A stretch of 64,000 nt of DNA from Terasakiella sp. SH-1. GTDB lineage: Bacteria > Pseudomonadota > Alphaproteobacteria > Rhodospirillales > Terasakiellaceae. Positions 1 through 64,000 of the stretch are shown in pieces (positions within the stretch are counted from its first letter, which is position 1; every line of letters begins with the position of its first letter). The stretch is from contig NZ_CP038255.1 in assembly GCF_004564135.1 (NCBI RefSeq), positions 1,148,501-1,212,500 on the forward strand, read 5' to 3'. The notes below the pieces were generated by a model. It did no database searches. It was given only the letters and a program-made list of their open reading frames with translations, and was not told where the DNA came from. Both the position numbers and the translations under genes were made by a program.

Positions 1-171
1 CTTATCATGGTTAAGGGCGGTCTGCCCGGTGCCAAGGGTGGTTACGTTCTGGTGAAAGATGCTGTTAAGCGTCCGGCACCTGAAGGTCTTCCGTTCCCGG
101 CAGCTGTGAAGTCTGCGCCAGCAGCAGCAGAGGCTCCGGCCGAAGCTGAAGCTGAGACGACTGAGGAATAA
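1..171 (+). CDS. rplC: 50S ribosomal protein L3, C-terminal end (partial)
   Basis: The first 56 codons are in frame with a TAA at 169-171. The peptide begins with the conserved L3 C-terminal pattern ([19 protein letters not shown]), which packs near the peptidyl-transferase centre. It then runs into an acidic Ala/Glu/Pro-rich tail, an extension common in alphaproteobacterial L3. The gene starts upstream of the window. It is followed after 5 nt by rplD, as in the S10 operon. Confidence 0.93.
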
Positions 172-176
172 GTGGC

Positions 177-797
177 ATGAAGTGCGACGTAATTAGTCTT
201 GAAAATAAGAAAGTCGGCGATATTGAGCTGGACGACGCTATCTTTGGCGTTGAGCCGCGTGCTGACATTCTTCACCGTGTGGTAAACTGGCAGTTGGCTC
301 GTCGCCAAGCTGGTACACACAAAGTAAAAACTCGTGGTGAGCTGGCTATCGTGAAAACGAAACCGTTCAAGCAAAAGGGTACTGGTAACGCTCGTCAGGG
401 CTTTAAAGGTGTCACCCAGATGCGTGGCGGTGCGACTGTTCATGGTCCGGTTGTTCGTTCTTACGCACACAACCTGAACAAAAAAGTTCGCAAGCTCGGT
501 CTGAAATGCGCGCTGTCTTCAAAAGCAGCTGGCGGTTCTCTGATCGTTGTTGACGAAGCCAAGCTGGATGCCCCGAAAACAAAAGAAGCTGCTGCTAAGC
601 TGAAAGCTCTGGAGCTGACTTCTGCTTTGTTTATCGATGCAACCGACGTTGATGCCAACTTCCAAAACGCCATTGCCAACATTCCTGGTATTGATGCGTT
701 GCCGAGCCAAGGTGCTAACGTTTACGACATTCTGCGTGCTGACAAATTGGTTCTGACCAAAGGTGCAGTCGAAAAATTGGTGGAGCGCTTGTCATGA
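177..797 (+). CDS. rplD: 50S ribosomal protein L4
   Basis: This 206-residue protein has the usual L4 length. It shows the long basic internal loop (about residues 45-95, with [11 protein letters not shown] and the [10 protein letters not shown] region) that lines the exit tunnel in known ribosomes. In E. coli L4 also represses the S10 operon. Whether that control operates here cannot be judged because the operon leader is outside the window. The gene overlaps rplW by 4 nt (ATGA), implying translational coupling. Confidence 0.96.
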
Positions 798-1117
798 CAA
801 AATATCTTGCAAGCAAAGTAACCGTTTCTAAAGAACGTGAGTTTGAATTGCTGCGTTCTCCGGTTATCACCGAGAAAGCGACACTGCTGTCAGAACACAA
901 CCAGGTAACATTCCGTGTACCGATGGATGCGAACAAAATTGAAGTTCGCAAAGCGGTTGAGAATGTGTTTGGTGTGAAGGTTACTGCGGTTAATACCATT
1001 ATTACTAAAGGTAAAGCCAAACGTTTCCGTGGCCGCATGGGTCGTCGTTCCGATGTCAAAAAAGCAATCGTGACACTTGCCGAAGGTGAGTCTATCGATG
1101 TGACGACGGGGGTCTAA
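794..1117 (+). CDS. rplW: 50S ribosomal protein L23
   Basis: The 107-residue product has the L23 core: the [13 protein letters not shown] segment near the N-terminus, then [16 protein letters not shown] and the [11 protein letters not shown] loop. L23 sits at the tunnel exit and is the docking site for trigger factor and SRP. Its ATG overlaps the rplD stop. Position between rplD and rplB is the universal order. Confidence 0.96.
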
Positions 1118-1120
1118 ACC

Positions 1121-1951
1121 ATGGCTTTGAAAAAATTCAAACCGACGACTCCGGGCCAGCGTAGCTTGGTTCTGGTAGATCGTTCCGATCTGTACAAAGG
1201 CAAACCGGTCAAAGCATTGACTGAGGGCCTGCGTAAGAGCGGCGGTCGTAACAACACAGGTCGTATTACATCTCGCCGTATCGGTGGTGGTCATAAGCGT
1301 CGTTATCGCTTCATCGACTTTAAACGTAATGCGAAATTTGATGTTCCGGCTACAGTAGAGCGTCTTGAGTACGATCCTAACCGTACAGCCTTTATTGCTC
1401 TTATCCGCTACGAAGACGGGGAACTGTCTTACATCATCGCACCGCAACGTCTGCAAGTTGGCGACACTGTTGTTGCTGGCGAGCGCGTGGACGTAAAACC
1501 GGGTAATGCTATGCCTTTGGCAAACATTCCGGTTGGTACCATCATTCATAACGTCGAAATGAAGCCTGGTAAGGGTGCTCAGATCGCACGTTCTGCCGGT
1601 ACTTACGTTCAGCTCGTTGGTAAAGACCAGGGTTACGCTCAGCTTCGTCTCGGTTCTGGCGAGGTTCGCCTGGTCCGTGGTGAGTGCATGGCAACTATCG
1701 GCGCTGTTTCCAACCCGGACAACCAAAACGCTAAGCTCGGTAAAGCCGGTCGTAGCCGTTGGTTGGGCAAACGCCCATCTGTCCGTGGTGTGGCAATGAA
1801 CCCTGTCGATCACCCACATGGTGGTGGTGAAGGTCGCACCTCTGGTGGCCGTCATCCGGTTACACCTTGGGGTAAACCGACTAAGGGTAAGCGCACTCGT
1901 AGCAACAAGAAGACGGACGCGTTGATTATGCGCAGCCGTCATAAGAAATAG
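1121..1951 (+). CDS. rplB: 50S ribosomal protein L2
   Basis: This 276-residue protein is a full-length L2. It contains GGGHKRRYR at about residues 54-62 and the near-invariant [14 protein letters not shown] segment near residue 225-238. The latter holds the histidine long implicated in peptidyl-transferase centre assembly. It ends in a basic tail. It begins 3 nt after rplW, and a GGAGG-type ribosome site before rpsS overlaps its end. Confidence 0.97.
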
Positions 1952-1962
1952 GAGGTCGGCTC

Positions 1963-2241
1963 ATGGCTCGTTCCGTATGGAAAGGACCGTTTGTTGACGG
2001 CTATCTGCTTACTAAAGCAGAGAAGGCGCGTGAGTCCGGTCGCAATGATGTCATTAAGACATGGTCGCGTCGTTCCACTATCCTGCCGCAATTTGTAGGC
2101 CTCACATTTGGTGTCTACAACGGTAACAAATTTATCCCGGTTTTGGTGACAGAAGACATGATCGGTCACAAGTTTGGTGAATTCTCACCGACTCGTACCT
2201 ATTATGGTCACGCAGCCGACAAGAAAGCCAAAAGGAAGTAA
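1963..2241 (+). CDS. rpsS: 30S ribosomal protein S19
   Basis: The 92 residues start [16 protein letters not shown] and contain [20 protein letters not shown], both diagnostic of S19 in the 30S head. It has a strong AGGAGG ribosome site at 1950-1955. The intergenic distance to rplV is 3 nt. Confidence 0.97.
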
Positions 2242-2244
2242 GTT

Positions 2245-2625
2245 ATGGGTAAGAAAAAGGCAGATCGTCGCCTTGCCGATAACGAGGCAATGGCTCGCGC
2301 CAAAATGATCCGTGTCAGCCCGCAAAAGCTGAACCTGGTCTGTGCCTCTATCCGTGGCAAAAGCGCTTCTTCTGCGGTTGCAGAACTGGCATTTTCCAAA
2401 CGTCGTGTCGCTAAAGACGTTAAGGCGGTTCTGGAATCTGCTATTGCAAACGCTGAGAACAACCACCAGCTCGACGTTGACAACCTGTTTGTCGCAGAAG
2501 CCTCTGTAGGTCGTGCTATGGTCATGAAACGCTGGAAAGCACGTGCTCGTGGCCGTGTTGGCAAAATCATGAAACCTTGGTCAAACATGCGCATCATTTT
2601 GCGTGAACGTGAGGAGACAGCATAA
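2245..2625 (+). CDS. rplV: 50S ribosomal protein L22
   Basis: The 126-residue product matches L22. It has a basic N-terminus, the [12 protein letters not shown]-type segment (here [11 protein letters not shown], about residue 22), and the C-terminal [19 protein letters not shown] hairpin. That hairpin reaches into the exit tunnel and is the site of macrolide-resistance changes in other species. The TAA stop overlaps the rpsC ATG by one base. Confidence 0.97.
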
Positions 2626-3311
2626 TGGGTCAGAAGGTAAACCCGATTGGTCTGCGCCTCGGGATCAACCGTACATGGGAATCCCGTTGGTACGCTGATA
2701 AAGGCGATTATGCTGGCAAACTGCACCAAGACCTTGAACTGCGTGAGTTGATCAAAAAAGAACTCGCACAGGCAGGTGTTGCGAAGGTTGTCATCGAACG
2801 TCCGGCAAAGCGTGCTCGCATTACAATTCACACGGCTCGTCCGGGTGTTGTAATCGGCAAAAAAGGCCAAGACATCGAAAAACTGCGTCAGCGTCTGTCT
2901 AAAATGACTGGCAATGACGTTCGTTTGAACATCGTTGAAATCCGCAAGCCGGAATTGGACGCACAACTGGTTGCTGACTCTATTGCTCAACAGCTGGAAC
3001 GTCGTGTTTCTTTCCGTCGTGCGATGAAACGTTCTGTTCAGTCTGCTATGCGCCTTGGTGCACTCGGTATTCGTATCAACTGTTCCGGCCGTCTGGGCGG
3101 TGCTGAGATCGCGCGTACTGAATGGTATCGTGAAGGCCGTGTTCCGCTGCACACACTGCGTGCAAACGTTGATTACGGGACTTCTACAGGTCACACGACT
3201 TATGGTGCGTGTGGTGTGAAAGTCTGGATCTTCAAAGGCGAAATCATGGAACACGATCCGATGGCAGTTGAAAAACTGTCTGCTGATGCGCAGCCGGCTC
3301 AGGCTCGCTAA
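2625..3311 (+). CDS. rpsC: 30S ribosomal protein S3
   Basis: This 228-residue protein is full-length S3. It has [13 protein letters not shown] at the start and a KH domain with [14 protein letters not shown] (about residues 76-90). It also has the S3 C-terminal domain with [19 protein letters not shown] and [19 protein letters not shown]3 forms part of the mRNA entry channel. It is coupled to rplV by a TAATG overlap. Confidence 0.97.
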
Positions 3312-3325
3312 GGGAGAGGTTAATC

Positions 3326-3745
3326 ATGTTATTGCCAAAACGTACAAAGTTCCGCAAACAGCATAAAGGCCGTATTAAAGGCAATGCGAAGGGCGGTTCT
3401 ACTTTGAACTTCGGGACTTATGGCTTGAAAGCTTTGACTCCTGAGCGTGTTACGTCTCGTCAAATCGAAGCTGCGCGTCGTGCTATGACCCGTCACATGA
3501 AACGTACAGGTCGTGTATGGATCCGTATCTTCCCTGACGTGCCTGTTTCCAAAAAACCTGCTGAAGTCCGTATGGGTAAAGGTAAAGGTTCACCGGAATT
3601 CTGGGCTTGTAAGGTAAAGCCGGGCCGTATCATGTTTGAAATCGAAGGTGTTCCGCAGGATGTAGCGCGTCGCGCTATGGAATTGGCTTCTGCCAAGTTG
3701 CCGGTACGCACTCGCTTCGTAACCCGTTTGGGTGAAGGAGAGTAA
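3326..3745 (+). CDS. rplP: 50S ribosomal protein L16
   Basis: The 139 residues begin [16 protein letters not shown] and include the [19 protein letters not shown] segment with the conserved arginine that YcfD-type oxygenases hydroxylate in E. coli. L16 contacts A-site tRNA. A GGGAGAGG ribosome site sits at 3312-3319. The end overlaps the ribosome site of rpmC. Confidence 0.97.
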
Positions 3746-3746
3746 G

Positions 3747-3932
3747 ATGAAGGCTGCAGAAATCCGTTCCAAAAGCTCTGACGAGCTGAAGGATGAGCTG
3801 CTGAAACTGCGTAAAGAAGCGTTTAACCTGCGCTTCCAGGCAGCCAGCGGTCAATTGGAAAACACAGCTCGTGTCCGTCAGGTACGTCGCGATATCGCAC
3901 GTATTAAGACGGTCATCGGCGAAAAAGCCTAA
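3747..3932 (+). CDS. rpmC: 50S ribosomal protein L29
   Basis: I place the start at the ATG at 3747, giving 61 residues beginning [19 protein letters not shown] at 3734-3742 is well placed for it. An upstream in-frame start at 3732 would put that site inside the gene. The product is a short two-helix protein with [19 protein letters not shown], the L29 core that sits by L23 at the tunnel exit. Confidence 0.95.
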
Positions 3933-3943
3933 GGAGCAAAGTG

Positions 3944-4180
3944 ATGCCTAAACGTATCCTCCAAGGCGTTGTTGTTAGCGACAAACAAGAAAAGACTGTT
4001 GTGGTGAAAGTAGAACGCCGCTTTATGCACCCGCTCTACAAAAAGTTCATCAAGCGCTCTAAGAAGTATGCCGCGCACGACGAGAACAATCAGTTCAAAA
4101 TTGGTGACGCAGTGAAAATTGTGGAAACCAAACCTATTTCCAAGAATAAAACTTGGGAAGTGGTTATCGAGGAAGCCTAA
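3944..4180 (+). CDS. rpsQ: 30S ribosomal protein S17
   Basis: The 78-residue product starts [21 protein letters not shown] chose the ATG at 3944 over a GTG at 3941 because AAGGAG at 3931-3936 lies 7 nt upstream. It has the S17 OB-fold pattern with [18 protein letters not shown]. The stop codon is part of the terminator stem at 4171-4194, so translation to the end would compete with terminator folding. Confidence 0.95.
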
Positions 4181-4203
4181 GCCGTTAGGCTTCCTCTTTT
4201 TTA
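4171..4203 (+). terminator. Intrinsic terminator overlapping the rpsQ stop
   Basis: GGAAGCCTAA (4171-4180) and TTAGGCTTCC (4185-4194) form a perfect 10-bp stem with a GCCG loop, followed by TCTTTTTT. The form is a textbook rho-independent terminator, yet it lies in the middle of the ribosomal cluster. The left arm includes the last codons and stop of rpsQ, so a terminating ribosome would cover it. Confidence 0.85.
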
Positions 4204-4227
4204 GACAGCATGTATCGCTGATAAGTC

Positions 4228-4256
4228 TTGACTCTTGGGTCCTAAGAGATTAGGTA
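4228..4256 (+). promoter_or_regulatory. Candidate spc promoter (weak)
   Basis: TTGACT at 4228-4233 is a good -35 match. Seventeen nt further lies only a poor -10 (TAGGTA, 4251-4256). E. coli has its spc promoter in this same rpsQ-rplN gap, and a promoter is expected downstream of the terminator at 4171. The exact boxes are uncertain. Confidence 0.3.
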
Positions 4257-4303
4257 TCCGGACCTCATGACATAAAAGTGTTACTTGTATGTCTGATGAA
4301 TAG

Positions 4304-4335
4304 GGAAGCCTAAGTATTTAGGCTTCCTTAATTTC
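4304..4335 (+). terminator. Second hairpin with the same stem, before rplN
   Basis: GGAAGCCTAA (4304-4313), loop GTAT, TTAGGCTTCC (4318-4327), then TTAATTT. The stem is base-for-base that of the terminator at 4171, with a different loop and a poorer T-run. It lies about 40 nt upstream of rplN, so it would be in the spc leader RNA. It could be a leaky attenuator or the product of a local duplication. Confidence 0.6.
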
Positions 4336-4366
4336 GTGACCAAGGATCTAGATAAGGGAAAATTCT

Positions 4367-4735
4367 ATGATTCAGATGCAAACCAACTTGGACGTGGCGG
4401 ATAACTCCGGTGCACGCCGAGTGCAGTGCATCAAGGTTCTCGGTGGTTCCAAGCGCCGTTGGGCTTCTGTGGGCGACGTTATCGTCGTTTCCGTTAAAGA
4501 AGCTATTCCGCGCGGTCGTGTGAAAAAAGGTGACGTGCATCGCGCCGTTATCGTTCGCACAGCCAAGGACATCCGTCGCCCTGATGGCTCTGTAATTCGT
4601 TTCGATAAGAACGCTGCTGTTTTGATCAACAAAAACGGCGAACCTATCGGTACACGTATCTTTGGCCCAGTTACACGTGAGCTTCGCTCTCGTAACTATA
4701 TGAAGATCGTCTCCCTAGCTCCGGAGGTGCTCTGA
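4367..4735 (+). CDS. rplN: 50S ribosomal protein L14
   Basis: The 122 residues begin [23 protein letters not shown] and contain [14 protein letters not shown] and [11 protein letters not shown], all typical of L14. It is the first gene of the spc segment, after a 186-nt gap that carries two hairpins. It is followed directly by rplX after 1 nt. Confidence 0.97.
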
Positions 4736-4736
4736 T

Positions 4737-5054
4737 ATGGCAGCCAAGATTAAAAAGGGCGATAACGTTATCGTTCTGACCGGTAAAGACAAGGGCAAGC
4801 AAGGCGAAGTCCTCAGCGTAAACCCATCTGCTGCCAAAGCTGTAGTGCAAGGCATCAATATGGTGAAGCGCCACACGAAGCCGACCCAGTTCCAAGCCGG
4901 CGGTATCGTTGAAAAAGAAGCCGCAATTGCTCTGTCCAACATTGCGATTGTTGATCCTAAAGAAGGCAAAGCAACTCGCGTTGGCTTCAAAACTCTCGAA
5001 GACGGCAAGAAAGTACGCGTTGCGAAACTTTCTGGCGAAGTCATCGACAGCTAA
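4737..5054 (+). CDS. rplX: 50S ribosomal protein L24
   Basis: The 105-residue product has an N-terminal KOW motif ([21 protein letters not shown], about residues 4-24) and the [11 protein letters not shown] segment, the L24 signature. L24 is an early assembly protein of the 50S subunit. Only one base separates it from rplN. Confidence 0.97.
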
Positions 5055-5065
5055 GGGATTGGATA

Positions 5066-5605
5066 ATGGCTCGTCTTAAAGAAGTATATAATTCTAAAAT
5101 CCGTGGTGAGATGAAAGAAGAGTTCGGTTATGCAAATGAAATGCAGATCCCGAAACTCGAGAAAATCGTCGTAAACATGGGTGTGGGTGAAGCTGCCCAG
5201 GACAAGAAGAAAATCGAAGCAGCGGTTGCTGAACTTGAAGCAATCACTGGCCAGAAAGCGATTAAAACCAAAGCGACTAAATCCATCGCCGGCTTCAAGC
5301 TGCGTGAAGGTCAAGTGGTTGGGGCAAAAGTTACGCTGCGTCGTAACCAAATGTTCGAATTCATGGATCGCCTGGTGAATATCGCTCTTCCGCGTGTTCG
5401 TGACTTCCGTGGTCTGAATGGCAAGTCTTTCGATGGTCGTGGTAACTACGCCATGGGGATCAAAGAACAAATCGTATTCCCGGAAATCGACTACGATAAA
5501 GTAGACGCAATCCGTGGTATGGACATCGTAATCTGCACAACGGCGAATACTGACGACGAAGCACGCTCTTTGTTGGCTAAATTCGACATGCCGTTCGCGA
5601 AGTAA
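5066..5605 (+). CDS. rplE: 50S ribosomal protein L5
   Basis: This 179-residue L5 has [11 protein letters not shown] near the start, [11 protein letters not shown], the [19 protein letters not shown] block and [16 protein letters not shown]5 binds 5S rRNA together with L18 and L25. Spacing to both neighbours is short (11 and 20 nt). Confidence 0.97.
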
Positions 5606-5625
5606 CGATAGAAGGATATTTAGTT

Positions 5626-5931
5626 ATGGCTAAAGCAAGTGCTATCGATAAAAACAAAAAGCGCGAACGTAAAGTAGCGAAATACGCTCAAAAGCGCGCT
5701 GAGTTGAAAGCGATCATCATGAACCGTGACCTTCCGGGCGAAGAGCGTATGGCTGCTCAGTTTAAACTGAACGCTATGCCGCGCGATGCGTCTGCAAGCC
5801 GCGTTCGTCTACGTTGTGAAGTAACCGGCCGCCCGCGCGGCAACTACCGTAAGTTCAAAATGTGTCGTATTAAATTCCGCGACCTGGCTTCAATCGGTAG
5901 CTTGCCTGGTGTGGTTAAGTCGAGCTGGTAA
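5626..5931 (+). CDS. rpsN: 30S ribosomal protein S14, zinc-free type
   Basis: The 101 residues start [16 protein letters not shown] and end with [22 protein letters not shown], the long S14 form. The short zinc form has two CxxC pairs, which are absent here, so the gene is the zinc-independent type. A single copy is seen in the window. Confidence 0.96.
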
Positions 5932-5943
5932 GGAGATACGATC

Positions 5944-6342
5944 ATGTCTATGTCAGATCCCTTAGGGGATATGCTGACCCGTATCCGTAACGGTCAACAA
6001 GCAAACAAAAGCGCTGTAAATGCGCCGGCGTCCAAGCTTCGTGCGAACGTTCTGGAAGTATTGAAACGGGAAGGTTACATTCGTGGTTTTGAAAAAGTAA
6101 CTGGCGATGCCGGCTTTGATGAACTGCGTATTGAACTGAAATACTACGATGGCAAGCCTGTCATCTCTCAAATCAAGCGTGTGTCTACACCGGGTCGCCG
6201 TGTGTATTCTGGCGTTAGCGATTTGCCGAAGGTTTTCAATGGCCTGGGTATTTCCATTTTGACTACACCACGCGGTGTAATGTCTGATGCAGAAGCTCGT
6301 GACGCCAACGTTGGCGGCGAGATCCTCTGCACGGTCTTCTAA
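5944..6342 (+). CDS. rpsH: 30S ribosomal protein S8
   Basis: The 132-residue product begins [18 protein letters not shown], matching the start of S8 in E. coli (MSMQDP), which supports the first ATG. The conserved C-terminus with [22 protein letters not shown] is present. In E. coli S8 represses the spc operon by binding the rplE start region. I did not model such a site here. Confidence 0.97.
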
Positions 6343-6356
6343 GGAGGGAGCATACT

Positions 6357-6890
6357 ATGTCACGTATTGGTAAGCACCCTGTAGAAGTACCTTCTGGCGT
6401 TACTGTGACTGTAAACGGTCAAGATGTTGTCGCTAAAGGTAAGAACGGTGAGTTGACTTTCACTGTAATGGACGAAGTTGCTGTTTCTCAAGAAGACGGC
6501 AAAGTTGTTGTTGCACCGAAAAACGATTCCCGTCGTGCCCGTCAAATGTGGGCAACAGCCCGCACACGTATCAACAATCTGGTCATTGGTGTGAACGAAG
6601 GTTTCTCCAAGGAACTGGAAATCCAAGGCGTCGGTTATCGTGCCGCCGTTAAGGGTTCCAACCTGGAACTACAACTGGGTTTCTCCCATGACGTAATCGT
6701 GCCGATTCCGTCTGACCTGAAGATTGCTTGTCCTTCACAAACAGAGATCACGATCTCTGGCGCGGATAAACAGAAGGTCGGTCAGATCGCTGCTGAAATC
6801 CGTGGGTATCGTCCGCCGGAACCTTACAAAGGTAAAGGTGTACGTTACAAGGGTGAGTACATCCTTCGTAAGGAAGGGAAGAAGAAGTAA
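6357..6890 (+). CDS. rplF: 50S ribosomal protein L6
   Basis: This 177-residue L6 consists of two alpha/beta repeats. It has [17 protein letters not shown] at the start, then [21 protein letters not shown] and the C-terminal signature [22 protein letters not shown] at 6342-6349 is a strong ribosome site. The stop overlaps the rplR ATG by one base. Confidence 0.97.
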
Positions 6891-7252
6891 TGTTAAGTTC
6901 AAAACAACTTCAGGAACGTCGCAAATCCCGCGTACGTTACCAAATCCGCCAACGCGCTACTGGTCGTCCGCGTCTGTCGGTTTTCCGTTCCAGCAAACAC
7001 ATCTATGCTCAAATCATCGACGACGCCCAGGGCGTTACGCTGGTTGCAGCATCTTCCATTGAGAAAGATCTTAAAGGAAGCTTGAAAACTGGTGCAGACA
7101 AAGATGCCGCTTCTAAGGTGGGTGCTTTGGTTGCTGAGCGCGCTGTCGCTGCCGGTATCAAGGATGTCGTCTTCGATCGTGGTGGCTACCGCTATCATGG
7201 GCGTGTGAAAGCTTTGGCTGACGCGGCTCGTGAAGCTGGTCTGTCGTTCTAA
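6890..7252 (+). CDS. rplR: 50S ribosomal protein L18
   Basis: The 120 residues include [18 protein letters not shown] and [26 protein letters not shown], the two L18 hallmarks. L18 delivers 5S rRNA to the large subunit. It is translationally coupled to rplF through TAATG. Confidence 0.97.
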
Positions 7253-7266
7253 AGGAAGAATGAGAT

Positions 7267-7857
7267 ATGGCACGTAATCCTAAAGAAAACTCTCGCGGTA
7301 AAGGCCGTGGCAAAGATAAGGCTCAGGAACAAGATTCTGACCTGATCGATAAGCTCGTCGGCATTAACCGTGTCGCTAAGGTGGTCAAAGGTGGCCGTCG
7401 TTTCTCATTTGCTGCTATGGTCGTCGTTGGTGATGGTCGTGGTCGTGTCGGTTTCGGCACGGGTAAAGCACGTGAGGTTCCGGAAGCTATCCGTAAGGCA
7501 ACCGATCAAGCTAAACGTAACATGATCCGCGTTCCGCTTCGCGAAGGTCGTACACTTCACCATGATGTGAAGGGTCACTTCGGCGCAGGTAAAGTTATCC
7601 TGCGTGCTGCACCGTCTGGTACTGGTATCATCGCCGGTGGCCCGATGCGTGCAGTTTTCGAAACAATGGGCGTACAAGACGTTGTTGCGAAGTCTCAGGG
7701 TACACAGAACCCGCAGAACATGATTAAGGCAACTTTTGATGCGCTGAAGAATTCTTATTCTCCGCGTTCCATTGCTTCCAAGCGTGGTAAGAAAGTTGGT
7801 GAAATCGTTGCTCGTCGCGACTCTAGTGCTGCTGCCGCTGCTGCTGCAAAGGAGTAA
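7267..7857 (+). CDS. rpsE: 30S ribosomal protein S5
   Basis: This 196-residue S5 has a double-stranded RNA-binding-like N-domain ([34 protein letters not shown]) and a C-domain with [16 protein letters not shown]. It is longer than E. coli S5 (167) through a lysine-rich N-terminal leader and an Ala-rich tail. S5 affects decoding accuracy. Confidence 0.97.
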
Positions 7858-7863
7858 TGAGAC

Positions 7864-8049
7864 ATGGCTGATAAGAAAACCGTTAAAGTGCAACAGGTCG
7901 GTAGCCCGATCGGTCGCAGAAACGATCAGCGCGCAACGCTGGTTGGCCTTGGTTTGAACAAGATCAATCGTGTTTCTGAACTGGAAGATACTCCTTCTGT
8001 TCGTGGCATGATTGCTAAAGTTCAGCATCTCGTGAAAATCGTTGAGTAA
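7864..8049 (+). CDS. rpmD: 50S ribosomal protein L30
   Basis: The 61-residue product contains [22 protein letters not shown] and the C-terminal [14 protein letters not shown], typical of the short bacterial L30. The TAA stop forms the first bases of the hairpin at 8048-8067. Confidence 0.95.
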
Positions 8050-8075
8050 GGTGTGATTTCACACCTTCCTCTTTT
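8048..8075 (+). terminator. Terminator-like hairpin at the rpmD stop
   Basis: AAGGTGTGA (8048-8056) and TCACACCTT (8059-8067) pair around a tiny TT centre, realistically 8 bp with a 4-nt loop. CCTCTTTTT follows. As at rpsQ, the stem begins in the stop codon and the T-run has the same CCTCTTTTT form. Some read-through into rplO and secY must be assumed unless a promoter lies downstream. Confidence 0.7.
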
Positions 8076-8112
8076 TCGATAAATTACGAGAAACTTTAAA
8101 GGATTTTGAAAC

Positions 8113-8574
8113 ATGAAACTCAATGAGCTTCGTGACAATGATGGCGCTAGAAAGTCTCGCATGCGTGTGGGCCGTGGTATCGGTTCGGGCAAAGGCAAAA
8201 CATCTACGCGTGGTCAAAAAGGTCAAAAAGCCCGCAACACGGTTGCTGTAGGCTTTGAAGGCGGTCAAATGCCGCTGTATCGTCGCTTGCCGAAGCGTGG
8301 CTTTAACAACATCTTCCGCAAGGAATACGCTGTTGTTAACGTCGGTCGCATTCAAAAAGCGGTTGATGCTGGTAAAATCAAAGACGGTGATACTGTCAAC
8401 ATCGAGGTTCTCAAGGCTGCTGGCCTGGTGAACCGTATTAAGGACGGCGTTCGTCTCCTTAATAAAGGTGAGATCACTGCTAAGGTTAAGGTTGAAGTTA
8501 ACAGTGCTTCTGCTTCTGCAATCGCTGCCGTTGAAAAGGCTGGTGGTTCTGTAAGCGTTGACGCTGCTGAATAA
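8113..8574 (+). CDS. rplO: 50S ribosomal protein L15
   Basis: The 153 residues begin [31 protein letters not shown], with the Gly-rich basic N-terminus of L15. [17 protein letters not shown] follows. The C-terminal half holds the repeated-alpha region ending in a short acidic stretch. AAAGGA at 8098-8103 precedes the ATG. The gene is separated from rpmD by the hairpin described above. Confidence 0.96.
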
Positions 8575-8619
8575 ACCGACTTCGATTTTCGGACCAAGTA
8601 TTAAGTCCAGGGGACCGTT

Positions 8620-9963
8620 ATGGCATCTGCCGCAGAACAATTAGCCGCTAACATGAACTTCGGTTCAATCGCGAAAGCAGAGGAGCTGAAAAAGCGAATC
8701 TGGTTTACGTTAGGGGCTTTGATCGTTTATCGCATTGGCGCTTATATTCCAATTCCGGGGATCGACCCTGTTATTCTGCGTGATATTTTCACGCAGAATG
8801 CAGGTGGCATTCTGGGAATGTTTGATATGTTTGCCGGTGGTGCGTTGGGTCGTATGACCATTTTCGCACTGAACATCATGCCGTACATTTCGGCTTCTAT
8901 CATCATGCAACTGGGGACGGCGGTTTCGCCAAGCCTGGAAGCCATGAAGAAGGAAGGTGAAAGTGGGCGCAAGAAGATTACGCAATATACCCGTTACCTG
9001 ACGGTTCTGATTGCATCACTCCAAGCTTACGGTATTGCCGTTGGTCTGGAAGGGATGACATCCAGTGCTGGGAGTGCGGTTATTGATCCGGGCTATTTCT
9101 TCCGGGCTGCTACAGTGATTACACTGGTTGGCGGTACAATCTTCCTGATGTGGCTGGGTGAACAAATTACAGCGCGTGGTATCGGTAACGGTATTTCACT
9201 GATTATCTTTGCTGGGATCGTGGCAAACTTGCCAAGTGCCCTTGCAGGGACATTGGAACTCGGTCGTACAGGCGCACTGTCTGTTCTGTTGATCGTCTTC
9301 CTGTTGGTGATGAGTGTCGCTGTTATCATGTTCATCGTGTATGTTGAACGTGCACAACGTCGCGTCGTGATCCAGTATCCGAAACGTCAACGTGGTAACA
9401 AAGTATATGGGGGCGAATCTTCCCATATGCCTTTGAAAATCAACACCGCTGGTGTAATTCCGCCAATCTTTGCAAGTTCGCTTCTATTACTCCCAACAAC
9501 TGTGATCTCTATGACCGCAGGGCAGGGGCCAGAATGGTTGCAAACTGTCGCAGCATGGTTGGGCCATGGGCAGCCTTTGTATATTGCGCTGTACATTGCC
9601 ATGATCGTGTTCTTCGCATTCTTCTATACATCGGTTGTTTTCAACCCGACAGAGACTGCGGAAAACCTGCGTAAAAATGGTGGTTATGTTCCGGGCATTC
9701 GCCCAGGTAAAAACACGGCTGAATATCTTGATAAGATTACAAGTCGTTTGACAGTCATCGGTGCAGCTTATCTGTCTGCTGTCTGTCTGTTACCTGAAAT
9801 TCTGATTTCGAAATGGCAGGTGCCTTTCTACTTCGGTGGAACAAGCTTGCTGATCGTTGTCACCGTGACCATGGATACGGTGGGCCAGGTGCATTCGCAT
9901 CTTCTGGCACACCAGTATGAAGGTCTGATTAAGAAGTCTAAACTTAGGGGAAAAAGAGGATGA
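8620..9963 (+). CDS. secY: Preprotein translocase subunit SecY
   Basis: This 447-residue inner-membrane protein forms the protein-conducting channel with SecE and SecG. It has ten predicted hydrophobic helices. The plug region TQNAGGILGMFDMFAGGALGR is at about residues 56-77. The SecY motifs PYISASIIMQL and GQITARGIGNGISL-like (here EQITARGIGNGISLIIFAGI), PKRQRGNKVYGG and the C-terminal AENLRKNGGYVPGIRPG are present. It overlaps adk by 4 nt, the usual secY-adk pairing of alphaproteobacteria. Confidence 0.98.
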   Translation: MASAAEQLAANMNFGSIAKAEELKKRIWFTLGALIVYRIGAYIPIPGIDPVILRDIFTQNAGGILGMFDMFAGGALGRMTIFALNIMPYISASIIMQLGTAVSPSLEAMKKEGESGRKKITQYTRYLTVLIASLQAYGIAVGLEGMTSSAGSAVIDPGYFFRAATVITLVGGTIFLMWLGEQITARGIGNGISLIIFAGIVANLPSALAGTLELGRTGALSVLLIVFLLVMSVAVIMFIVYVERAQRRVVIQYPKRQRGNKVYGGESSHMPLKINTAGVIPPIFASSLLLLPTTVISMTAGQGPEWLQTVAAWLGHGQPLYIALYIAMIVFFAFFYTSVVFNPTETAENLRKNGGYVPGIRPGKNTAEYLDKITSRLTVIGAAYLSAVCLLPEILISKWQVPFYFGGTSLLIVVTVTMDTVGQVHSHLLAHQYEGLIKKSKLRGKRG

Positions 9964-10604
9964 AACTGATTTTGTTAGGTGCTCCGGGTGCTGGTAAAGG
10001 TACTCAAGCCAAACGTCTTGAAGAAGCTTACGGTATTGTACAACTTTCCACGGGCGACATGCTGCGTGCGGAAGTGGCAAGCGGTAGCGATCTCGGCAAA
10101 GAGCTGAAAGCTGTGATGGAAGCGGGTAACCTCGTAACTGACGAGCTGATCATTTCCATGATCTCCAGCCGTGTCGATCAAGACGACTGCGCAAAAGGTT
10201 ACATCCTGGATGGTTTCCCACGCACAACTGCCCAAGCAGAAGCCCTTGATTCCATGTTGGAAGAAAAAGGTCAAAAGCTGGACAGCGTCATCGAAATGGA
10301 AGTTGACGAAGAAGTGCTGGTTGGTCGTATTACTGGTCGTTACACCTGTGCGAAATGTGGCCAAGGTTATCATGACGAGTTCCAAAAGCCTGCGAAAGAA
10401 GGCGTTTGTGACAAGTGTGGTGCAACTGAATTTACGCGTCGCGCTGATGATAACGAAGAAACCGTTCGTTCCCGTCTGGTTGCTTACCGCGAGCAAACAG
10501 CACCGATCGCATCTCACTATGATGCGAAAGGGATGTTGAAGAAAGTCGATGGCATGGCTGACATCGACGAAGTAACAAGTCAACTCAAGGCAATCTTGGG
10601 TTAA
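9960..10604 (+). CDS. adk: Adenylate kinase, long type with zinc-finger-like lid
   Basis: The 214-residue enzyme interconverts ATP + AMP and 2 ADP. The P-loop GAPGAGKGTQAKRL is at residues 7-20, and the AMP-binding segments LSTGDMLRAEV and DGFPRTTAQA follow. The LID domain (about residues 122-160) carries two CxxC-type pairs (YTCAKCGQGY and GVCDKCGATEF), so it probably binds zinc, unlike E. coli Adk. The gene is coupled to secY by an ATGA overlap. Confidence 0.97.
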   Translation: MKLILLGAPGAGKGTQAKRLEEAYGIVQLSTGDMLRAEVASGSDLGKELKAVMEAGNLVTDELIISMISSRVDQDDCAKGYILDGFPRTTAQAEALDSMLEEKGQKLDSVIEMEVDEEVLVGRITGRYTCAKCGQGYHDEFQKPAKEGVCDKCGATEFTRRADDNEETVRSRLVAYREQTAPIASHYDAKGMLKKVDGMADIDEVTSQLKAILG

Positions 10605-10627
10605 TTATTGTATGGGAAAAGAGGGGC

Positions 10628-10655
10628 TTGACAGAAAGGGATTTCTTTCTATAAT
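10628..10655 (+). promoter_or_regulatory. Consensus sigma-70 promoter for the alpha operon
   Basis: TTGACA (10628-10633) and TATAAT (10650-10655), both perfect, are separated by 16 nt. Transcription would start near 10662, giving a leader of about 60 nt before rpsM. It is the strongest promoter match I see in the window, and fits rpsM being the first gene of an alpha operon. Confidence 0.85.
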
Positions 10656-10672
10656 GCCGCCCCTTGGTTTCC

Positions 10673-10704
10673 GGTAAGTTTTTTTACTTACCTTTTTTAT
10701 TTTT
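10673..10704 (+). terminator. Attenuator-like hairpin in the rpsM leader
   Basis: GGTAAGT (10673-10679) and ACTTACC (10686-10692) form a 7-bp stem with a T6 loop, followed by TTTTTTATTTTT. It would be transcribed immediately after the promoter at 10628-10655. It may terminate transcription from secY-adk, attenuate the new transcript, or both. Confidence 0.7.
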
Positions 10705-10722
10705 GGTGTGAGGAGAACCGCT

Positions 10723-11091
10723 TTGGCGCGTATTGCAGGTGTGAACATTCCTACTCAAAAGCGAGTAGTTATTGCACTTACGTATATCCACGGAATCGGC
10801 CCGGCTAAGTCACAGGAAATCTGTGCGAAAGTAGGCATTCCGTCTGAAAAGCGTGTAAACGAATTGTCTGACGACGACGTCGTTAAAATTCGTGAAACGA
10901 TTGATGCTGACTACACGGTTGAAGGTGACCTTCGTCGTGAAGTGGCAATGAACATTAAACGTCTGTTAGACTTGAAATCTTACCGTGGCCTGCGCCACCG
11001 TAAGGGCCTTCCTGTACGTGGTCAACGTACCAAGTGTAACGCACGTACTCGCAAAGGGCCTGCACGCCCGATCGCGGGTAAGAAGAAATAA
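10723..11091 (+). CDS. rpsM: 30S ribosomal protein S13
   Basis: I place the start at the TTG at 10723, giving 122 residues ([15 protein letters not shown]). AGGAG at 10711-10715 is ideally placed. A GTG at 10708 would overlap that site and add residues not seen in S13. The body has [15 protein letters not shown] and the C-terminal [20 protein letters not shown]13 contacts both subunits and the P-site tRNA. The rare TTG start in such a highly expressed gene is notable. Confidence 0.92.
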
Positions 11092-11110
11092 TTCATAGGA
11101 TTGTTGAATT

Positions 11111-11503
11111 ATGGCAAAAGCTAGCAGACAAACTCCGCGTCGTCGTGAGCGCAAGAATATCGTTTCCGGTATTGCCCACGTAAACGCAACGTTTAACAAC
11201 ACGATCATCACCATTGCTGATGCACAGGGTAATGCAATTTCCTGGTCTTCTGCTGGGGCACAAGGTTTTAAGGGCTCTCGTAAGTCCACACCTTATGCTG
11301 CACAGATTGCTGCGGAAGATGCAGGCAAAAAAGCGATGGAACATGGCATGAAGACACTTGAAGTTCTGGTGAAAGGTCCTGGTTCAGGGCGTGAATCAGC
11401 ACTGCGTGCGCTGAATGCTGTTGGTTTCACGATTACTTCTATCAAAGACGTGACACCTATTCCGCACAACGGTTGCCGTCCGCGCAAACGTCGTCGCGTT
11501 TAA
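11111..11503 (+). CDS. rpsK: 30S ribosomal protein S11
   Basis: The 130 residues contain [37 protein letters not shown] and the C-terminal [15 protein letters not shown], characteristic of S11 at the mRNA exit platform. The ribosome site is weak. As in other alphaproteobacteria, rpsD does not follow, and rpoA comes next after a 126-nt gap. Confidence 0.97.
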
Positions 11504-11537
11504 GTCGCCTGTTCAATCGGGTTTTTCTTACGCCAAT

Positions 11538-11568
11538 AACCGGTACCGTTTGATGGGTATCGGTTTTT
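11538..11568 (+). terminator. Hairpin in the rpsK-rpoA gap
   Basis: AACCGGTACC (11538-11547) pairs with GGTATCGGTT (11556-11565), ten pairs including one G-U, with an 8-nt loop. Only three more T residues follow. It could be a leaky terminator that lowers rpoA relative to the ribosomal genes, or an RNA-processing site. Confidence 0.5.
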
Positions 11569-11629
11569 GGCTTGAATGGCCCTCAGATTGGATTCGCAAA
11601 TTTTTTTACACTTGTGTGAGGTCAGGGTT

Positions 11630-12646
11630 GTGATTCAAAAGAATTGGCAAGAACTCATTAAACCATCCAAGCTTGAAGTTAAATCTGGCGAAGATGATGG
11701 CCGTACGGCTGTTATCGTTGCTGAACCGCTGGAGCGTGGATTTGGTCTGACTCTTGGTAACGCGATCCGTCGTGTTTTGCTGTCATCTTTGCAGGGTGCT
11801 GCAGTTACAGCAATTCAGATTGATGGTGTTTTGCACGAGTTTTCGTCTGTAGCGGGTGTCCGTGAAGACGTAACTGACATTGTTCTTAACGTTAAGAACA
11901 TTGCACTTCGCTGTGAAAGCGAAGGCGCGAAGAAGATGCATCTCGAAGCAACTGGCCCCGGTCCTGTGACTGCCGGTATGATCGAGTGCCCAGGCGACAT
12001 TGAAGTCATGGATCCGGATCTGGTTCTCTGCCACTTGGATGCAGATGCCAAATTGAAGATCGAATTTACTGTTGATACAGGTAAGGGCTATGTTCCTGCG
12101 GTTCAAAACCGTCCGGACGATTCTCCGATCGGTTTGATCCCTGTTGATGCGATCTTCTCTCCGGTGAAGAAAGTTTCTTACAAAGTCGACAACACACGTG
12201 TTGGCCGCGTAACAGACTATGACAAACTGTCTTTGACTGTGACAACAGATGGTTCTGTAACACCGGAAGATGCGGTGGCTCTGGCAGGGCGTATCCTGCA
12301 AGACCAGTTGCAACTCTTCATCAACTTCGACGAGCCGGAAGTGGCTCTGCCGGAGAAGAAAGAAGACGATCTTCCGTTCAACAAGAACCTCCTGCGCAAA
12401 GTGGACGAGCTGGAACTGTCCGTTCGTTCTGCCAACTGTCTCAAAAACGACAACATCATCTACATCGGCGATCTGGTACAGAAAACCGAAGCAGAAATGT
12501 TGCGTACGCCGAACTTCGGTCGTAAGTCCCTTAACGAGATCAAAGAAGTTCTCGGTGGTATGGAACTTTCACTGGGGATGGACGTTGACGGCTGGCCGCC
12601 GGAAAATATCGAAGATCTGGCAAAGCGTCTGGAAGATCCGTTCTGA
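11630..12646 (+). CDS. rpoA: RNA polymerase subunit alpha
   Basis: I start the gene at the GTG at 11630 ([17 protein letters not shown]), preceded by GAGG at 11619. This gives 338 residues, the typical alphaproteobacterial length. A longer frame to 11576 adds a hydrophobic leader without family support. The N-terminal domain has [20 protein letters not shown]. The C-terminal domain, which binds UP elements and activators, has [27 protein letters not shown] and [14 protein letters not shown]. Confidence 0.96.
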
Positions 12647-12706
12647 TCATCCAAGCGTTAAGCTGAAAGATTACCTCGGGCCACGTTGGTCCAGCCTTTT
12701 CGTTCC

Positions 12707-12732
12707 CGCCCTTAGTCATTAGGGTAAGGGCG
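12707..12732 (+). other. GC-rich hairpin between rpoA and rplQ
   Basis: CGCCCTTA (12707-12714) and TAAGGGCG (12725-12732) form a perfect 8-bp stem with a 10-nt loop and no T-run. It lies in the 150-nt rpoA-rplQ spacer, about 65 nt before rplQ. Its role is unknown; it is not a classical terminator. Confidence 0.5.
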
Positions 12733-12796
12733 TGGCGGAAAGTTTTACTTATCGTCTCTGGTCTTGCCAGAACGAACCTGAAGAGGAGATACCGCT

Positions 12797-13231
12797 ATGC
12801 GTCACCGTCTATCTGGTCGCAAACTTAACCGTACTAAATCACACCGCCGCGCGCTGTTTGCGAACATGGCGGTTGCTCTGATCACTCACGAGCAAATCAA
12901 AACCACTTTGCCAAAAGCGAAAGAACTGCGTTCTTACGTTGAGAAAATGATTACTCTGGGCAAACGTGGCGATCTGCATGCACGTCGCCAAGCGATTGCT
13001 GCGCTTCGTGACGAAGCTGCTGTTAAGAAACTGTTTGATACACTGGGTTCTCGTTATGCTGAGCGTAACGGTGGCTACACACGTGTTCTCAAAGCTGGTT
13101 TCCGTTACGGCGATGCCGCACCGATGGCTTTCATCGAGCTGGTTGAGCGCGATGTTGATGCCAAAGGCGCTGCTGATAAAGCTCGCGTAGAAGCAGAACA
13201 GGAAGCTGCAGAGGCTGCTGAAGCTGTATAA
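12797..13231 (+). CDS. rplQ: 50S ribosomal protein L17
   Basis: The 144 residues begin [29 protein letters not shown], the L17 N-terminus, with the [16 protein letters not shown] and [21 protein letters not shown] blocks. An acidic Ala/Glu tail extends the C-terminus. AGAGGAGAT is the ribosome site. It is the last gene of the ribosomal cluster and ends in a strong terminator. Confidence 0.97.
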
Positions 13232-13253
13232 GTGAGTGTTCACACACCACATG

Positions 13254-13287
13254 AAAAGGCGGCTGCCCGATGGTAGCCGCCTTTTTT
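13254..13287 (+). terminator. Terminator of the alpha operon
   Basis: AAAAGGCGGCT (13254-13264) pairs with AGCCGCCTTTT (13275-13285) around a 10-nt loop, and the T-run continues to 13287. It is the strongest terminator of the first 14 kb and closes the ribosomal cluster. Confidence 0.93.
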
Positions 13288-13336
13288 GTTGTTTGGGCTT
13301 GCGCGAAGTCTATGTTCAGCGCAAATATATCTATGT

Positions 13337-13402
13337 GTCGTCCTCGCGAAAGCGGGGACCTTTATTCAACGTTAAAGAGGTCCCCGCTTTCGCGAGGACG
13401 AC
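13337..13402 (+). repeat. REP-like 25-bp perfect inverted repeat
   Basis: The arms at 13337-13361 and 13378-13402 are exact reverse complements and are separated by 16 nt. Each arm is itself partly palindromic (CTCGCGAAAGCGGGG). A relative with 21 of 25 matches to the left arm is at 24189-24213. Such intergenic palindromes are dispersed in many alphaproteobacterial genomes. The right arm ends 9 nt before the protease start codon. Confidence 0.85.
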
Positions 13403-13411
13403 GAGACAATC

Positions 13412-14827
13412 ATGTTCTTGAGAATTTTCTTCCTTTCTTTCTTCCTGATCAATACGGCGCAGGCTGAAATCAAAACCATCCCGTCTTCTCGATTGGAGAC
13501 GCAACTTTCTTACGCACCTTTGGTGAAATCTGCTGCCCCGGCTGTGGTGAATATCTATACCAGCAAGACGGTGCGTACGCGTTCGACCTCGCCACTGTTT
13601 AACGATCCGTTTTTTCGTCGTTTCTTTGGGGATGCGTTTCGCGGGGTACCTCAGGGGGGACGTAAGAAAAAAGTTCAGAATTCACTGGGCTCCGGTGTCA
13701 TTGTCGAATCCAGCGGTGTCGTGGTGACAAACCATCATGTGATTGAAGGGGCAGAAGACATCAAGGTGGTGCTCAATGATCGCCGTGAATTTGAAGCCAA
13801 GCTGGTGGCTTCGGATGAACGTACTGACCTGGCGATCTTGCAGGTTCAAACCGATGGTGTTGTTCTGCCCACATTACCCCTTGGTGATTCGGATGGATTG
13901 GAAGTCGGTGATCTGGTACTTGCCATTGGTAATCCTTTTGGTGTGGGCCAAACGGTGACCAGCGGGATTGTTTCTGCGTTAGCGCGTACACAAGTTGGCA
14001 TCACGGATTACAGCTTTTTCATTCAGACCGACGCGGCGATTAATCCGGGGAATTCCGGTGGAGCCTTGGTGGATATGAATGGGCGGTTGATTGGGGTGAA
14101 TTCTGCGATCTATTCCAAGGGCGGTGGGTCCAATGGCATTGGTTTTGCCATTCCGGTCAATATGGTGCGATCGGTCATTTCAGGTGTCTCAAAAACAGGC
14201 AAGGTGGTGCGCCCGTGGTTGGGGGCCAGTGGTCAGCCGATTACACAGGATTTGGCCGATAGTTTTAATCTGGAGCGTCCCACAGGCGTGTTGATTGATG
14301 AGGTCTATCGCGGTGGTCCTGCGGATGAGGCTGGCTTGCAACGCGGTGATATTATTTTAAAAATTGATGGGCATGTGGTGGATGAACCCAAGGCCCTGCA
14401 ATTCCGCCTTGCCACGCTATCTTTGGGGGACACATCGCGTTTTGAAATCTTGCGCCATGGCAGTCGCAAGACGTTGAACTTTGAAGCCTTGCCGCCCCCA
14501 GAAGTGCCGCGTCGCAGTGAAACCCGCTTGAAAGGCTATCACCCCTTTGATGGGGCTGTGGTTGTCAACCTGTCACCAGCCTTTAATGATGAACAGGGCT
14601 GGAATGTAATGGATAAGGGGGTTGCCATTTATAAAATGGTGCGCGGCAGTACGGTGAACCGTTTGGGCTTTCGTATTCGTGATCGCATCACCGGGGTGAA
14701 TGGTATCGAAGTTAAAACCGTCAAAGACCTGAAATGGGTGCTGCAACGTATGGAAGGGCGCAAAGGCGATTGGCGCATTGGTATTATCCGAAATGGTAAA
14801 CGACAAGAGCTTCAGTTTCGCGGATGA
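13412..14827 (+). CDS. Do-type periplasmic serine protease (DegP/DegQ family)
   Basis: The 471-residue protein has a signal peptide (residues 1-18, cleavage after INTAQA). It then has a trypsin-like domain with His109 (VTNHHV), Asp139 (RTDLA) and Ser215 (NPGNSGG), and two PDZ domains (about residues 260-350 and 375-470). It should degrade or hold misfolded envelope proteins. The ATG has no good ribosome site of its own; the nearest GAGG (13394) belongs to the repeat arm. It overlaps rarA by 4 nt. I cannot say which Deg paralogue it is. Confidence 0.9.
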   Translation: MFLRIFFLSFFLINTAQAEIKTIPSSRLETQLSYAPLVKSAAPAVVNIYTSKTVRTRSTSPLFNDPFFRRFFGDAFRGVPQGGRKKKVQNSLGSGVIVESSGVVVTNHHVIEGAEDIKVVLNDRREFEAKLVASDERTDLAILQVQTDGVVLPTLPLGDSDGLEVGDLVLAIGNPFGVGQTVTSGIVSALARTQVGITDYSFFIQTDAAINPGNSGGALVDMNGRLIGVNSAIYSKGGGSNGIGFAIPVNMVRSVISGVSKTGKVVRPWLGASGQPITQDLADSFNLERPTGVLIDEVYRGGPADEAGLQRGDIILKIDGHVVDEPKALQFRLATLSLGDTSRFEILRHGSRKTLNFEALPPPEVPRRSETRLKGYHPFDGAVVVNLSPAFNDEQGWNVMDKGVAIYKMVRGSTVNRLGFRIRDRITGVNGIEVKTVKDLKWVLQRMEGRKGDWRIGIIRNGKRQELQFRG

Positions 14828-16113
14828 CCTCACTTTTTGAAGATCAGGCCCCCCGGCCCTTAGCCGATAGTCTACGCCCCCAAACCTTGGAAGAGGTTAT
14901 TGGGCAAGACCATCTGCTGGATGAAGAGGGCTCCATTGGGCGTATGGTGCGCAATGGCGGGCGATTGACCTCCATGATCTTATGGGGGCCACCGGGTTGT
15001 GGCAAGACGACGGTAGCGCGTTTGCTGGCTGATAAGACGGACCTTTATTTCGAACCCTTATCGGCGATCTTTTCCGGTGTGCCGGATTTAAAACGGGTGT
15101 TTAAGGAAGCACGTGCGCGCCGTGAAGGCGGGCAGGGGACCTTGCTGTTTATTGACGAAATCCATCGCTTTAACCGGGCGCAACAAGATGGTTTCCTGCC
15201 TTATGTCGAAGACGGCACGGTCATTCTGGTCGGGGCGACAACGGAGAATCCGTCATTCGAATTAAATGCGGCTTTGATGTCACGTTGTCGAGTCATGGTG
15301 CTTAATCGCCTGTCCGATGATGCATTGGAAGGGTTGTTAGGGCGTGCCGAAGCTGAGAAAAATCGCAAACTGCCCGTGGATGAGCAAGCCCGTGCGTCCT
15401 TGCGGGCCATGGCCGATGGCGATGGGCGTTATCTGCTGAATATGGTGGAGGCGGTGTTTGAACTGCCGGATGAGCCTGTGTTGGATATGGCGGCCTTGTC
15501 CCAAGTGGTGCAAAAGCGCATGCCCATTTATGACAAGTCGCAGGAAGGTCATTACAATCTGATTTCCGCCTTGCATAAATCCTTGCGTGGGTCTGATACG
15601 GATGCGGCACTTTATTGGTTTTCACGCATGCTCGATGGTGGGGAAGATCCCAAATATATCGCCAGGCGCATGTTGCGTTTTGCCGTGGAAGATATCGGTC
15701 TGGCTGATCCCAATGCGATGACACAGGCGTTGCAGGCGTGGGAAACTTATGAACGTTTGGGAAGCCCGGAAGGGGAACTTGCCTTGGCTCAAGCCTTGAT
15801 CTACTTGGGTACTGCACCAAAATCCAATGCGGCTTATACGGCTTATAAACAGGCACGGGCGGCAGCGAAACAAACTGGATCCCTGATGCCGCCTAAACAT
15901 ATTTTGAATGCGCCGACCAAGATGATGAAAGAAATCGGTTACGGCAAAGGCTATCAGTATGATCATGATGCACAGGATGGTTTTTCTGGGCAGGATTATT
16001 TCCCTGACGGGCTGGAGCGGATGGAATTTTATCAACCCAAGGATCGTGGTTTTGAGCGGGAATTATCCAAGCGGCAGGCATATTGGTCCAAATTACGACA
16101 GCAAAAAAAATAG
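14824..16113 (+). CDS. rarA: Replication-associated recombination protein RarA (MgsA)
   Basis: The 429-residue AAA+ ATPase acts at stalled replication forks as a clamp-loader-like tetramer. Walker A GPPGCGKT is at residues 55-62. Walker B LLFIDEIHRFN is at about residue 110, and sensor motif TTENPSFELNAALMSRC follows. The C-terminal MgsA oligomerisation domain has SLRGSDTDAALYWFSRML and RMLRFAVEDIGLADP. Coupling to a protease gene (ATGA overlap) also occurs in other alphaproteobacteria. Confidence 0.95.
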   Translation: MTSLFEDQAPRPLADSLRPQTLEEVIGQDHLLDEEGSIGRMVRNGGRLTSMILWGPPGCGKTTVARLLADKTDLYFEPLSAIFSGVPDLKRVFKEARARREGGQGTLLFIDEIHRFNRAQQDGFLPYVEDGTVILVGATTENPSFELNAALMSRCRVMVLNRLSDDALEGLLGRAEAEKNRKLPVDEQARASLRAMADGDGRYLLNMVEAVFELPDEPVLDMAALSQVVQKRMPIYDKSQEGHYNLISALHKSLRGSDTDAALYWFSRMLDGGEDPKYIARRMLRFAVEDIGLADPNAMTQALQAWETYERLGSPEGELALAQALIYLGTAPKSNAAYTAYKQARAAAKQTGSLMPPKHILNAPTKMMKEIGYGKGYQYDHDAQDGFSGQDYFPDGLERMEFYQPKDRGFERELSKRQAYWSKLRQQKK

Positions 16114-16240
16114 GTCTGGACACAGGCTCGTAGGTGAAAATATTTTTCCCAAGTGCAAATTGGAAATTTAATGTATTGTCTTGTGGTCGTGAAATGACTT
16201 ATGTAGCATTTATCTGGAAGCATTAAAAATTGGAGCTGGT

Positions 16241-17293
16241 GTGGGAGTGACTGATAATCCTAAAATCATTGTTTGTGATGATTCCAAAACCAATATTGCA
16301 ATGGCACAGGCTTTGTTAACGTCCTGTGGGTTTGAAGATATTCGCACGACAATAGACCCGCGTAATGTTAGGGGGATGATCGAAGAAGGGGGCTGTGACC
16401 TTCTTTTACTTGATTTAGAAATGCCCCATATGACCGGGTTCGATGTGATTAATCAGATCCGTCAGGATATGAACAATCAGTCGATGCAGATTTTGATGCT
16501 AACGGGGAAACTGGGGATTGAACCGCGCAATGAGGCCCTGCGGATTGGGGCGAATGACTTTGTGAATAAGCCGTTTGATCCAACCGAAGTTTCTTTACGG
16601 GTGAAAAATCTGGTGACTGTCTATCAAACACAGGCACGACAGCGCCGGATGAATGAGATTTTGGAAGAAGCTGTTATTAAACGTACAGAACAGCTTAACA
16701 GAGCGGCAGATGACTTGTTGTCCACACTGGCCCGTGCCGGGGAATATCGTGATAGCGATACGGGAAAACATGTCAGCCGCGTGAGCCATTATACCTATTT
16801 GCTTGCCAAAGCTTATGGGGTGGAAGAAAAACAGGCGAAGATGTTTGCTCAAGCCGCTCCTGTACATGATATTGGCAAAATTGGTGTTTCAGATACCATT
16901 CTTCACAAGCCCGGTCCTTTAACGGATGAAGAGCGAGAGGCCATTAAGAAACATTGCGAGATCGGGGCAGAAATTTTGTCGGGCTATAGTTCGGAAATTG
17001 TCCTGATTGGCCAGAGAATTGCGTTGACACATCATGAAAGATGGGATGGTGCAGGCTATCCCCAGGGGATTGCAGGTGAGAAAATTCCGCTGGAAGGGCG
17101 CATTGTCAGTATCGCTGATGTGTTTGATGCCTTAACAACCAAGCGGCCCTATAAAGAAGCCTGGTCAGCAGAGAAGGCATTTTTCATTTTGGAAGAAGAA
17201 TCTGGTAAGGCGTTTGAGCCAAAACTGGTCTCGTTGTTTATAGAAAACCGTTCGAAGGTTGAGGAAATTATGAACAACTTGCGTGACATATAA
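16241..17293 (+). CDS. Response regulator with HD-GYP phosphodiesterase domain
   Basis: The 350 residues comprise a receiver domain (phospho-acceptor Asp58 in LLLLDLEMP, Lys110) and a helical linker. A full HD-GYP domain follows, with HDIGK starting at residue 209 and HHERWDGAGYPQG from residue 264. The family hydrolyses cyclic di-GMP. It is probably cytoplasmic and controlled by phosphorylation, and the next two genes supply possible partners. The GTG start at 16241 has GGAG five bases upstream. A GTG six bases later is an alternative. Confidence 0.92.
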   Translation: MGVTDNPKIIVCDDSKTNIAMAQALLTSCGFEDIRTTIDPRNVRGMIEEGGCDLLLLDLEMPHMTGFDVINQIRQDMNNQSMQILMLTGKLGIEPRNEALRIGANDFVNKPFDPTEVSLRVKNLVTVYQTQARQRRMNEILEEAVIKRTEQLNRAADDLLSTLARAGEYRDSDTGKHVSRVSHYTYLLAKAYGVEEKQAKMFAQAAPVHDIGKIGVSDTILHKPGPLTDEEREAIKKHCEIGAEILSGYSSEIVLIGQRIALTHHERWDGAGYPQGIAGEKIPLEGRIVSIADVFDALTTKRPYKEAWSAEKAFFILEEESGKAFEPKLVSLFIENRSKVEEIMNNLRDI

Positions 17294-17404
17294 GAACATT
17301 ATTAAATTCATAAATATATGCATCCATAAGTGGTCTTAGTAGTATCCCGTATTTTCGTTCGTTCTGTTTTGCTGTATCCTTTTAGATAAAAATAGGAGGG
17401 CGAT

Positions 17405-18298
17405 ATGGGCGGTGAGGTTATTCTATGTGTGGATGATGAGGAATTTAACCTCGATATTCTGTCTGAACGGTTGGAGGATGCCGGTTTTCTGGTTGATTTA
17501 GCCGAAAATGGGACGCAGGCGTTAGATGCCTTACGCGTGAACCCAACGCGCTATAGTGCCGTCCTTTTAGATCGCATGATGCCTGATATGGATGGGATTG
17601 AGGTGTTAAAGGCTGCCCGTGCCTTGCCCCAGCTGGAGGCCCTGCCCATCATTATACAGACAGCAAAAGCCAGTAAAACAGATGTTCTGGAAGGGCTTGA
17701 AAGCGGGGCACATTATTATCTTAGCAAGCCGTTTGGCAAAAAAGAATTGTTGGCTATTGTGAATTCTGCGGTGGAAGATTTTCAACGTTTTTGTCATGCC
17801 CGTGATGAAGTACAAAATACAGATACCGCGTTGAAAAAATTACAAACAGCTGTTTTTCAGTTCAGCTGTCATGATGATATTGCGGGGCTTGCCCCTCTTC
17901 TTTCTCATATCACACCGAACCCGGAATGGACGGTCATGGGATTAAGCGAGCTAATGATCAATGCGGTTGAACATGGCAATCTGGCTTTGACCTATGCTGA
18001 TAAAACGTCATTGGTTGAAAATGAAGATTGGGAAATTGAAATTCACCGCCGCCTGAAAAGTGAAGCTTATAAAGACCGGGTTGCCACGATTGAAGTCAAT
18101 GTGGATGCCGAAAAAATTGAATTTTCAATTAAAGATCAGGGCAATGGGTTTAATTGGGAAGAATATATGAGCTTTGATAGTGGTCGGGCTTTTGACACAC
18201 ATGGTCGTGGGATCATGCTGGCTAAGGAAATGAGTTTTGATTACATGCAGTATCTGGGGTGCGGTAATCATGTGATTGTAGGGATATTCAAAAGCTAG
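17405..18298 (+). CDS. Response regulator with RsbW-like ATPase domain
   Basis: The 297-residue protein has a receiver domain with Asp56 ([12 protein letters not shown]) and YYLSKPFG. Its C-terminal HATPase domain is of the anti-sigma/serine-kinase type, with N-box [15 protein letters not shown], then [10 protein letters not shown] and the G-box [11 protein letters not shown]. There is no DHp phospho-acceptor helix, so it is not a classical histidine kinase. It might phosphorylate or sequester an unseen anti-sigma partner. It lies 24 nt before the next kinase gene, probably in one operon. Confidence 0.87.
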
Positions 18299-18321
18299 GG
18301 ATTGGGAAGGGGAACGGTCAA

Positions 18322-19920
18322 ATGAGGATTGCCAAACGCATTTTTCTGAGCTTCGGTGTCCCTGTGGTTTTCGTTGTCTTTTCTGTTCTTTTTGTAACCC
18401 AACGGGTCGGACATATTCAAGGCTTGTATGAAGAATTAATCGCCCGTGAAATTCCGCTTCATGAAGCTCTTGGCGGGCTACAGTTTGCCGTTGCGCGTAT
18501 TGTGGCTTCGACCAGTGAATTTGGTTTTATTGTTGCAGAAAAACAGAGGCTGTCCGAACGAGAGCTTGAACATATTGCAATAGAAGAAAGCGAAGAGCAG
18601 GAAGAAGAAGAGTTAATTGAAGATGGTAAAAACGCAGTGAATGCGAGCTTTGCTGACTTGAAACCTTTTTTGCGAAATAAAGAACAAACCACAGAATTAG
18701 AGGCGGTCTTACAGGCTTTAATTACACAAAGTGAGGAAATTGTTCAGGCCAAGGAAAGGGGGCTTTCCGGTCTTCCTATTCTGGATATGAAGGAAGAGTT
18801 TGAACGTCTGGAAAAACGGGCTTTAGGGCTGTTGGAGGATGTGCATGAGGTTGAAAATACCTTATTGCAGCGTTCCCAAGTGGAAAATAAGAAAACGGTG
18901 GAGCGATTGTTTTATGAACTGATCGCTTTTTTACTGGTGTTTGTCCTGCTTTCAATTGTTGCCGGAAAGTCACTTTTCCAGAAAGTTGTACGTCCGATCA
19001 AAAGGATTGCCAAAGATATTATTGCAATTAAGAAAGAGAAGAAAAAAGCAATCCATTTAAATCTACGGGGAATGGAGAATGATGAGATCAGGCTGTTTGT
19101 TGAAACCTTCAAAGATGCATTGATCGACAAAGAAAAATTGTTGGAGCATTATCTCCAGGAAAAAGAAAAGGCAGAAACAGCCAATCAGGCGAAAAGTGAG
19201 TTCCTTGCCAATATGTCCCATGAACTGCGCACCCCTATGCATGCGATTATCAGTTACAGTGAAATGGGGAGTGAGAAACTGGACGATCACCCCGATGAAA
19301 AATTGGAAAAATATTTCAACAGGATTCACCAAAGTGCACGGCGCCTTTTACTGTTGTTAAATGACTTGCTGGATTTATCAAAGCTGGAAGCCCGGCAAAT
19401 GTCTTTTAATTTTGAAAAGGTCAATGTGAGTGAGTTGATTGACCGTAGTGTGCTGGAACTTGATGGATTGTTTAATCAAAAAGAAATCCAGTTACAGGTT
19501 ACTTCTGTTTCACAACCCTCCCTTCTTCAATGTGATGAGGAAAAAATAGTTCAGGTTTTGGTGAATCTTTTGTCCAATGCAGTTAAATTCTCACCCCAAG
19601 CTGGAAAAATTGACCTTACATTGGAAGAAAGTGATGTGGCGTTTCAGGGGCGACCTGCCTGTGCCGGAGTTCTGGTGCAGGTCAAAGACCAAGGTCCCGG
19701 CATTCCGGAAGAGGAACTGGAAACCATTTTTGATAAATTCAGCCAATCCTCACTGACGCGCAATCAAGCTGGTGGGACAGGTTTGGGGCTGTCCATTTGC
19801 CGTGAAATCATTCATGCCCATCAGGGGAGTGTTCAGGCAAGCAATACGATTGATGGCGGGGCCTGCTTTAGCGTGTTGCTGCCTTATGAACAAAGAGAGA
19901 GTGAGGGCGTAAACTCATAA
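18322..19920 (+). CDS. Membrane sensor histidine kinase
   Basis: The 532-residue kinase has a first membrane helix (about residues 8-26) and a charged helical sensor region rich in Glu (about 90-100). A second helix lies near residue 195-215, followed by a HAMP-like linker. The HisKA domain has the H-box at His300 (MSHELRTP), and HATPase_c has N-box [12 protein letters not shown], then [10 protein letters not shown] and GGTGLGLSI. There is no receiver domain, so it may feed the two REC proteins just upstream. The last codons and stop lie inside the inverted element that begins at 19904. Confidence 0.92.
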
Positions 19921-20172
19921 AATAGACTTGTTTGGCGGAGATGTATTTGAGGATAGACAAGGCATGAAACCCGCAAAAGTGCGAGCACTTTAAGGGTTTT
20001 ATAACGCAGCTCTATCCTCAAATACATCCCGTCCCTTACGGGATTTCCCTAAAATATAGGCATTACTGCGTTAAAGTCTTTTGAAAGTACAAGTACTTCC
20101 TGCAAGCCTTTGCCTTGTCTTGCCTATATTTTAGGGAAACCAAAGCAAGTCTATTTTATGAGTTTACGCCCT
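19904..20172. repeat. 269-bp folded inverted element between convergent genes
   Basis: A perfect 27-bp terminal inverted repeat (19904-19930 and 20146-20172) extends inward by TTTGG/CCAAA after a one-base bulge. Inside are two large hairpins. The first has an 18-bp stem, 19940-19957 with 20011-20028. The second has a 19-bp stem, 20044-20062 with 20121-20139. A 7-bp hairpin (ATCCCGT, ACGGGAT, 20026-20044) competes between them. Read on opposite strands, the two large hairpins enclose homologous 55-nt cores, AGACAAGGCA at one end and TAACGCAG at the other. Their enclosing stems differ completely in sequence, yet each is self-complementary. It may serve as a bidirectional terminator, but the order exceeds that need. 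Confidence 0.85.
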
Positions 20173-20183
20173 AGGGCGCACTC

Positions 20184-20981
20184 TTATTTTTTTAGCAGCT
20201 CTTTTAATTCGCCAATCTCACCGCGCAAGGCACTGATTTCAGCACGCAAGGTAGCGGTATCTTCATGAACCGCTTCTTCGATAACTTCGGCCTCTTTTTG
20301 GTGCTGGCCCTGCATGGCGTCCACAATCACACCGATGAACAGGTTGATGACGGCAAAGCTGGTGACCAGAATAAAAGGCACGAAGAACATCCAGGCTTCG
20401 GGGTGCACATCCATAATCGGGCGCACAATTCCCATGGACCAGCTTTCCAGTGTCATCACCTGAAACAAGGTGTACATGGAGGCCCCGATATCACCAAACC
20501 ATTCATTGAAGGTATCGGCATAGAAATTGGTGCTTAAAACGGCGGAAACATAAAAGATCAGGGTAATCAGCCCGATGATGGAAAACATGCCGGGAATGGC
20601 TGTAATCAATGCCTGAATAACCGAACGCATCTGCGGTACCATGGACATGAGGCGCAGGACCCGCAAGATACGGAAAGACCGCAAGACGGCCAGTGGACCG
20701 GAGGCCGGGATGATAGCAATGGCAACAACGATGAAATCAAAAATATTCCAACCGTCTTTAAAAAAGCCAAACCCGCGACCATAGAGTTTGAGCAAAATTT
20801 CAATGACGAAAATACTTAAGGCTGCCTTATCAAGAAAATGCAGCAGGCCGCCAAACTGGTCCATGATGCTATCCGAGGTTTCCATACCCAGCGTAATGGC
20901 ATTGAGGATAATTACACCGGTAATGAAAAACTGAATATTGCGGCTTTCAATCCAATTGGCGATACGCGTGCGGTTGTCCAT
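20184..20981 (-). CDS. Bacterial voltage-gated sodium channel (NavMs/NaChBac type)
   Basis: The 265-residue protein has one six-helix ion-transport domain. The S4 voltage sensor has four arginines spaced by three (101, 104, 107, 110). The pore helix and selectivity filter TLESWS (residues 177-182) match known bacterial sodium channels and continue MGIVRP, as in the Magnetococcus channel. The C-terminus (about 228-265) is an acidic neck followed by a heptad coiled coil for tetramerisation. It likely lets sodium in on depolarisation and may influence motility. It converges on the kinase gene across the inverted element. Confidence 0.93.
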   Translation of the reverse strand: MDNRTRIANWIESRNIQFFITGVIILNAITLGMETSDSIMDQFGGLLHFLDKAALSIFVIEILLKLYGRGFGFFKDGWNIFDFIVVAIAIIPASGPLAVLRSFRILRVLRLMSMVPQMRSVIQALITAIPGMFSIIGLITLIFYVSAVLSTNFYADTFNEWFGDIGASMYTLFQVMTLESWSMGIVRPIMDVHPEAWMFFVPFILVTSFAVINLFIGVIVDAMQGQHQKEAEVIEEAVHEDTATLRAEISALRGEIGELKELLKK

Positions 20982-21060
20982 TCTTCTGCCCCTAAGATGC
21001 TAATTTTATGTGGGGGAAAATAAGGGGATCGTTTTGATAAATCAAGGGAGGGAGAGGGAG

Positions 21061-21090
21061 AAATTACCCCGTAAGGTTACAGGGTAATTT
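21061..21090 (-). terminator. Hairpin downstream of the single-haem protein gene
   Basis: AAATTACCC (21061-21069) and GGGTAATTT (21082-21090) form a perfect 9-bp stem with a 12-nt loop. It sits 15 nt past the stop of the gene at 21106-22593. The T-run on the minus strand is short (TTTCTCCC), so it may be a weak terminator. Confidence 0.5.
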
Positions 21091-21105
21091 CCATGTGTAT
21101 TGACC

Positions 21106-22593
21106 TTAGAATGCACGGTCCGGAATCGTCCATTGATAGTCTGTCAGGGTGAGTGGGGCAAGACAGCCACTTTCCGGGGTAAGATGGGCCAGCATATTGT
21201 CACAATCAGGGTTTTGATAGCTTGCTTTGCCTTTTTCTTTCGGCTTGCCAATCGGGCTGATGGGCCAGCCTGCACGGATGTGGCAGTTTTGACAATTTGT
21301 TGCCACCGGATGGATGACCAGCTCAATATAGGGGTTCATTGCAACAGGCATATCTTGGCCCTTCGGTGGTGTCACATCATATGCATCAACCAGTTCGTAA
21401 TGTTGCCACGGTCCTTTTGCTTGCGGGAGTAAAGGGCGGTTCTTGCTATATTTTCCGGCATTTGGGGTCGGGGACCACCATGTGGAATTCAGCGCCCAGC
21501 TGGGAACTTCCTTGGTATTGATGTGCATGGCAATACTGACCAGATAATCACCTGGTTCAAATGGTTGGTTATAGGCCCAATAGCTGGAAGCATTCAGGAT
21601 CGCTTTATCAGCCTGGTCAAAACTGTCCCAGTCCTTTTGGGTGACTTGATGATGGTAGAATTTATCAAGACCAAAGATTTTACTTTCTTTGCTGATAGGC
21701 AGTGTCGGGCGGCGGGAGGCCGGCAGGTCACTGAAATCAACACCATAGAGGTAAGAGGTTTTGACCGTTTCACCCTCACGCTTATTGCTGGGGTCAATGG
21801 CAACGGTTTGGTTCCACAGCTCATAGCCCGCATATCCGGTAAACTCATCCCCATAATCATTCATCCAGACAGGAAGAACGCCAAGCTGGCCTTTCTTAAC
21901 CGGCCAGTACATATGTTTGGTGACGATACTGGCTGTGGGGGCTTGGAGTTGGTGGACACCTTTTGCATGAAGTTCATCCAGGGTGGATTGTTTATAAAGC
22001 GCCGGGGCTTTCGGGTCGAGAGGGTGAATCCAGTCAAAAGCCTGTTTGCTGAAGGATTCCGTTGGGATCATAATATCCCCGTTAAATTGAAAATGTTTGC
22101 CATCCAAAATCGTACATCCTGTTTTTTCATCATAGGATGTGGCCTCGGGGTAGGCTTTAATGACAGCAGCAGGGATAGGGTAGGTTGGCAGCTTGACATC
22201 ATCCATGATGCTGTTTCGTGCATTGGCGGCAAGCAGACCCGTCTGTGTCTTTTGTTCCATAGCTGTGCCTTTAAGGTTGGGCAGTGGGCATGGTGTTGCG
22301 GTTGCTGCTGGATCTTTATAGGCTGCTGTTGCATTGGGCCAGCTGTACCAGACAGGCCAGGTCATATCTGTAGGCTGTTGCATGATACCAGCCCAAAGTT
22401 TCCACCCATGCTGGCGAAGAAAGGGAATATTTCCGGTTTCAACAGCTTTTTCCAGTTGCTGGTTTTCATGCATATAGCTGTAACCTTGTGGAAAGGGATG
22501 ATAAATCTGGTCATCTGCATGACTGCTGGGGGCGCAGGCTATCGTCGCCAGAAAGCCCAGTGCTGCAATGTAGTATTTATTTCTGGTTTTCAT
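21106..22593 (-). CDS. Secreted single-haem cytochrome c-like protein, unknown function
   Basis: The 495-residue product starts with a basic-hydrophobic export signal (about residues 1-26). A cysteine in TIACAPSS may or may not be a lipid-attachment site. The only CxxCH haem c motif (NCQNCHIRAG) is at residues 434-438, far towards the C-terminus. The rest is rich in Trp, Pro and Tyr and has no domain I can name. Other cysteines (in TPCPLPN, TGCTILD, PDCDN, SGCLAP) could form disulfides. It stands alone, so its redox partner is unclear. Confidence 0.75.
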   Translation of the reverse strand: MKTRNKYYIAALGFLATIACAPSSHADDQIYHPFPQGYSYMHENQQLEKAVETGNIPFLRQHGWKLWAGIMQQPTDMTWPVWYSWPNATAAYKDPAATATPCPLPNLKGTAMEQKTQTGLLAANARNSIMDDVKLPTYPIPAAVIKAYPEATSYDEKTGCTILDGKHFQFNGDIMIPTESFSKQAFDWIHPLDPKAPALYKQSTLDELHAKGVHQLQAPTASIVTKHMYWPVKKGQLGVLPVWMNDYGDEFTGYAGYELWNQTVAIDPSNKREGETVKTSYLYGVDFSDLPASRRPTLPISKESKIFGLDKFYHHQVTQKDWDSFDQADKAILNASSYWAYNQPFEPGDYLVSIAMHINTKEVPSWALNSTWWSPTPNAGKYSKNRPLLPQAKGPWQHYELVDAYDVTPPKGQDMPVAMNPYIELVIHPVATNCQNCHIRAGWPISPIGKPKEKGKASYQNPDCDNMLAHLTPESGCLAPLTLTDYQWTIPDRAF

Positions 22594-22650
22594 TTATATT
22601 AATCCTGAACTCAAAAGTTGTGAATGCTTTTAATTTTTAGTTGATAAAAA

Positions 22651-22656
22651 TATAAT
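22651..22656 (+). promoter_or_regulatory. Candidate -10 box upstream of crcB
   Basis: TATAAT at 22651-22656 lies 55 nt before the crcB start. The best -35 at 17-nt spacing is TTTTAA (22628-22633), a poor match. This is the only recognisable promoter element in the gap between the divergent cytochrome-like gene and crcB. Confidence 0.35.
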
Positions 22657-22710
22657 GAGTCAATTTTTTATTGTCTCTTGCACGCGTGAGCAGATCGCAA
22701 AGGATTTATT

Positions 22711-23142
22711 TTGAATTTGTTTGGTTTGGCCGTTATGGTTTCAGCCATGTCAATTACAACGCTTATATATGTTGCCGCAGGTGGTGCGATTGGGGCGGTG
22801 GGGCGCTATGCTGTGGTGTCCATGGTTGGTCACTGGGCGCACAGTGCGGGCACCCATTTCCCTTATGGGACCATGGTGGTCAATATTCTCGGCTCCTTTA
22901 TCCTGGGGGCCTTGGTGGAAGTTTCTGCTTTGGCCTGGTCGCCCAGTCCTGAAATTCGTGCCATGTTGGTGGTCGGCATGCTCGGGGCCTTTACCACTTT
23001 TTCCACCTTTTCACTGGATGTGGTCACAATGGCGACGCGCGGCGATTGGTTGCAAGTTGCGCTTTATGTGGGCTTATCTGTTGCATTCTCCATCATTGCC
23101 CTCTATATGGGCATGCAAAGCATGAAAGCCCTCTTACATTAA
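22711..23142 (+). CDS. crcB: Fluoride exporter CrcB/Fluc
   Basis: The 143-residue membrane protein has four hydrophobic helices. It carries the Fluc signature GGAIGAVGRYAVV, then YGTMVVNILGSFILGAL and GMLGAFTTFSTFSLD, with the conserved Asn and the Phe-box. Fluc dimers export fluoride. I keep the TTG at 22711 because AAAGGA lies six bases upstream. ATGs at 22735 and 22747 lack such a site. No fluoride riboswitch motif is visible upstream. rluC follows after 9 nt. Confidence 0.92.
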   Translation: MNLFGLAVMVSAMSITTLIYVAAGGAIGAVGRYAVVSMVGHWAHSAGTHFPYGTMVVNILGSFILGALVEVSALAWSPSPEIRAMLVVGMLGAFTTFSTFSLDVVTMATRGDWLQVALYVGLSVAFSIIALYMGMQSMKALLH

Positions 23143-23151
23143 GGAAATACC

Positions 23152-24183
23152 ATGTCTGGTGTGAAGCAAGTCACTGTGAAAGCTGATGACGACGATATCC
23201 GTTTGGACCGTTGGTTTAAACGCCATTATCCCGAACTGTCTTATGGTCGTTTGGAAAAACTGCTGCGCAAAGGGCAAATTCGCCTTGATGGCAAACGGGC
23301 AAAATCTAACCAGCGTATTGCCAAGGGCCAAGTCGTACGCGTTCCGCCCTTTGGGGATGCTGCGGGGCTCAAACCTGTTGAGGCCAAGGAAGAACATAAG
23401 CTGAGCCAAGATGAGATTGACGAAGTGCGTTCCTGGGTATTGTACCGTGATGACGATGTGATTGTGATCAACAAGCCTGCTGGATTGCCGACCCAAGGCG
23501 GCACGGGGGTAAAACGTCATCTGGATGGGTTGCTCCATGCCTTGAAATTTGATCTTACAGATAAGCCTCGCTTATGCCATCGTCTGGATAAAGACACCTC
23601 CGGCGTGTTGGTGTTGGCTCGTTCAGCCAATGTGGCCTCTAACCTGACCAAGGCGTTTAAGACCAAGGAGGCACGCAAGCTTTATTGGGCGCTGACCGTC
23701 AAGGTGCCGAACCCGCGCGAAGGCAAGGTTTTCCAACCAATTGCCAAGCTTCATACTCACAGTGGTGAACGCATGGTGATTGATGCTGATAACGGCAAGG
23801 ACGCCCGTTCTTTATTTCGTACCATTGAAAGTACAGGCAATGTAGCTGCCTGGGTTGCGTTGGAACCACTGACCGGGCGGACACATCAGCTGCGTGTCCA
23901 TTGTGCCTATCTGAAAACCCCCATCCAAGGCGATGGCAAGTATGGCGGACAGGAAGCTTACCTGACAGGGGAAGGGGTGAGCAAGAAAATGCACCTTCAT
24001 GCCCGTCGCATTCAAATTCCGGCCCCCGATGGCATTGGCGTGATTGATGTAATGGCTCCGCTGCCAGAACATATGGTGCGTTCCTGGGACTTCTTCGGTT
24101 TTGATGAAAAGACTGAAGAGGCGGATGAGCTGTTTGATTTGTCCAAGAAAGTCACTGCGACCTATAAGCACCACGATTATTGA
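23152..24183 (+). CDS. rluC: RluA-family 23S rRNA pseudouridine synthase (RluC-like)
   Basis: The 343-residue enzyme has an N-terminal S4 RNA-binding domain (RLDRWFKRHYPELSYGRLEKLL and the KGQIRLDGKR turn). The catalytic domain has HRLDKDTSGVLVLAR with Asp146 as the expected nucleophile, followed by EPLTGRTHQLRVH. RluC modifies helix positions 955, 2504 and 2580 of E. coli 23S rRNA. The assignment to RluC rather than RluD rests on overall look and is less sure than the family. Confidence 0.88.
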   Translation: MSGVKQVTVKADDDDIRLDRWFKRHYPELSYGRLEKLLRKGQIRLDGKRAKSNQRIAKGQVVRVPPFGDAAGLKPVEAKEEHKLSQDEIDEVRSWVLYRDDDVIVINKPAGLPTQGGTGVKRHLDGLLHALKFDLTDKPRLCHRLDKDTSGVLVLARSANVASNLTKAFKTKEARKLYWALTVKVPNPREGKVFQPIAKLHTHSGERMVIDADNGKDARSLFRTIESTGNVAAWVALEPLTGRTHQLRVHCAYLKTPIQGDGKYGGQEAYLTGEGVSKKMHLHARRIQIPAPDGIGVIDVMAPLPEHMVRSWDFFGFDEKTEEADELFDLSKKVTATYKHHDY

Positions 24184-24188
24184 ATCTA

Positions 24189-24253
24189 GTCGTCCTCGCG
24201 TCTGCGGGAACCTGTATGTGATGGAAAAAGATCCTCGTATCAAGTACGAGGAT
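24189..24253 (+). repeat. Diverged REP-like palindrome with hairpin
   Basis: The segment 24189-24213 matches the arm at 13337-13361 in 21 of 25 positions. Further on, ATCCTCGTA (24231-24239) and TACGAGGAT (24245-24253) form a perfect 9-bp hairpin. The element fills the gap between the convergent rluC and acyP genes and may act as a terminator for either. Confidence 0.75.
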
Positions 24254-24266
24254 GACGATCTTTGGT

Positions 24267-24548
24267 TTAGATCGTGCGTTCCTGCGCAAAACCTGCTGGG
24301 GCTTCTTCGTCAGTATCAGTAATAATGATATTATCAACGCGCGCGGCTGTTGGGCCTTCCCAACATTTTTCAACCAGTTGGGCAACAGCATCTTCTTCAC
24401 CAGAAACAAGGGCTTCGACACTGCCATCCATACGATTGCGTACCCAGCCGTTGAGGTGCAGCCCCAAGGCTGTTTCACGTGTCCAGGCCCGGTACCAGAC
24501 GCCTTGAACGCGCCCTTTAATGGAAAGGTGGACTGTTTTTTTTGCCAT
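24267..24548 (-). CDS. acyP: Acylphosphatase
   Basis: The 93-residue protein has the acylphosphatase signature GRVQGVWYRAW with catalytic Arg20, and GWVRNRMDGSVEA with Asn38. It hydrolyses acyl phosphates such as carbamoyl or acetyl phosphate. Its ATG overlaps the stop of the binding-protein gene upstream (TAATG), so the two are co-translated, although I see no functional link. Confidence 0.93.
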   Translation of the reverse strand: MAKKTVHLSIKGRVQGVWYRAWTRETALGLHLNGWVRNRMDGSVEALVSGEEDAVAQLVEKCWEGPTAARVDNIIITDTDEEAPAGFAQERTI

Positions 24549-25378
24549 TATTGTGTTGATCCTGTTGTGAGATATTTTTCTTGTAGGCTGCGATATTCAT
24601 CTGTTTGTTTAAAACGAGCAATTTCATCCCAGAAGTTTTCTGCAAAGTCAGGATAGCGACGATAGAATTCCTGGCTGAAAATCAGGTAATAGGGTTTGGT
24701 GCGCAAGGGCGGTTCAACTTTTTCAACTTGTTGGGCTTTTTCAGGGTTCCGGGCCAAATAATGGTCAACCATGTTTTCCAGATCAGCATAGGCAATCAGG
24801 CGCTCTACGATCAGTTTGGAAATGTTTTTCTCTGAATTAGTTGCTTCTTCGACGGTTGCTCCGAGTTTTTGAAGGTCGGTCGCAATAGAATAGCCTGTTT
24901 TAATCCCTACTTTTTTTAAGGGAGAATGAAAGTCTAAGACGTTCCCATTCCAGTTAAATTTTTGCTTGCCCCTTTTGATGTAGAGCATATAGCGCTGAAC
25001 CATTAACGCACGTGACGCGTCTGGCCCACCATCATAGCGAAGGGGGTATTGGGCGAAAGTTGTACGCTTCTTTTTATAGCTGGCATTAAACAGGCCATTA
25101 AGGCGATTTTTTTGTAAATTCAGCAAGCCCCGCTTCCAGGGCATACGTTCAAATTTAACCGGGGTGCCTAGACGTTTACCAACATGTTGCAGCAACTCGA
25201 CCACCAAGCCGGGCGTGCCTTGCTGTATGGTTTGTCCTGTCCCTAGATAGTGGGGAGGGTTTTCGATATCTTCATAGCCAAAAACCAGTTCCTGCGGTTT
25301 TCCATTTCCAGCCATCGCACTTGCAATATGCAGGATGCTATAGAGCATGAGGATGATAATGGCATTCAGGTTTGGCAT
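24548..25378 (-). CDS. Periplasmic solute-binding protein, family 3 type
   Basis: I start it at the ATG at 25378 (276 residues), just after AAGGAGAA. A longer frame reaches 25450 but lacks such a site. Residues 1-23 (MPNLNAIIILMLYSILHIAS...) are a signal peptide. The remainder resembles ABC-type amino-acid binding proteins in order: ELVFGYEDIENPP, GLVVELLQHVGKRLG, PWKRGLLNLQKNRLNGLF, KVGIKTGYS and ERLIAYADL. No permease is adjacent, so it may act with a distant transporter or as a sensor. The ligand is unknown. Confidence 0.8.
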   Translation of the reverse strand: MPNLNAIIILMLYSILHIASAMAGNGKPQELVFGYEDIENPPHYLGTGQTIQQGTPGLVVELLQHVGKRLGTPVKFERMPWKRGLLNLQKNRLNGLFNASYKKKRTTFAQYPLRYDGGPDASRALMVQRYMLYIKRGKQKFNWNGNVLDFHSPLKKVGIKTGYSIATDLQKLGATVEEATNSEKNISKLIVERLIAYADLENMVDHYLARNPEKAQQVEKVEPPLRTKPYYLIFSQEFYRRYPDFAENFWDEIARFKQTDEYRSLQEKYLTTGSTQ

Positions 25379-25382
25379 ATGG

Positions 25383-25401
25383 TTCTCCTTGGCAAGGAGA
25401 A
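25383..25401 (-). promoter_or_regulatory. Hairpin sequestering the ribosome site of the binding-protein gene
   Basis: On the minus strand TTCTCCTTG and CAAGGAGAA are separated by a single base, giving at least a 7-bp stem with a 5-nt loop. The right arm is the ribosome-binding site of the gene starting at 25378. In the folded mRNA the site would be hidden. Confidence 0.6.
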
Positions 25402-25426
25402 ACTTATCATGAAATGACGTAAAAAC

Positions 25427-25456
25427 ACAAAAAAAGAGCGGGTGAAACACCCGCCC
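25427..25456 (-). terminator. Terminator of the pccA gene
   Basis: GCGGGTG and CACCCGC (25438-25444 and 25448-25454) pair around a 3-nt loop. On the minus strand the hairpin is followed by TCTTTTTTT. It lies 30 nt past the pccA stop. Confidence 0.9.
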
Positions 25457-25485
25457 TTTTAGAAAAAGTTCAATAAGAACTTGTT

Positions 25486-27486
25486 TTAGTCGTCGCTTGC
25501 AAACTCGATGATTTTCTCATCAACCATCAGGGACCCGCCTTCAGCCGCGTGGATCTTCTTGATCACAACGTCTTTTTCAGCGCGCATGATGTTTTCCATT
25601 TTCATGGCTTCGATGATACAGAGAACTTCACCAGCTTTGACTTCCTGACCTTCTTCAATTGCGACAGAAAGCAGCAGACCCGGCATCGGGGAGAGCAAGA
25701 AGGCAGACATGTCTGGCGGTGCCTTAAACGGCATCAGATCGTTCAGTTCAGCCTGACGGGCTGTCAGAACTTTCACAGATGCTTGTGCACCCGCATGGAA
25801 CAGGCTGTAACCCGTTGCTTCTTTGTCAACCTGTACACAGATTTCTGTGCCATTGATGTCAGCAAAGAACAGTGGCTCACCAAATGTCCAGGCTGAACGG
25901 ATATGCAGCGTCGTACCGTCGATATCAACGTCATAACCGTCTGTTTCGTTCGGTGTTACAGTCGCATTGAATTTTTCATCATTGTACTGAACAACCCATT
26001 CGTCTGCGATCTGGCGACCACGGCTACCTTCCATCTGACCGGAAATCATGGTTTCGCGCTCTGCTTCCATACGTTTCATGAAACAGGCAACAGCCACCAG
26101 GTTTTTCGGGTCTTTTTGCGGTACCATGGAGGCATCGAAGCCATCCGGATATTCTTCCGCAATGAAGTTGGTTGTCAGGTTACCGTCGATGAAACGTTGT
26201 TTGGACATCACCGCGTTCAGGAACGAGATGTTATGACCAACGCCACGGATGTAATATTCATCCAAAGCGCGTTTCATGTTTTCAGTACATTCTTCACGAT
26301 CTTTACCCCAGGTGACCAGCTTGGCGATCATCGGGTCATAATACATGGAGATTTCGCCACCTTCATACACACCTGTATCAACGCGAACAGTATCGCTTTC
26401 AACCGGCGGGCGGTATTTGATCAAACGACCAGTAGACGGCAGGAAGTTACGGAACGGGTCTTCCGCATACACACGGCTTTCCATGGACCAGCCATTGATG
26501 CCGATGTCTTCTTGCTTAAGCGTCAGTTCCTGACCGTCAGCAATCTTGATCATCCATTCAACCAGATCAACACCAGTGATCAGCTCAGTTACAGGGTGTT
26601 CCACCTGTAAACGAGTGTTCATTTCCAGGAAGTAGAAGTTCTGATCTTTATCAACGATGAATTCCACAGTACCGGCAGAACGGTAGTTAACCGCCTTTGC
26701 CAGAGCAACTGCTTCTTCACCCATTTTCTTACGGGTTTCAGCTGTCAGGAACGGGGAAGGAGCTTCCTCAATTACCTTCTGGTGACGACGCTGAATAGAA
26801 CATTCACGTTCTTGCAGGTAAACTGTGTTGCCATGTTTGTCTGCCAAGATTTGGATTTCGATGTGACGTGGCTCTTCAATGAATTTTTCAATGAAGACAC
26901 GGTCATCACCAAATGATGAAACTGCTTCAGAAGTTGCACGTTCGAACCCGTCGCGACATTCTGCTTCGTTAAAGGCAACACGCATACCTTTACCACCACC
27001 ACCGGCAGAGGCTTTCAACATAACCGGGTAGCCGATTTTGTTCGCGATTTCTACGGCGTGGTCTGTGTCTTTAATGACTTCAGTGTAACCCGGAACTGTA
27101 CTTACACCAGCTTTCTGAGCCAAAAGTTTTGATTCGATCTTGTCACCCATCGCTTTAATAGCAAGAGTTTCAGGACCGATGAACTCAACGCCAGCAGCGT
27201 CAAGTGCGTCAAAGAACGCAGCGTTTTCAGACAAGAAGCCGTAACCCGGGTGTACAGCCTGTGCACCTGTTTCTTTAATGGCTTTCAGGATGTTGTCCAT
27301 CACCAGATAAGACTGGGCAGATGGAGCCGGGCCGATGTTTACAGCTTCGTCCGCCATTTCGACGTGAAGCGCATCTTTATCGGCATCGGAATAGACCGCA
27401 ACGGTCTTGATGCCCATTTTGCGGGCTGATTTGATTACGCGACAAGCAATCTCACCGCGGTTTGCAATCAGGATTTTATCGAACAT
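25486..27486 (-). CDS. pccA: Propionyl-CoA carboxylase alpha (biotin) subunit
   Basis: The 666-residue protein combines biotin carboxylase (KILIANRGEIACRVI at the start, ATP-grasp loop KASAGGGGKGMR, EMNTRLQVEHPVTE) and a central BT linker. A C-terminal biotinyl domain has EAMKMEN with Lys629. With the beta subunit it carboxylates propionyl-CoA to methylmalonyl-CoA, feeding odd-chain, Val, Ile and Met carbon into the TCA cycle. pccB lies 39 nt upstream. The paralogue at 56925 belongs to leucine breakdown, and the assignment here rests on pairing with pccB. Confidence 0.9.
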   Translation of the reverse strand: MFDKILIANRGEIACRVIKSARKMGIKTVAVYSDADKDALHVEMADEAVNIGPAPSAQSYLVMDNILKAIKETGAQAVHPGYGFLSENAAFFDALDAAGVEFIGPETLAIKAMGDKIESKLLAQKAGVSTVPGYTEVIKDTDHAVEIANKIGYPVMLKASAGGGGKGMRVAFNEAECRDGFERATSEAVSSFGDDRVFIEKFIEEPRHIEIQILADKHGNTVYLQERECSIQRRHQKVIEEAPSPFLTAETRKKMGEEAVALAKAVNYRSAGTVEFIVDKDQNFYFLEMNTRLQVEHPVTELITGVDLVEWMIKIADGQELTLKQEDIGINGWSMESRVYAEDPFRNFLPSTGRLIKYRPPVESDTVRVDTGVYEGGEISMYYDPMIAKLVTWGKDREECTENMKRALDEYYIRGVGHNISFLNAVMSKQRFIDGNLTTNFIAEEYPDGFDASMVPQKDPKNLVAVACFMKRMEAERETMISGQMEGSRGRQIADEWVVQYNDEKFNATVTPNETDGYDVDIDGTTLHIRSAWTFGEPLFFADINGTEICVQVDKEATGYSLFHAGAQASVKVLTARQAELNDLMPFKAPPDMSAFLLSPMPGLLLSVAIEEGQEVKAGEVLCIIEAMKMENIMRAEKDVVIKKIHAAEGGSLMVDEKIIEFASDD

Positions 27487-27525
27487 GTGTCCGTTTCCTT
27501 TTAACTAGCTTAAATTCGAAAGATC

Positions 27526-29058
27526 TTAGAGAGGAATGTTGCCGTGCTTACGCTCGGGGTTCTTCAGATCTTTGTTCTTCAGCATTGCGAGAGATTGACA
27601 GATACGACGACGTGTACCATGCGGCATGATCACATCATCAATGAAGCCACGGCCACCAGCCTTGAACGGGTTGGCGAAGTTGCGGGCGTATTCATCTGTA
27701 CGTTCCTGAATTTTCTCAGGATCGCCGATGTCTTGACGGAAGATGATTTCCACAGCACCCTTTGCACCCATTACCGCGATTTCCGCAGACGGCCATGCAA
27801 AGTTCACGTCACCACGCAGGTGCTTGGAACTCATTACGTCATAAGCACCACCGTAAGCCTTACGTGTAATGACAGTCACTTTCGGTACAGTTGCTTCAGC
27901 AAAAGCGTACAACAGTTTCGCACCGTGTGTGATGATACCGTTATATTCTTGGTCAGTACCAGGCATGAAGCCCGGTACGTCAACAAATGTCACCAGCGGA
28001 ATGTTGAACGCATCACAGAAACGAACAAAACGTGCCGCTTTAACAGAAGAGTCGATATCCAGACAACCTGCCAGAACCATCGGCTGGTTGGCAACGAAGC
28101 CAACAGTGTCACCGTTCATACGGCCAAAACCAACGATGATGTTTTTGGCATAATCCGGCATGATTTCAAAGAAATCACCTTCGTCTGTGACTTTGGTGAT
28201 CAGTTCTTTCATGTCATATGGCATGTTCGGGTTATCTGGAACCAGCGTATCCAAAGAACCATCATCGCGATCCGCCGGGTCAGTTGTCGGACGGTGCGGT
28301 GCTTTTTCTTTGTTGTTGCTTGGCAGGAAGTCAACGAAGTCACGCAGTTGCAGCAGGGCTTCAACGTCATTTTCAAACGCAAGGTGTGCTACACCGGACT
28401 TAGTTGTGTGCGTAACCGCACCACCGAGTTCTTCCTGTGTTACTTCTTCGTGTGTAACGGTCTTTACAACGTCCGGACCTGTTACGAACATGAAGGAGCT
28501 GTCTTTTACCATGAAGATAAAGTCAGTCATTGCAGGGGAGTATACCGCGCCACCTGCACATGGGCCCATGATCATGGAGATCTGTGGGATCACGCCAGAT
28601 GCTTCAACGTTGCGTTGGAATACGTCAGCATACCCACCCAAGGAAGCGATGCCTTCCTGAATACGTGCCCCACCTGAATCGTTCAGGCCGATACATGGTG
28701 CGCCAACTTTCATGGCTTGATCCATGACCTTGCAGATTTTCTCAGCGTGTGTTTCAGACAGTGAACCACCGTAAACTGTGAAATCCTGTGAGAATACGAA
28801 AACAAGGCGACCGTTTACTGTACCGTAGCCAGTAACAACACCGTCCCCCGGTGTGTGGTCTTTTTCCATGCCGAAGTCTGTGCAACGGTGTTCTACGAAC
28901 ATGTCCCACTCTTCGAAGCTGCCTTCGTCCAAGAAAAGGTCGATTCTTTCACGGGCAGTCAGTTTGCCCTTTTTATGCTGTGAGTCGATACGCTTCTGAC
29001 CGCCACCAAGACGGGCTTTGGCGCGTTTCTCGTCAAGCATCTGGATAATGTCGTGCAT
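27526..29058 (-). CDS. pccB: Propionyl-CoA carboxylase beta (carboxyltransferase) subunit
   Basis: The 510-residue carboxyltransferase has the two crotonase-like halves. One has [23 protein letters not shown] and [16 protein letters not shown] with [14 protein letters not shown]. The other has [15 protein letters not shown] and [13 protein letters not shown], matching PCC beta rather than methylcrotonyl-CoA carboxylase. It is the first gene of the pccB-pccA pair. A 177-nt gap precedes it with no clear promoter. Confidence 0.92.
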
Positions 29059-29235
29059 CTAAATATGTCCCCTCAGCTCATTGATTTGAGCATAGATATA
29101 TTTGGAAGAAATGAAGACTTCCTGCCGACTTTGATAACACAATCGTATAGCATGTGCCAGAAAAAATACGCACTCTAATACCGAATTACCGATTTATTTT
29201 AGAGGGGAGCTTATAAATTTTTATAAATCAATGTG

Positions 29236-29877
29236 TTATATCTTCTCTTCGGCGTTCTTACCCATCAGGTTCAGTAAGATCACCATGCTGATTAGAAGGA
29301 AAATATATTCAAGATAGCTCGTTTGGGCGAGGGTGGTTTTGGAAAAGAGCGTCTCCCGCCCGGTATCGGTCAGGCTCAACAAACCTTTGACGGCTGAAAA
29401 AATCCCGTGAAAGCGATATATATACATAAACAGGTTTTCGCTTCGGGTACGTTCTTGTTTGAAAAATGCAATGAATTGGCTGATGGCGAAACTGAAAGTC
29501 GCGGCAACAAAATAAACAATGGCAAGGCGGACATTCAGGAACTCGGCCTCTTGGCCCAATAAAAGGATTAAACCAAGATAGCCAGCCAGAAAGACGCCCA
29601 TGACCCAATGGCCACGATAGTTATGGCCAAGATAGCGCAGGCAGCCAAGACCCAGCATGTAATATCCGATGAACTGGCAGAAGTGTCCACTGATGACAGA
29701 AAGCAGATAGAGATCATAAAGACGTAAGAAAAGGGAGGAAAAACTCAGCCCAAAGAAGATAAAGCTGATAATCCATTCTTTCTGTCCGCGATAGCGATCA
29801 ATCCCTTTACCAATCACCATTAAGGAGGCTGCACCCAATAGGCAGATGCTTAAGCATATATACAAATAGGCTTGCAC
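29236..29877 (-). CDS. Seven-helix membrane protein, unknown function
   Basis: The 213 residues form about six to seven hydrophobic segments with short charged loops. The topology recalls the membrane halves of some GGDEF or histidine-kinase sensors, but no catalytic domain follows. I see no nameable motif. It lies 23 nt before (on the map) the ATP12 gene and shares its strand, so it may be co-transcribed. The function is not assigned. Confidence 0.65.
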   Translation of the reverse strand: MQAYLYICLSICLLGAASLMVIGKGIDRYRGQKEWIISFIFFGLSFSSLFLRLYDLYLLSVISGHFCQFIGYYMLGLGCLRYLGHNYRGHWVMGVFLAGYLGLILLLGQEAEFLNVRLAIVYFVAATFSFAISQFIAFFKQERTRSENLFMYIYRFHGIFSAVKGLLSLTDTGRETLFSKTTLAQTSYLEYIFLLISMVILLNLMGKNAEEKI

Positions 29878-29900
29878 AGGGGCCCCCTAATACAGGTTTT

Positions 29901-30614
29901 TTAGTCTCGGATAAGCGTCAGCCAATCGACAACGGATTGCAGGTCTTTCTTGATGACGTCACGGCGGTCTTTGGCTTCCCAGTCTTCGCCCCACAGTTCA
30001 ATCTGATAGGTTTCATCAACTTGAGAATCTTCAAAGGCTTGGGCGCTGTCAATTCGTCCTTCTGTTAAGGAAAGTGCCAGCAGGATAGAGCCTGTGCAGT
30101 GTGTCGCACTTGAAAGACCTGAGAGTTCCCAGTCATTATAGCCTTCGACAACCTCACGGATTGCGCGTACTGAATTTTCGGGTTGTTCCACATGCATGAT
30201 GCCAGTTTGGGTTTTAAATTCGGCGCCATATGTTTCCTTGGCCCAGTCGATATAAGGCATCCATGCCTTGGCTTGACGTTCAGCCAGTTCTTTGGGCTCA
30301 TCCGTCCAGTAACAAACCAGATCGGTTTCAGCATATTTGGCAATTTGTTCAATCACACCATCGCGCAATTCCCCGATACGGTCTACAGCCGTGGAGGCCA
30401 AGGCCATCATGGGCATGGTCAGGGGCTGGATATGTTCTTCCTGTGCATCCCATTCCTTGGCCAGGGCATCAGCCAGAGCTTTTGTTGGCAATAGCAGGGA
30501 GCGTTTGGCCGGGCTTTTGAGTTGACGTCCGTCCAGTGTCACGCGAAAGCCGTCTCCATCTTGTTCAACAGCGACAGTTTTATAAAAACGTTTCAGCGGT
30601 GCAGATGGATCCAT
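29901..30614 (-). CDS. ATP12 family F1-ATPase assembly chaperone
   Basis: I start at the ATG at 30614 (237 residues, MDPSAPLKRFYK), which has AAGGA nine bases upstream. A GTG at 30644 would include that site. The protein has FRVTLDGRQLKSPAKR, WDAQEEHIQPLTMPMM and TDLVCYWTDEPKELAERQ. Known ATP12 proteins help the F1 alpha subunit assemble in mitochondria and alphaproteobacteria. This supports the taxonomic reading of the window. Confidence 0.9.
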   Translation of the reverse strand: MDPSAPLKRFYKTVAVEQDGDGFRVTLDGRQLKSPAKRSLLLPTKALADALAKEWDAQEEHIQPLTMPMMALASTAVDRIGELRDGVIEQIAKYAETDLVCYWTDEPKELAERQAKAWMPYIDWAKETYGAEFKTQTGIMHVEQPENSVRAIREVVEGYNDWELSGLSSATHCTGSILLALSLTEGRIDSAQAFEDSQVDETYQIELWGEDWEAKDRRDVIKKDLQSVVDWLTLIRD

Positions 30615-30688
30615 GATCAACAGTCCTTGAAGTAAAGTGGGCACCTGCCAACGCCATGGTGTGACGTTGGCAGAAAGAAGTTTTGCCC

Positions 30689-32770
30689 TTAATTACCGCT
30701 TCCAAACATTTTGAGCAAGCCCCCAACTGGATTTGCCGGGGCTTGTTGTTGCTGTTTGGGTGCAGGTTTTGGACTGCTTGTGGATTTGCTTGTCGATTTC
30801 TTGCCCAATGCGGTCGCACAGGGATCGCTATCAGACATCGCCTTATCTGTCAGGCCACTGACGAGTAAGGAGAGGCCACCTGTTGCTACGGCTGCACCAA
30901 GGCCCAATGCAGCCTTGGCTGTACCAACCGCATCAACACCCACACCGGGTGCAGACAGGGGACCTGTTAAACGAACCATTCCAGCCAGTCCGCCTGCATT
31001 GACCCCCAAGTCAGCGGTATCCCCACGAGGTTCCGGTTTGACACCCACATCAAGAGTTTCATTTGCCAGATTAACCTGACCGGAGCTGGTGATATTCATA
31101 ACATTGGTTTGAATGGCGATTGTGCGTTCAAACTTGGTGACACCTTTGTTGAAATCCAGATTGACCACCATACAGGAGAAGGGGGTGAATTCACCGGATT
31201 TGGCACTGGGTAGGAGCTTTTCCAGCACCCCTGTAACCAGATCACCACCCAGAAAATTGACTTTATCTGATTTAATTTTACCATCCCCGACATTGACCAA
31301 AGTTTTACCTTTTAAGCTGCCCATCAACCCGGCAACCGATTTACCTGTCGCAGCCAAGTTCAATTTGACTTGTGTAGCCCCACCATGGATGAGGTCTGTA
31401 ACCCCCGTTTCTTGCAGGCTTTGACCAAGGCCAAGATTTTGACCGGACAGATTAATGCGCAGAGAGGCGGGAAGTTTGCGCCCATCCAGATCAATGACAC
31501 CGCCAAATTTACCACCGCCCATCATAAAGCCAGGCTGTATATTCAGCTTGCCGCCGTTCAGTTTGACGATCTTAGTGACATTATTCAGGGCAAAATCAGC
31601 TACAATCAGTTTTTTAGCGTTAAAGCGGATATCCGCATTGACCGCTTTTAAGCCATCAAGGGGCAGGGGATCAGACGGGAAAATCTTGGCGGGCTTTCCT
31701 GCTTTTGTTTTTTCTGTTTTTGCTGCTGGGGCCGTTTGGGCTGTTTCTTCGCTGGCTGGGGTAACATCCTTGATATTCAGCAGGTTGGAATTTAGCCCAA
31801 CTTTGATATGGGGGACTTTGCCTGCCAAAGAAACCATCATATCACCAGACAGGTCACTGCCGCCGATTTTCATGTTCAGGCCCCCAAGCTTATAGCTTTC
31901 ATCGCCATCTGACAGGGTTGCAGCCATTTCAAACGGGCCAACTTTTCCCACCTTGGTGCCTGCAAGTTCAGCAAGGCGTGCGATATTGTCGCTTTTGGCT
32001 GTCAGGGCGAGGTTGAGCCCCTTGCCCGCAGCTGGTTCTTTGATTTGGCCGGAGATATTAAAGCTGGCCCCGGCGGCTTTAAGGGCAAGGTTAATGTCTA
32101 GTGGTTTGCCTTCCATCAGGCTTTCCGGGGAGCCAAGCTGGCCTGTCAATTCAACAACATGCTGGTTGAAAGCCCCCTTAAAGAGCAAGTTCAAGGGGTC
32201 ATCCATATCTGCTGCATGGGCTTGCATGGTGTCAATCACGATGGATGTTTCTTCCCCTTTAACCCCATCTTTGTAAGTGAAACGGGCTTTTTCAATGCGA
32301 ACGGAATTCACAGCAGGCAGGGGCGGGGCAGAAGAATCTGAAGCTTCGCCTTTTTCTTCTTCTGGGGGATTGGTTTGCCCCATCACCCAGTTCCCGTTCC
32401 CACTTTTATCGGTTTCCAGCAGGATATTCGGTTCAATCAGAACAAGTTCAACAATGTGGATATCGCCAAACAGCAGCGGCATGAGTTTCATTTCTGCGGC
32501 AAAGCTTTTCAGCTTCACCATTTCAGCACGTGACCCCCATGTGGCGTTTGACAGGCTGACCCCATCCACGCGGACTTTGGGCGAGAGGGAAATATCCAGT
32601 TCCAGATCGCCGGCAATGACAAGGTCGCGACCTGTTGCTGCTTTGGCCTGTTTGGCGATTTCGCCTTTATATTGGTTGAAATCAGTGGATTTCAGGATGG
32701 CAACGCCTGCGATAATAACGCCGACGAATAAGACGACAATGCCCCCGATAATTAATTTTAAACGTCCCAT
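30689..32770 (-). CDS. AsmA family protein
   Basis: The 693-residue protein has one N-terminal membrane helix (residues 5-26). A long periplasmic part opens with the AsmA pattern (STDFNQYKGEIAKQAKAATGRDLVIAGDLELDIS, LSPKVRVDGVSLSNATWGS). It ends with the C-terminal AsmA domain (VNLDFNKGVTKFERTIAIQT, LSAPGVGVDAVGTAKAALG). The family is linked to outer-membrane lipid homeostasis and bridge-like lipid transport. A Gln/Pro/Ser-rich tail closes it. The gene lies 3 nt after the phosphatase gene, likely one operon. Confidence 0.9.
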   Translation of the reverse strand: MGRLKLIIGGIVVLFVGVIIAGVAILKSTDFNQYKGEIAKQAKAATGRDLVIAGDLELDISLSPKVRVDGVSLSNATWGSRAEMVKLKSFAAEMKLMPLLFGDIHIVELVLIEPNILLETDKSGNGNWVMGQTNPPEEEKGEASDSSAPPLPAVNSVRIEKARFTYKDGVKGEETSIVIDTMQAHAADMDDPLNLLFKGAFNQHVVELTGQLGSPESLMEGKPLDINLALKAAGASFNISGQIKEPAAGKGLNLALTAKSDNIARLAELAGTKVGKVGPFEMAATLSDGDESYKLGGLNMKIGGSDLSGDMMVSLAGKVPHIKVGLNSNLLNIKDVTPASEETAQTAPAAKTEKTKAGKPAKIFPSDPLPLDGLKAVNADIRFNAKKLIVADFALNNVTKIVKLNGGKLNIQPGFMMGGGKFGGVIDLDGRKLPASLRINLSGQNLGLGQSLQETGVTDLIHGGATQVKLNLAATGKSVAGLMGSLKGKTLVNVGDGKIKSDKVNFLGGDLVTGVLEKLLPSAKSGEFTPFSCMVVNLDFNKGVTKFERTIAIQTNVMNITSSGQVNLANETLDVGVKPEPRGDTADLGVNAGGLAGMVRLTGPLSAPGVGVDAVGTAKAALGLGAAVATGGLSLLVSGLTDKAMSDSDPCATALGKKSTSKSTSSPKPAPKQQQQAPANPVGGLLKMFGSGN

Positions 32771-32773
32771 AAC

Positions 32774-33454
32774 TTATGCCTCCATTACCTGTTTTATTGC
32801 TTGTGGCAGTTCGCTGTAATCATGAATGACGCAGGCCGCACCAGCTTGCAGTAATTCCTCGCTTGCATGATAGCCCCAGGAAACGCCGATGGATTTGACT
32901 TTTGCATTCCCTGCCATATGTATATCGTACGTGGTATCACCAATAACAACAGCATTTTTTGCATCGACACCGCTTTCTGACAGGGCCTTTTCCACTATTT
33001 CAGGGTGTGGTTTACCCATGGCGCGACATGCCGTTTGCAGGGTGACAAACCTGTCTTGTAGGCCGTGGGTTTTTAATGTCGGGATCAGGCCACGCATGGC
33101 CTTGCCTGTTGCGACACCCAATAACCAGCCATCTGCTTCTAGTGCATCCAGTGCTTCTATCGTGCCTTTAAATAGCGGTTCTTCAACTTCATCATTTAAG
33201 CGCATATCGCGAAAGTGGGCGCGATAGGTTTCAGCCATTTCGTGATGAGTCTCCCTGTTTTCATTTGCAAAAAGCATTTCCATTGCAACTTCAAGGGGGA
33301 GGCCAACAACACGACGCACGGATTCGGCAGGGATTTTATCGAATCCATAGGTTTTACAGGTCATATCCATAGCGCTAATGATGGCATGCTGGCTGTCTAC
33401 CAATGTGCCGTCACAGTCAAAAATCGCCAGTTGTAAAGGCTTATCGCTTGCCAC
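32774..33454 (-). CDS. HAD phosphatase, phosphoglycolate phosphatase-like
   Basis: The 226-residue HAD hydrolase has motif I FDCDGTLVDS with Asp13 and Asp15, a cap domain (residues 20-85), motif II GVATGK and motif III/IV VVIGDTTYDIHMA. It resembles Gph-type enzymes that remove 2-phosphoglycolate, but substrate cannot be fixed by sequence alone. It is followed by AsmA after 3 nt. Confidence 0.83.
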   Translation of the reverse strand: MASDKPLQLAIFDCDGTLVDSQHAIISAMDMTCKTYGFDKIPAESVRRVVGLPLEVAMEMLFANENRETHHEMAETYRAHFRDMRLNDEVEEPLFKGTIEALDALEADGWLLGVATGKAMRGLIPTLKTHGLQDRFVTLQTACRAMGKPHPEIVEKALSESGVDAKNAVVIGDTTYDIHMAGNAKVKSIGVSWGYHASEELLQAGAACVIHDYSELPQAIKQVMEA

Positions 33455-33648
33455 AAGCTGCTCCTTTTATAAAAAAACGTCCCTATTTTGAATATTTAGC
33501 TTGCACTAAATGGGCGTGGACACAATCATTTTAATAATCCTAAAGTTCAGGTGTCTATCTACAAATGTAGCAAATATTTGAAGTTTAGGTCAGGGTTCTT
33601 TCAAAATTAAGAGATGAATCGTTATTTGACAAATCGAGGAGGCTATTC

Positions 33649-34464
33649 ATGAAATTTCTAAAAACAGCTACGGCATTATGTGCTCTTCCGCTTCTGGCTG
33701 CTTGTGCATCTAACTGGGATGTGGATGGGGCAAAAATGGCTCAGAATGATGGTTCAGCTTTCCAGAAGGAACTGCAAAGCGAATATGCACGCCTTGCGGG
33801 CTTGGAGCGTGATGAAGGCGACTGGACAGATGCGAAACTGTTTGTCGGCAAAGCGCTGGCTGCGACAAAAGGGGATGTTGAACCCCAAATGGTTGCAGAT
33901 CGTAATATTCCGGCTGACAAGGTGGATGAGCTCACGGCTGCCCGCAATAAGCTGACCATGGCCTACGCTATGGGGGGCAAGATGAAATATCCGCAGGCTG
34001 CTGCGCGTGCCCAAGCCGGGTATGATTGCTGGATGCAGGAACAGGAAGAAAACTTCCAGCCGGAAGATATCGAAGCCTGTAAAAAATACTTTATGGCCGC
34101 AATGAATGACATGGGCGAGAAGCCAATGGCAAAGGCTGCGATGGATGACATCATTATTTATTTTGATTTCAACAGCGCAATGCTGACTGAAGATGCCAAA
34201 GGTCTGCTGGTGAAGGCATCCATGATGGGCCGTGGGGCCAATGCCGTTATGGTTACAGGCCATACAGATACAAAAGGGAACGCTGCTTATAACGAAGGTT
34301 TAGCACTGCAACGTGCACAAGCTGCTTCTGACTTCCTGAAAGCGCATGGTGTGATGGGTAAATCCATCCGCGTAGGGGCAAGTGGTGAAAGCATGAATGC
34401 GGTTACGACAGGCGATGACGTTGAAGAAGCCCGCAACCGTCGCGTGGTGATTTCTTTTAAATAA
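33649..34464 (+). CDS. OmpA/MotB-domain lipoprotein
   Basis: The 271-residue protein has a lipoprotein signal (ALPLLAAC, lipidated Cys19) and a middle region of unknown fold (residues 20-165). A C-terminal OmpA peptidoglycan-binding domain has IIIYFDFNSAML, VTGHTDTKGNAAYNEGLALQRA and EEARNRRVVISF. It should anchor the outer membrane to peptidoglycan. The ribosome site is GAGGAGG. It is transcribed alone and ends in a strong terminator. Confidence 0.9.
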   Translation: MKFLKTATALCALPLLAACASNWDVDGAKMAQNDGSAFQKELQSEYARLAGLERDEGDWTDAKLFVGKALAATKGDVEPQMVADRNIPADKVDELTAARNKLTMAYAMGGKMKYPQAAARAQAGYDCWMQEQEENFQPEDIEACKKYFMAAMNDMGEKPMAKAAMDDIIIYFDFNSAMLTEDAKGLLVKASMMGRGANAVMVTGHTDTKGNAAYNEGLALQRAQAASDFLKAHGVMGKSIRVGASGESMNAVTTGDDVEEARNRRVVISFK

Positions 34465-34486
34465 GAAAAGAACCTGATAAATGAAG

Positions 34487-34517
34487 AAAGGCGGCTCTTG
34501 TTTGGGGCCGCCTTTTT
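34487..34517 (+). terminator. Terminator of the OmpA-like lipoprotein gene
   Basis: AAAGGCGGC (34487-34495) pairs with GCCGCCTTT (34507-34515) around an 11-nt loop, with T-runs on both sides. It can serve the lipB gene from the other strand as well, which ends 10 nt away. Confidence 0.9.
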
Positions 34518-34526
34518 CTATGTGCT

Positions 34527-35195
34527 TTATTCCTCGTCTTCAAAGACGGCATCAAAACAAGTCATCAGCAGGCTGTCGACTTCCTGCATGGTAATCCAGA
34601 CCCCAAGGTCTTGCAGGGAGGTCACGCCATGTTCTGAAATGCCACAGGGCACGATTCCCTGAAAATGACTAAGGTCAGGTTCAACATTAAGGGAAATCCC
34701 GTGGAAAGTGACCCATTTGCGAACCCGTACACCGATGGCACCGATTTTATCTTCTTTGCCCATGCCACGATCCACCCAGATGCCGACACGGCCTTCACGG
34801 CGTTCCCCTGTAATGTTAAAGGTTGCCAGTGTCTGGATGACCCATTCTTCCAGTTTATTGACAAACTTGCGAATATCGCGTCCCCGCTTGGTCAGGTCCA
34901 GCATGACATAGGCAATGCGCTGGCCCGGTCCATGATATGTATACTGTCCGCCTCGTCCAGCGTCATATACGGGAAAGCGATCCGGGTCGATCAGGTCTTG
35001 TGCATTTGCGCTGGTTCCTGCGGTATAAAGGGGCGGGTGTTCCAGCAGCCAGATACATTCTGCTGCCTTGCCTTCTGAGATGGCTTTGACGCGTTCTTCC
35101 ATGAAAGACAGGGCTTCTTCATAAGGGACTTCGTCATCACTGAAACGCCATTCGATGCCATTTCTCATGATTGTTGAAATTTTTTTATCATTCAT
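34527..35195 (-). CDS. lipB: Octanoyltransferase LipB
   Basis: The 222-residue enzyme transfers octanoyl groups from ACP to lipoyl domains. It has [16 protein letters not shown], the [21 protein letters not shown] signature, the catalytic lysine in [16 protein letters not shown] and the cysteine in GIVPCGI. The first ATG lacks a good ribosome site. A second ATG nine codons on is an alternative start. Confidence 0.93.
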
Positions 35196-35297
35196 GCTTG
35201 ATCTATCTGACTTCTTTGTTTATACCCACGCCCACGCAGATGGTTGACGGTTTTACAAACCTCATACACCGTTAACAAATCTTTTGCCACATTTTAT

Positions 35298-35382
35298 GCG
35301 CTCGTGGCGGAATTGGTAGACGCGCATCGTTGAGGTCGATGTTCTTAACCGAGTGGAAGTTCGAGTCTTCTCGAGCGCACCA
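35298..35382 (+). tRNA. tRNA-Leu (GAG)
   Basis: An 85-nt class II tRNA with acceptor arms GCGCTCG (35298-35304) and CGAGCGC (35372-35378). The D-loop has AATTGGTAGA. The anticodon stem CATCG/CGATG encloses TTGAGGT, giving anticodon GAG at 35332-35334. It also has a long variable arm, and the T-arm has TTCGAGTC. The 3' CCA (35380-35382) is encoded. It reads CUC and CUU leucine codons. A terminator follows directly. Confidence 0.96.
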
Positions 35383-35385
35383 ATA

Positions 35386-35427
35386 AAAAATCCCTGCCAA
35401 GCGGTGACGCTGGCGGGGATTTTTTTG
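35386..35427 (+). terminator. Terminator of tRNA-Leu
   Basis: TCCCTGCCA (35391-35399) pairs with TGGCGGGGA (35411-35419), nine pairs with one G-U, flanked by AAAAAA and TTTTTTT. It works in both directions and may also end the minus-strand secretion operon, whose last stop is at 35448. Confidence 0.9.
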
Positions 35428-35447
35428 TGCTATGACCTGAAATAGGG

Positions 35448-37217
35448 TTAATTCGGCTCGGTAAAGCTGGTTTCAATGGTCCTGATGACGGGGTACAGGA
35501 AGTAAGTAATCAGGCGTCTTTGCCCCACACGAATGTCACCGGTGAGTAACATGCCGGGGACAAGACGGAAATCGTCGGGTAAGTCATGCAGGTTATTGCC
35601 CTGAATATTGGCATGAATCCGATAGTAGGTTCCTTTTTCACCTGTCAGGGATTCTTCAACAGTATCTTCGGAGATAAAAGTAATCGCTGCATTCAGGTCG
35701 CCATGCTTTTGATAGGGGATAGCATCCAGCTTTACAGACATTTCAGCACCGGGATAGAGGTTGCTGATATCGCGCGGGTCAATGTCGATTTCAACATTGA
35801 GGGGAACGTTGCTGGGAACCAGCGTCATAACGGTGGAACCTTCTTTGACAACCCCGCCCTCATAAAGGTTTTCCAAAGCGATAATGACGCCATCCGTTGG
35901 GGCGATGATTTCGATGTTTTCGCGTTGACGGCGAAGCTTGACCAATTCTTCTGTTTTGGCATCTCGCTGCTTGGTTGCATCGGCCAGCTTTTCACCAATG
36001 CCTGAAAACCATTCACTGACGAAGGCTTGTTTTTTGGCTTTCAGTGCGTTGATTTCCCCGCGCAGTCTGTTGGTTGAATTGCGCAGTTCGGTCAGTTCCC
36101 GTTCTGCCATAAGCCTTTCATTTCTGGCTTGCAGGTAATTGACCTCTGAACCAATTTGTTTGTCGAAAAGGCGTTTGCGCGCCGCTTCGAGTTTTTGCTT
36201 AATACGGAATTGTTGTTCCGCCAGAACAGCATCGCTTTTTGCTGACTTGATTTCAGAATGAAGATTACGCAGGTCCTGATCAAAAGAGGTGATGCGGGAG
36301 CGGTATTCGTCTTGGCGATTGAGATAGATTTCGCGCTGGATCCGGCTGGGAATGTCTTTTGCGATGTTTTTTCCCAACTGGTTTATTTCCGCTTCCAGAC
36401 GGAAAATTTCAGAATCCAGTTGTTCGACTTCTTGTATTACTCTGGTCAGGTCAGATTGGGCAAACGTGGCATCAAGGGTGACAAGAATATCGCCCTTTTT
36501 AACGCTTTTACCAACCGTGCTATGGACTTTTTTCACCATTGCGCTGCCCGTGGACTGGACTTCGATTGTAGGGACCGTTGTGGTTAAGCGCCCACGGGCT
36601 GAAACGGTTGTATCAATGATGGAAAGGGAGGCCCATATGATAAAACCAAAGAACACGCCTAGGATACCAAGGAAAGACAGGCTGATGATGCGGGGAAGAC
36701 CCTGATGTTCAATGGCTTCGGCCCCGGCTCTGAACTCGTCAATAATGGCTTCTTCATCTGGTTTCCATAATTGCCAGACTTTTTCTTTTTCAACAGGTGT
36801 ATCAGGTGTTTGTGTCGCTTCATGATCAAAGCTGCTGCTTTCCAGGCTTTTATTTGATGTTCTGACATAACTCGCCAGACGGTACATCATGTTCATGGCG
36901 ACTTCGGGGGTCTGTTTGATATGCCCCATCAAGGCGGTTTCATCAATTTCACGCACAATGACATCTGTGATGGCTCTGGCCGATGCGCTACGCGGTGATT
37001 TGTCAATAATAGCCATTTCACCGAAGAGTGTACCTTCGGGCAGAGCCTGCAAAGTAATGAGCTTGCCAGCAGACAGTTTGCAGACTTCCACTTCCCCGGA
37101 TACAACGACATAGGCGAAATTGCCGACTTCGCCTTCCTGAAAAATGAAATCCCCGGCTGCAAAGCGTCGTTCATTTTGTTTAAGCTCGTTTGGGTTTTGA
37201 GAGGATGGTGTATTCAT
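35448..37217 (-). CDS. Type I secretion membrane fusion protein with N-terminal cNMP-binding domain
   Basis: I start at the ATG at 37217 (589 residues), preceded by GGAGGT. A longer frame to 37316 overlaps the exporter. Residues 15-125 form a cyclic-nucleotide-binding domain with a phosphate-binding cassette that keeps Glu67 (LFGEMA) and Arg76 (SPRSASARA). A linker and a single membrane helix (177-199) follow. The HlyD part has a biotinyl-lipoyl-like segment, long coiled coils (about 235-425) and a beta-barrel ending GMLLTGDIRVGQRRLITYF. The cNMP domain would be cytoplasmic. The exporter gene is immediately upstream (1 nt). Confidence 0.9.
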   Translation of the reverse strand: MNTPSSQNPNELKQNERRFAAGDFIFQEGEVGNFAYVVVSGEVEVCKLSAGKLITLQALPEGTLFGEMAIIDKSPRSASARAITDVIVREIDETALMGHIKQTPEVAMNMMYRLASYVRTSNKSLESSSFDHEATQTPDTPVEKEKVWQLWKPDEEAIIDEFRAGAEAIEHQGLPRIISLSFLGILGVFFGFIIWASLSIIDTTVSARGRLTTTVPTIEVQSTGSAMVKKVHSTVGKSVKKGDILVTLDATFAQSDLTRVIQEVEQLDSEIFRLEAEINQLGKNIAKDIPSRIQREIYLNRQDEYRSRITSFDQDLRNLHSEIKSAKSDAVLAEQQFRIKQKLEAARKRLFDKQIGSEVNYLQARNERLMAERELTELRNSTNRLRGEINALKAKKQAFVSEWFSGIGEKLADATKQRDAKTEELVKLRRQRENIEIIAPTDGVIIALENLYEGGVVKEGSTVMTLVPSNVPLNVEIDIDPRDISNLYPGAEMSVKLDAIPYQKHGDLNAAITFISEDTVEESLTGEKGTYYRIHANIQGNNLHDLPDDFRLVPGMLLTGDIRVGQRRLITYFLYPVIRTIETSFTEPN

Positions 37218-37218
37218 T

Positions 37219-39456
37219 TTATACCTCCGTCTCATTTTGTGGTGCTGCGGGGCGTTTGCGTGCCCCCCAGCCCCGTCGTTGGGGTGGGACTGTTGTGGCG
37301 GGCGTTGACTGTTCAACTTGGGGAAGGCCGATCAGGTTGAGTTCTTGCTTCCACATATCAGCGTAAACGCCTTTTTGGGCAACAAGGTCTTCATGCTTTC
37401 CGCTTTCAACAAGACGTCCTTCTTTCATAACAAGGATTTGGTCGCATTCGCGGGCATGTGAAATACGATGGGCAATGAGGATCAGGGTTCTGCCAGAGGC
37501 AATATCAGGCATTTTTTGTCGAACAGCATGTTCTGTTTCCAGATCAAAATGGGCAAAGGCTTCATCTAAAATAAGGATGCGGGGGTTCCTGATTAACGCT
37601 CGGGCCAAGGCGATTTTATGACGCATACCGACCGATAGATTACTGCCGCCTTCTTCAATTTCTGTTTCATAGCCGTTGCTAAGCTGGTCAATATCCACAT
37701 CCAGCCCGACAAGTTCTGCCGCCCATGTCACCCGCGCACTTCCCGCACCAGGAAAAGGCTGCATGATGTTTTCACGAATGGTGCCTTTGAAAAAATGGGG
37801 CGTTTGGGTGACGCAAGCCACGTTATAGCGCAGGTGGGCTAAATCCATCAGGCGCAAATCATGCCCATCAATGGTGATGCTGCCGTTTTGTGGGCGGATA
37901 ATGCCCTGTATCAGCCGTCCCATGGTGGTTTTACCGGACCCTGTTGGCCCAACGATTGCGATCTTTTGGCGCGGCTGGATGTTGACGTTAAGCTCTTTAA
38001 TGGAAGGGGCGCTATCATCATAGTGAAAGCTAACGTTGTGAAACGTGACATCCCCTAAAATTTCAGGAACTTCCCCCCGGCGATGCATTTCACCACGGGT
38101 ATTCATGACCGAACCGATACTATCAACGGCTCGTGTCACTTTTTCAACATCTGTCACCAGTGTCACAAGCTGGACTAATGGCCCGGTGACTTTGCCTGCA
38201 AGCATGTTCACACCAATCAGGACACCTGCGCTCAATTCACCAGCAAAGACCAGCTGGACCCCAATGAAAATAACGGCAACAGTCATTAATTGTTGAAGGG
38301 TTGAACTGATTTGGGAAGAAATGGCATTGGCACTTCCCAGTTTTAAATGGGCAACGGTATGATCTGAAATTGCATCTTCCCAGTTTTTCTTCTGAACCGG
38401 TTCCAGAGCCAGTGTTTTGACTGTTTCAATACCCGAGATTGAGTCCATCAAGATGGCTTGTTTTCTAATGTCTGCGGTTGAGGCACGTTGTAAGCGATGT
38501 TTCTGGAGCTTGGTTGCCACAATCACATTGGCTGAAATAGCAAGGGAAAACAGAATGACCACGCCACACAAGAGAGGGCTGTATATAAACAGAATGGGAA
38601 TGAACACCATTAAAGATGTCGCATCCAGTACAGCCCCGAAAAAACGTCCAGTTAAGGCTTGGCGCAAGGAAATGGTCTGTTGCAGAGTTTTTGAAACTTC
38701 TGGAATCGAGCGTTTCTGAAAGTAGGAAAGCGGAAGGTCAAGCAGCTTGGAAAAGAGCTTTGCATTCAGGCGGACATCTACTTTGCCAGAGGCAAACAGG
38801 ACAATATATTGGCGCAGATACCCCAAAAAGCCATTGAACAAATAAGCAATGATCACACCGGAGGTGATGACATAAAGTGTCGATGTGGCTTCAAAATTAA
38901 CCACTTTGTCCAACACGATCATGATGAAGACGGCAGGTAAAACGGCAAAAGCATGCAAAATCAGGGAAATAACAAGCAATTGTCCCATCAGGGATTTATG
39001 TCGAAAATACCCTGACATCAGCCATGAGAAATCAAACGGGCGGTCTTCATCGAAGAAGTCGTACTTTCTTTTTAATAAGATAAGTTGCCCTGCCCAATGC
39101 TGGGCAAAGGCAGCATGGTCGACTGTTTCAGTCTGGGGGGTGCCTGAGGCAGGATCAATGACCGTCAGGGATTGGATTGAGTGTTTATCTTCAGCAAGTT
39201 TAAACCCTGTCAGCAAGACGCAACGGTTATCTTTGAGCCGGGCAATAAGGGGGAAGGCATCTTTTAAAGAGGTTAGCTTTTCTAAGGAAAAACTTCCCTG
39301 CTTTGCTTTCAGGCCGTGTTCTTGTGCAATGCGCACCAGTGTTTTGGTATCGGCTTCTTTATCGCCAATGTTAAATGTGTGAACCAGTGTATCCACACTC
39401 AGTTCAATCCCTTGTTGGCGTGCGGCCAAAACCAGACATTTCAGTGCTGTGTGCAT
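37219..39456 (-). CDS. Type I secretion ABC exporter with degenerate C39-like domain
   Basis: The 745-residue protein has an N-terminal C39-like domain (1-130) whose catalytic Cys position is not recognisable, so it is probably non-proteolytic as in HlyB. Six membrane helices (about 155-440) follow. The ATPase domain has Walker A GPTGSGKTT (about residue 505), Walker B ILILDEAFAHFD and H-loop IAHRIS. The signature is LSVGM instead of LSGGQ, and whether this lowers activity is unknown. It likely exports a protein with the adjacent fusion protein. No TolC gene is nearby. Confidence 0.92.
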   Translation of the reverse strand: MHTALKCLVLAARQQGIELSVDTLVHTFNIGDKEADTKTLVRIAQEHGLKAKQGSFSLEKLTSLKDAFPLIARLKDNRCVLLTGFKLAEDKHSIQSLTVIDPASGTPQTETVDHAAFAQHWAGQLILLKRKYDFFDEDRPFDFSWLMSGYFRHKSLMGQLLVISLILHAFAVLPAVFIMIVLDKVVNFEATSTLYVITSGVIIAYLFNGFLGYLRQYIVLFASGKVDVRLNAKLFSKLLDLPLSYFQKRSIPEVSKTLQQTISLRQALTGRFFGAVLDATSLMVFIPILFIYSPLLCGVVILFSLAISANVIVATKLQKHRLQRASTADIRKQAILMDSISGIETVKTLALEPVQKKNWEDAISDHTVAHLKLGSANAISSQISSTLQQLMTVAVIFIGVQLVFAGELSAGVLIGVNMLAGKVTGPLVQLVTLVTDVEKVTRAVDSIGSVMNTRGEMHRRGEVPEILGDVTFHNVSFHYDDSAPSIKELNVNIQPRQKIAIVGPTGSGKTTMGRLIQGIIRPQNGSITIDGHDLRLMDLAHLRYNVACVTQTPHFFKGTIRENIMQPFPGAGSARVTWAAELVGLDVDIDQLSNGYETEIEEGGSNLSVGMRHKIALARALIRNPRILILDEAFAHFDLETEHAVRQKMPDIASGRTLILIAHRISHARECDQILVMKEGRLVESGKHEDLVAQKGVYADMWKQELNLIGLPQVEQSTPATTVPPQRRGWGARKRPAAPQNETEV

Positions 39457-39466
39457 TATCCCTCAG

Positions 39467-39480
39467 ATCGTTTAAACGAT
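39467..39480. promoter_or_regulatory. 14-bp perfect palindrome upstream of the exporter gene
   Basis: ATCGTTTAAACGAT reads the same on both strands and ends 11 nt before the exporter start. It contains a PmeI-type GTTTAAAC core. It may be an operator. Next to it, 39487-39499 repeats 13 nt (TATGAGTTTACGC) of the terminal arm of the element at 19904-20172. Confidence 0.5.
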
Positions 39481-39520
39481 TTCTTGTATGAGTTTACGCT
39501 TTAGGCATTTAGATTTAAAC

Positions 39521-39555
39521 AAAAAGGGAGAACTCTTTGAAGATAGAGTTCTCCC
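39521..39555 (-). terminator. Terminator downstream of the proline-rich gene
   Basis: GGGAGAACTCT (39526-39536) and AGAGTTCTCCC (39545-39555) form a perfect 11-bp stem. On the minus strand TTTTTGTTTAAATC follows. It separates the proline-rich gene from the exporter, so the cargo candidate could be made in excess over the secretion machine. Confidence 0.9.
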
Positions 39556-39568
39556 GATTTCACCGTGT

Positions 39569-40666
39569 TTACACGACGTCCGTTTCGTCCATTTCCGGTG
39601 GTGGGGGCATATCTCCTGCCATATCGCCTTCTGGCGGTGGTGGCATGTCCCCATCCGGGTGTGGTGCATCTGTCATATGTTCATCCATGCTTTTGCTTAC
39701 GGCATCATCCATCGCGGCCATTGTCGCATCTTCTGGCGGTGGTGGCATGTCGCTTTGTGGTGGTGGCGGTGGTGGCATATCTCCGCCCGGTGGTGGCATG
39801 TCCCCTGCCTGTGGCTGGTCAAACATTGGGATGTCTTCACCCGTATGTTCCATTGGTGCAGGGTCATTCCCCCATGTCCCGTCTTCAGGTGGGGGTGGGG
39901 CCTCACCATCAGGGGGCGGCATATGTTCGTCATGGGGGGGGTGTTCTTCACCAGGTGGTGGCGGTGGCGGCATTTCACCTTCATGATGGTGTTCATCCCC
40001 ACCAGCAGCATCAAGGCCAGCCCCAAAGGCTTCTTCAGGGGAGGCACCATCGGCCAAGGCTGTGTCAAAGGCTTCCTGAACAGCAGTCGCACCTTCTTCA
40101 AACTCTTCTGGCGGAACGCCGATGTCTTGAGCGGCTTGTGCAGCAGCATCCATGGCAGCAGCCATGGCATCTTGTGGTGTTGCCCCGTTATCCATGGCAT
40201 CCTTAAAGGCATCGCCTGCAGCTTGCCCAATCTCATCTCCCTCTGGCGGTGGCATGTCACCCGGTGGCGGAGGTGGTGGCGCTTCTCCTTCCGGCGGTGG
40301 CATATCACCCGGTGGTGGAGGTGGTGGTGCTTCTCCTTCTGGTGGCGGCACATCACCCGGTGGCGGTGGCGGCATTTCGCCTTCTGGGGCAACAGCATCC
40401 ATACCGGCACCAAAGGCTTCTTCTGGTGAGGCACCATTTGCGAGGGCATCGCTAAAAGCGGATTGGAACTCTGTCGAGCCTGCTTCAAATTCTTCCGGGG
40501 GCATGCCCATGTCTGTTGCAACTGTTTGTGCTGCACCCATTGCTGCATCTAGTGCTTCTTCAGGGCTGGCCCCATTGTCCATGGCGTCTTTGAATGCTGT
40601 GCCTGCAGCTTCACCAAGGGGGTCTCCTTCTGGAGGCATTTGAGGATTATTAAATTCGTCTGCCAT
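39569..40666 (-). CDS. Acidic proline-rich two-repeat protein, candidate type I secretion cargo
   Basis: The 365-residue protein has no signal peptide or cysteine and is rich in Pro, Glu, Asp, Ala, Met and Gly. Two homologous Ala-rich domains of about 78 residues (17-92 and 145-222) share AFKDAMDNGA, PPEEFE, DGASPEEAFGAG-type segments. They flank a 16-residue Pro repeat (GEAPPPPPPGDMPPPE, three units, about 94-144). A second Pro/Met-rich tail covers 225-365. There are no RTX nonapeptides. The position directly before the exporter and fusion-protein genes makes export likely. This is inference, and the function is unknown. Confidence 0.82.
   Translation of the reverse strand: MADEFNNPQMPPEGDPLGEAAGTAFKDAMDNGASPEEALDAAMGAAQTVATDMGMPPEEFEAGSTEFQSAFSDALANGASPEEAFGAGMDAVAPEGEMPPPPPGDVPPPEGEAPPPPPPGDMPPPEGEAPPPPPPGDMPPPEGDEIGQAAGDAFKDAMDNGATPQDAMAAAMDAAAQAAQDIGVPPEEFEEGATAVQEAFDTALADGASPEEAFGAGLDAAGGDEHHHEGEMPPPPPPGEEHPPHDEHMPPPDGEAPPPPEDGTWGNDPAPMEHTGEDIPMFDQPQAGDMPPPGGDMPPPPPPQSDMPPPPEDATMAAMDDAVSKSMDEHMTDAPHPDGDMPPPPEGDMAGDMPPPPEMDETDVV
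40236..40379. repeat. 48-bp tandem repeat inside the proline-rich gene
   Basis: Three units start at 40236, 40284 and 40332, each beginning TCTCC on the plus strand, with a few base differences mostly at third positions. They encode the 16-residue proline unit. Copy number could vary by slippage, changing linker length between the two domains. Confidence 0.85.
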
Positions 40667-40808
40667 AATATTAAGTCCCTGCCGTTCGTTAATGAAAGAG
40701 TGTGAAAAAACTCAATAAAAAGATAGTGACATATTATTTTGGAACTTAAAAGAGGTAATACCAGTATTATTACGTAGGTATTTTGTTCTTTTGGAGCGAA
40801 GGGCATAA

Positions 40809-40839
40809 ATAAGCCCCTGTTACAGGGATAGGGGCTTAT
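40809..40839 (-). other. Hairpin between the hybrid kinase and the proline-rich gene
   Basis: ATAAGCCCCT (40809-40818) and AGGGGCTTAT (40830-40839) form a perfect 10-bp stem with an 11-nt loop. On the minus strand only TTTATG follows, so it is a weak terminator or a processing hairpin 27 nt after the kinase stop. Confidence 0.6.
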
Positions 40840-40865
40840 ATAAGTTATTGTTTCATATGGTTTGT

Positions 40866-43091
40866 TTATGAAGCCTGTTTTATTGTGTGGATGTCTTCAT
40901 CCAGTTGTTCATTAATCATCAAAATGAGTTCAACCCAGTTAAATGGCTTGGTTGCATAGGCATTCATTCCGACTTCCAGGTAGCTATCAATATTTTCCTT
41001 CATCGCATCGGCTGTTGCAGCGATGATCGGGATGTTGGCCTTTGGCGATTCCATGGCCCGAATACGACGCGTGGCCTCAATACCATCCATTTCCGGCATG
41101 CGTACATCCATTAAAATAAGATCAAAATCATGCTCTTTATGGGCCTCAATAGCGATTTTGCCATTTTCTGCGATATGAACATGATGACCATAAGCCCCAA
41201 GGAACTTTTGAATCAGCATCTGGTTGACCCGGTTATCTTCCGCCAACAGGATGTTCAGTTTTCTTTGTGCCTGATAGTCATGAGCCGCAAAAAGTTCACG
41301 TGTTTCTGCGGGCAAGGCTTGGCCTTCTTCAAAGGGCAGGGTGAATTCAAATGTGCTGCCAACACCAAGTTCACTCTTCACAGTGATATTGCCGCCAAGA
41401 AGCTCCAGCAGGTGCTTGGTAATGGCAAGGCCAAGGCCCGTCCCTTCAAACTTGCGGGAAATGGAAGCATCAGCTTGTGTAAATTCGGTGAACAGGGCGT
41501 TGATCGTTTCCTGACTCATACCAATGCCGGTATCGCGAATGCTACATTTTAGAAAGGAAGTTCCGTTTTCGTCTGTAAAGCTGTCACAATGGATAAAAAC
41601 CTGACCTTTTCCGGTAAATTTAAAGGCATTGCCGACAAGGTTGGTCAGGAGCTGTTTGAATTTGGTCGGGTCCGACTTGATCGCCTGTGGGATGGCTTCT
41701 GCAATTTCAAGATGGCAATCAATCGGGTGGTCATCACTTCTTGTTTTTTCAAACATGCCGATAACTTCATGTAGAATGTTATGCGGGTTGAAGTCAATGT
41801 GTTCCACCTCCATCTTTCCGGCTTCAAGTTTGGACATGTCCAAAATGTCATTGAGAATATTCAGCAATGAGCGCCCGGATGTTTTAATGCGGTAGACTTT
41901 TTCTTTGGTGGTTTCTGGAATGTCGTCTTTCAGCATCAGCTCAGCAAAGCCGATAATACCTGTCATGGGCGTGCGCAGTTCATGACTCATTGAGGCCAAA
42001 AATTCAGATTTTGCCTTGTTGGCGACTTCGGCATGATGTTTGGCTTGTGCAAGGGAGTCCGTATAGCGTTTGATGTCGCTTTGGGCGCGGCCAAGAACGA
42101 AATAAAAAATCAGGAATACAATTGCCCCGCCAAGGCAAGCCGTCAGGGTTGTTTGAATGATCGAATTTTCAAAAGTGTGTGTGGCCGCTGTGATATCCTG
42201 AACCACATAAAGGTCCCCGACATCCCGGCCACTGTAATCAAACAGGGGAAGGGGGCTGATCTGGTATTTTTTCTGTTTATCTTCAAAGGTTTCATGCATC
42301 GGCACATGTGCGCCGGTATCGTCAAAAAGGCTGTGTTTTTGAATGAAATGCTTAAAATGCTCGTTGAACGAGATGTTTTGTTTACCCACGATAACGATGT
42401 TTTTGAAATCATTCCAGTTGACAGAATAATCAACAAAATTCTGCCCGACTTCCCAGTCGGCTTTTGTGAGGAACTCTTTACGAATGGTTCCTAAAAGACC
42501 GAGGTTATAATGTTCGGTAATTCCCCGGTTGATATGGTCAATCTCTTCACCGACTTCAACATAACCGATGAGTTCCCCTTTATGGTGCCAGGGCATGACT
42601 GCTCGTAAGGTAAAGGTGCCAAATTTACCCAATTCCAGGCCATGGGAATATTGACCGGTTTTTTCCGTGTTCAACAGGGTTTTGCGATTAATGATATCGC
42701 TGTGGCGGTTTTGTTGGTGTACCCGCAGAAACGTCCGGCGTTCAGGGGTGAAAAAATAAAAGTGGGTAATGTGATGGTTTTCTTTGAGACGCTCGAAAAT
42801 ACCTTGGGTTTGTTGAAAGAGGCGCTCGCGGTCACGCTCTTGAAAGGTTTGTCGCAGGTTATCATTACTCATGATGTCATGTAAGGCGACATGCATCAGT
42901 TGGACATCACTGTCAATTCGGTGTTCATATTCAGACTGGACACGTTTTAAGGCATCGTCAAAAGCAAGGGAGAGCTGTTCTTCTTCGCGCAAATAGCTCG
43001 ACCCAATAAAAAGGCCGATAACAGTAAGCAGGATAAACGTAAAAGGCACGAGGATAACGACTCGCAGGCGTTGTGTGCTGAAAAAGAACAT
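40866..43091 (-). CDS. Hybrid sensor histidine kinase with receiver domain
   Basis: The 741-residue protein has membrane helices near residues 8-28 and 320-340 enclosing a large periplasmic sensor region. The sensor fold is not identified but is cache-like in length. The HisKA domain has His370 ([10 protein letters not shown]), HATPase_c has [20 protein letters not shown] and GTGLGLAI, and the C-terminal receiver has Asp662 ([13 protein letters not shown]). It lies upstream of the proline-rich and secretion genes on the same strand and may control them, directly or through an unlinked output protein. Confidence 0.92.
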
Positions 43092-43561
43092 TCAGTCTCC
43101 AGTATAACTTCAAGTAGATGGAGCTATGATAGGTGTAAATTTATAGCTTTGAAAGCATGAAGAAGATGGCTGGTTTGCGATATTTTATGGAGTAAAAATT
43201 CGCTTTATAAGTGAGTGAACTGGAGGTTTATTTAGAATGAAATAAAAGTGCATTTTAGTGTGTATTGTGTGCTTTTTAGAGCTAGAAATAAAAAAAGAGA
43301 TGGAGAGGCAAAGAATCGCTTTTTCTGTTGTGCTTTTTTTATATAAAGCTATTGTATTTTCCAGACCCGGAAAAAATGCGGGCAACAAAGAAACGTCCTT
43401 CCTGAAAACCATGACCTGAAAGCAAAAAGAAAGGTTGGTTTGTCAGGAATCCCTGTGCTTTGTAGGAGAGGGAAGCATTGGGACACTTATATATAATATT
43501 CGAATCGCTGTCGAAATTGGGCCAATTCATGGCCGTAGCCAACACATAAGGGGACGAGTGA
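43092..43561. other. AT-rich gap between divergent kinase and malic enzyme genes
   Basis: 470 nt with no coding frame I can support. Several A/T tracts and a TATATATAAT stretch at 43488-43497 are promoter-like, but no matching -35 box is visible. It presumably holds the promoters of both divergent genes. I see no structured RNA or repeat in it. Confidence 0.6.
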
Positions 43562-45865
43562 ATGGCAGAAGAAAATAAAAGCACTGAAGAAAAATTCCGT
43601 GAAGGGGCGTTGGAATACCACCGCAATCCAGTACCCGGCAAAATCAGTGTGACTGCAACCAAACCATTGGCAAACCAACGTGATCTGGCGCTTGCCTATT
43701 CACCTGGTGTTGCCTTTGCCTGTGAAGAAATTGTTCGCGATGAAAAAGAGGCCGCGAACATGACGGCACGCGGCAATCTTGTTGGGGTTATTTCCAACGG
43801 GACGGCGGTATTGGGGCTTGGGGCGATTGGCCCGTTGGCCTCCAAGCCGGTGATGGAAGGTAAGGGCGTTCTTTTCAAGAAGTTTGCCGGGATTGATGTT
43901 TTCGATATTGAGATCGAAGAAAAAGATCCGCACAAACTGGTTGATATCATCAAGTCACTAGAACCGACTTTTGGCGGGATCAACCTTGAAGATATCAAGG
44001 CACCGGAATGTTTTACGGTTGAGCGTGAGCTTAAGGAAAAATGTAATATTCCGGTTTTTCATGATGATCAGCATGGTACGGCGATCATTGTGGGTGCTGC
44101 GGTGAAAAACGCCCTGCGTGTTGTGGGCAAAGATATCAAAAATGTGAAACTGGTTGCCAGTGGGGCCGGGGCGGCGGCGCTGTCCTGTTTAAATGTCCTG
44201 AAACATATGGGCCTGCCTGCGGAAAATATCATTGTGACCGATATTGCCGGTGTTGTTTATAAAGGCCGCACCGAAGAGATGGACGAATTCAAGGAAATCT
44301 TCGCTGTTGAAACAGACCTGCGCACCCTTGATGAAGCCATTGATGGGGCTGATATTTTCCTCGGCTTGTCCGCACCGCGTGTATTAAAGCCGGAAATGGT
44401 CAAGAAAATGGGCGAGCAGCCGATTATCTTTGCCTTGGCAAATCCTGAACCTGAAATCCGCCCGGAACTGGCAAAAGAAGTTCGCCCGGATTGTATTATG
44501 GCGACAGGACGTTCGGATTATCCAAACCAGGTGAACAACGTTTTGTGTTTCCCTTATATTTTCCGTGGGGCGCTGGATGTGGGCGCAACCACGATTAATG
44601 CGGAAATGAAAATGGCCTGTGTGGAAGCCTTGGCTGAACTTGCCATGGCCGAAGCAGATGAACGTGTCACCAAGGCATATGGCGAAGAAAACCTGCGCTT
44701 TGGTCCAGAGTACCTTATTCCCAAACCGTTTGATCCGCGTTTGATTTTGAATGTGACGTTGGCGGTTGCCAAGGCGGCGATGGACAGTGGGGTGGCAACA
44801 CGCCCGATCCATGATTTCCATGCTTATCGTGAAAAACTGAACCAGTTTGTATATCGTTCTGGCATGACGATGAAGCCTGTGTTTGAACAGGCCAAACGCG
44901 CACCGAAGAAAATCGCTTATGCCGAAGGTGAAGACGAGCGTGTGTTGCGTGCAGTCCAAATCGTGGTCGATGATGGGATTGCCCAACCCGTGTTAATTGG
45001 TCGTCGTGAATCCATTGAAACGAAAATTCGGGACCTGGGCCTGCGTTTGCAAATTGATAAGGATATTGAAGTTGTGGAAATCATGCGCGATCCGCGTTTC
45101 CATAACTATGCCGATTATTATCACCGTTTGATGGGTCGGCGCGGGGTTTCGCCCAAGGCCGCACTTGGGCTTGTGCGATCACGCCCAACCATTGTGGCGG
45201 CATTGATGCTGCGCCGGGGGGAAGTTGACGCCATGGTTTGTGGCACAACGGGGCGTTATTTCAAACATTTGCAGGAAGTCACCAACCTGATTGGCAAACG
45301 TAAAGGCCAATCTGTTTTGGCGGCAATGAACTTGCTGATCACAGATAACGATACGATTTTCCTGTGTGATACGTATGTGAACTATAACCCATCAGCCGAA
45401 GAACTGGCAGAGATTACGTTGCTGGCGGCAGAAGAAGTGCGTCGTTTCGGGATTACGCCGAAGGTTGCACTGGTGTCGCATTCCAACTTTGGCAACCGGG
45501 ATTCTGAATCTTCCATGAAAATGCGTCGTGTACGTGAGCTTGTTCTGGAATTGGACCCGAATTTGGAAATCGAAGGGGAAATGCATACCGATGCGGCGCT
45601 GTCTGAACAGCTTCGTAACAATATCTTCCCAAATTCGCGCTTGCGTGGGTCTGCCAATCTGTTGATCATGCCGAACCTGGATGCGGCCAATATTTCCTTT
45701 AACCTGATGAAAATGACAGCAGACGGCTTGCCTGTTGGCCCGATTTTGTTGGGTACGGATAAGCCGGCGCACATCTTGTCGCCATCTGCAACAGTGCGTG
45801 CGGTGGTGAACCTGAGTGCGGTTGCGGTTGTGGATGCACAAATTCACGCTGGCGAAGCGGAGTAA
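43562..45865 (+). CDS. maeB: NADP-dependent malic enzyme fused to phosphotransacetylase-like domain
   Basis: The 767-residue protein has an N-terminal malic enzyme domain (about 1-430) with [46 protein letters not shown] and the nucleotide fold [15 protein letters not shown]-terminal phosphate acetyl/butyryltransferase-like domain (about 440-767) has [17 protein letters not shown] and [18 protein letters not shown]. MaeB-type enzymes decarboxylate malate to pyruvate with NADP. The C-terminal domain is regulatory and does not usually show transacetylase activity. AAGGGGAC precedes the ATG. Confidence 0.94.
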
Positions 45866-45871
45866 AAATGG

Positions 45872-47290
45872 GTGAGTGAATTGCCTGAACAGCAAGTGGA
45901 AGACGAGATCGCTGATGGTCGCCCTCAGGTCGATATTGAGGAAGGCGATGCATTCGGTTTCGGTGGTGAACATGTTAATCAGGTTCGCGACCACTTGCGT
46001 TCAGACAATCACGACGCCATTAAAGAACTCTTTGACGACCTTCATTATGCTGATGCAGCCGATGTCGTACAGCAGCTGAAACCTGATGATCGTTCTGCTG
46101 TTTTAAAAACAGTGGGTACGGACCTTGAACCTGAAGTCTGGTCTGAACTGGACGAAGATATTCTGGAAGAGGTGGTTGACGAAGTCGGTGCAAATGCCGT
46201 TGCACTTGCGATTGTCGAGATGGAAGATGACGATGCCTTGGCCGTTATTGAAGAGCTCGACGAAGAAGACCAAAAAGAAGTTCTGGAAGCACTGCCCCAT
46301 GGGGAACGTAGTGTTATTCTAGAAGGGCTGTCTTTCCCGGAAGATTCCGCCGGGCGTATGATGCAGCGTGACTTGGTCACTGTCCCCGCCTTTTGGACAG
46401 TGGGCGATACGCTGGATTATTTGCGCAGTGATGTGGACTTGCCGGAAGATTTCTATGAAATTTTTATTGTTGATCCCAAGCAACAGCCATTAGGCACAAT
46501 CCCGCTAAGCCAGCTGTTGCGTAACAAGCGTCCCGTGCGTGTGGATGGCTTAATGGAAGAACAGTTGACCACCATCCCGGTGGAAACCGATCAGGAAGAA
46601 GTTGCTTTTATCTTTAGGGATCGTGACCTCGTTTCCGCCCCGGTTGTGGATGGGGATTCCCGCCTGCTTGGGGTTATTCATGTGGATGACGTTGTTGACG
46701 TTATTGATGAAGAACACGAAGAAGATATCATGCGCATGGGCGGCGTGACGCAAGATGAGTTTTATAGCTCTGCTCTGGATGCGGCAAAATCACGGGTCTG
46801 GTGGCTGGTGGTTAATTTGGGAACGGCGATTTTAGCCTCCCTTGTCATTGGCATGTTTAGTTCAACGATTGAGCAGTTGGTGGCTTTGGCTGTGTTGATG
46901 CCGATTGTGGCTTCCATGGGCGGCAATGCGGGGACGCAAACCTTGACGATTGCTGTGCGTGCCATTGCCATGAAGGAATTGACGCCAGCCAATGCCCTTC
47001 GGGTTGTGGGGAAAGAAGTCGCCGTTGGCGGGGTGAACGGGGTGATCTTTGCCCTGCTGGTTGGCCTATGTACCTGGCTGTGGTTTGGCGATACGGCGTT
47101 GGCTGGGGTGATTGCTGCGGCCATGGTGGTCAATATGATTGTGGCGGGCTTGGCCGGGGCTTTGATCCCGGTGGCACTGGATCGTTTTGGGGCAGACCCG
47201 GCGGTATCTTCTTCTGTCTTTTTGACAACGGTGACAGATGTGGTCGGTTTTTTTGCTTTTCTTGGACTGGCAGCAGGTTTCCTGTTATAG
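45872..47290 (+). CDS. mgtE: Magnesium transporter MgtE
   Basis: The 472-residue protein has a cytosolic superhelical N-domain (about 40-150, repeated DDL/LDEED patterns) and a CBS pair (about 160-275). Five membrane helices follow, with the MgtE signature PIVASMGGNAGTQTLTIAVR and the C-terminal AADPAV-type motif (here GADPAVSSSVFLTTVTDV). Magnesium binding between the domains gates the channel in the family. It uses a GTG start 6 nt after maeB, so the two are likely co-transcribed. Confidence 0.93.
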   Translation: MSELPEQQVEDEIADGRPQVDIEEGDAFGFGGEHVNQVRDHLRSDNHDAIKELFDDLHYADAADVVQQLKPDDRSAVLKTVGTDLEPEVWSELDEDILEEVVDEVGANAVALAIVEMEDDDALAVIEELDEEDQKEVLEALPHGERSVILEGLSFPEDSAGRMMQRDLVTVPAFWTVGDTLDYLRSDVDLPEDFYEIFIVDPKQQPLGTIPLSQLLRNKRPVRVDGLMEEQLTTIPVETDQEEVAFIFRDRDLVSAPVVDGDSRLLGVIHVDDVVDVIDEEHEEDIMRMGGVTQDEFYSSALDAAKSRVWWLVVNLGTAILASLVIGMFSSTIEQLVALAVLMPIVASMGGNAGTQTLTIAVRAIAMKELTPANALRVVGKEVAVGGVNGVIFALLVGLCTWLWFGDTALAGVIAAAMVVNMIVAGLAGALIPVALDRFGADPAVSSSVFLTTVTDVVGFFAFLGLAAGFLL

Positions 47291-47323
47291 CTCTGACGAA
47301 TTGACGTTGGGGAAAGAAAGTTC

Positions 47324-47345
47324 TTTACGTTTACGTAAAGGTAAA
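47324..47345 (+). promoter_or_regulatory. LiuR operator 1, upstream of liuR
   Basis: The sequence TTTACGTTTACGTAAAGGTAAA contains the perfect 10-bp palindrome TTTACGTAAA (47330-47339) and 7-bp arms CTTTACG/CGTAAAG. It lies 18 nt before the liuR start and aligns with the two stronger sites at 47822 and 50117. This suggests autoregulation. Confidence 0.75.
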
Positions 47346-47362
47346 ATAATATCGCTTTTGTT

Positions 47363-47755
47363 ATGACTGAAGAAAAATCAAAAACATACAGTATCACGGA
47401 ATTATCGAAGGAATTCGATGTTACCACCCGTACCATCCGTTTTTACGAAGACAAGGGGTTGATCTCTCCTGAGCGTGAAGGCCAGCGTCGGATTTATTCG
47501 CCACGTGATCGCGTGCGTCTGCGTTTGATTATGCGGGGAAAACGGATTGGCTTTGCCTTGTCTGAAATTCAGGAATTGATTGATCTCTATGATACGGACC
47601 GTTCTGAGGTGACACAGCTTGAAGTGCTGATTGACCGTATTCAGGGACGCCGAGATGCATTGGTCAGTCAGCAGCATGATATCAACACAATGTTGGAAGA
47701 ACTAAGTGATCTTGAAAATAAGTGTGTTCAAAGACTGAAGTCCAAAAAAGTCTGA
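47363..47755 (+). CDS. liuR: MerR-family regulator LiuR
   Basis: The 130-residue protein has the MerR winged helix-turn-helix (SITELSKEFDVTTRTIRFYEDKGL, then GQRRIYSPRDRVRLRLI) and a C-terminal dimerisation coiled coil. It lacks the metal-binding cysteines of CueR or MerR types; its one Cys is near the end (ENKCVQRL). The TTTACGTAAACG-type palindromes at three promoters and the neighbouring leucine-degradation genes identify it as LiuR, known from other Proteobacteria to control that pathway. Confidence 0.9.
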   Translation: MTEEKSKTYSITELSKEFDVTTRTIRFYEDKGLISPEREGQRRIYSPRDRVRLRLIMRGKRIGFALSEIQELIDLYDTDRSEVTQLEVLIDRIQGRRDALVSQQHDINTMLEELSDLENKCVQRLKSKKV

Positions 47756-47818
47756 AAACTTATTTCTAGAGCGTGTCGCGTATAGGTAATGATGTTCAGA
47801 TTAAATGTAGTTTATAAG

Positions 47819-47846
47819 TTGACGTTTACGTAAACGTAAATATAAT
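47819..47846 (+). promoter_or_regulatory. LiuR operator 2 within a promoter, upstream of the thioesterase pair
   Basis: TTGACG (47819-47824), a 16-nt spacer and TATAAT (47841-47846) form a near-consensus promoter. A perfect 16-bp palindrome ACGTTTACGTAAACGT (47822-47837) fills the spacer. The 27 nt at 47811-47837 are identical to 50106-50132. A regulator bound here would cover the polymerase site. Confidence 0.88.
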
Positions 47847-47877
47847 AGCCTCGTCATTTAAAATCACGAGGTGCATC

Positions 47878-48327
47878 ATGACCCAAACTCAAAAGACAAT
47901 CCTGACACATCGCAGTACGGTGCAGCAGTGGGAATGTGACCATATGGGGCATTTAAATGTCCGTAACTATATGGCTAAATTTGATGATGCAGCCTGGAGC
48001 TTTCTTGCGGTTTTAGGCATTAATAAAGCGTATTTTACCGAACGCCAGGGCGGCGTGGCAGCTGTGGACCACCATGTAACCTATAAGAAAGAACTTTTGC
48101 CCGGTGATTGTGTTGAGGTTTATTCAGAATTGGTGATGCTGGCAGGCAAGAAATTTAAAATTCACCATCAAATGCGCAATGCGGTCACCGGGGATGCCAT
48201 AGCTGACTGTGAACTTTTCGGGGTGCATATGGATCAAAAAGCCCGACGCGCCTGTGATTTTCCTGAAGATATTCTGCAAACAGCACAAGCCTATTTGCCT
48301 GTTGCTGATGATGTTGCCGCGCAATGA
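47878..48327 (+). CDS. Acyl-CoA thioesterase, 4-hydroxybenzoyl-CoA thioesterase type
   Basis: The 149-residue hot-dog protein has WECDHMGHLNVRNYMAKFDDA, in which the Asp of CDHMGHLN is the family catalytic position, and VDHHVTYKKELLPGDCVEVYSEL. It probably hydrolyses a short or branched acyl-CoA. The LiuR operator in its promoter suggests a role around leucine or branched-chain acyl-CoA overflow. The precise substrate is unknown. GAGGTG is the ribosome site. Confidence 0.85.
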   Translation: MTQTQKTILTHRSTVQQWECDHMGHLNVRNYMAKFDDAAWSFLAVLGINKAYFTERQGGVAAVDHHVTYKKELLPGDCVEVYSELVMLAGKKFKIHHQMRNAVTGDAIADCELFGVHMDQKARRACDFPEDILQTAQAYLPVADDVAAQ

Positions 48328-48339
48328 GGAGAAAGAATA

Positions 48340-48774
48340 ATGAACTTTCAGCCGCGTTCGCAAAACTATATTGAAATTGTGCAGGCTGCGTTTGAACGAC
48401 AAGGCTTTATGAAACATCTTGGGACTGAGCTGGTTGATGTCCGTCCCGGTTTTTGTGAATTACATATCCCGTTTAAGGAAGAATTGGACCAGCATCATGG
48501 TTATTTTCATGGTGGAGTGATTGGCTCACTGGCTGATGTGTCTGGTGGTTTTGCGGGCTATACATTGGTGGAAGAAGGTCAGGCTATGCTGACGGTGGAA
48601 TATAAGCTCAATATTATTTCACCGGGGGCTGGGGATTATTTGAAAGGGGTGGGCCGTGTTGTTAAATCCGGTCGTACCCTGACTGTCACCCATATTGATG
48701 TCTATGGGGTGAAAGATGGGATCGAAACCCAATGTGCCACCGCAATCCAGACTTTGATGGCGGTATCGGCTTAA
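48340..48774 (+). CDS. PaaI-type thioesterase
   Basis: The 144-residue hot-dog protein shows HLGTELVDVRPGFCELHIPF and the PaaI motif HHGYFHGGVIGSLADVSGGFAG, with VEYKLNIISPG. Such enzymes hydrolyse acyl-CoA esters. It follows the other thioesterase by 12 nt and is probably in the same LiuR-controlled transcript. Confidence 0.87.
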   Translation: MNFQPRSQNYIEIVQAAFERQGFMKHLGTELVDVRPGFCELHIPFKEELDQHHGYFHGGVIGSLADVSGGFAGYTLVEEGQAMLTVEYKLNIISPGAGDYLKGVGRVVKSGRTLTVTHIDVYGVKDGIETQCATAIQTLMAVSA

Positions 48775-48825
48775 ATTTCAAAACAATTAAATTAACGCTT
48801 GCTTATATGATCTTCTCTTTTTTAT

Positions 48826-48841
48826 ATTAGTTAAAACTAAT
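48826..48841. promoter_or_regulatory. Inverted repeat upstream of the YeeE/YedE pair
   Basis: ATTAGTT and AACTAAT are separated by AA and end 6 nt before the GGAG ribosome site of the next gene. It could be a repressor operator. The flanking sequence is AT-rich and no -10/-35 pair is certain. Confidence 0.4.
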
Positions 48842-48857
48842 TATTTTGGAGAAGAAA

Positions 48858-49421
48858 ATGCTCTGTTGGAAAAAAGGTGGCCTGTTGCTTGGCTTCGTTT
48901 TTTTAATGGCGGTCGTATTGGTTAAGCCCATTGGGGTTTCAACCCAGTTTGTCATTTTTGATGGTATCTTGTGGGATGCTGTTGATAATTCTGTCGTGGT
49001 GGAATCTACAGAAAGCAAAAGTGGCTATGCCAGTGAAAACGCGTATTTGAATAAAAGTGGTGGCAAATATGCCAAGAATGTATCCAACCCGGTGAATTAC
49101 AGCTTTATTTTCGTCGTTGCCATGATTGTGGGGGCGGGACTGTCTGCTTTTTTACGAGGTGGTGTAAAAACAGAAGAAAAATGCATGCCTGATGTATGGC
49201 GGGCCAATTTCGGGGATGACCCGATGAAACGTTATGTCATGGCCTTTGTTGCGGGCTTTCTCGTTCTTTATGGTGCGCGTTTGGCGGGGGGATGCACCAG
49301 CGGCCATATGATGAGCGGCATGATGCAAACCGCAGTGTCTGGTTATATTTTTGCCCTTGGGGCTTTTGCAGCAGGAATCCCACTTGCCATTATGATGTTT
49401 AAAAAGCAGGAGCGTAGCTGA
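48858..49421 (+). CDS. YeeE/YedE family membrane protein, first half
   Basis: I start at the ATG at 48858 (187 residues), since GGAG at 48848 is its ribosome site; a TTG at 48846 overlaps that site. Four hydrophobic helices and a polar insert (about residues 40-80) are present. The conserved GARLAGGCTSGHMMSG motif carries the cysteine used by thiosulfate-uptake proteins of this family. It overlaps the next gene by one base. It likely forms one half of a split transporter for thiosulfate or a related sulfur species. Confidence 0.85.
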   Translation: MLCWKKGGLLLGFVFLMAVVLVKPIGVSTQFVIFDGILWDAVDNSVVVESTESKSGYASENAYLNKSGGKYAKNVSNPVNYSFIFVVAMIVGAGLSAFLRGGVKTEEKCMPDVWRANFGDDPMKRYVMAFVAGFLVLYGARLAGGCTSGHMMSGMMQTAVSGYIFALGAFAAGIPLAIMMFKKQERS

Positions 49422-49993
49422 TGGAAAAGATTATTCTTGCGATTGTGATCGGCGGGGCGTTTGGTTTTGTACTGGACCGCATTGGGGCAACCAACCCAAA
49501 TAACATCATTCATATGCTGCGTTTGAGCAAGCTACACTTGATGAAGACAATCTTGCTTGGCATTGGGTTTTCATCTGTGTTGATGTTTGGTGGCTTGATG
49601 GTGGGGCTTATTGATGTTGCCCATATGTCTGTTAAGACAGCTTATATAGGCGTATTTGTTGGCGGTATTTTGCTTGGTCTTGGGTTTGCGGCAGCTGGTT
49701 ATTGTCCTGGGACTGGCTTGGCAGCTATGGCAACGGGGCGCAAAGATGCGATCTTCTTTGTGCTGGGTGGTCTTGTGGGGGCTGGGGCCTATATGGCGAC
49801 CTATTCCCAGATTAAGGCGACAGGTCTTCTTGATAAGGTATTGGGCGGGAAAGTGACGCTTGGTGCTGTTGATGGATCTAAATATGGCAGCCTGTTTGAA
49901 GCGATGCCCGGTGAAATGATTGGTATTGCACTGGGGGTTGTCTTCATGGTGATTGCTTTTGTTCTGCCTAATAGTTTCAGAAAAGAAGCTTAG
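49421..49993 (+). CDS. YeeE/YedE family membrane protein, second half
   Basis: The 190 residues form about five helices and contain AAGYCPGTGLAAMATGRKDA, the second cysteine-bearing half-motif of the family. It pairs with the previous gene to make up the full-length transporter seen as a single chain in E. coli. Expression would be coupled (TGATGG overlap). A strong terminator follows at 50060. Confidence 0.85.
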   Translation: MEKIILAIVIGGAFGFVLDRIGATNPNNIIHMLRLSKLHLMKTILLGIGFSSVLMFGGLMVGLIDVAHMSVKTAYIGVFVGGILLGLGFAAAGYCPGTGLAAMATGRKDAIFFVLGGLVGAGAYMATYSQIKATGLLDKVLGGKVTLGAVDGSKYGSLFEAMPGEMIGIALGVVFMVIAFVLPNSFRKEA

Positions 49994-50059
49994 ATTCCTG
50001 CTTTATAGAGAACAGCGGGGGCAGTTTAATCTGGTTTGACCGGATGAGGGTAATTTAAA

Positions 50060-50101
50060 AAATGCGATGTTTCCTAGGGTTTAGGGGCATCGCATTTTTT
50101 T
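50060..50101 (+). terminator. Terminator of the YeeE/YedE pair
   Basis: AAATGCGATG (50060-50069) and CATCGCATTT (50088-50097) form a perfect 10-bp stem with an 18-nt loop followed by a T-run. It isolates the upstream transcript from the liu operon, whose operator starts 12 nt later. Confidence 0.88.
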
Positions 50102-50113
50102 ATAATTTATAAG

Positions 50114-50142
50114 TTGACGTTTACGTAAACGTTAAATACGCT
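50114..50142 (+). promoter_or_regulatory. LiuR operator 3 within the liu operon promoter
   Basis: TTGACG (50114-50119) and TACGCT (50137-50142) are 17 nt apart. The perfect 16-bp palindrome ACGTTTACGTAAACGT (50117-50132) overlaps the -35 and spacer. The -10 is weaker than at operator 2. It lies about 55 nt before liuA. Confidence 0.87.
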
Positions 50143-50197
50143 TTAGGGAGAATTTAAAACAGGTCAATTTAACCTTTTTGGGAAATGGAAAAGAGAT

Positions 50198-51370
50198 ATG
50201 AGTTTCGTTGAATATCCGTCTTTGAACTTTAACCTTGGTGAAACAGCGGACATGATCCGCGATACCGTGAGTGCCTTTGCACAGGAAGAAATCGCACCGA
50301 TTGCGGAAAAAACGGATGTTGAAAACGCTTTTCCGAACCATTTATGGAAACGTTTTGGTGAACTGGGTTTGCTCGGCATTACGGTTGAAGAAGAATATGG
50401 CGGCTCTGGTCTTGGCTATCTGGAACATATCATCGCCATGGAAGAAATCAGCCGTGCATCTGCTTCCATCGCCCTGTCTTATGGGGCGCATTCCAACCTG
50501 TGTGTGAACCAAATTCGCCGCAATGGTAATGACGAGCAGAAACAGAAATATCTGCCGAAACTGATCTCTGGTGATCATATCGGCGCACTTGCCATGTCTG
50601 AGCCGGGTTCTGGTTCTGACGTTGTGTCCATGCGTTTGAAGGCAGAGAAAAAGGGTGATCGCTATATCCTGAACGGTAATAAAATGTGGATCACCAATGG
50701 CCCAGATGCAGACACTTTGGTGGTCTATGCCAAAACGGATCTGGATGCTGGCCCGAAAGGCATCACGGCTTTCATCATTGAAAAAGGTTTTAAAGGTTTC
50801 TCAACGGCACAAAAACTCGACAAGCTCGGCATGCGTGGGTCCAACACCTGTGAGCTGGTCTTTGAAGACTGCGAAGTGCCGGAAGAAAATATCCTTGGTG
50901 AATTGAACAAAGGTGTTCGCGTTCTCATGTCCGGTCTGGACTATGAACGTGCGGTTCTCGCTGGTGGGCCGACTGGTATTATGATGGCGTGCATGGACGT
51001 CGTGGTCCCCTATATCCATGAGCGCAAACAGTTCGGTCAGTCCATCGGTGAATTCCAGCTTATTCAAGGTAAAGTCGCTGATATGTATTCCACCATGAAT
51101 GCATGTCGTGCTTATGTCTATGCGGTTGGTGGGGCGTGTTCTCGCGGGGAAACAACCCGTAAAGATGCTGCTGGCGTGATCCTTTATTCTGCGGAAAAAG
51201 CCACACAAATGGCACTGGATGCTATTCAAATCCTTGGTGGTAATGGCTACATTAATGAATATCCGACAGGTCGTCTGCTGCGTGATGCCAAGCTTTATGA
51301 GATTGGCGCAGGTACATCTGAAATTCGCCGCATGCTGATCGGGCGTGAGCTGTTCAACGAGACGAAGTAA
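50198..51370 (+). CDS. liuA: Isovaleryl-CoA dehydrogenase
   Basis: The 390-residue flavoprotein has [19 protein letters not shown] and [19 protein letters not shown] (FAD and substrate loops). The catalytic Glu is placed at residue 250 in [12 protein letters not shown], the position typical of isovaleryl-CoA dehydrogenase and unlike most acyl-CoA dehydrogenases. At the usual C-terminal site it has [10 protein letters not shown] without that Glu. It oxidises isovaleryl-CoA to 3-methylcrotonyl-CoA and passes electrons to ETF. Confidence 0.95.
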
Positions 51371-51395
51371 AAGCGATAAAGAGGTTACATTTATT

Positions 51396-52586
51396 ATGTC
51401 AAACAATGATCCTATCGTAATTGTCGGTTCTGCACGCACACCTATGGGCGGCATGCAGGGTGATTTCTCTGGTCTGACAGCCTCACAGCTTGGTGGGGAA
51501 GCCATCAAGGCAGCTGTAGAACGTTCTGGCCTTAAGGCTGAGGATGTGGGTGAAGTGATTTTCGGTAACGTGTTGGGCGCAGGCCAAGGTCAGGCCCCAG
51601 CACGCCAAGCTGCCCTTGGTGGCGGTCTGGAACTGAAAACAGGTTGTACGACCATTAATAAAATGTGTGGGTCCGGTATGAAAGCGACCATGCTGGCCCA
51701 TGACCTGATCAAGGCGGGCATTAATGATGTGATGGTTTCCGGTGGTATGGAGAGCATGACCAATGCGCCTTACTTGTTGGAAAAAGCGCGTGGCGGTATG
51801 CGTCTGGGCCATGGTGAGGTCAAAGACCATATGTTCCTGGATGGTCTGGAAGATGCCTATGATAAAGGACGTCTGATGGGTACCTTTGCCGAAGAATGTG
51901 CACAGTCTTATCAGTTCACCCGTGAAGAGCAGGATAATTTTGCCATCCGTTCACTCTCTCGTGCCAATGCTGCTATTGAAGATGGCACGTTCAAAAGCGA
52001 GATCACGCCGGTAACGTTGAAAACACGCAAGGGCGAAACGGTTATTGATACGGATGAGCAGCCGGGCAATGCACGCCCAGATAAAATCCCGTCCCTGCGT
52101 CCGGCCTTTGCCAAAGATGGCACGGTGACAGCAGCGAACTCTTCTTCTATTTCCGATGGGGCAGCAGCGCTTGTTCTTATGCGTGAAAGCGAAGCGGAAA
52201 AGCGTGGCCTGAAACCACTGGCACGTATCATGGGCCATACGACCTATGCGCAAGAGCCAAACCTGTTCACCACAGCCCCTGTGTTCGCCATGAAAGAGCT
52301 GCTCGACCAAGTAGGGTGGACAAAGGACGATGTGGACCTGTGGGAAATCAACGAAGCCTTTGCAGTTGTGACCATGGCGGCCATGCGTGATCTGGAACTG
52401 GATGCAGATAAGGTCAATGTCCATGGTGGGGCCTGTGCATTGGGTCATCCGATTGGGGCAAGTGGTGCGCGTATCATCGTGACATTGCTTAACGCGCTTG
52501 AAAAATACGGCAAGAAAAACGGTGTGGCTTCGCTCTGCATCGGAGGTGGTGAAGCAACCGCCATGGCCTTTGAACGTGTCGAATAA
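51396..52586 (+). CDS. Acetyl-CoA C-acetyltransferase (thiolase)
   Basis: I start at the ATG at 51396 (396 residues, MSNNDPIVIVGSARTPMGG). The nucleophile Cys91 is in TINKMCGSGMKA. NEAFAVVTMAAMRDL and GGACALGHPIGASGARI hold the other active-site residues. It condenses or cleaves acetoacetyl-CoA. In this operon it may handle the acetoacetate produced by HMG-CoA lyase after activation. It is not an obligatory liu gene. Confidence 0.92.
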   Translation: MSNNDPIVIVGSARTPMGGMQGDFSGLTASQLGGEAIKAAVERSGLKAEDVGEVIFGNVLGAGQGQAPARQAALGGGLELKTGCTTINKMCGSGMKATMLAHDLIKAGINDVMVSGGMESMTNAPYLLEKARGGMRLGHGEVKDHMFLDGLEDAYDKGRLMGTFAEECAQSYQFTREEQDNFAIRSLSRANAAIEDGTFKSEITPVTLKTRKGETVIDTDEQPGNARPDKIPSLRPAFAKDGTVTAANSSSISDGAAALVLMRESEAEKRGLKPLARIMGHTTYAQEPNLFTTAPVFAMKELLDQVGWTKDDVDLWEINEAFAVVTMAAMRDLELDADKVNVHGGACALGHPIGASGARIIVTLLNALEKYGKKNGVASLCIGGGEATAMAFERVE

Positions 52587-52623
52587 TCGTCAGTCCTGAT
52601 AATTGAAAAATAGAGTCAACAAA

Positions 52624-53760
52624 ATGATTCTGAATGAAGAGCAAATCCTAATTCGTGACATGGTGCGTAATTTCGCCCGTGATCGCATCACCCCAAACGC
52701 TCGTGAGTGGGAGGCCAATGAGGCCTTCCCCAAAGAGATTTTTGCCGAGATGGCAGAGCTTGGTTTGATGGGGATGGTTGCCCCGGCTGAGTATGGCGGG
52801 TCCGAGATTGGTTATGTCGGTCTTGCACTGGCACTTGAAGAAATTGCTGCTGGAGATGGTGGTTTAAGTACGGTGCTTTCTGTCCATAATTCAGTGGGTT
52901 ATGGGCCAATCTTAAAGTTTGGAACGAGCGCGCAAAAAGACAAGTTTCTGGCCCCAATGGCGGCTGGTGACAAACTTGGATGTTTTGCTTTAACTGAGCC
53001 TCATACCGGTTCAGATGCCTCTGCATTGAAGTGTCGTGCCAAGCGTGATGGGGATGAGTATATCCTGAACGGCACCAAGCAATTTATCACGTCCGGGAAA
53101 ATTGGCGATACGCTCATCGCGTTTGCCGTAACTGATCCGGATAAAGGTGCCAAGGGCATTTCTGCCTTCATCGTGCCGACAGATACACCCGGTTATATCG
53201 TCTCTAGCCTCGAACATAAGATGGGGCAAAAGGCATCTGACACGGCACAGATCGTGTTTGAAGATATGCGTATCCCGGCAGCCAATTTGTTGGGTGAAGA
53301 AGGTATGGGTTACAAGATTGCCCTGTCCGGCCTGGAAAGTGGTCGCATCGGTATTGCGTCCCAATGTGTCGGTATGGCACGTGGGGCACTGGATGCGGCT
53401 GTTGAATATGCCAAAGAACGTGAAGCTTTTGGCAAACCGATCTGCGAACATCAGGCGATTGCCTTTAAATTAGCCGATATGGCGACCCAAGTGCATGCTG
53501 CACGCCAAATGGTGATGCATGCTGCGAGCTTGAAAGATGCAGATCAGCCCTGTTTGGCCGAGGCTTCCATGGCGAAAGTCTTTGCTTCTGAGATGGCGGA
53601 AAAAGTCTGTTCTGATGCCATTCAGGTTTTTGGTGGCTATGGCTATTCATCGGAATTCCCGGTGGAAAAATACTATCGTGATGTTCGAATTTGCCAAATT
53701 TATGAAGGCACAAGTGAGGTACAGAAAATTGTTATCTCCCGTGCGGTTCTAAACGGTTAA
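52624..53760 (+). CDS. Acyl-CoA dehydrogenase, short/branched-chain type
   Basis: The 378-residue enzyme (ATG 52624) has LTEPHTGSDASALKC and KQFITSGKIGDTLIAFAVT. The catalytic Glu is at the usual C-terminal position in QIYEGTSEVQKIVISR. It therefore differs mechanistically from liuA at 50198. Substrate could be butyryl, isobutyryl or 2-methylbutyryl-CoA. Its place in the liu operon suggests other branched-chain amino acids are degraded along with leucine. Confidence 0.9.
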   Translation: MILNEEQILIRDMVRNFARDRITPNAREWEANEAFPKEIFAEMAELGLMGMVAPAEYGGSEIGYVGLALALEEIAAGDGGLSTVLSVHNSVGYGPILKFGTSAQKDKFLAPMAAGDKLGCFALTEPHTGSDASALKCRAKRDGDEYILNGTKQFITSGKIGDTLIAFAVTDPDKGAKGISAFIVPTDTPGYIVSSLEHKMGQKASDTAQIVFEDMRIPAANLLGEEGMGYKIALSGLESGRIGIASQCVGMARGALDAAVEYAKEREAFGKPICEHQAIAFKLADMATQVHAARQMVMHAASLKDADQPCLAEASMAKVFASEMAEKVCSDAIQVFGGYGYSSEFPVEKYYRDVRICQIYEGTSEVQKIVISRAVLNG

Positions 53761-53898
53761 TTTGACCATCTACTAGGTCTGTAACTATTTGTGAAGTAAG
53801 GGAAAAAGATTTAACATTTCTTTACTTCATAAAACGCTTTTCAGGGTGTTAACTGGAAAGAAAATGCCGTTTCTACAGGTGTAGTTGGGAGAAAACGC

Positions 53899-54507
53899 AT
53901 GGCAAATCCAATTGAATTCTATTTCGAATTTGGTAGCCCCTATGGCTATTTTTCTGCCCAGGAAATTGACGCGATTGGGCAGGAATTTGGTCGTGAGGTG
54001 GTCTGGAAACCTTTCATGCTCGGCTCGGCTTTTAAAGCCACGCAATCCATGCCGCTGATGAATGTACCGCTGAAAGGTCCCTATTGTGTGCATGACTGGG
54101 AACGTATGAGTGCCTATACGGGCACCGCGTGGAAACTGCCTGAAAAATTCCCGGCAGCCATTCTGGCGGCACCGCGTGGGTTTTACTGGTTGAAAGATCA
54201 AGGTCAGGACGAGCTGGCCGTGACTTTTGCCAAGGCTGCTTACAAAGCCTATTTTGCCGAAGGTCGCCCCTTGTGGGAGTTGGAGGCGACAGCAGATATC
54301 GCTGCAGAATGTGGCATTGAGAGAGATGAGTTCTTACAGGCGGTACAAACGCCTGAAGTTAAAGCGAGATTAATTGAAGAAGGCCAGAAAGCTATTGAGT
54401 CTGGTGTGTTCGGTTCCCCCTTCATCCGTGTAGACGGTGAAGACTTCTGGGGATGGGACCGCTTGGCTATGGTTCGTGACTGGCTCAAAAATGGGAAGTG
54501 GGGATAA
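53899..54507 (+). CDS. DsbA-fold isomerase of the HCCA isomerase type
   Basis: The 202-residue protein begins IEFYFEFGSPYGYFSAQEI, with a Ser in place of the Cys of thioredoxin motifs. It carries VVWKPFMLGSAFKATQ and GVFGSPFIRVDGEDFWGWDRL, typical of 2-hydroxychromene-2-carboxylate isomerase-like, glutathione-using proteins. A role in leucine breakdown is not established. It is preceded by a 138-nt gap with a possible hairpin (TGAAGTAA 53792, TTACTTCA 53822) and followed by liuB after 3 nt. Confidence 0.82.
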   Translation: MANPIEFYFEFGSPYGYFSAQEIDAIGQEFGREVVWKPFMLGSAFKATQSMPLMNVPLKGPYCVHDWERMSAYTGTAWKLPEKFPAAILAAPRGFYWLKDQGQDELAVTFAKAAYKAYFAEGRPLWELEATADIAAECGIERDEFLQAVQTPEVKARLIEEGQKAIESGVFGSPFIRVDGEDFWGWDRLAMVRDWLKNGKWG

Positions 54508-54510
54508 TTA

Positions 54511-56124
54511 ATGTCTGTCCTTAAAAGTTCAATCAACACCCGGTCTGATGATTTCAAGACCAATGCCGAGGCCATGCAAAAGCAGGTCGACGAGCTTAAA
54601 GATGTCATCAAAACGGTAAAACAAGGCGGTGGTACGACAGCGAATGAGCGTCATATTCGCCGTGGTAAATTACTGGTACGTGAACGTATCCGTCGTCTGC
54701 TGGATGTGGGGTCACCGTTTCTGGAACTCTCACAGCTGGCTGGCTGGGAAATGTACCCAGAAGATGGTACCATTGCCGCAGGCGGGATCATCACCGGGAT
54801 TGGCCGTATTGAAGGTCAGGAATGTATGGTGGTTGCCAACGATCCGACCGTAAAGGGGGGCTCTTATTATCCCATCACGGTGAAAAAGCACTTACGTGCG
54901 CAAGAGATTGCCAAGAAAAACAATCTACCTTGTGTGTATCTGGTTGAATCCGGTGGGGCAAACCTGCCGCGCCAAGATGAAGTTTTCCCAGACCGTGACC
55001 ATTTTGGTCGCATCTTTTATAACCAAGCGACAATGTCGGGTCAGAATATTCCGCAGGTCGCGGTGGTTCATGGGTCTTGTACGGCAGGTGGGGCTTATGT
55101 ACCGGCCATGTCTGATGAGAGCATCATTGTTAAAGAACAGGGCACCATCTTCCTCGGTGGCCCACCGCTGGTAAAAGCAGCCACGGGTGAAGTGGTTTCT
55201 GCCGAAGACCTTGGTGGGGCAGATGTTCACTGTAAAACATCTGGCGTGGCTGATCACTACGCCCAAGATGATGGTCATGCGTTGGCCTTGGCGCGTCAGG
55301 TGGTGCGTAACCTCAACCGTGTGAAGAACCCGAATTTGGATATCCGCGAACCTGTTGATCCCCTTTATCCCGCAGAAGAACTCTATGGCATCATTCCGGC
55401 TGACCCGAAAAAGCCGTTTGATGTACGCGAAGTCATTGCCCGTATTGTGGATGGGTCACGCTTTGATGAATTTAAGGCGCTGTACGGCACAACATTGGTG
55501 ACAGGTTTTGCCCACCTTTATGGCTATCCAGTTGGGATTGTAGCGAACAACGGTATTTTGTTCTCAGAATCTGCGCAAAAAGGCGCTCACTTTATTGAGC
55601 TTTGCGCCCAACGTGGCATTCCGCTGCTCTATTTGCAAAATATCACGGGCTTTATGGTTGGTCGTAAGTATGAAGCCGAAGGCATCGCCAAACATGGTGC
55701 CAAGATGGTAACGGCAACGGCTTGTGCCAACGTTCCGAAAATCACCTGTGTAATTGCGGGTTCCTTCGGCGCGGGTAACTACGCCATGTGTGGTCGTGGT
55801 TATGATCCAAACTTCATGTTCATGTGGCCGAACTCCCGTATCTCTGTGATGGGTGGGGAACAAGCTGCGGGCGTACTTGCCACCATCAAACGTGATGGGA
55901 TGGAACGCAAAGGTGAAGAGTGGTCTGCCGAAGAAGAAGCCGCCTTTAAGCAGCCTATTTTGGAAAAATACGAAGAAGAAGGTCACCCGTTCTATGCCTC
56001 TGCCCGTTTGTGGGATGACGGTATTTTTGATCCGGTCAATACACGCATGATGCTGGGCCTCAGCCTGTCAGCGTCCCTTAATAAACAGATTGAGCCGACA
56101 AACTTCGGCGTCTTCCGTATGTAA
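54511..56124 (+). CDS. liuB: Methylcrotonyl-CoA carboxylase carboxyltransferase (beta) subunit
   Basis: The 537-residue protein has [38 protein letters not shown] and [18 protein letters not shown]. It also has [20 protein letters not shown] and [18 protein letters not shown], the pattern of MCC beta (rather than PCC beta). With the biotin subunit it carboxylates 3-methylcrotonyl-CoA to 3-methylglutaconyl-CoA. It stands in the usual liu order before the hydratase. Confidence 0.95.
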
Positions 56125-56133
56125 GGGGCGATC

Positions 56134-56922
56134 ATGACGGATACTTCAAAAATTGAGATTGATGCGCGCGGTGTGGCAACTTTGACCATGACCCGTGGCG
56201 ACATGCACAATGCCTTTGATGATGCGATGATCGCAGATTTAACGGCCAAGCTTAAAGAGCTGGAAGCTAACGAAGCGGTGCGTGTGGTTGTGCTGGCGGC
56301 AGAAGGCAAAAGCTTCAGTGCAGGTGCAGACCTGAACTGGATGAAGCGTATGGCTGGTTATTCTTATGAAGAAAATGTTGAGGATGCCATGGGCTTGGGC
56401 GGTTTGCTGGAAACGCTGAATTTCCTGAAAAAACCGACCATTGCGAAAGTTCAGGGCGCTGCCTTTGGCGGCGGTGTCGGTTTGGTCGCGGCCTGTGATA
56501 TGGCGGTGGGGACAGAAAAAGCCAGCTTCTGCCTGTCAGAAGTCAAGCTTGGCCTGATCCCGGCGGTGATTTCACCCTATGTGGTGAACGCCATGGGGCA
56601 ACGTGCCAGTCGTCGCTACATGCTGACAGCAGAACGGTTTAAGGCCGATGAAGCCTTGCGTTTTGGCTTGCTGCATGAGGTCGTCGGCGTTGATGAGCTG
56701 GACGGTGCGGTTGAAAGCCTGATCGAAGCCATGATGGGCAATGGCCCGGCCTCAGTTGCGGCCTGTAAAGACCTGATCTTTGCTGTTTATAACCGTCCGG
56801 TCGATGAGACAGTGATTAAAGATACGGCCAAGCGCATTGCCACACAGCGTGCGAGTGTTGAAGGAAAAGAGGGCCTGGGTGCCTTCCTTGAAAAAAGAAA
56901 ACCTGCTTGGGTGGGGGAATAA
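56134..56922 (+). CDS. liuC: 3-Methylglutaconyl-CoA hydratase
   Basis: The 262-residue crotonase-fold protein has MTRGDMHNAFDDAMI, the oxyanion loop AEGKSFSAGADLNWMKRMAG, AKVQGAAFGGGVGLVAACDMAV and FCLSEVKLGLIPAVISPYV. It hydrates methylglutaconyl-CoA to HMG-CoA. Nine nt separate it from liuB, and the biotin subunit starts 2 nt after its stop. Confidence 0.93.
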   Translation: MTDTSKIEIDARGVATLTMTRGDMHNAFDDAMIADLTAKLKELEANEAVRVVVLAAEGKSFSAGADLNWMKRMAGYSYEENVEDAMGLGGLLETLNFLKKPTIAKVQGAAFGGGVGLVAACDMAVGTEKASFCLSEVKLGLIPAVISPYVVNAMGQRASRRYMLTAERFKADEALRFGLLHEVVGVDELDGAVESLIEAMMGNGPASVAACKDLIFAVYNRPVDETVIKDTAKRIATQRASVEGKEGLGAFLEKRKPAWVGE

Positions 56923-56924
56923 GA

Positions 56925-58922
56925 ATGTTTACGAAAATCCTGATTGCCAACCGTGGTGAGATTGCTTGCCGTGTGATTAAAACTGCGCGCCGTATGGGTG
57001 TGAAAACGGTGGCTGTATATTCAGATGCCGATGCCGGGGCCATGCATGTGGCCATGGCGGATGAGGCTTATCATATTGGGGGCGCGGCTGCGGCTGAAAG
57101 TTACCTCTGTTACGACAAGATCATTGAAGTCTGCAAACAGTCTGGGGCGCAAGCCGTCCATCCAGGCTATGGCTTCCTGTCTGAAAACGCGGCCTTCTGC
57201 CGTGCCCTGGCTGAAAATGACATTACCTTTATTGGTCCGCCAGTTGGCGCAATTGAGGCTATGGGGTCCAAATCCGAAGCCAAAAAGATCATGGAAAAAG
57301 CCGATGTGCCATTGGTACCGGGCTATCACGGGGATGAACAGTCTATCGAGTTCATGAAGAATGAAGCCGATAAAATGGGCTATCCGGTGATCTTGAAAGC
57401 TGCTGCTGGTGGTGGCGGTAAGGGCATGCGCATTGTCTGGAAAGCCGAAGAGATTGAAGATGCTTATGAAGCAGCCAAGCGCGAAGCAATCAAGGGCTTT
57501 GGCGATGACCATATGCTGGTTGAAAAATATCTGACCAAGCCACGCCACGTGGAAATTCAGGTCTTTGCCGATCAACATGACAATGTGGTTTACCTGTTTG
57601 AACGCGATTGTTCCGTTCAGCGCCGCCACCAAAAAGTCTTTGAAGAAGCGCCTGCCCCCCTGATGCAGAACGACCTGCGTGCCCGTATGGGGAAAGCAGC
57701 CTGTAATGCCGCGCGTGCCATTGGCTATGAAGGCGCAGGCACGGTTGAATTCCTGTTGGATGAAGACGGGTCTTTCTATTTCATGGAAATGAACACCCGC
57801 TTGCAGGTGGAACACCCGGTGACAGAAATGATCACGGGCGAAGATCTGGTGGAATGGCAACTGCGTGTGGCTGCGGGTCAAACCTTGCCACAAAAACAGG
57901 ATGACCTGTCCATCAGCGGTCATGCCATTGAAGTGCGTGTTTATGCCGAAGACCCGGATAATGATTTCTTGCCGGCAACAGGGACATTGACCCACCTGCG
58001 TCCACCGCAAGAAAGCGCCCATGTTCGTGTGGATACAGGTGTGCGCGAAGGTGATGAAGTCTCCATTCATTATGATCCGATGATTTCAAAACTGATCGTT
58101 TGGGCTGATACACGTGAGGGCGCTTTGCGTCACCTGCGCAAAGCCTTGAACGAATATCAGGTGGTCGGTCTGACAACCAATATTGAGTTCCTTGCCACAC
58201 TGGCGGCCCATCCGGCTTTTGTGAATTTTGATGTGGATACGGGCTTTATTGCCAAACATGAAAATGACCTCTTCCCTAAACGTGAACATATCACCGATGA
58301 TGCTTTGGCATTGGCCTGTCTGGATGTGTTTATCACCCGTGATGAAGAAGCACAGGCACAGGCCGATTGGTCCGGTGACCCGTTCAGCCCATGGCATTCC
58401 ACAAGTGGTTTCCGCATGAATGATGATAACCATCATGAACTCTATTTCGTGGAAGGCGATGATATCATTACAGTGACATGCCACTACCGTGATGAAGGTT
58501 ATGTGATGGAACTGCCCGGTGGTGATGTTCTGGTGCGTGGTGAGCGTGATGACAATGGCGATCTGGCCGCTGACCTCGGCGGGCGTCGCATGAAGGCAAC
58601 TGTGGTGCGCCATGGGGATAATCTGGAAATCCTTGTTCATGGTCGTGCCCATGCGCTCAAACTGTTTGACCCGCTGGCCGCAGCCGAAGGTCAGGATGAG
58701 GTTTCCGGTTCCTTGACATCACCCATGCCGGGTAAGGTTGTTTCTGTTTTGGTGGAAAAAGATCAGGAAGTAAAAGAAGGCGATAGCCTGATGATCCTGG
58801 AAGCCATGAAAATGGAACATACGATCTTTGCCCCCATGGACGGTGTGGTGGCTGATATCTTCTTCAATGCTGGTGACCAGCTGGAAGAAGGTGTAGAGTT
58901 GCTGAAACTTCAGGGTGAATAA
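56925..58922 (+). CDS. liuD: Methylcrotonyl-CoA carboxylase biotin (alpha) subunit
   Basis: I start at ATG 56925 (665 residues, MFTKILIANRGEIACRV). A TTG at 56907 would overlap liuC. It has the biotin carboxylase domain with KAAAGGGGKGMRIV and EMNTRLQVEHPVTEMI, a linker, and the biotinyl domain with EAMKMEHTI, Lys629. It resembles pccA at 25486 but pairs with liuB here. GGGGGAATAAGA is the ribosome site. Confidence 0.94.
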   Translation: MFTKILIANRGEIACRVIKTARRMGVKTVAVYSDADAGAMHVAMADEAYHIGGAAAAESYLCYDKIIEVCKQSGAQAVHPGYGFLSENAAFCRALAENDITFIGPPVGAIEAMGSKSEAKKIMEKADVPLVPGYHGDEQSIEFMKNEADKMGYPVILKAAAGGGGKGMRIVWKAEEIEDAYEAAKREAIKGFGDDHMLVEKYLTKPRHVEIQVFADQHDNVVYLFERDCSVQRRHQKVFEEAPAPLMQNDLRARMGKAACNAARAIGYEGAGTVEFLLDEDGSFYFMEMNTRLQVEHPVTEMITGEDLVEWQLRVAAGQTLPQKQDDLSISGHAIEVRVYAEDPDNDFLPATGTLTHLRPPQESAHVRVDTGVREGDEVSIHYDPMISKLIVWADTREGALRHLRKALNEYQVVGLTTNIEFLATLAAHPAFVNFDVDTGFIAKHENDLFPKREHITDDALALACLDVFITRDEEAQAQADWSGDPFSPWHSTSGFRMNDDNHHELYFVEGDDIITVTCHYRDEGYVMELPGGDVLVRGERDDNGDLAADLGGRRMKATVVRHGDNLEILVHGRAHALKLFDPLAAAEGQDEVSGSLTSPMPGKVVSVLVEKDQEVKEGDSLMILEAMKMEHTIFAPMDGVVADIFFNAGDQLEEGVELLKLQGE

Positions 58923-59006
58923 GACGATAAAGTGGCCCTCGCAAAATGCGGGGGCCTTTATCCAACAGATTTTCGTATTGGCGAAGATGACGAAAGAATA
59001 AAGAAA

Positions 59007-59906
59007 ATGCCTTTTCCAAAAAAAGTAAAAATCGTCGAAGTCGGCCCCCGTGACGGGTTGCAAAATGAAAAGCAATTGGTCTCTGTCGATACCAAGGTTG
59101 AACTGGTTGATCGTTTGACCCAAGCGGGGCTGAGTGCCGTTGAAGCCGGAAGCTTTGTATCGCCCAAATGGGTGCCGCAAATGGCCGATAGTGACAAGGT
59201 GCTGGCACAAGTCAAAAAGGCCGATGGCGTGTCTTTCCCGGTTCTGACCCCCAATATGAAAGGGTTTGAGGCCGCGATGGAAGCTGGCGCTAAGGAAGTC
59301 GCGATTTTTGCCGCAGCCTCAGAAGGGTTTTCCCAAAAGAATATCAACTGTTCAATTGCAGAAAGTATTGAACGGTTTGAACCGATTATGGCGGCAGCAA
59401 AGGAACAGGATATCGCGGTGCGCGGTTATGTTTCCTGCGTGGTTGGCTGTCCTTATGATGGGGCGATTGCACCAGAAAAAGTTGCTGAAGTTTCTACGCG
59501 CCTTTATGACATGGGCTGTTATGAGATTTCATTGGGCGACACCATTGGGGTGGGGACCCCGGCCAAGGTTGCTGAAATGATTGCTGCGGTGTCGCAAACC
59601 GTGCCGATTGGCAAGCTGGCAGGTCACTTCCATGATACCTACGGTCAGGCCCTTGCCAATATCTATGCGGCACTGGAATTGGGTATTCATGTGTTTGATT
59701 CGTCTGTGGCGGGGCTGGGCGGCTGTCCTTATGCCAAGGGGGCCTCGGGCAATGTGGCAACAGAAGATGTTGTCTTCATGCTGAATGGATTGGGTATTGA
59801 AACTGGCGTGGATTTGGCTACATTGTGCGAGGCAGGTCGCTATATCAGCCAGTCGCTGGGCCGTGTTCCTGCCTCAAAAGTATCTTTGGCGTTGAGCGCA
59901 CAATAA
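59007..59906 (+). CDS. liuE: Hydroxymethylglutaryl-CoA lyase
   Basis: I start at ATG 59007 (299 residues, [21 protein letters not shown]). The longer frame to 58932 overlaps sequence without family match. GPRDGLQNE provides metal and catalytic residues. [22 protein letters not shown] contains the active-site cysteine, and GHFHDTYG the metal histidines. It cleaves HMG-CoA to acetyl-CoA and acetoacetate, the end of leucine degradation. Confidence 0.94.
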
Positions 59907-59912
59907 ACGGAC

Positions 59913-59948
59913 TTCATGTGCGCGTCTGATGAGGGGAGCGCACATGAA
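59913..59948 (+). promoter_or_regulatory. Hairpin sequestering the DUF445 start codon
   Basis: TTCATGTGCGC (59913-59923) and GCGCACATGAA (59938-59948) are perfect reverse complements, an 11-bp stem with a 14-nt loop. The right arm includes the ATG at 59944-59946 and the loop carries the GGGGA of the ribosome site. Unlike the nearby terminators it has no T-run. Confidence 0.7.
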
Positions 59949-60621
59949 CAAGTCTATCCTGACCAACCTGATTGCCTTTGGCGTTTGTGTTATTGGTTAT
60001 ACCATGCCTGAAAATGGCGAAATGATTTTCACGGTTGGCTTGTTTGCCTTGTCCGGCAGTCTAACCAACTGGTTGGCGATCCATATGCTGTTTGAAAAGG
60101 TACCTTTGCTTTATGGTTCTGGTGTGATCCCCAACCGTTTTGATGAATTCAAGGCGGGGATTAAAAAACTCATCATCGAAGAATTCTTCTCACACGAACA
60201 TATCGAACGTTTCTTTGAACAGAACAGTTCTGGGATCAGCAGCTCTATCGTTGAAAAAGTGGATTATGACCGCGTATTTAATGGGCTGACCGATGCGATT
60301 GCTTCATCGAGTCTGGGCGGAATGCTCTCCCTTGTTGGTGGGATTAAAGCGCTGGAACCGCTGCGTGATCCGGTGAATAAAAAGCTGGAAGAAATCGTCA
60401 CCGAACTCGCCAGTGGTGAAATGGGCGATGGCATGAGCCAGGACCTGACGACCACTCTGGTCAATAAGGTGGAAACCATTATTGATAATCGCTTGGATGA
60501 CCTGACCCCGCAAAATGTGAAAGATATTGTTCAAGATATGATCCGCCAGCACCTTGGTTGGCTGGTTGTTTGGGGTGGTGTTTTTGGTGGGGCCATTGGT
60601 CTGTTGGTGGGGCTGGTATGA
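59944..60621 (+). CDS. DUF445 family membrane protein
   Basis: The 225-residue protein (ATG 59944, GGGGAG upstream; in-frame ATG at 59929 possible) has two N-terminal helices and a soluble helical middle region. A C-terminal helix pair (LGWLVVWGGVFGGAIGLLVGL) follows. The segment GSLTNWLAIHMLFEKVPLLYGSGVIPNRFDEFK is the DUF445 hallmark. The function of this family is unknown. It overlaps the next gene by 4 nt. Confidence 0.85.
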   Translation: MNKSILTNLIAFGVCVIGYTMPENGEMIFTVGLFALSGSLTNWLAIHMLFEKVPLLYGSGVIPNRFDEFKAGIKKLIIEEFFSHEHIERFFEQNSSGISSSIVEKVDYDRVFNGLTDAIASSSLGGMLSLVGGIKALEPLRDPVNKKLEEIVTELASGEMGDGMSQDLTTTLVNKVETIIDNRLDDLTPQNVKDIVQDMIRQHLGWLVVWGGVFGGAIGLLVGLV

Positions 60622-61037
60622 CGGTTCACATTCGCAAATTGGCTGCCCGTGTTGAAGATATTGAAGAGCTGGAATCCATTCAGGCACGCAAGCTGCAAGA
60701 TTATGGCCGTCTCTTTACCTATACCCGTAATACGCCAAAACGGCAGGAGGAACTACTGGATGGTGGGTCGCTTTACTGGGTGATTAAGGGGCAGTTTCGT
60801 GTACGCCAAGAAATCATCGGCTTTGAAACCGATATGGATGAGGAAGGGCGTAAGTATTGCTTGATCACGCTTAAGCCCGAATTGATCCGCACGGAACTAA
60901 AAGCACAAAAAGCCTTTCAGGGCTGGCGCTATTTTCAGGACAGTGATGTACCAAAAGATTTGGATGGGACTGCTCAAGTGGGCGAAGACTTACCAGAAGA
61001 TATGCAGGCTGAACTGCGCGATTTGGGCCTGTTGTAG
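60618..61037 (+). CDS. DUF1489 family protein
   Basis: I start at the ATG at 60618 (139 residues, MTVHIRKLAARVEDIEEL), which overlaps the DUF445 stop. Motifs FTYTRNTPKRQEELLDGGSLYWVIKG and KPELIRTELKAQKAFQGWRYF fit DUF1489, a family seen almost only in alphaproteobacteria. It has no known activity. The length is typical of the family. Confidence 0.85.
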   Translation: MTVHIRKLAARVEDIEELESIQARKLQDYGRLFTYTRNTPKRQEELLDGGSLYWVIKGQFRVRQEIIGFETDMDEEGRKYCLITLKPELIRTELKAQKAFQGWRYFQDSDVPKDLDGTAQVGEDLPEDMQAELRDLGLL

Positions 61038-61038
61038 G

Positions 61039-61974
61039 TTATTTCTGATATTTATCCTGAACAGAATGGATGATTTCATCGGCAAAGGGTGCTGCGGCCT
61101 TAACAGATTTAAAGGTTGCCGAAATCGCTGCTGAGAGTTCAGGCAGCAGTTCCAAGTCTTTCTGCTTGGGCAGGGTACCGCTTTTCCATAGGGATTCTGC
61201 CACGGTTTCCAATGTGGCAACAAGACCGGACAGGTGATTGAAATCACTGTCTTCAAGGCGGTGTGCAATATCTTTGGACACATCCACCAGCCGGGCACAC
61301 TGGGTCATGCTTTCTTTATTGAACTGTTTGGCCTGATAGGCGGGGACAATGCGGTCAACCAGATAGGCAATCTGATAAGCTTGGCGTTCAATTTTTTGCG
61401 AATTGATATTCCAGAAAGCGTTTTCTACATCTTCACGAAATTTGCGTTCGTTAAAGATACCCGTGGCTTTATCTTTCAGGCTGTTGGGAACATCAATAGC
61501 GTCAATTTTCTGAGTGCCCGGACGATGCCCTGTGCGACGATCCGGGCCGATATAGTCAGTCGTCACCACAAAAGGTTTGCGCTTTTCTACGAGATACTGC
61601 ACCCGATCAAGTACTTTTTGAGCGACAATCGGCTTGATTTGTAGATCGTCCACTCCAGCCCGTGATGCCCGGCTGACCACATCCTGTGTGGGTTCATCAA
61701 TAAATAAAATGATGGAGGCAAAGGGATTAAAGCCACATTTTTTGTGGCGCAGTTCAACAATTGTCTCACAGACATCACCGCCGGGCAGGTCAACATCACA
61801 TAAAATCAGGTCAGGAGACTTGATTTTAACTTCATCAACCAGTTGTTCGTGCGTGCCCACATCCTTGATATCGCGAAAACCGGACTGATGCAGCATCCCT
61901 TTGAGCCCGGCGCGCAATTGCAGGTTCTGGTCTGCGATTAGAATATCGACGTCATCATATGAGTATTTTTTCAT
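61039..61974 (-). CDS. Response regulator with uncharacterised helical C-terminal domain
   Basis: The 311-residue protein has a receiver domain with Asp54 (LILCDVDLPGGD) and a Lys at LQIKPI. A linker with DYIGPDRRTGHRPG and an all-helical region (about 170-311) follow, without a recognised output domain. No DNA-binding or GGDEF motif is visible. It lies 20 nt after the transporter gene (on the minus strand) and convergent with DUF1489. Confidence 0.8.
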   Translation of the reverse strand: MKKYSYDDVDILIADQNLQLRAGLKGMLHQSGFRDIKDVGTHEQLVDEVKIKSPDLILCDVDLPGGDVCETIVELRHKKCGFNPFASIILFIDEPTQDVVSRASRAGVDDLQIKPIVAQKVLDRVQYLVEKRKPFVVTTDYIGPDRRTGHRPGTQKIDAIDVPNSLKDKATGIFNERKFREDVENAFWNINSQKIERQAYQIAYLVDRIVPAYQAKQFNKESMTQCARLVDVSKDIAHRLEDSDFNHLSGLVATLETVAESLWKSGTLPKQKDLELLPELSAAISATFKSVKAAAPFADEIIHSVQDKYQK

Positions 61975-61994
61975 TCTCTTAAGCTACTGTGATC

Positions 61995-62957
61995 CTAACC
62001 TTTTGAAAAGAGGATTTTATCAAAGAGGGGTTGAGGCAAACGTTTGACCAACTGACTGAGCAGAAACACAACGATAAAGGCAAACAGGAAGCGGGCAATT
62101 AAGATACCGCTCAGGTCCGCACCCAGGGCAAAGATCAGCAAGGTATCTTCCAAGGCACTGTGGAATAAACACATGAAGCTTAAGGAAAGGAAAATATCCT
62201 GTTTTGACATGTTGCCCTCTTTGGCTTCGCGCAGGATTAAGGCCCCGCCATATCCCAGACCCAGCACAACACCGATAAGTGTGACCGGAATAGCGTGATT
62301 GGAGATGCCGAGAAGGCTAAGCAGGGGGGAGAGTACTTTGGAAATCAAGTCATTGATTTTTAAATCTTCAAAGGCTTTTAAGACAATGACAAGGGCAAGG
62401 ATAATCCAGAAAATAGTGAAGAGGGAGATTGCGCTGTCAATAGCCCATTCCTGCCATGTCGCATTTGCTTCGGTAGCTGGGAGCCAATCAATATGGGCAG
62501 GCTCGCTCAGCATGTTGAAAGAGCTGTAAAAGACATTCAGGATCGCGCCTAATGCCATAGCCCCTGCGACACGCAAAGCCGTTGTTGCGGTGAAGCTTGG
62601 CCCGGCTTTTTGCACGATGCGTTGTTCAATCGGCAGGCTGTGGGCAATCAGGATCATGGTGCCCAGTACGGTGACTTGGGCGATGGTCATGGGGGCTTCG
62701 GGCAGCAGGGTGACAAGGGCCACCATGGCGGCATAGATATTGACCAGCATGGCGGTTGTCCAGATGATCCCGGCTTCTGGTGGCAGGCCAACGAGGTCCA
62801 TGAAGGGGGTGAAGATTTGGGCGATAACTTCAATCATGCCAAATTCCACGCCAAGGCGAACAAGGATCATAATCGGGACCATGACTTTGAGAAGTTCCCA
62901 GTAAAGGGTAACACTGTCGCAAACAGGCTTTTTAAACCAGTTGATAATCGGGAGCAT
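61995..62957 (-). CDS. Gate-domain (nucleoside recognition) membrane protein
   Basis: The 320-residue protein has about eight helices in two homologous halves, each with a Gate-type core (EFGMIEVIAQIFTPFMDLVGLP; LSPLLSLLGISNHAIPVTLIGVVLG). The family includes spore-maturation and nucleoside-recognition transporters. The substrate is unknown. It is divergent from the Lrp gene, which might control it. Confidence 0.8.
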   Translation of the reverse strand: MLPIINWFKKPVCDSVTLYWELLKVMVPIMILVRLGVEFGMIEVIAQIFTPFMDLVGLPPEAGIIWTTAMLVNIYAAMVALVTLLPEAPMTIAQVTVLGTMILIAHSLPIEQRIVQKAGPSFTATTALRVAGAMALGAILNVFYSSFNMLSEPAHIDWLPATEANATWQEWAIDSAISLFTIFWIILALVIVLKAFEDLKINDLISKVLSPLLSLLGISNHAIPVTLIGVVLGLGYGGALILREAKEGNMSKQDIFLSLSFMCLFHSALEDTLLIFALGADLSGILIARFLFAFIVVFLLSQLVKRLPQPLFDKILFSKG

Positions 62958-63040
62958 GATCTGTGGTCCTCATTCCAATTGAAGATGAAGGGACCATAAA
63001 TGAAAGTGCAAAGAATTTGTGGTCAAATATTGTTGGTTTG

Positions 63041-63055
63041 TGCAATATTATTGCA
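63041..63055. promoter_or_regulatory. Palindrome abutting the Lrp start codon
   Basis: TGCAATATTATTGCA has perfect 7-bp arms around one T. Its last base is the first of the ATG at 63055. An upstream AATATTG (63027-63033) may add a half site. It is the best candidate for the autoregulatory operator of the Lrp protein and could also affect the divergent transporter gene. Confidence 0.6.
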
Positions 63056-63486
63056 TGGATAAGATTGATCAGAACATTCTCGGCTGCCTTCAACAAGATG
63101 CAGACATTACAAATGCAGCTTTGGCAGAAAAGGTAAACCTGTCCCCCAGCAGCTGTTTGCGCCGGGTTCAGCGTTTGAAAAAAGATGGGGTCATTCAGAA
63201 AACGGTTGCCATTATTGATGACAAAATATTGGGCAAAAATCTGAAAGCAATTGTCGAGGTTGATCTGGATCGCCATGGCGCACAAGCTCAGGCCGCTTTT
63301 CGTGACTCTATTAAAAAAGAAAGTGCCGTGGTTCAAGCCTATAGCATTACAGGGGAAAGTGATGTGCTGTTGGTGATGCATTTGGCGGACATGGAAGAAT
63401 ATCAGCAGGTCTGTGACAAGCTGTTTAACCATGATCCGAATGTCATGCGGTTTCGCACCTCTTTTGCAATGGAGGTGCTTAAGTAA
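63055..63486 (+). CDS. Lrp/AsnC family transcriptional regulator
   Basis: I start at ATG 63055 (143 residues, MDKIDQNILGCLQQDADITNAALAEKVNLSPSS). Upstream in-frame starts lack support. The N-terminal helix-turn-helix (SSCLRRVQRLKKDGVI) is followed by the RAM ligand domain (VVQAYSITGESDVLLVMHLADM). It may regulate the divergent Gate-domain gene. The ligand is likely an amino acid, but this is not shown. There is no strong ribosome site. Confidence 0.88.
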   Translation: MDKIDQNILGCLQQDADITNAALAEKVNLSPSSCLRRVQRLKKDGVIQKTVAIIDDKILGKNLKAIVEVDLDRHGAQAQAAFRDSIKKESAVVQAYSITGESDVLLVMHLADMEEYQQVCDKLFNHDPNVMRFRTSFAMEVLK

Positions 63487-63489
63487 CTT

Positions 63490-63813
63490 TTATTCAGCGT
63501 GACCACACACGCCATAAATCGCCAGATTATAGAGGAAATCATTCAGGCGATCCTGATCGTCAAAAAAACGCAGGCCACAACTTTGCCCGCTGGACCAGAT
63601 GACGGTTGCGTCCAGTTCATTCAGGAAGGGCAGGTCAATTTGTACTTCACTATCTTTATCCAAAGTGGAGGCTGCAAGAGTGATCTTTGCGCCCCCTTTA
63701 GAAATATCCAGAACTTGCGCAGGGTGAGAGGTATTCTCACACAAAAGGTTTGCCATCACATTGATCGCATGCCTTTTACTTTGGCGGTGGTCCATATTAA
63801 TGGTGTGTCCCAT
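63490..63813 (-). CDS. PilZ-domain protein, stand-alone
   Basis: The 107 residues contain the PilZ c-di-GMP motif RQSKRHAINV with the RxxxR pattern, and DISKGGAKI, the (D/N)xSxxG pattern. No other domain is present. It is a plausible c-di-GMP receptor for the HD-GYP enzyme at 16241. AGGAGG is the ribosome site. Confidence 0.9.
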   Translation of the reverse strand: MGHTINMDHRQSKRHAINVMANLLCENTSHPAQVLDISKGGAKITLAASTLDKDSEVQIDLPFLNELDATVIWSSGQSCGLRFFDDQDRLNDFLYNLAIYGVCGHAE

Positions 63814-63912
63814 ATGCTCCTCCTGCTCTCTGTATTTAATTTACATAAAATTTAAACTAAATTAAGAAAAACAGCAACGCTAAATTCCCTTCTGGTTGAT
63901 GTGTTTTCTGAT

Positions 63913-64000
63913 TTATTCAGCCGCTTGAGCCTCAAAAGGGCCTTTAAAACGTTCTTCTGCCATGTGGTCTGCAATGATTGAGGGCGGGAGGTTCTGCTTG
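63913..64000 (-). CDS. C-terminal end of an unidentified protein (partial)
   Basis: On the minus strand a frame open at the window edge ends with TAA at 63913-63915. It would encode NLPPSIIADHMAEERFKGPF and a short EAQAAE tail. I cannot assign it to a family. The fragment is short, and only the absence of other features supports coding. Confidence 0.45.
   Translation of the reverse strand, partial: KQNLPPSIIADHMAEERFKGPFEAQAAE

Follow-up and report, generated by a model that had tools for sequence, protein, structure and literature searches.

Hotdog thioesterase genes as predicted members of the LiuR regulon in Terasakiella sp. SH-1 and several related bacteria

The LiuR regulon of Proteobacteria is said to go back to a founding paper by Kazakov et al. 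in 2009. LiuR is described as a MerR-family regulator of isoleucine, leucine and valine degradation operons in Shewanella (PMC3223726), where it is called a repressor, and by Leyn et al. 2016 (PMC5343134); the main texts of these two papers, as distinct from their supplementary gene lists, do not contain the word thioesterase. In the alphaproteobacterium Rhodospirillum rubrum, an ILV box marks liuR, the liu cluster and an ivd cluster, and the liu cluster includes a DsbA-like gene (PMC7238569). The section of that paper listing the ILV box genes holds no thioesterase, and the one named in its pertinent text is malyl-CoA thioesterase. Beyond that founding paper, RegPrecise and supplementary tables, our literature search turned up no publication that ties thioesterases to LiuR.

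We analysed a 64-kb stretch of DNA of Terasakiella sp. SH-1 (hereafter the window), whose relevant features are collected in Table 1. As in Rhodospirillum rubrum, there is a box at both liuR and liu, and a DsbA-like gene belongs to the liu operon. Unlike the LiuR regulons described in the main texts above, the one considered here has thioesterases as recurrent members, together with icmF and a pair formed by a third thioesterase (TE3) and an enoyl-CoA hydratase. The regulator belongs to the MerR family, both of its Pfam domains scoring above cut-off (PF13411, 2.5e-19; PF09278, 5.4e-12). No LiuR model was among its NCBIfam matches and the name LiuR rests on gene context: the gene adjoins liu genes and carries its own box, an adjacency also found in several families of the order. 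Relatives of LiuR at E<=1e-20 are present in 25 of 60 genomes, own genome included. Two YeeE/YedE-like genes (48858-49993) were considered as core regulon members and rejected, since, of the liuR-liu intervals examined within the genus, that of G001 alone has them as well.

Table 1. Genes and predicted promoter-operators of the liuR-liu region (positions in the window)
Feature	Position	Strand	Remarks
liuR promoter-operator	47324..47352	+	TTTACG 47324-47329, 17-bp spacer, TAATAT 47347-47352; box 47327-47342
LiuR, MerR-family regulator, 130 aa	47363..47755	+	Pfam MerR_1 and MerR-DNA-bind
TE1 promoter-operator	47819..47846	+	TTGACG, 16-bp spacer, TATAAT; perfect box 47822-47837
TE1, 4HBT_2 hotdog thioesterase, 149 aa	47878..48327	+	Pfam 4HBT_2
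TE2, PaaI-type (4HBT) hotdog thioesterase, 144 aa	48340..48774	+	TIGR00369 above cut-off
liu operon promoter-operator	50114..50142	+	TTGACG, 17-bp spacer, weak TACGCT (3/6); perfect box 50117-50132
LiuA-like acyl-CoA dehydrogenase (isovaleryl-CoA dehydrogenase by context)	50198..51370	+	heads leucine (liu) type operon
Thiolase, liu operon	51396..52586	+	
Second acyl-CoA dehydrogenase, liu operon	52624..53760	+	
DsbA-like thioredoxin-fold protein, liu operon	53899..54507	+	
LiuB-like carboxyltransferase	54511..56124	+	by context methylcrotonyl-CoA carboxylase beta; no curated model reached its cut-off
LiuC-like enoyl-CoA hydratase	56134..56922	+	best models below cut-off
LiuD-like biotin carboxylase subunit	56925..58922	+	
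LiuE, hydroxymethylglutaryl-CoA lyase	59007..59906	+	PRK05692 above cut-off

The first-pass annotation had pointed out a perfect 16-bp palindrome at 47822 and 50117 within 27-nt identical stretches, a weaker site ahead of liuR and a near-consensus promoter with a 16-nt spacer before the thioesterase pair, all of which we recovered. The palindrome ACGTTTACGTAAACGT occurs with 0 mismatches at the two positions, and the identity around them, TTTATAAGTTGACGTTTACGTAAACGT, extends over exactly 27 nt (47811-47837 and 50106-50132). The site before liuR, ACGTTTACGTAAAGGT, differs from it by one base. At up to three mismatches the window contains these three matches and no others, against a chance mean of 0.18 and a maximum of 2 in 100 shuffles. 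As the one-base variant recurs before liuR in genomes G001-G005, liuR is probably autoregulated through it. The -10 hexamer of liuR is ambiguous, because AATAAT at a 15-bp spacer outscores TAATAT. The TE1 promoter scores 11/12; promoter-like matches in the TE1 upstream region are, however, at chance level (5 found, 5.7 expected), so that the promoter argument rests on conservation, not on the scan.

Both proteins encoded by the pair have hotdog domains and gave no meaningful BLASTP match to one another; TE2 starts 12 nt past TE1. The TE1 domain reaches 98.7 bits (Pfam cut-off 25.5) with the Asp motif kept, and Asp21, which we take to be the catalytic residue, is invariant in 30 sequences along with His25 and Asn27, Gly24 being nearly so. 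Its best NCBIfam matches, the C-terminal domain of carnitine 3-dehydrogenase (PRK07531, E 1.1e-17) and the YbgC/FadM thioesterases (1.3e-5; 25.6 bits against the TIGR00051 cut-off of 68.7), lie far below the curated cut-offs, and TE1 differs from both in being a stand-alone protein linked to liu, or to icmF in other bacteria. TE2 resembles PaaI-type thioesterases, exceeding the TIGR00369 cut-off and matching 3e1e_A as best solved chain (3.2e-28), but it stays below the cut-offs of the PaaI/PaaD, EntH and MenI equivalog models. For the PaaI hydroxyphenylacetyl-CoA thioesterase model TIGR02286 (cut-off 118.9), TE2 scored 34.9 and TE3 29.5 bits.

Next, we examined the distribution of the operator. 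With no more than one mismatch allowed, the own genome contains six sites and the reversed control 0; at two mismatches the numbers are 10 and 4, and weak sites therefore cannot be trusted alone. Predicted targets outside the window are icmF, an acyl-CoA ligase/Liv-type ABC cluster and the interval between TE3 and enoyl-CoA hydratase; a short-chain dehydrogenase has a weaker operator, seen at two mismatches only. The TE3 box is present in the own genome, G001-G005, G011, G014 and G018. Among ten relatives with TE1 (E<=1e-30), seven have a perfect box upstream of it (G001-G004, G008, G009, G053), one has TE1 in the liuR operon and two show neither; G015 and G039 possess TE1 without LiuR, box or IcmF. 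TE2 follows the regulator closely: in the 60 genomes of the order, own included, it was found in 23 of 25 LiuR genomes (absent from G026 and G038) as against 0 of 35 without LiuR, and in 13/15 against 0/33 after removal of the four families used for profile building. These genome comparisons are phylogenetically dependent, and the operator sites, being drawn from relatives, do not count as independent either.

A wider view was obtained from GTDB, where the best 80 of 242 confirmed TE1 loci were compared. Linkage to LiuR/liu genes or IcmF was found in 22, five of which are genomes already counted above (L102=G003, L103=G002, L138=G008, L143=G054, L165=G004). In the remaining 58 no LiuR, liu or IcmF link occurs in the available DNA, some contigs being short; the TE1 family at large is therefore not leucine-specific. 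The box occurs 27 times in the 1,054,289 bases of these loci, the reversed motif and each of 40 shuffled palindromes 0 times. A TE1 tree was built from 57 of the 80 loci plus the window, the 23 omitted ones all belonging to Bradyrhizobium or Pseudomonas; on it, the linked label has to change 8 times (bootstrap 6-9), deep support being weak. Of ten neighbour ORFs chosen at TE1-family loci without a liu or IcmF link, four gave a Pfam domain, probably because ORF picking in G+C-rich DNA was poor.

The operator upstream of the TE1-TE2 pair is thus conserved in several genomes above the level of the reversed and shuffled controls, which places the pair in the predicted regulon. It might be argued that the box before TE1 serves the liu cluster only and that the thioesterases are unrelated neighbours, for the pair is flanked by liuR on one side and the liu operon on the other, and the two adjacent YeeE-like genes are not conserved neighbours. 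Such hitch-hiking leaves unexplained the box at TE3, a separate locus, the position of TE1 after box and IcmF in Burkholderiales, the occurrence of TE2 with LiuR and the relatives of both TE1 and TE2 inside betaproteobacterial liu clusters (L141, L151, L176). Conservation largely refutes it, and we regard it as extremely unlikely. The link of the thioesterases to LiuR, proposed from the window alone, is well supported by conservation: relatives keep the TE1 operator, TE3 has the same one and TE2 tracks the regulator.

Classical MerR-activated promoters have spacers of 19-20 bp. LiuR might likewise untwist the promoters of its targets, as it shares the DNA-binding and dimerisation domains of MerR and its operator lies within the spacer, between -35 and -10, as with MerR, CueR and ZntR. 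We compared 66 distinct sites, copies of the same locus being removed (77 rows minus nine enoyl-CoA hydratase rows, the IcmF row L199, which is not a TAnnnT-17 site, and one duplicate, L153, listed twice and counted under TE2; L188 of G041, also omitted, carries a box identical in sequence to that of G030). Across them the operator overlaps the -35 hexamer, and TAnnnT follows at a 17-bp spacer in 42; any single spacer length of 14-16 or 18-22 bp gives 0-2, and 19-20 bp together 3. The TA is asymmetric (45/66 against 8/66 for its mirror), hence the pattern is not merely the palindrome continuing. Only 3/17 sites at icmF and 1/4 at TE2 show the 17-bp pattern, and many -10 hexamers are poor, that of liuA in the window for example. 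Metal-sensing MerR equivalogs (MerR, CueR, ZntR, CadR) reached at best 65.5 bits with the window regulator, below the cut-off of 143, and its translation has one Cys. Activation of the classical kind thus appears improbable. An operator placed over -35, with TAnnnT 17 bp downstream, argues instead for the earlier suggestion that LiuR blocks rather than untwists: at several targets the box fills a normal 16-17 bp spacer, as a repressor's would. These promoters would provide a clear case of a MerR-family protein acting at normally spaced promoters.

The computed sites and how they are conserved, the geometry of the promoters and the phyletic tie between TE2 and LiuR lead us to infer how the system could work. 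LiuR would bind the palindrome overlapping the -35 hexamer, filling the 16-17 bp spacer, and most likely block RNA polymerase at liuR, the TE1-TE2 pair and the liu operon; its presumed inducer, a branched-chain acyl-CoA or a signal related to it, would release the protein. TE1 and TE2, and TE3 elsewhere in the genome, would then be made along with the pathway and may hydrolyse branched or stalled short acyl-CoAs, giving free CoA back. We consider it fairly probable that this locus is the core of such a LiuR regulon in a Terasakiella-type alphaproteobacterium; our best guess at the putative role of the thioesterases is that they free CoA from branched acyl-CoAs that have stalled. A presumed leucine switch on the promoters of predicted CoA-freeing enzymes in a marine bacterium and several relatives suggests a safety valve against pathway clogging. 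Bacterial acyl-CoA thioesterases are often without known role, and the tight link of TE2 with LiuR, both phyletic and regulatory, offers it a testable one: during the breakdown of branched-chain amino acids it may keep CoA free, or remove branched acyl-CoAs that are toxic or dead ends.

A more specific reading takes the thioesterases as partners of the B12 enzyme IcmF, clearing dead-end acyl-CoAs that arise through it in valine and leucine breakdown: pivalyl-CoA from isovaleryl-CoA, or methacrylyl- and 3-hydroxyisobutyryl-CoA in cells without the classical valine route. The own IcmF (L005 1885-5145) has the fused architecture and scores 1929 bits against an equivalog cut-off of 1500. Its signature is Phe/Gln in place of Tyr/Arg of methylmalonyl-CoA mutase, and F579 and Q736, two of ten alignment columns, chosen by this signature, stand where the own methylmalonyl-CoA mutase-like protein has Y and R. 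Box, IcmF and TE1 form one run in four Burkholderiales loci (L109, L115, L116, L162); TE1 directly follows IcmF in L137, a cut contig, and lies 1.7 kb behind it in L147. IcmF and TE1 are both present in G000-G004 (in G004 IcmF is on two contigs), with no true HIBCH and no mmsB over cut-off, and mmsA is absent from G000, G001 and G003; G005, of the same genus, lacks IcmF and TE1 and has a cluster mmsB-HIBCH-mmsA. In G014, G030 and G041, again with no mmsB over cut-off, an HIBCH-type hydrolase comes right after box and IcmF. The pertinent text of PMC10481361 states that IcmF interconverts isovaleryl- and pivalyl-CoA.

IcmF occurs in 9 of 11 TE1 genomes and 13 of 49 others (Fisher p=0.001), but the co-occurrence is not significant at family level (p=0.15) and reaches p=0.057 within LiuR genomes. 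IcmF tracks LiuR itself, the latter being present in 19/22 IcmF genomes and 6/38 others, so the tie of TE1 to IcmF may be indirect. In a phylum-wide sample IcmF was found in 3 of 200 genomes, too few for neighbour statistics. Counter-examples exist: G034, which lacks IcmF, carries LiuR-TE1 (34% identity)-TE2-LiuA as well as HIBCH and mmsB, TE1 occurs without IcmF in the G015 and G039 mentioned above, and 9 of the 22 IcmF genomes lack both TE1 and true HIBCH, although one of the nine, G018, has a fragment resembling TE1 next to TE2, where a contig ends. TE2 is tied to LiuR rather than to IcmF, as it occurs without IcmF over threshold in G005, G033, G034, G042, G050 and the incomplete G052. Coupling of the thioesterases to the mutase is thus suggestive, and we hold the partnership to be possible yet rather unlikely. 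If TE1 is such a partner, it would show how living cells deal with the side reactions that a B12 mutase causes.

Alternatively, one thioesterase could perform an ordinary required catabolic step, for instance by standing in for 3-hydroxyisobutyryl-CoA hydrolase when valine is degraded. No genome of the sample has both TE1 (E<=1e-30) and true HIBCH (HIBCH in 0/11 TE1 genomes and 13/49 others), and in three genomes the place of TE1 behind IcmF is taken by HIBCH. The Fisher p is only 0.10, however, a TE1 relative and HIBCH are both present in G034, and the next steps are missing: the absence of mmsB (over cut-off) from G000-G004 and of mmsA from three of them (G002 and G004 have it) led us to reject TE1 as a plain replacement of the hydrolase. 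We judge a required pathway step very unlikely. More tentatively than the regulon itself, and with doubt, we put forward a conserved LiuR-run module for CoA salvage, in which hotdog thioesterases, expressed along with leucine/valine catabolism, would destroy dead-end acyl-CoAs made by the pathway's enzymes. Chief among these would be pivalyl-CoA, or 3-hydroxyisobutyryl-/methacrylyl-CoA, formed where IcmF takes over from the classical valine route. If true, metabolite repair would be wired into the pathway's own transcriptional switch, and TE1 and the HIBCH-type hydrolase would be interchangeable partners of IcmF.

Scanning of the window with the 16-bp palindrome ACGTTTACGTAAACGT, the predicted LiuR operator (hereafter box), gave three matches at up to three mismatches in the 64 kb, where a mean of 0.18 is expected by chance. 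Both perfect copies lie in a stretch of 27 nt that is identical between them. All three sites announced by the first-pass annotation, two perfect palindromes embedded in such identity and a weaker one before liuR, were thus recovered. The genes concerned are arranged in the order MerR-family regulator (liuR), 4HBT_2 thioesterase (TE1), PaaI-type thioesterase (TE2) and a pair of YeeE-like genes. Behind these comes a leucine-type operon whose first gene encodes an acyl-CoA dehydrogenase and whose last encodes HMG-CoA lyase. In the whole genome (a single contig of 3.83 Mb), six matches at no more than one mismatch were found and none for the reversed control. At two mismatches the ratio drops to 10 versus 4, so the weaker sites cannot be trusted by themselves.

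Predicted LiuR operators in the window and elsewhere in the Terasakiella sp. SH-1 genome
Site	Position	Location	Remark
Perfect box ACGTTTACGTAAACGT	47822-47837	before TE1	0 mismatches
Perfect box ACGTTTACGTAAACGT	50117-50132	before liu operon	0 mismatches
Box, one mismatch	47327-47342	before liuR	motif scan of window
Box	outside window	before icmF	IcmF above curated cut-off
Box	outside window	between TE3 (third thioesterase) and enoyl-CoA hydratase	
Box, one mismatch	L099 2972 (G000:C1:3002471)	between Liv-type ABC ATPase/AMP-forming ligase run and hybrid histidine kinase	
Site, two mismatches	own genome	before short-chain dehydrogenase	

Next, we examined conservation of the link between thioesterases and boxes in 60 genomes, our own and 59 relatives, using thresholds of E<=1e-30 for TE1, 1e-18 for TE2, 1e-20 for LiuR and 1e-180 for LiuB. 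TE1 is present in 11 of the 60 genomes, that is, in our own and ten relatives. Among the latter, a perfect box lies immediately upstream of TE1 in G001-G004 (same genus), G008, G009 and G053, and in G054 TE1 directly follows liuR, itself located behind a one-mismatch box. The TE1-bearing G015 and G039 have neither a box at up to one mismatch nor LiuR. Another member of the genus, G005, is devoid of TE1 and its box, and TE2 directly follows liuR there. TE3 is accompanied by a box in our genome, G001-G005, G011, G014 and G018. Two further genomes, G033 and G050, have a TE3 relative whose called start is overlapped by the box.

For TE2, profile search revealed a sharp division: 23 of 25 LiuR-bearing genomes contain it (the exceptions are G026 and G038) versus none of the 35 devoid of LiuR, the weakest best match among positive genomes being 7e-49. 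Exclusion of the four families that built the profile leaves 13/15 versus 0/33 genomes, or 9/11 versus 0/16 when counted by families. Of the 23 genomes, 22 have TE2 no more than about 10 kb away from liuR, liuA or liuB; the G011 assembly is too fragmented to judge. Three genomes that possess LiuB but not LiuR served to check for an effect of leucine catabolism itself; TE2 is absent from all three, a number too small to part LiuR from the pathway. Taken together with the boxes at TE1 and TE3, this conservation supports the proposed tie and strongly suggests that the thioesterases belong to the LiuR regulon. A tandem pair of TE2 relatives adjoins liuR in G030 (C43:13384-14287).

TE1 relatives were further followed across GTDB genomes, where the best 80 of 242 confirmed loci were examined. 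Of these 80 loci, 13 carry a LiuR relative (at least 45% identity), 16 a box and six IcmF, the B12-dependent isobutyryl-CoA mutase (at least 60%). Altogether 22 show a link to LiuR/liu genes or IcmF, and five of these already figure in the 60-genome sample. Three arrangements recur: liuR-box-TE1-TE2 followed by the liu operon; TE2 and TE1 within the liu operon, downstream of a box (e.g. L141, L151); and box-IcmF-TE1 in Burkholderiales (L109, L115, L116, L162). The box occurs 27 times in the 1,054,289 bases of the 80 loci; neither the reversed motif nor any of 40 shuffled palindromes has a single match. In the TE1 tree, 8 changes are needed to place the linked loci, versus 18.3 for shuffled labels; these loci are clustered yet spread over several branches. 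The other 58 of the 80 best loci display no link to LiuR, liu genes or IcmF in the DNA searched, so the TE1 family has further uses. In Bradyrhizobium (L106, L107, L112 and others), TE1 and TE2 relatives are paired with no LiuR, box or liu genes nearby.

Promoter geometry bears on the way in which LiuR works. Classical MerR activators act on promoters with spacers of 19-20 bp. Across 66 distinct box sites, the -35 element (TTG in 46/66) overlaps the operator's left arm and the -10-like pattern TAnnnT stands at spacer 17 in 42, with zero to two sites at each of spacers 14-16 and 18-22. TA is found downstream in 45/66 sites versus 8/66 at the mirrored position, so the downstream pattern is not merely the palindrome continuing. 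The 17-bp arrangement holds for 17/18 liuA, 8/9 TE3, 7/10 liuR, 6/8 TE1 and 1/4 TE2 sites; icmF promoters (3/17) differ in arrangement from other targets. In the window, the near-consensus TE1 promoter with a 16-nt spacer, read in the first pass, is indeed there (TTGACG, 16 bp, a perfect TATAAT); the liuA promoter has a poor -10. At the divergent TE3/enoyl-CoA hydratase site, a good promoter is directed at TE3. This geometry speaks for LiuR acting by blocking, as had been predicted, rather than by twisting the promoter. PMC3223726 terms LiuR a MerR-family repressor.

Among curated family models, TE1 comes nearest to that of the carnitine 3-dehydrogenase C-terminal domain, with a score far short of the cut-off; TE2 and TE3 are generic PaaI-type enzymes. 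A possible clue to the substrates is IcmF. According to PMC10481361, it also interconverts isovaleryl- and pivalyl-CoA, so an enzyme that hydrolyzes dead-end esters would be a sensible companion. G000 (our genome) and G001-G004 possess IcmF and TE1 with no true HIBCH (3-hydroxyisobutyryl-CoA hydrolase) and no mmsB over cut-off; G005, lacking both IcmF and TE1, carries an mmsB-HIBCH-mmsA cluster of the classical valine route. In G014, G030 and G041, a HIBCH-type hydrolase directly behind box-IcmF takes the slot of TE1 in Burkholderiales. Several findings weaken this reading: TE1 and IcmF co-occur significantly when genomes are counted (p=0.001), yet significance is lost at family level (p=0.15); IcmF itself tracks LiuR; and G034 has a LiuR-TE1-TE2-LiuA run (with a TE1 relative) together with HIBCH and mmsB, without IcmF.

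The HIBCH-type hydrolase directly 3' of box-IcmF (L185, L187, L188) occurs in genomes without mmsB over cut-off. One betaproteobacterial MAG (L108 5993-9816) displays a run of mutase, TE1 relative, 151-aa ORF and MeaB. Of the two signature residues, the first is Tyr in this mutase, as in methylmalonyl-CoA mutase, and the second Asn; IcmF has Phe and Gln there, so the L108 enzyme does not belong to the IcmF type.

The LiuR regulon as such is known, and thioesterases as its recurrent members would be the new element. Our literature searches, whose coverage did not extend to the founding regulon paper and regulon tables (RegPrecise, PMC5343134 supplement), found no LiuR-thioesterase link; the thioesterase named in PMC7238569 is malyl-CoA thioesterase. 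An earlier listing is possible. The enzymes may serve in CoA release.

Judging by its box, the Liv-type ABC ATPase/AMP-forming ligase run is another probable member of the LiuR regulon. A weaker second box lies about 50 bp from this site. Among the related loci (L074, L081, L096, L100), the box is perfect in G001 and has one mismatch in G003, and G018 and G031 have a perfect box near an unclassified ORF of 655-675 aa, ligase-like by eye. The short-chain dehydrogenase behind the two-mismatch site would fit the leucine pathway. Besides LiuR, our genome encodes another MerR-family protein that shares 45% identity with it (G000:C1:1728626-1728988), and similar second copies are present in G001-G003.

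The YeeE/YedE-like sulphur transport genes (48858-49993), located between TE2 and the liu operon, are shared with G001 only among the same-genus intervals examined. Two members of the genus carry a tandem pair of DsbA-like genes in their liu operon (L064 8738-9966, L065 281-1497); the window has one such gene. Elsewhere in the window, a proline-rich repetitive ORF (39569-40666, minus strand), perhaps a secreted repeat protein, adjoins an ORF (37219-39456) which by eye looks like an ABC transporter of the type I secretion kind.
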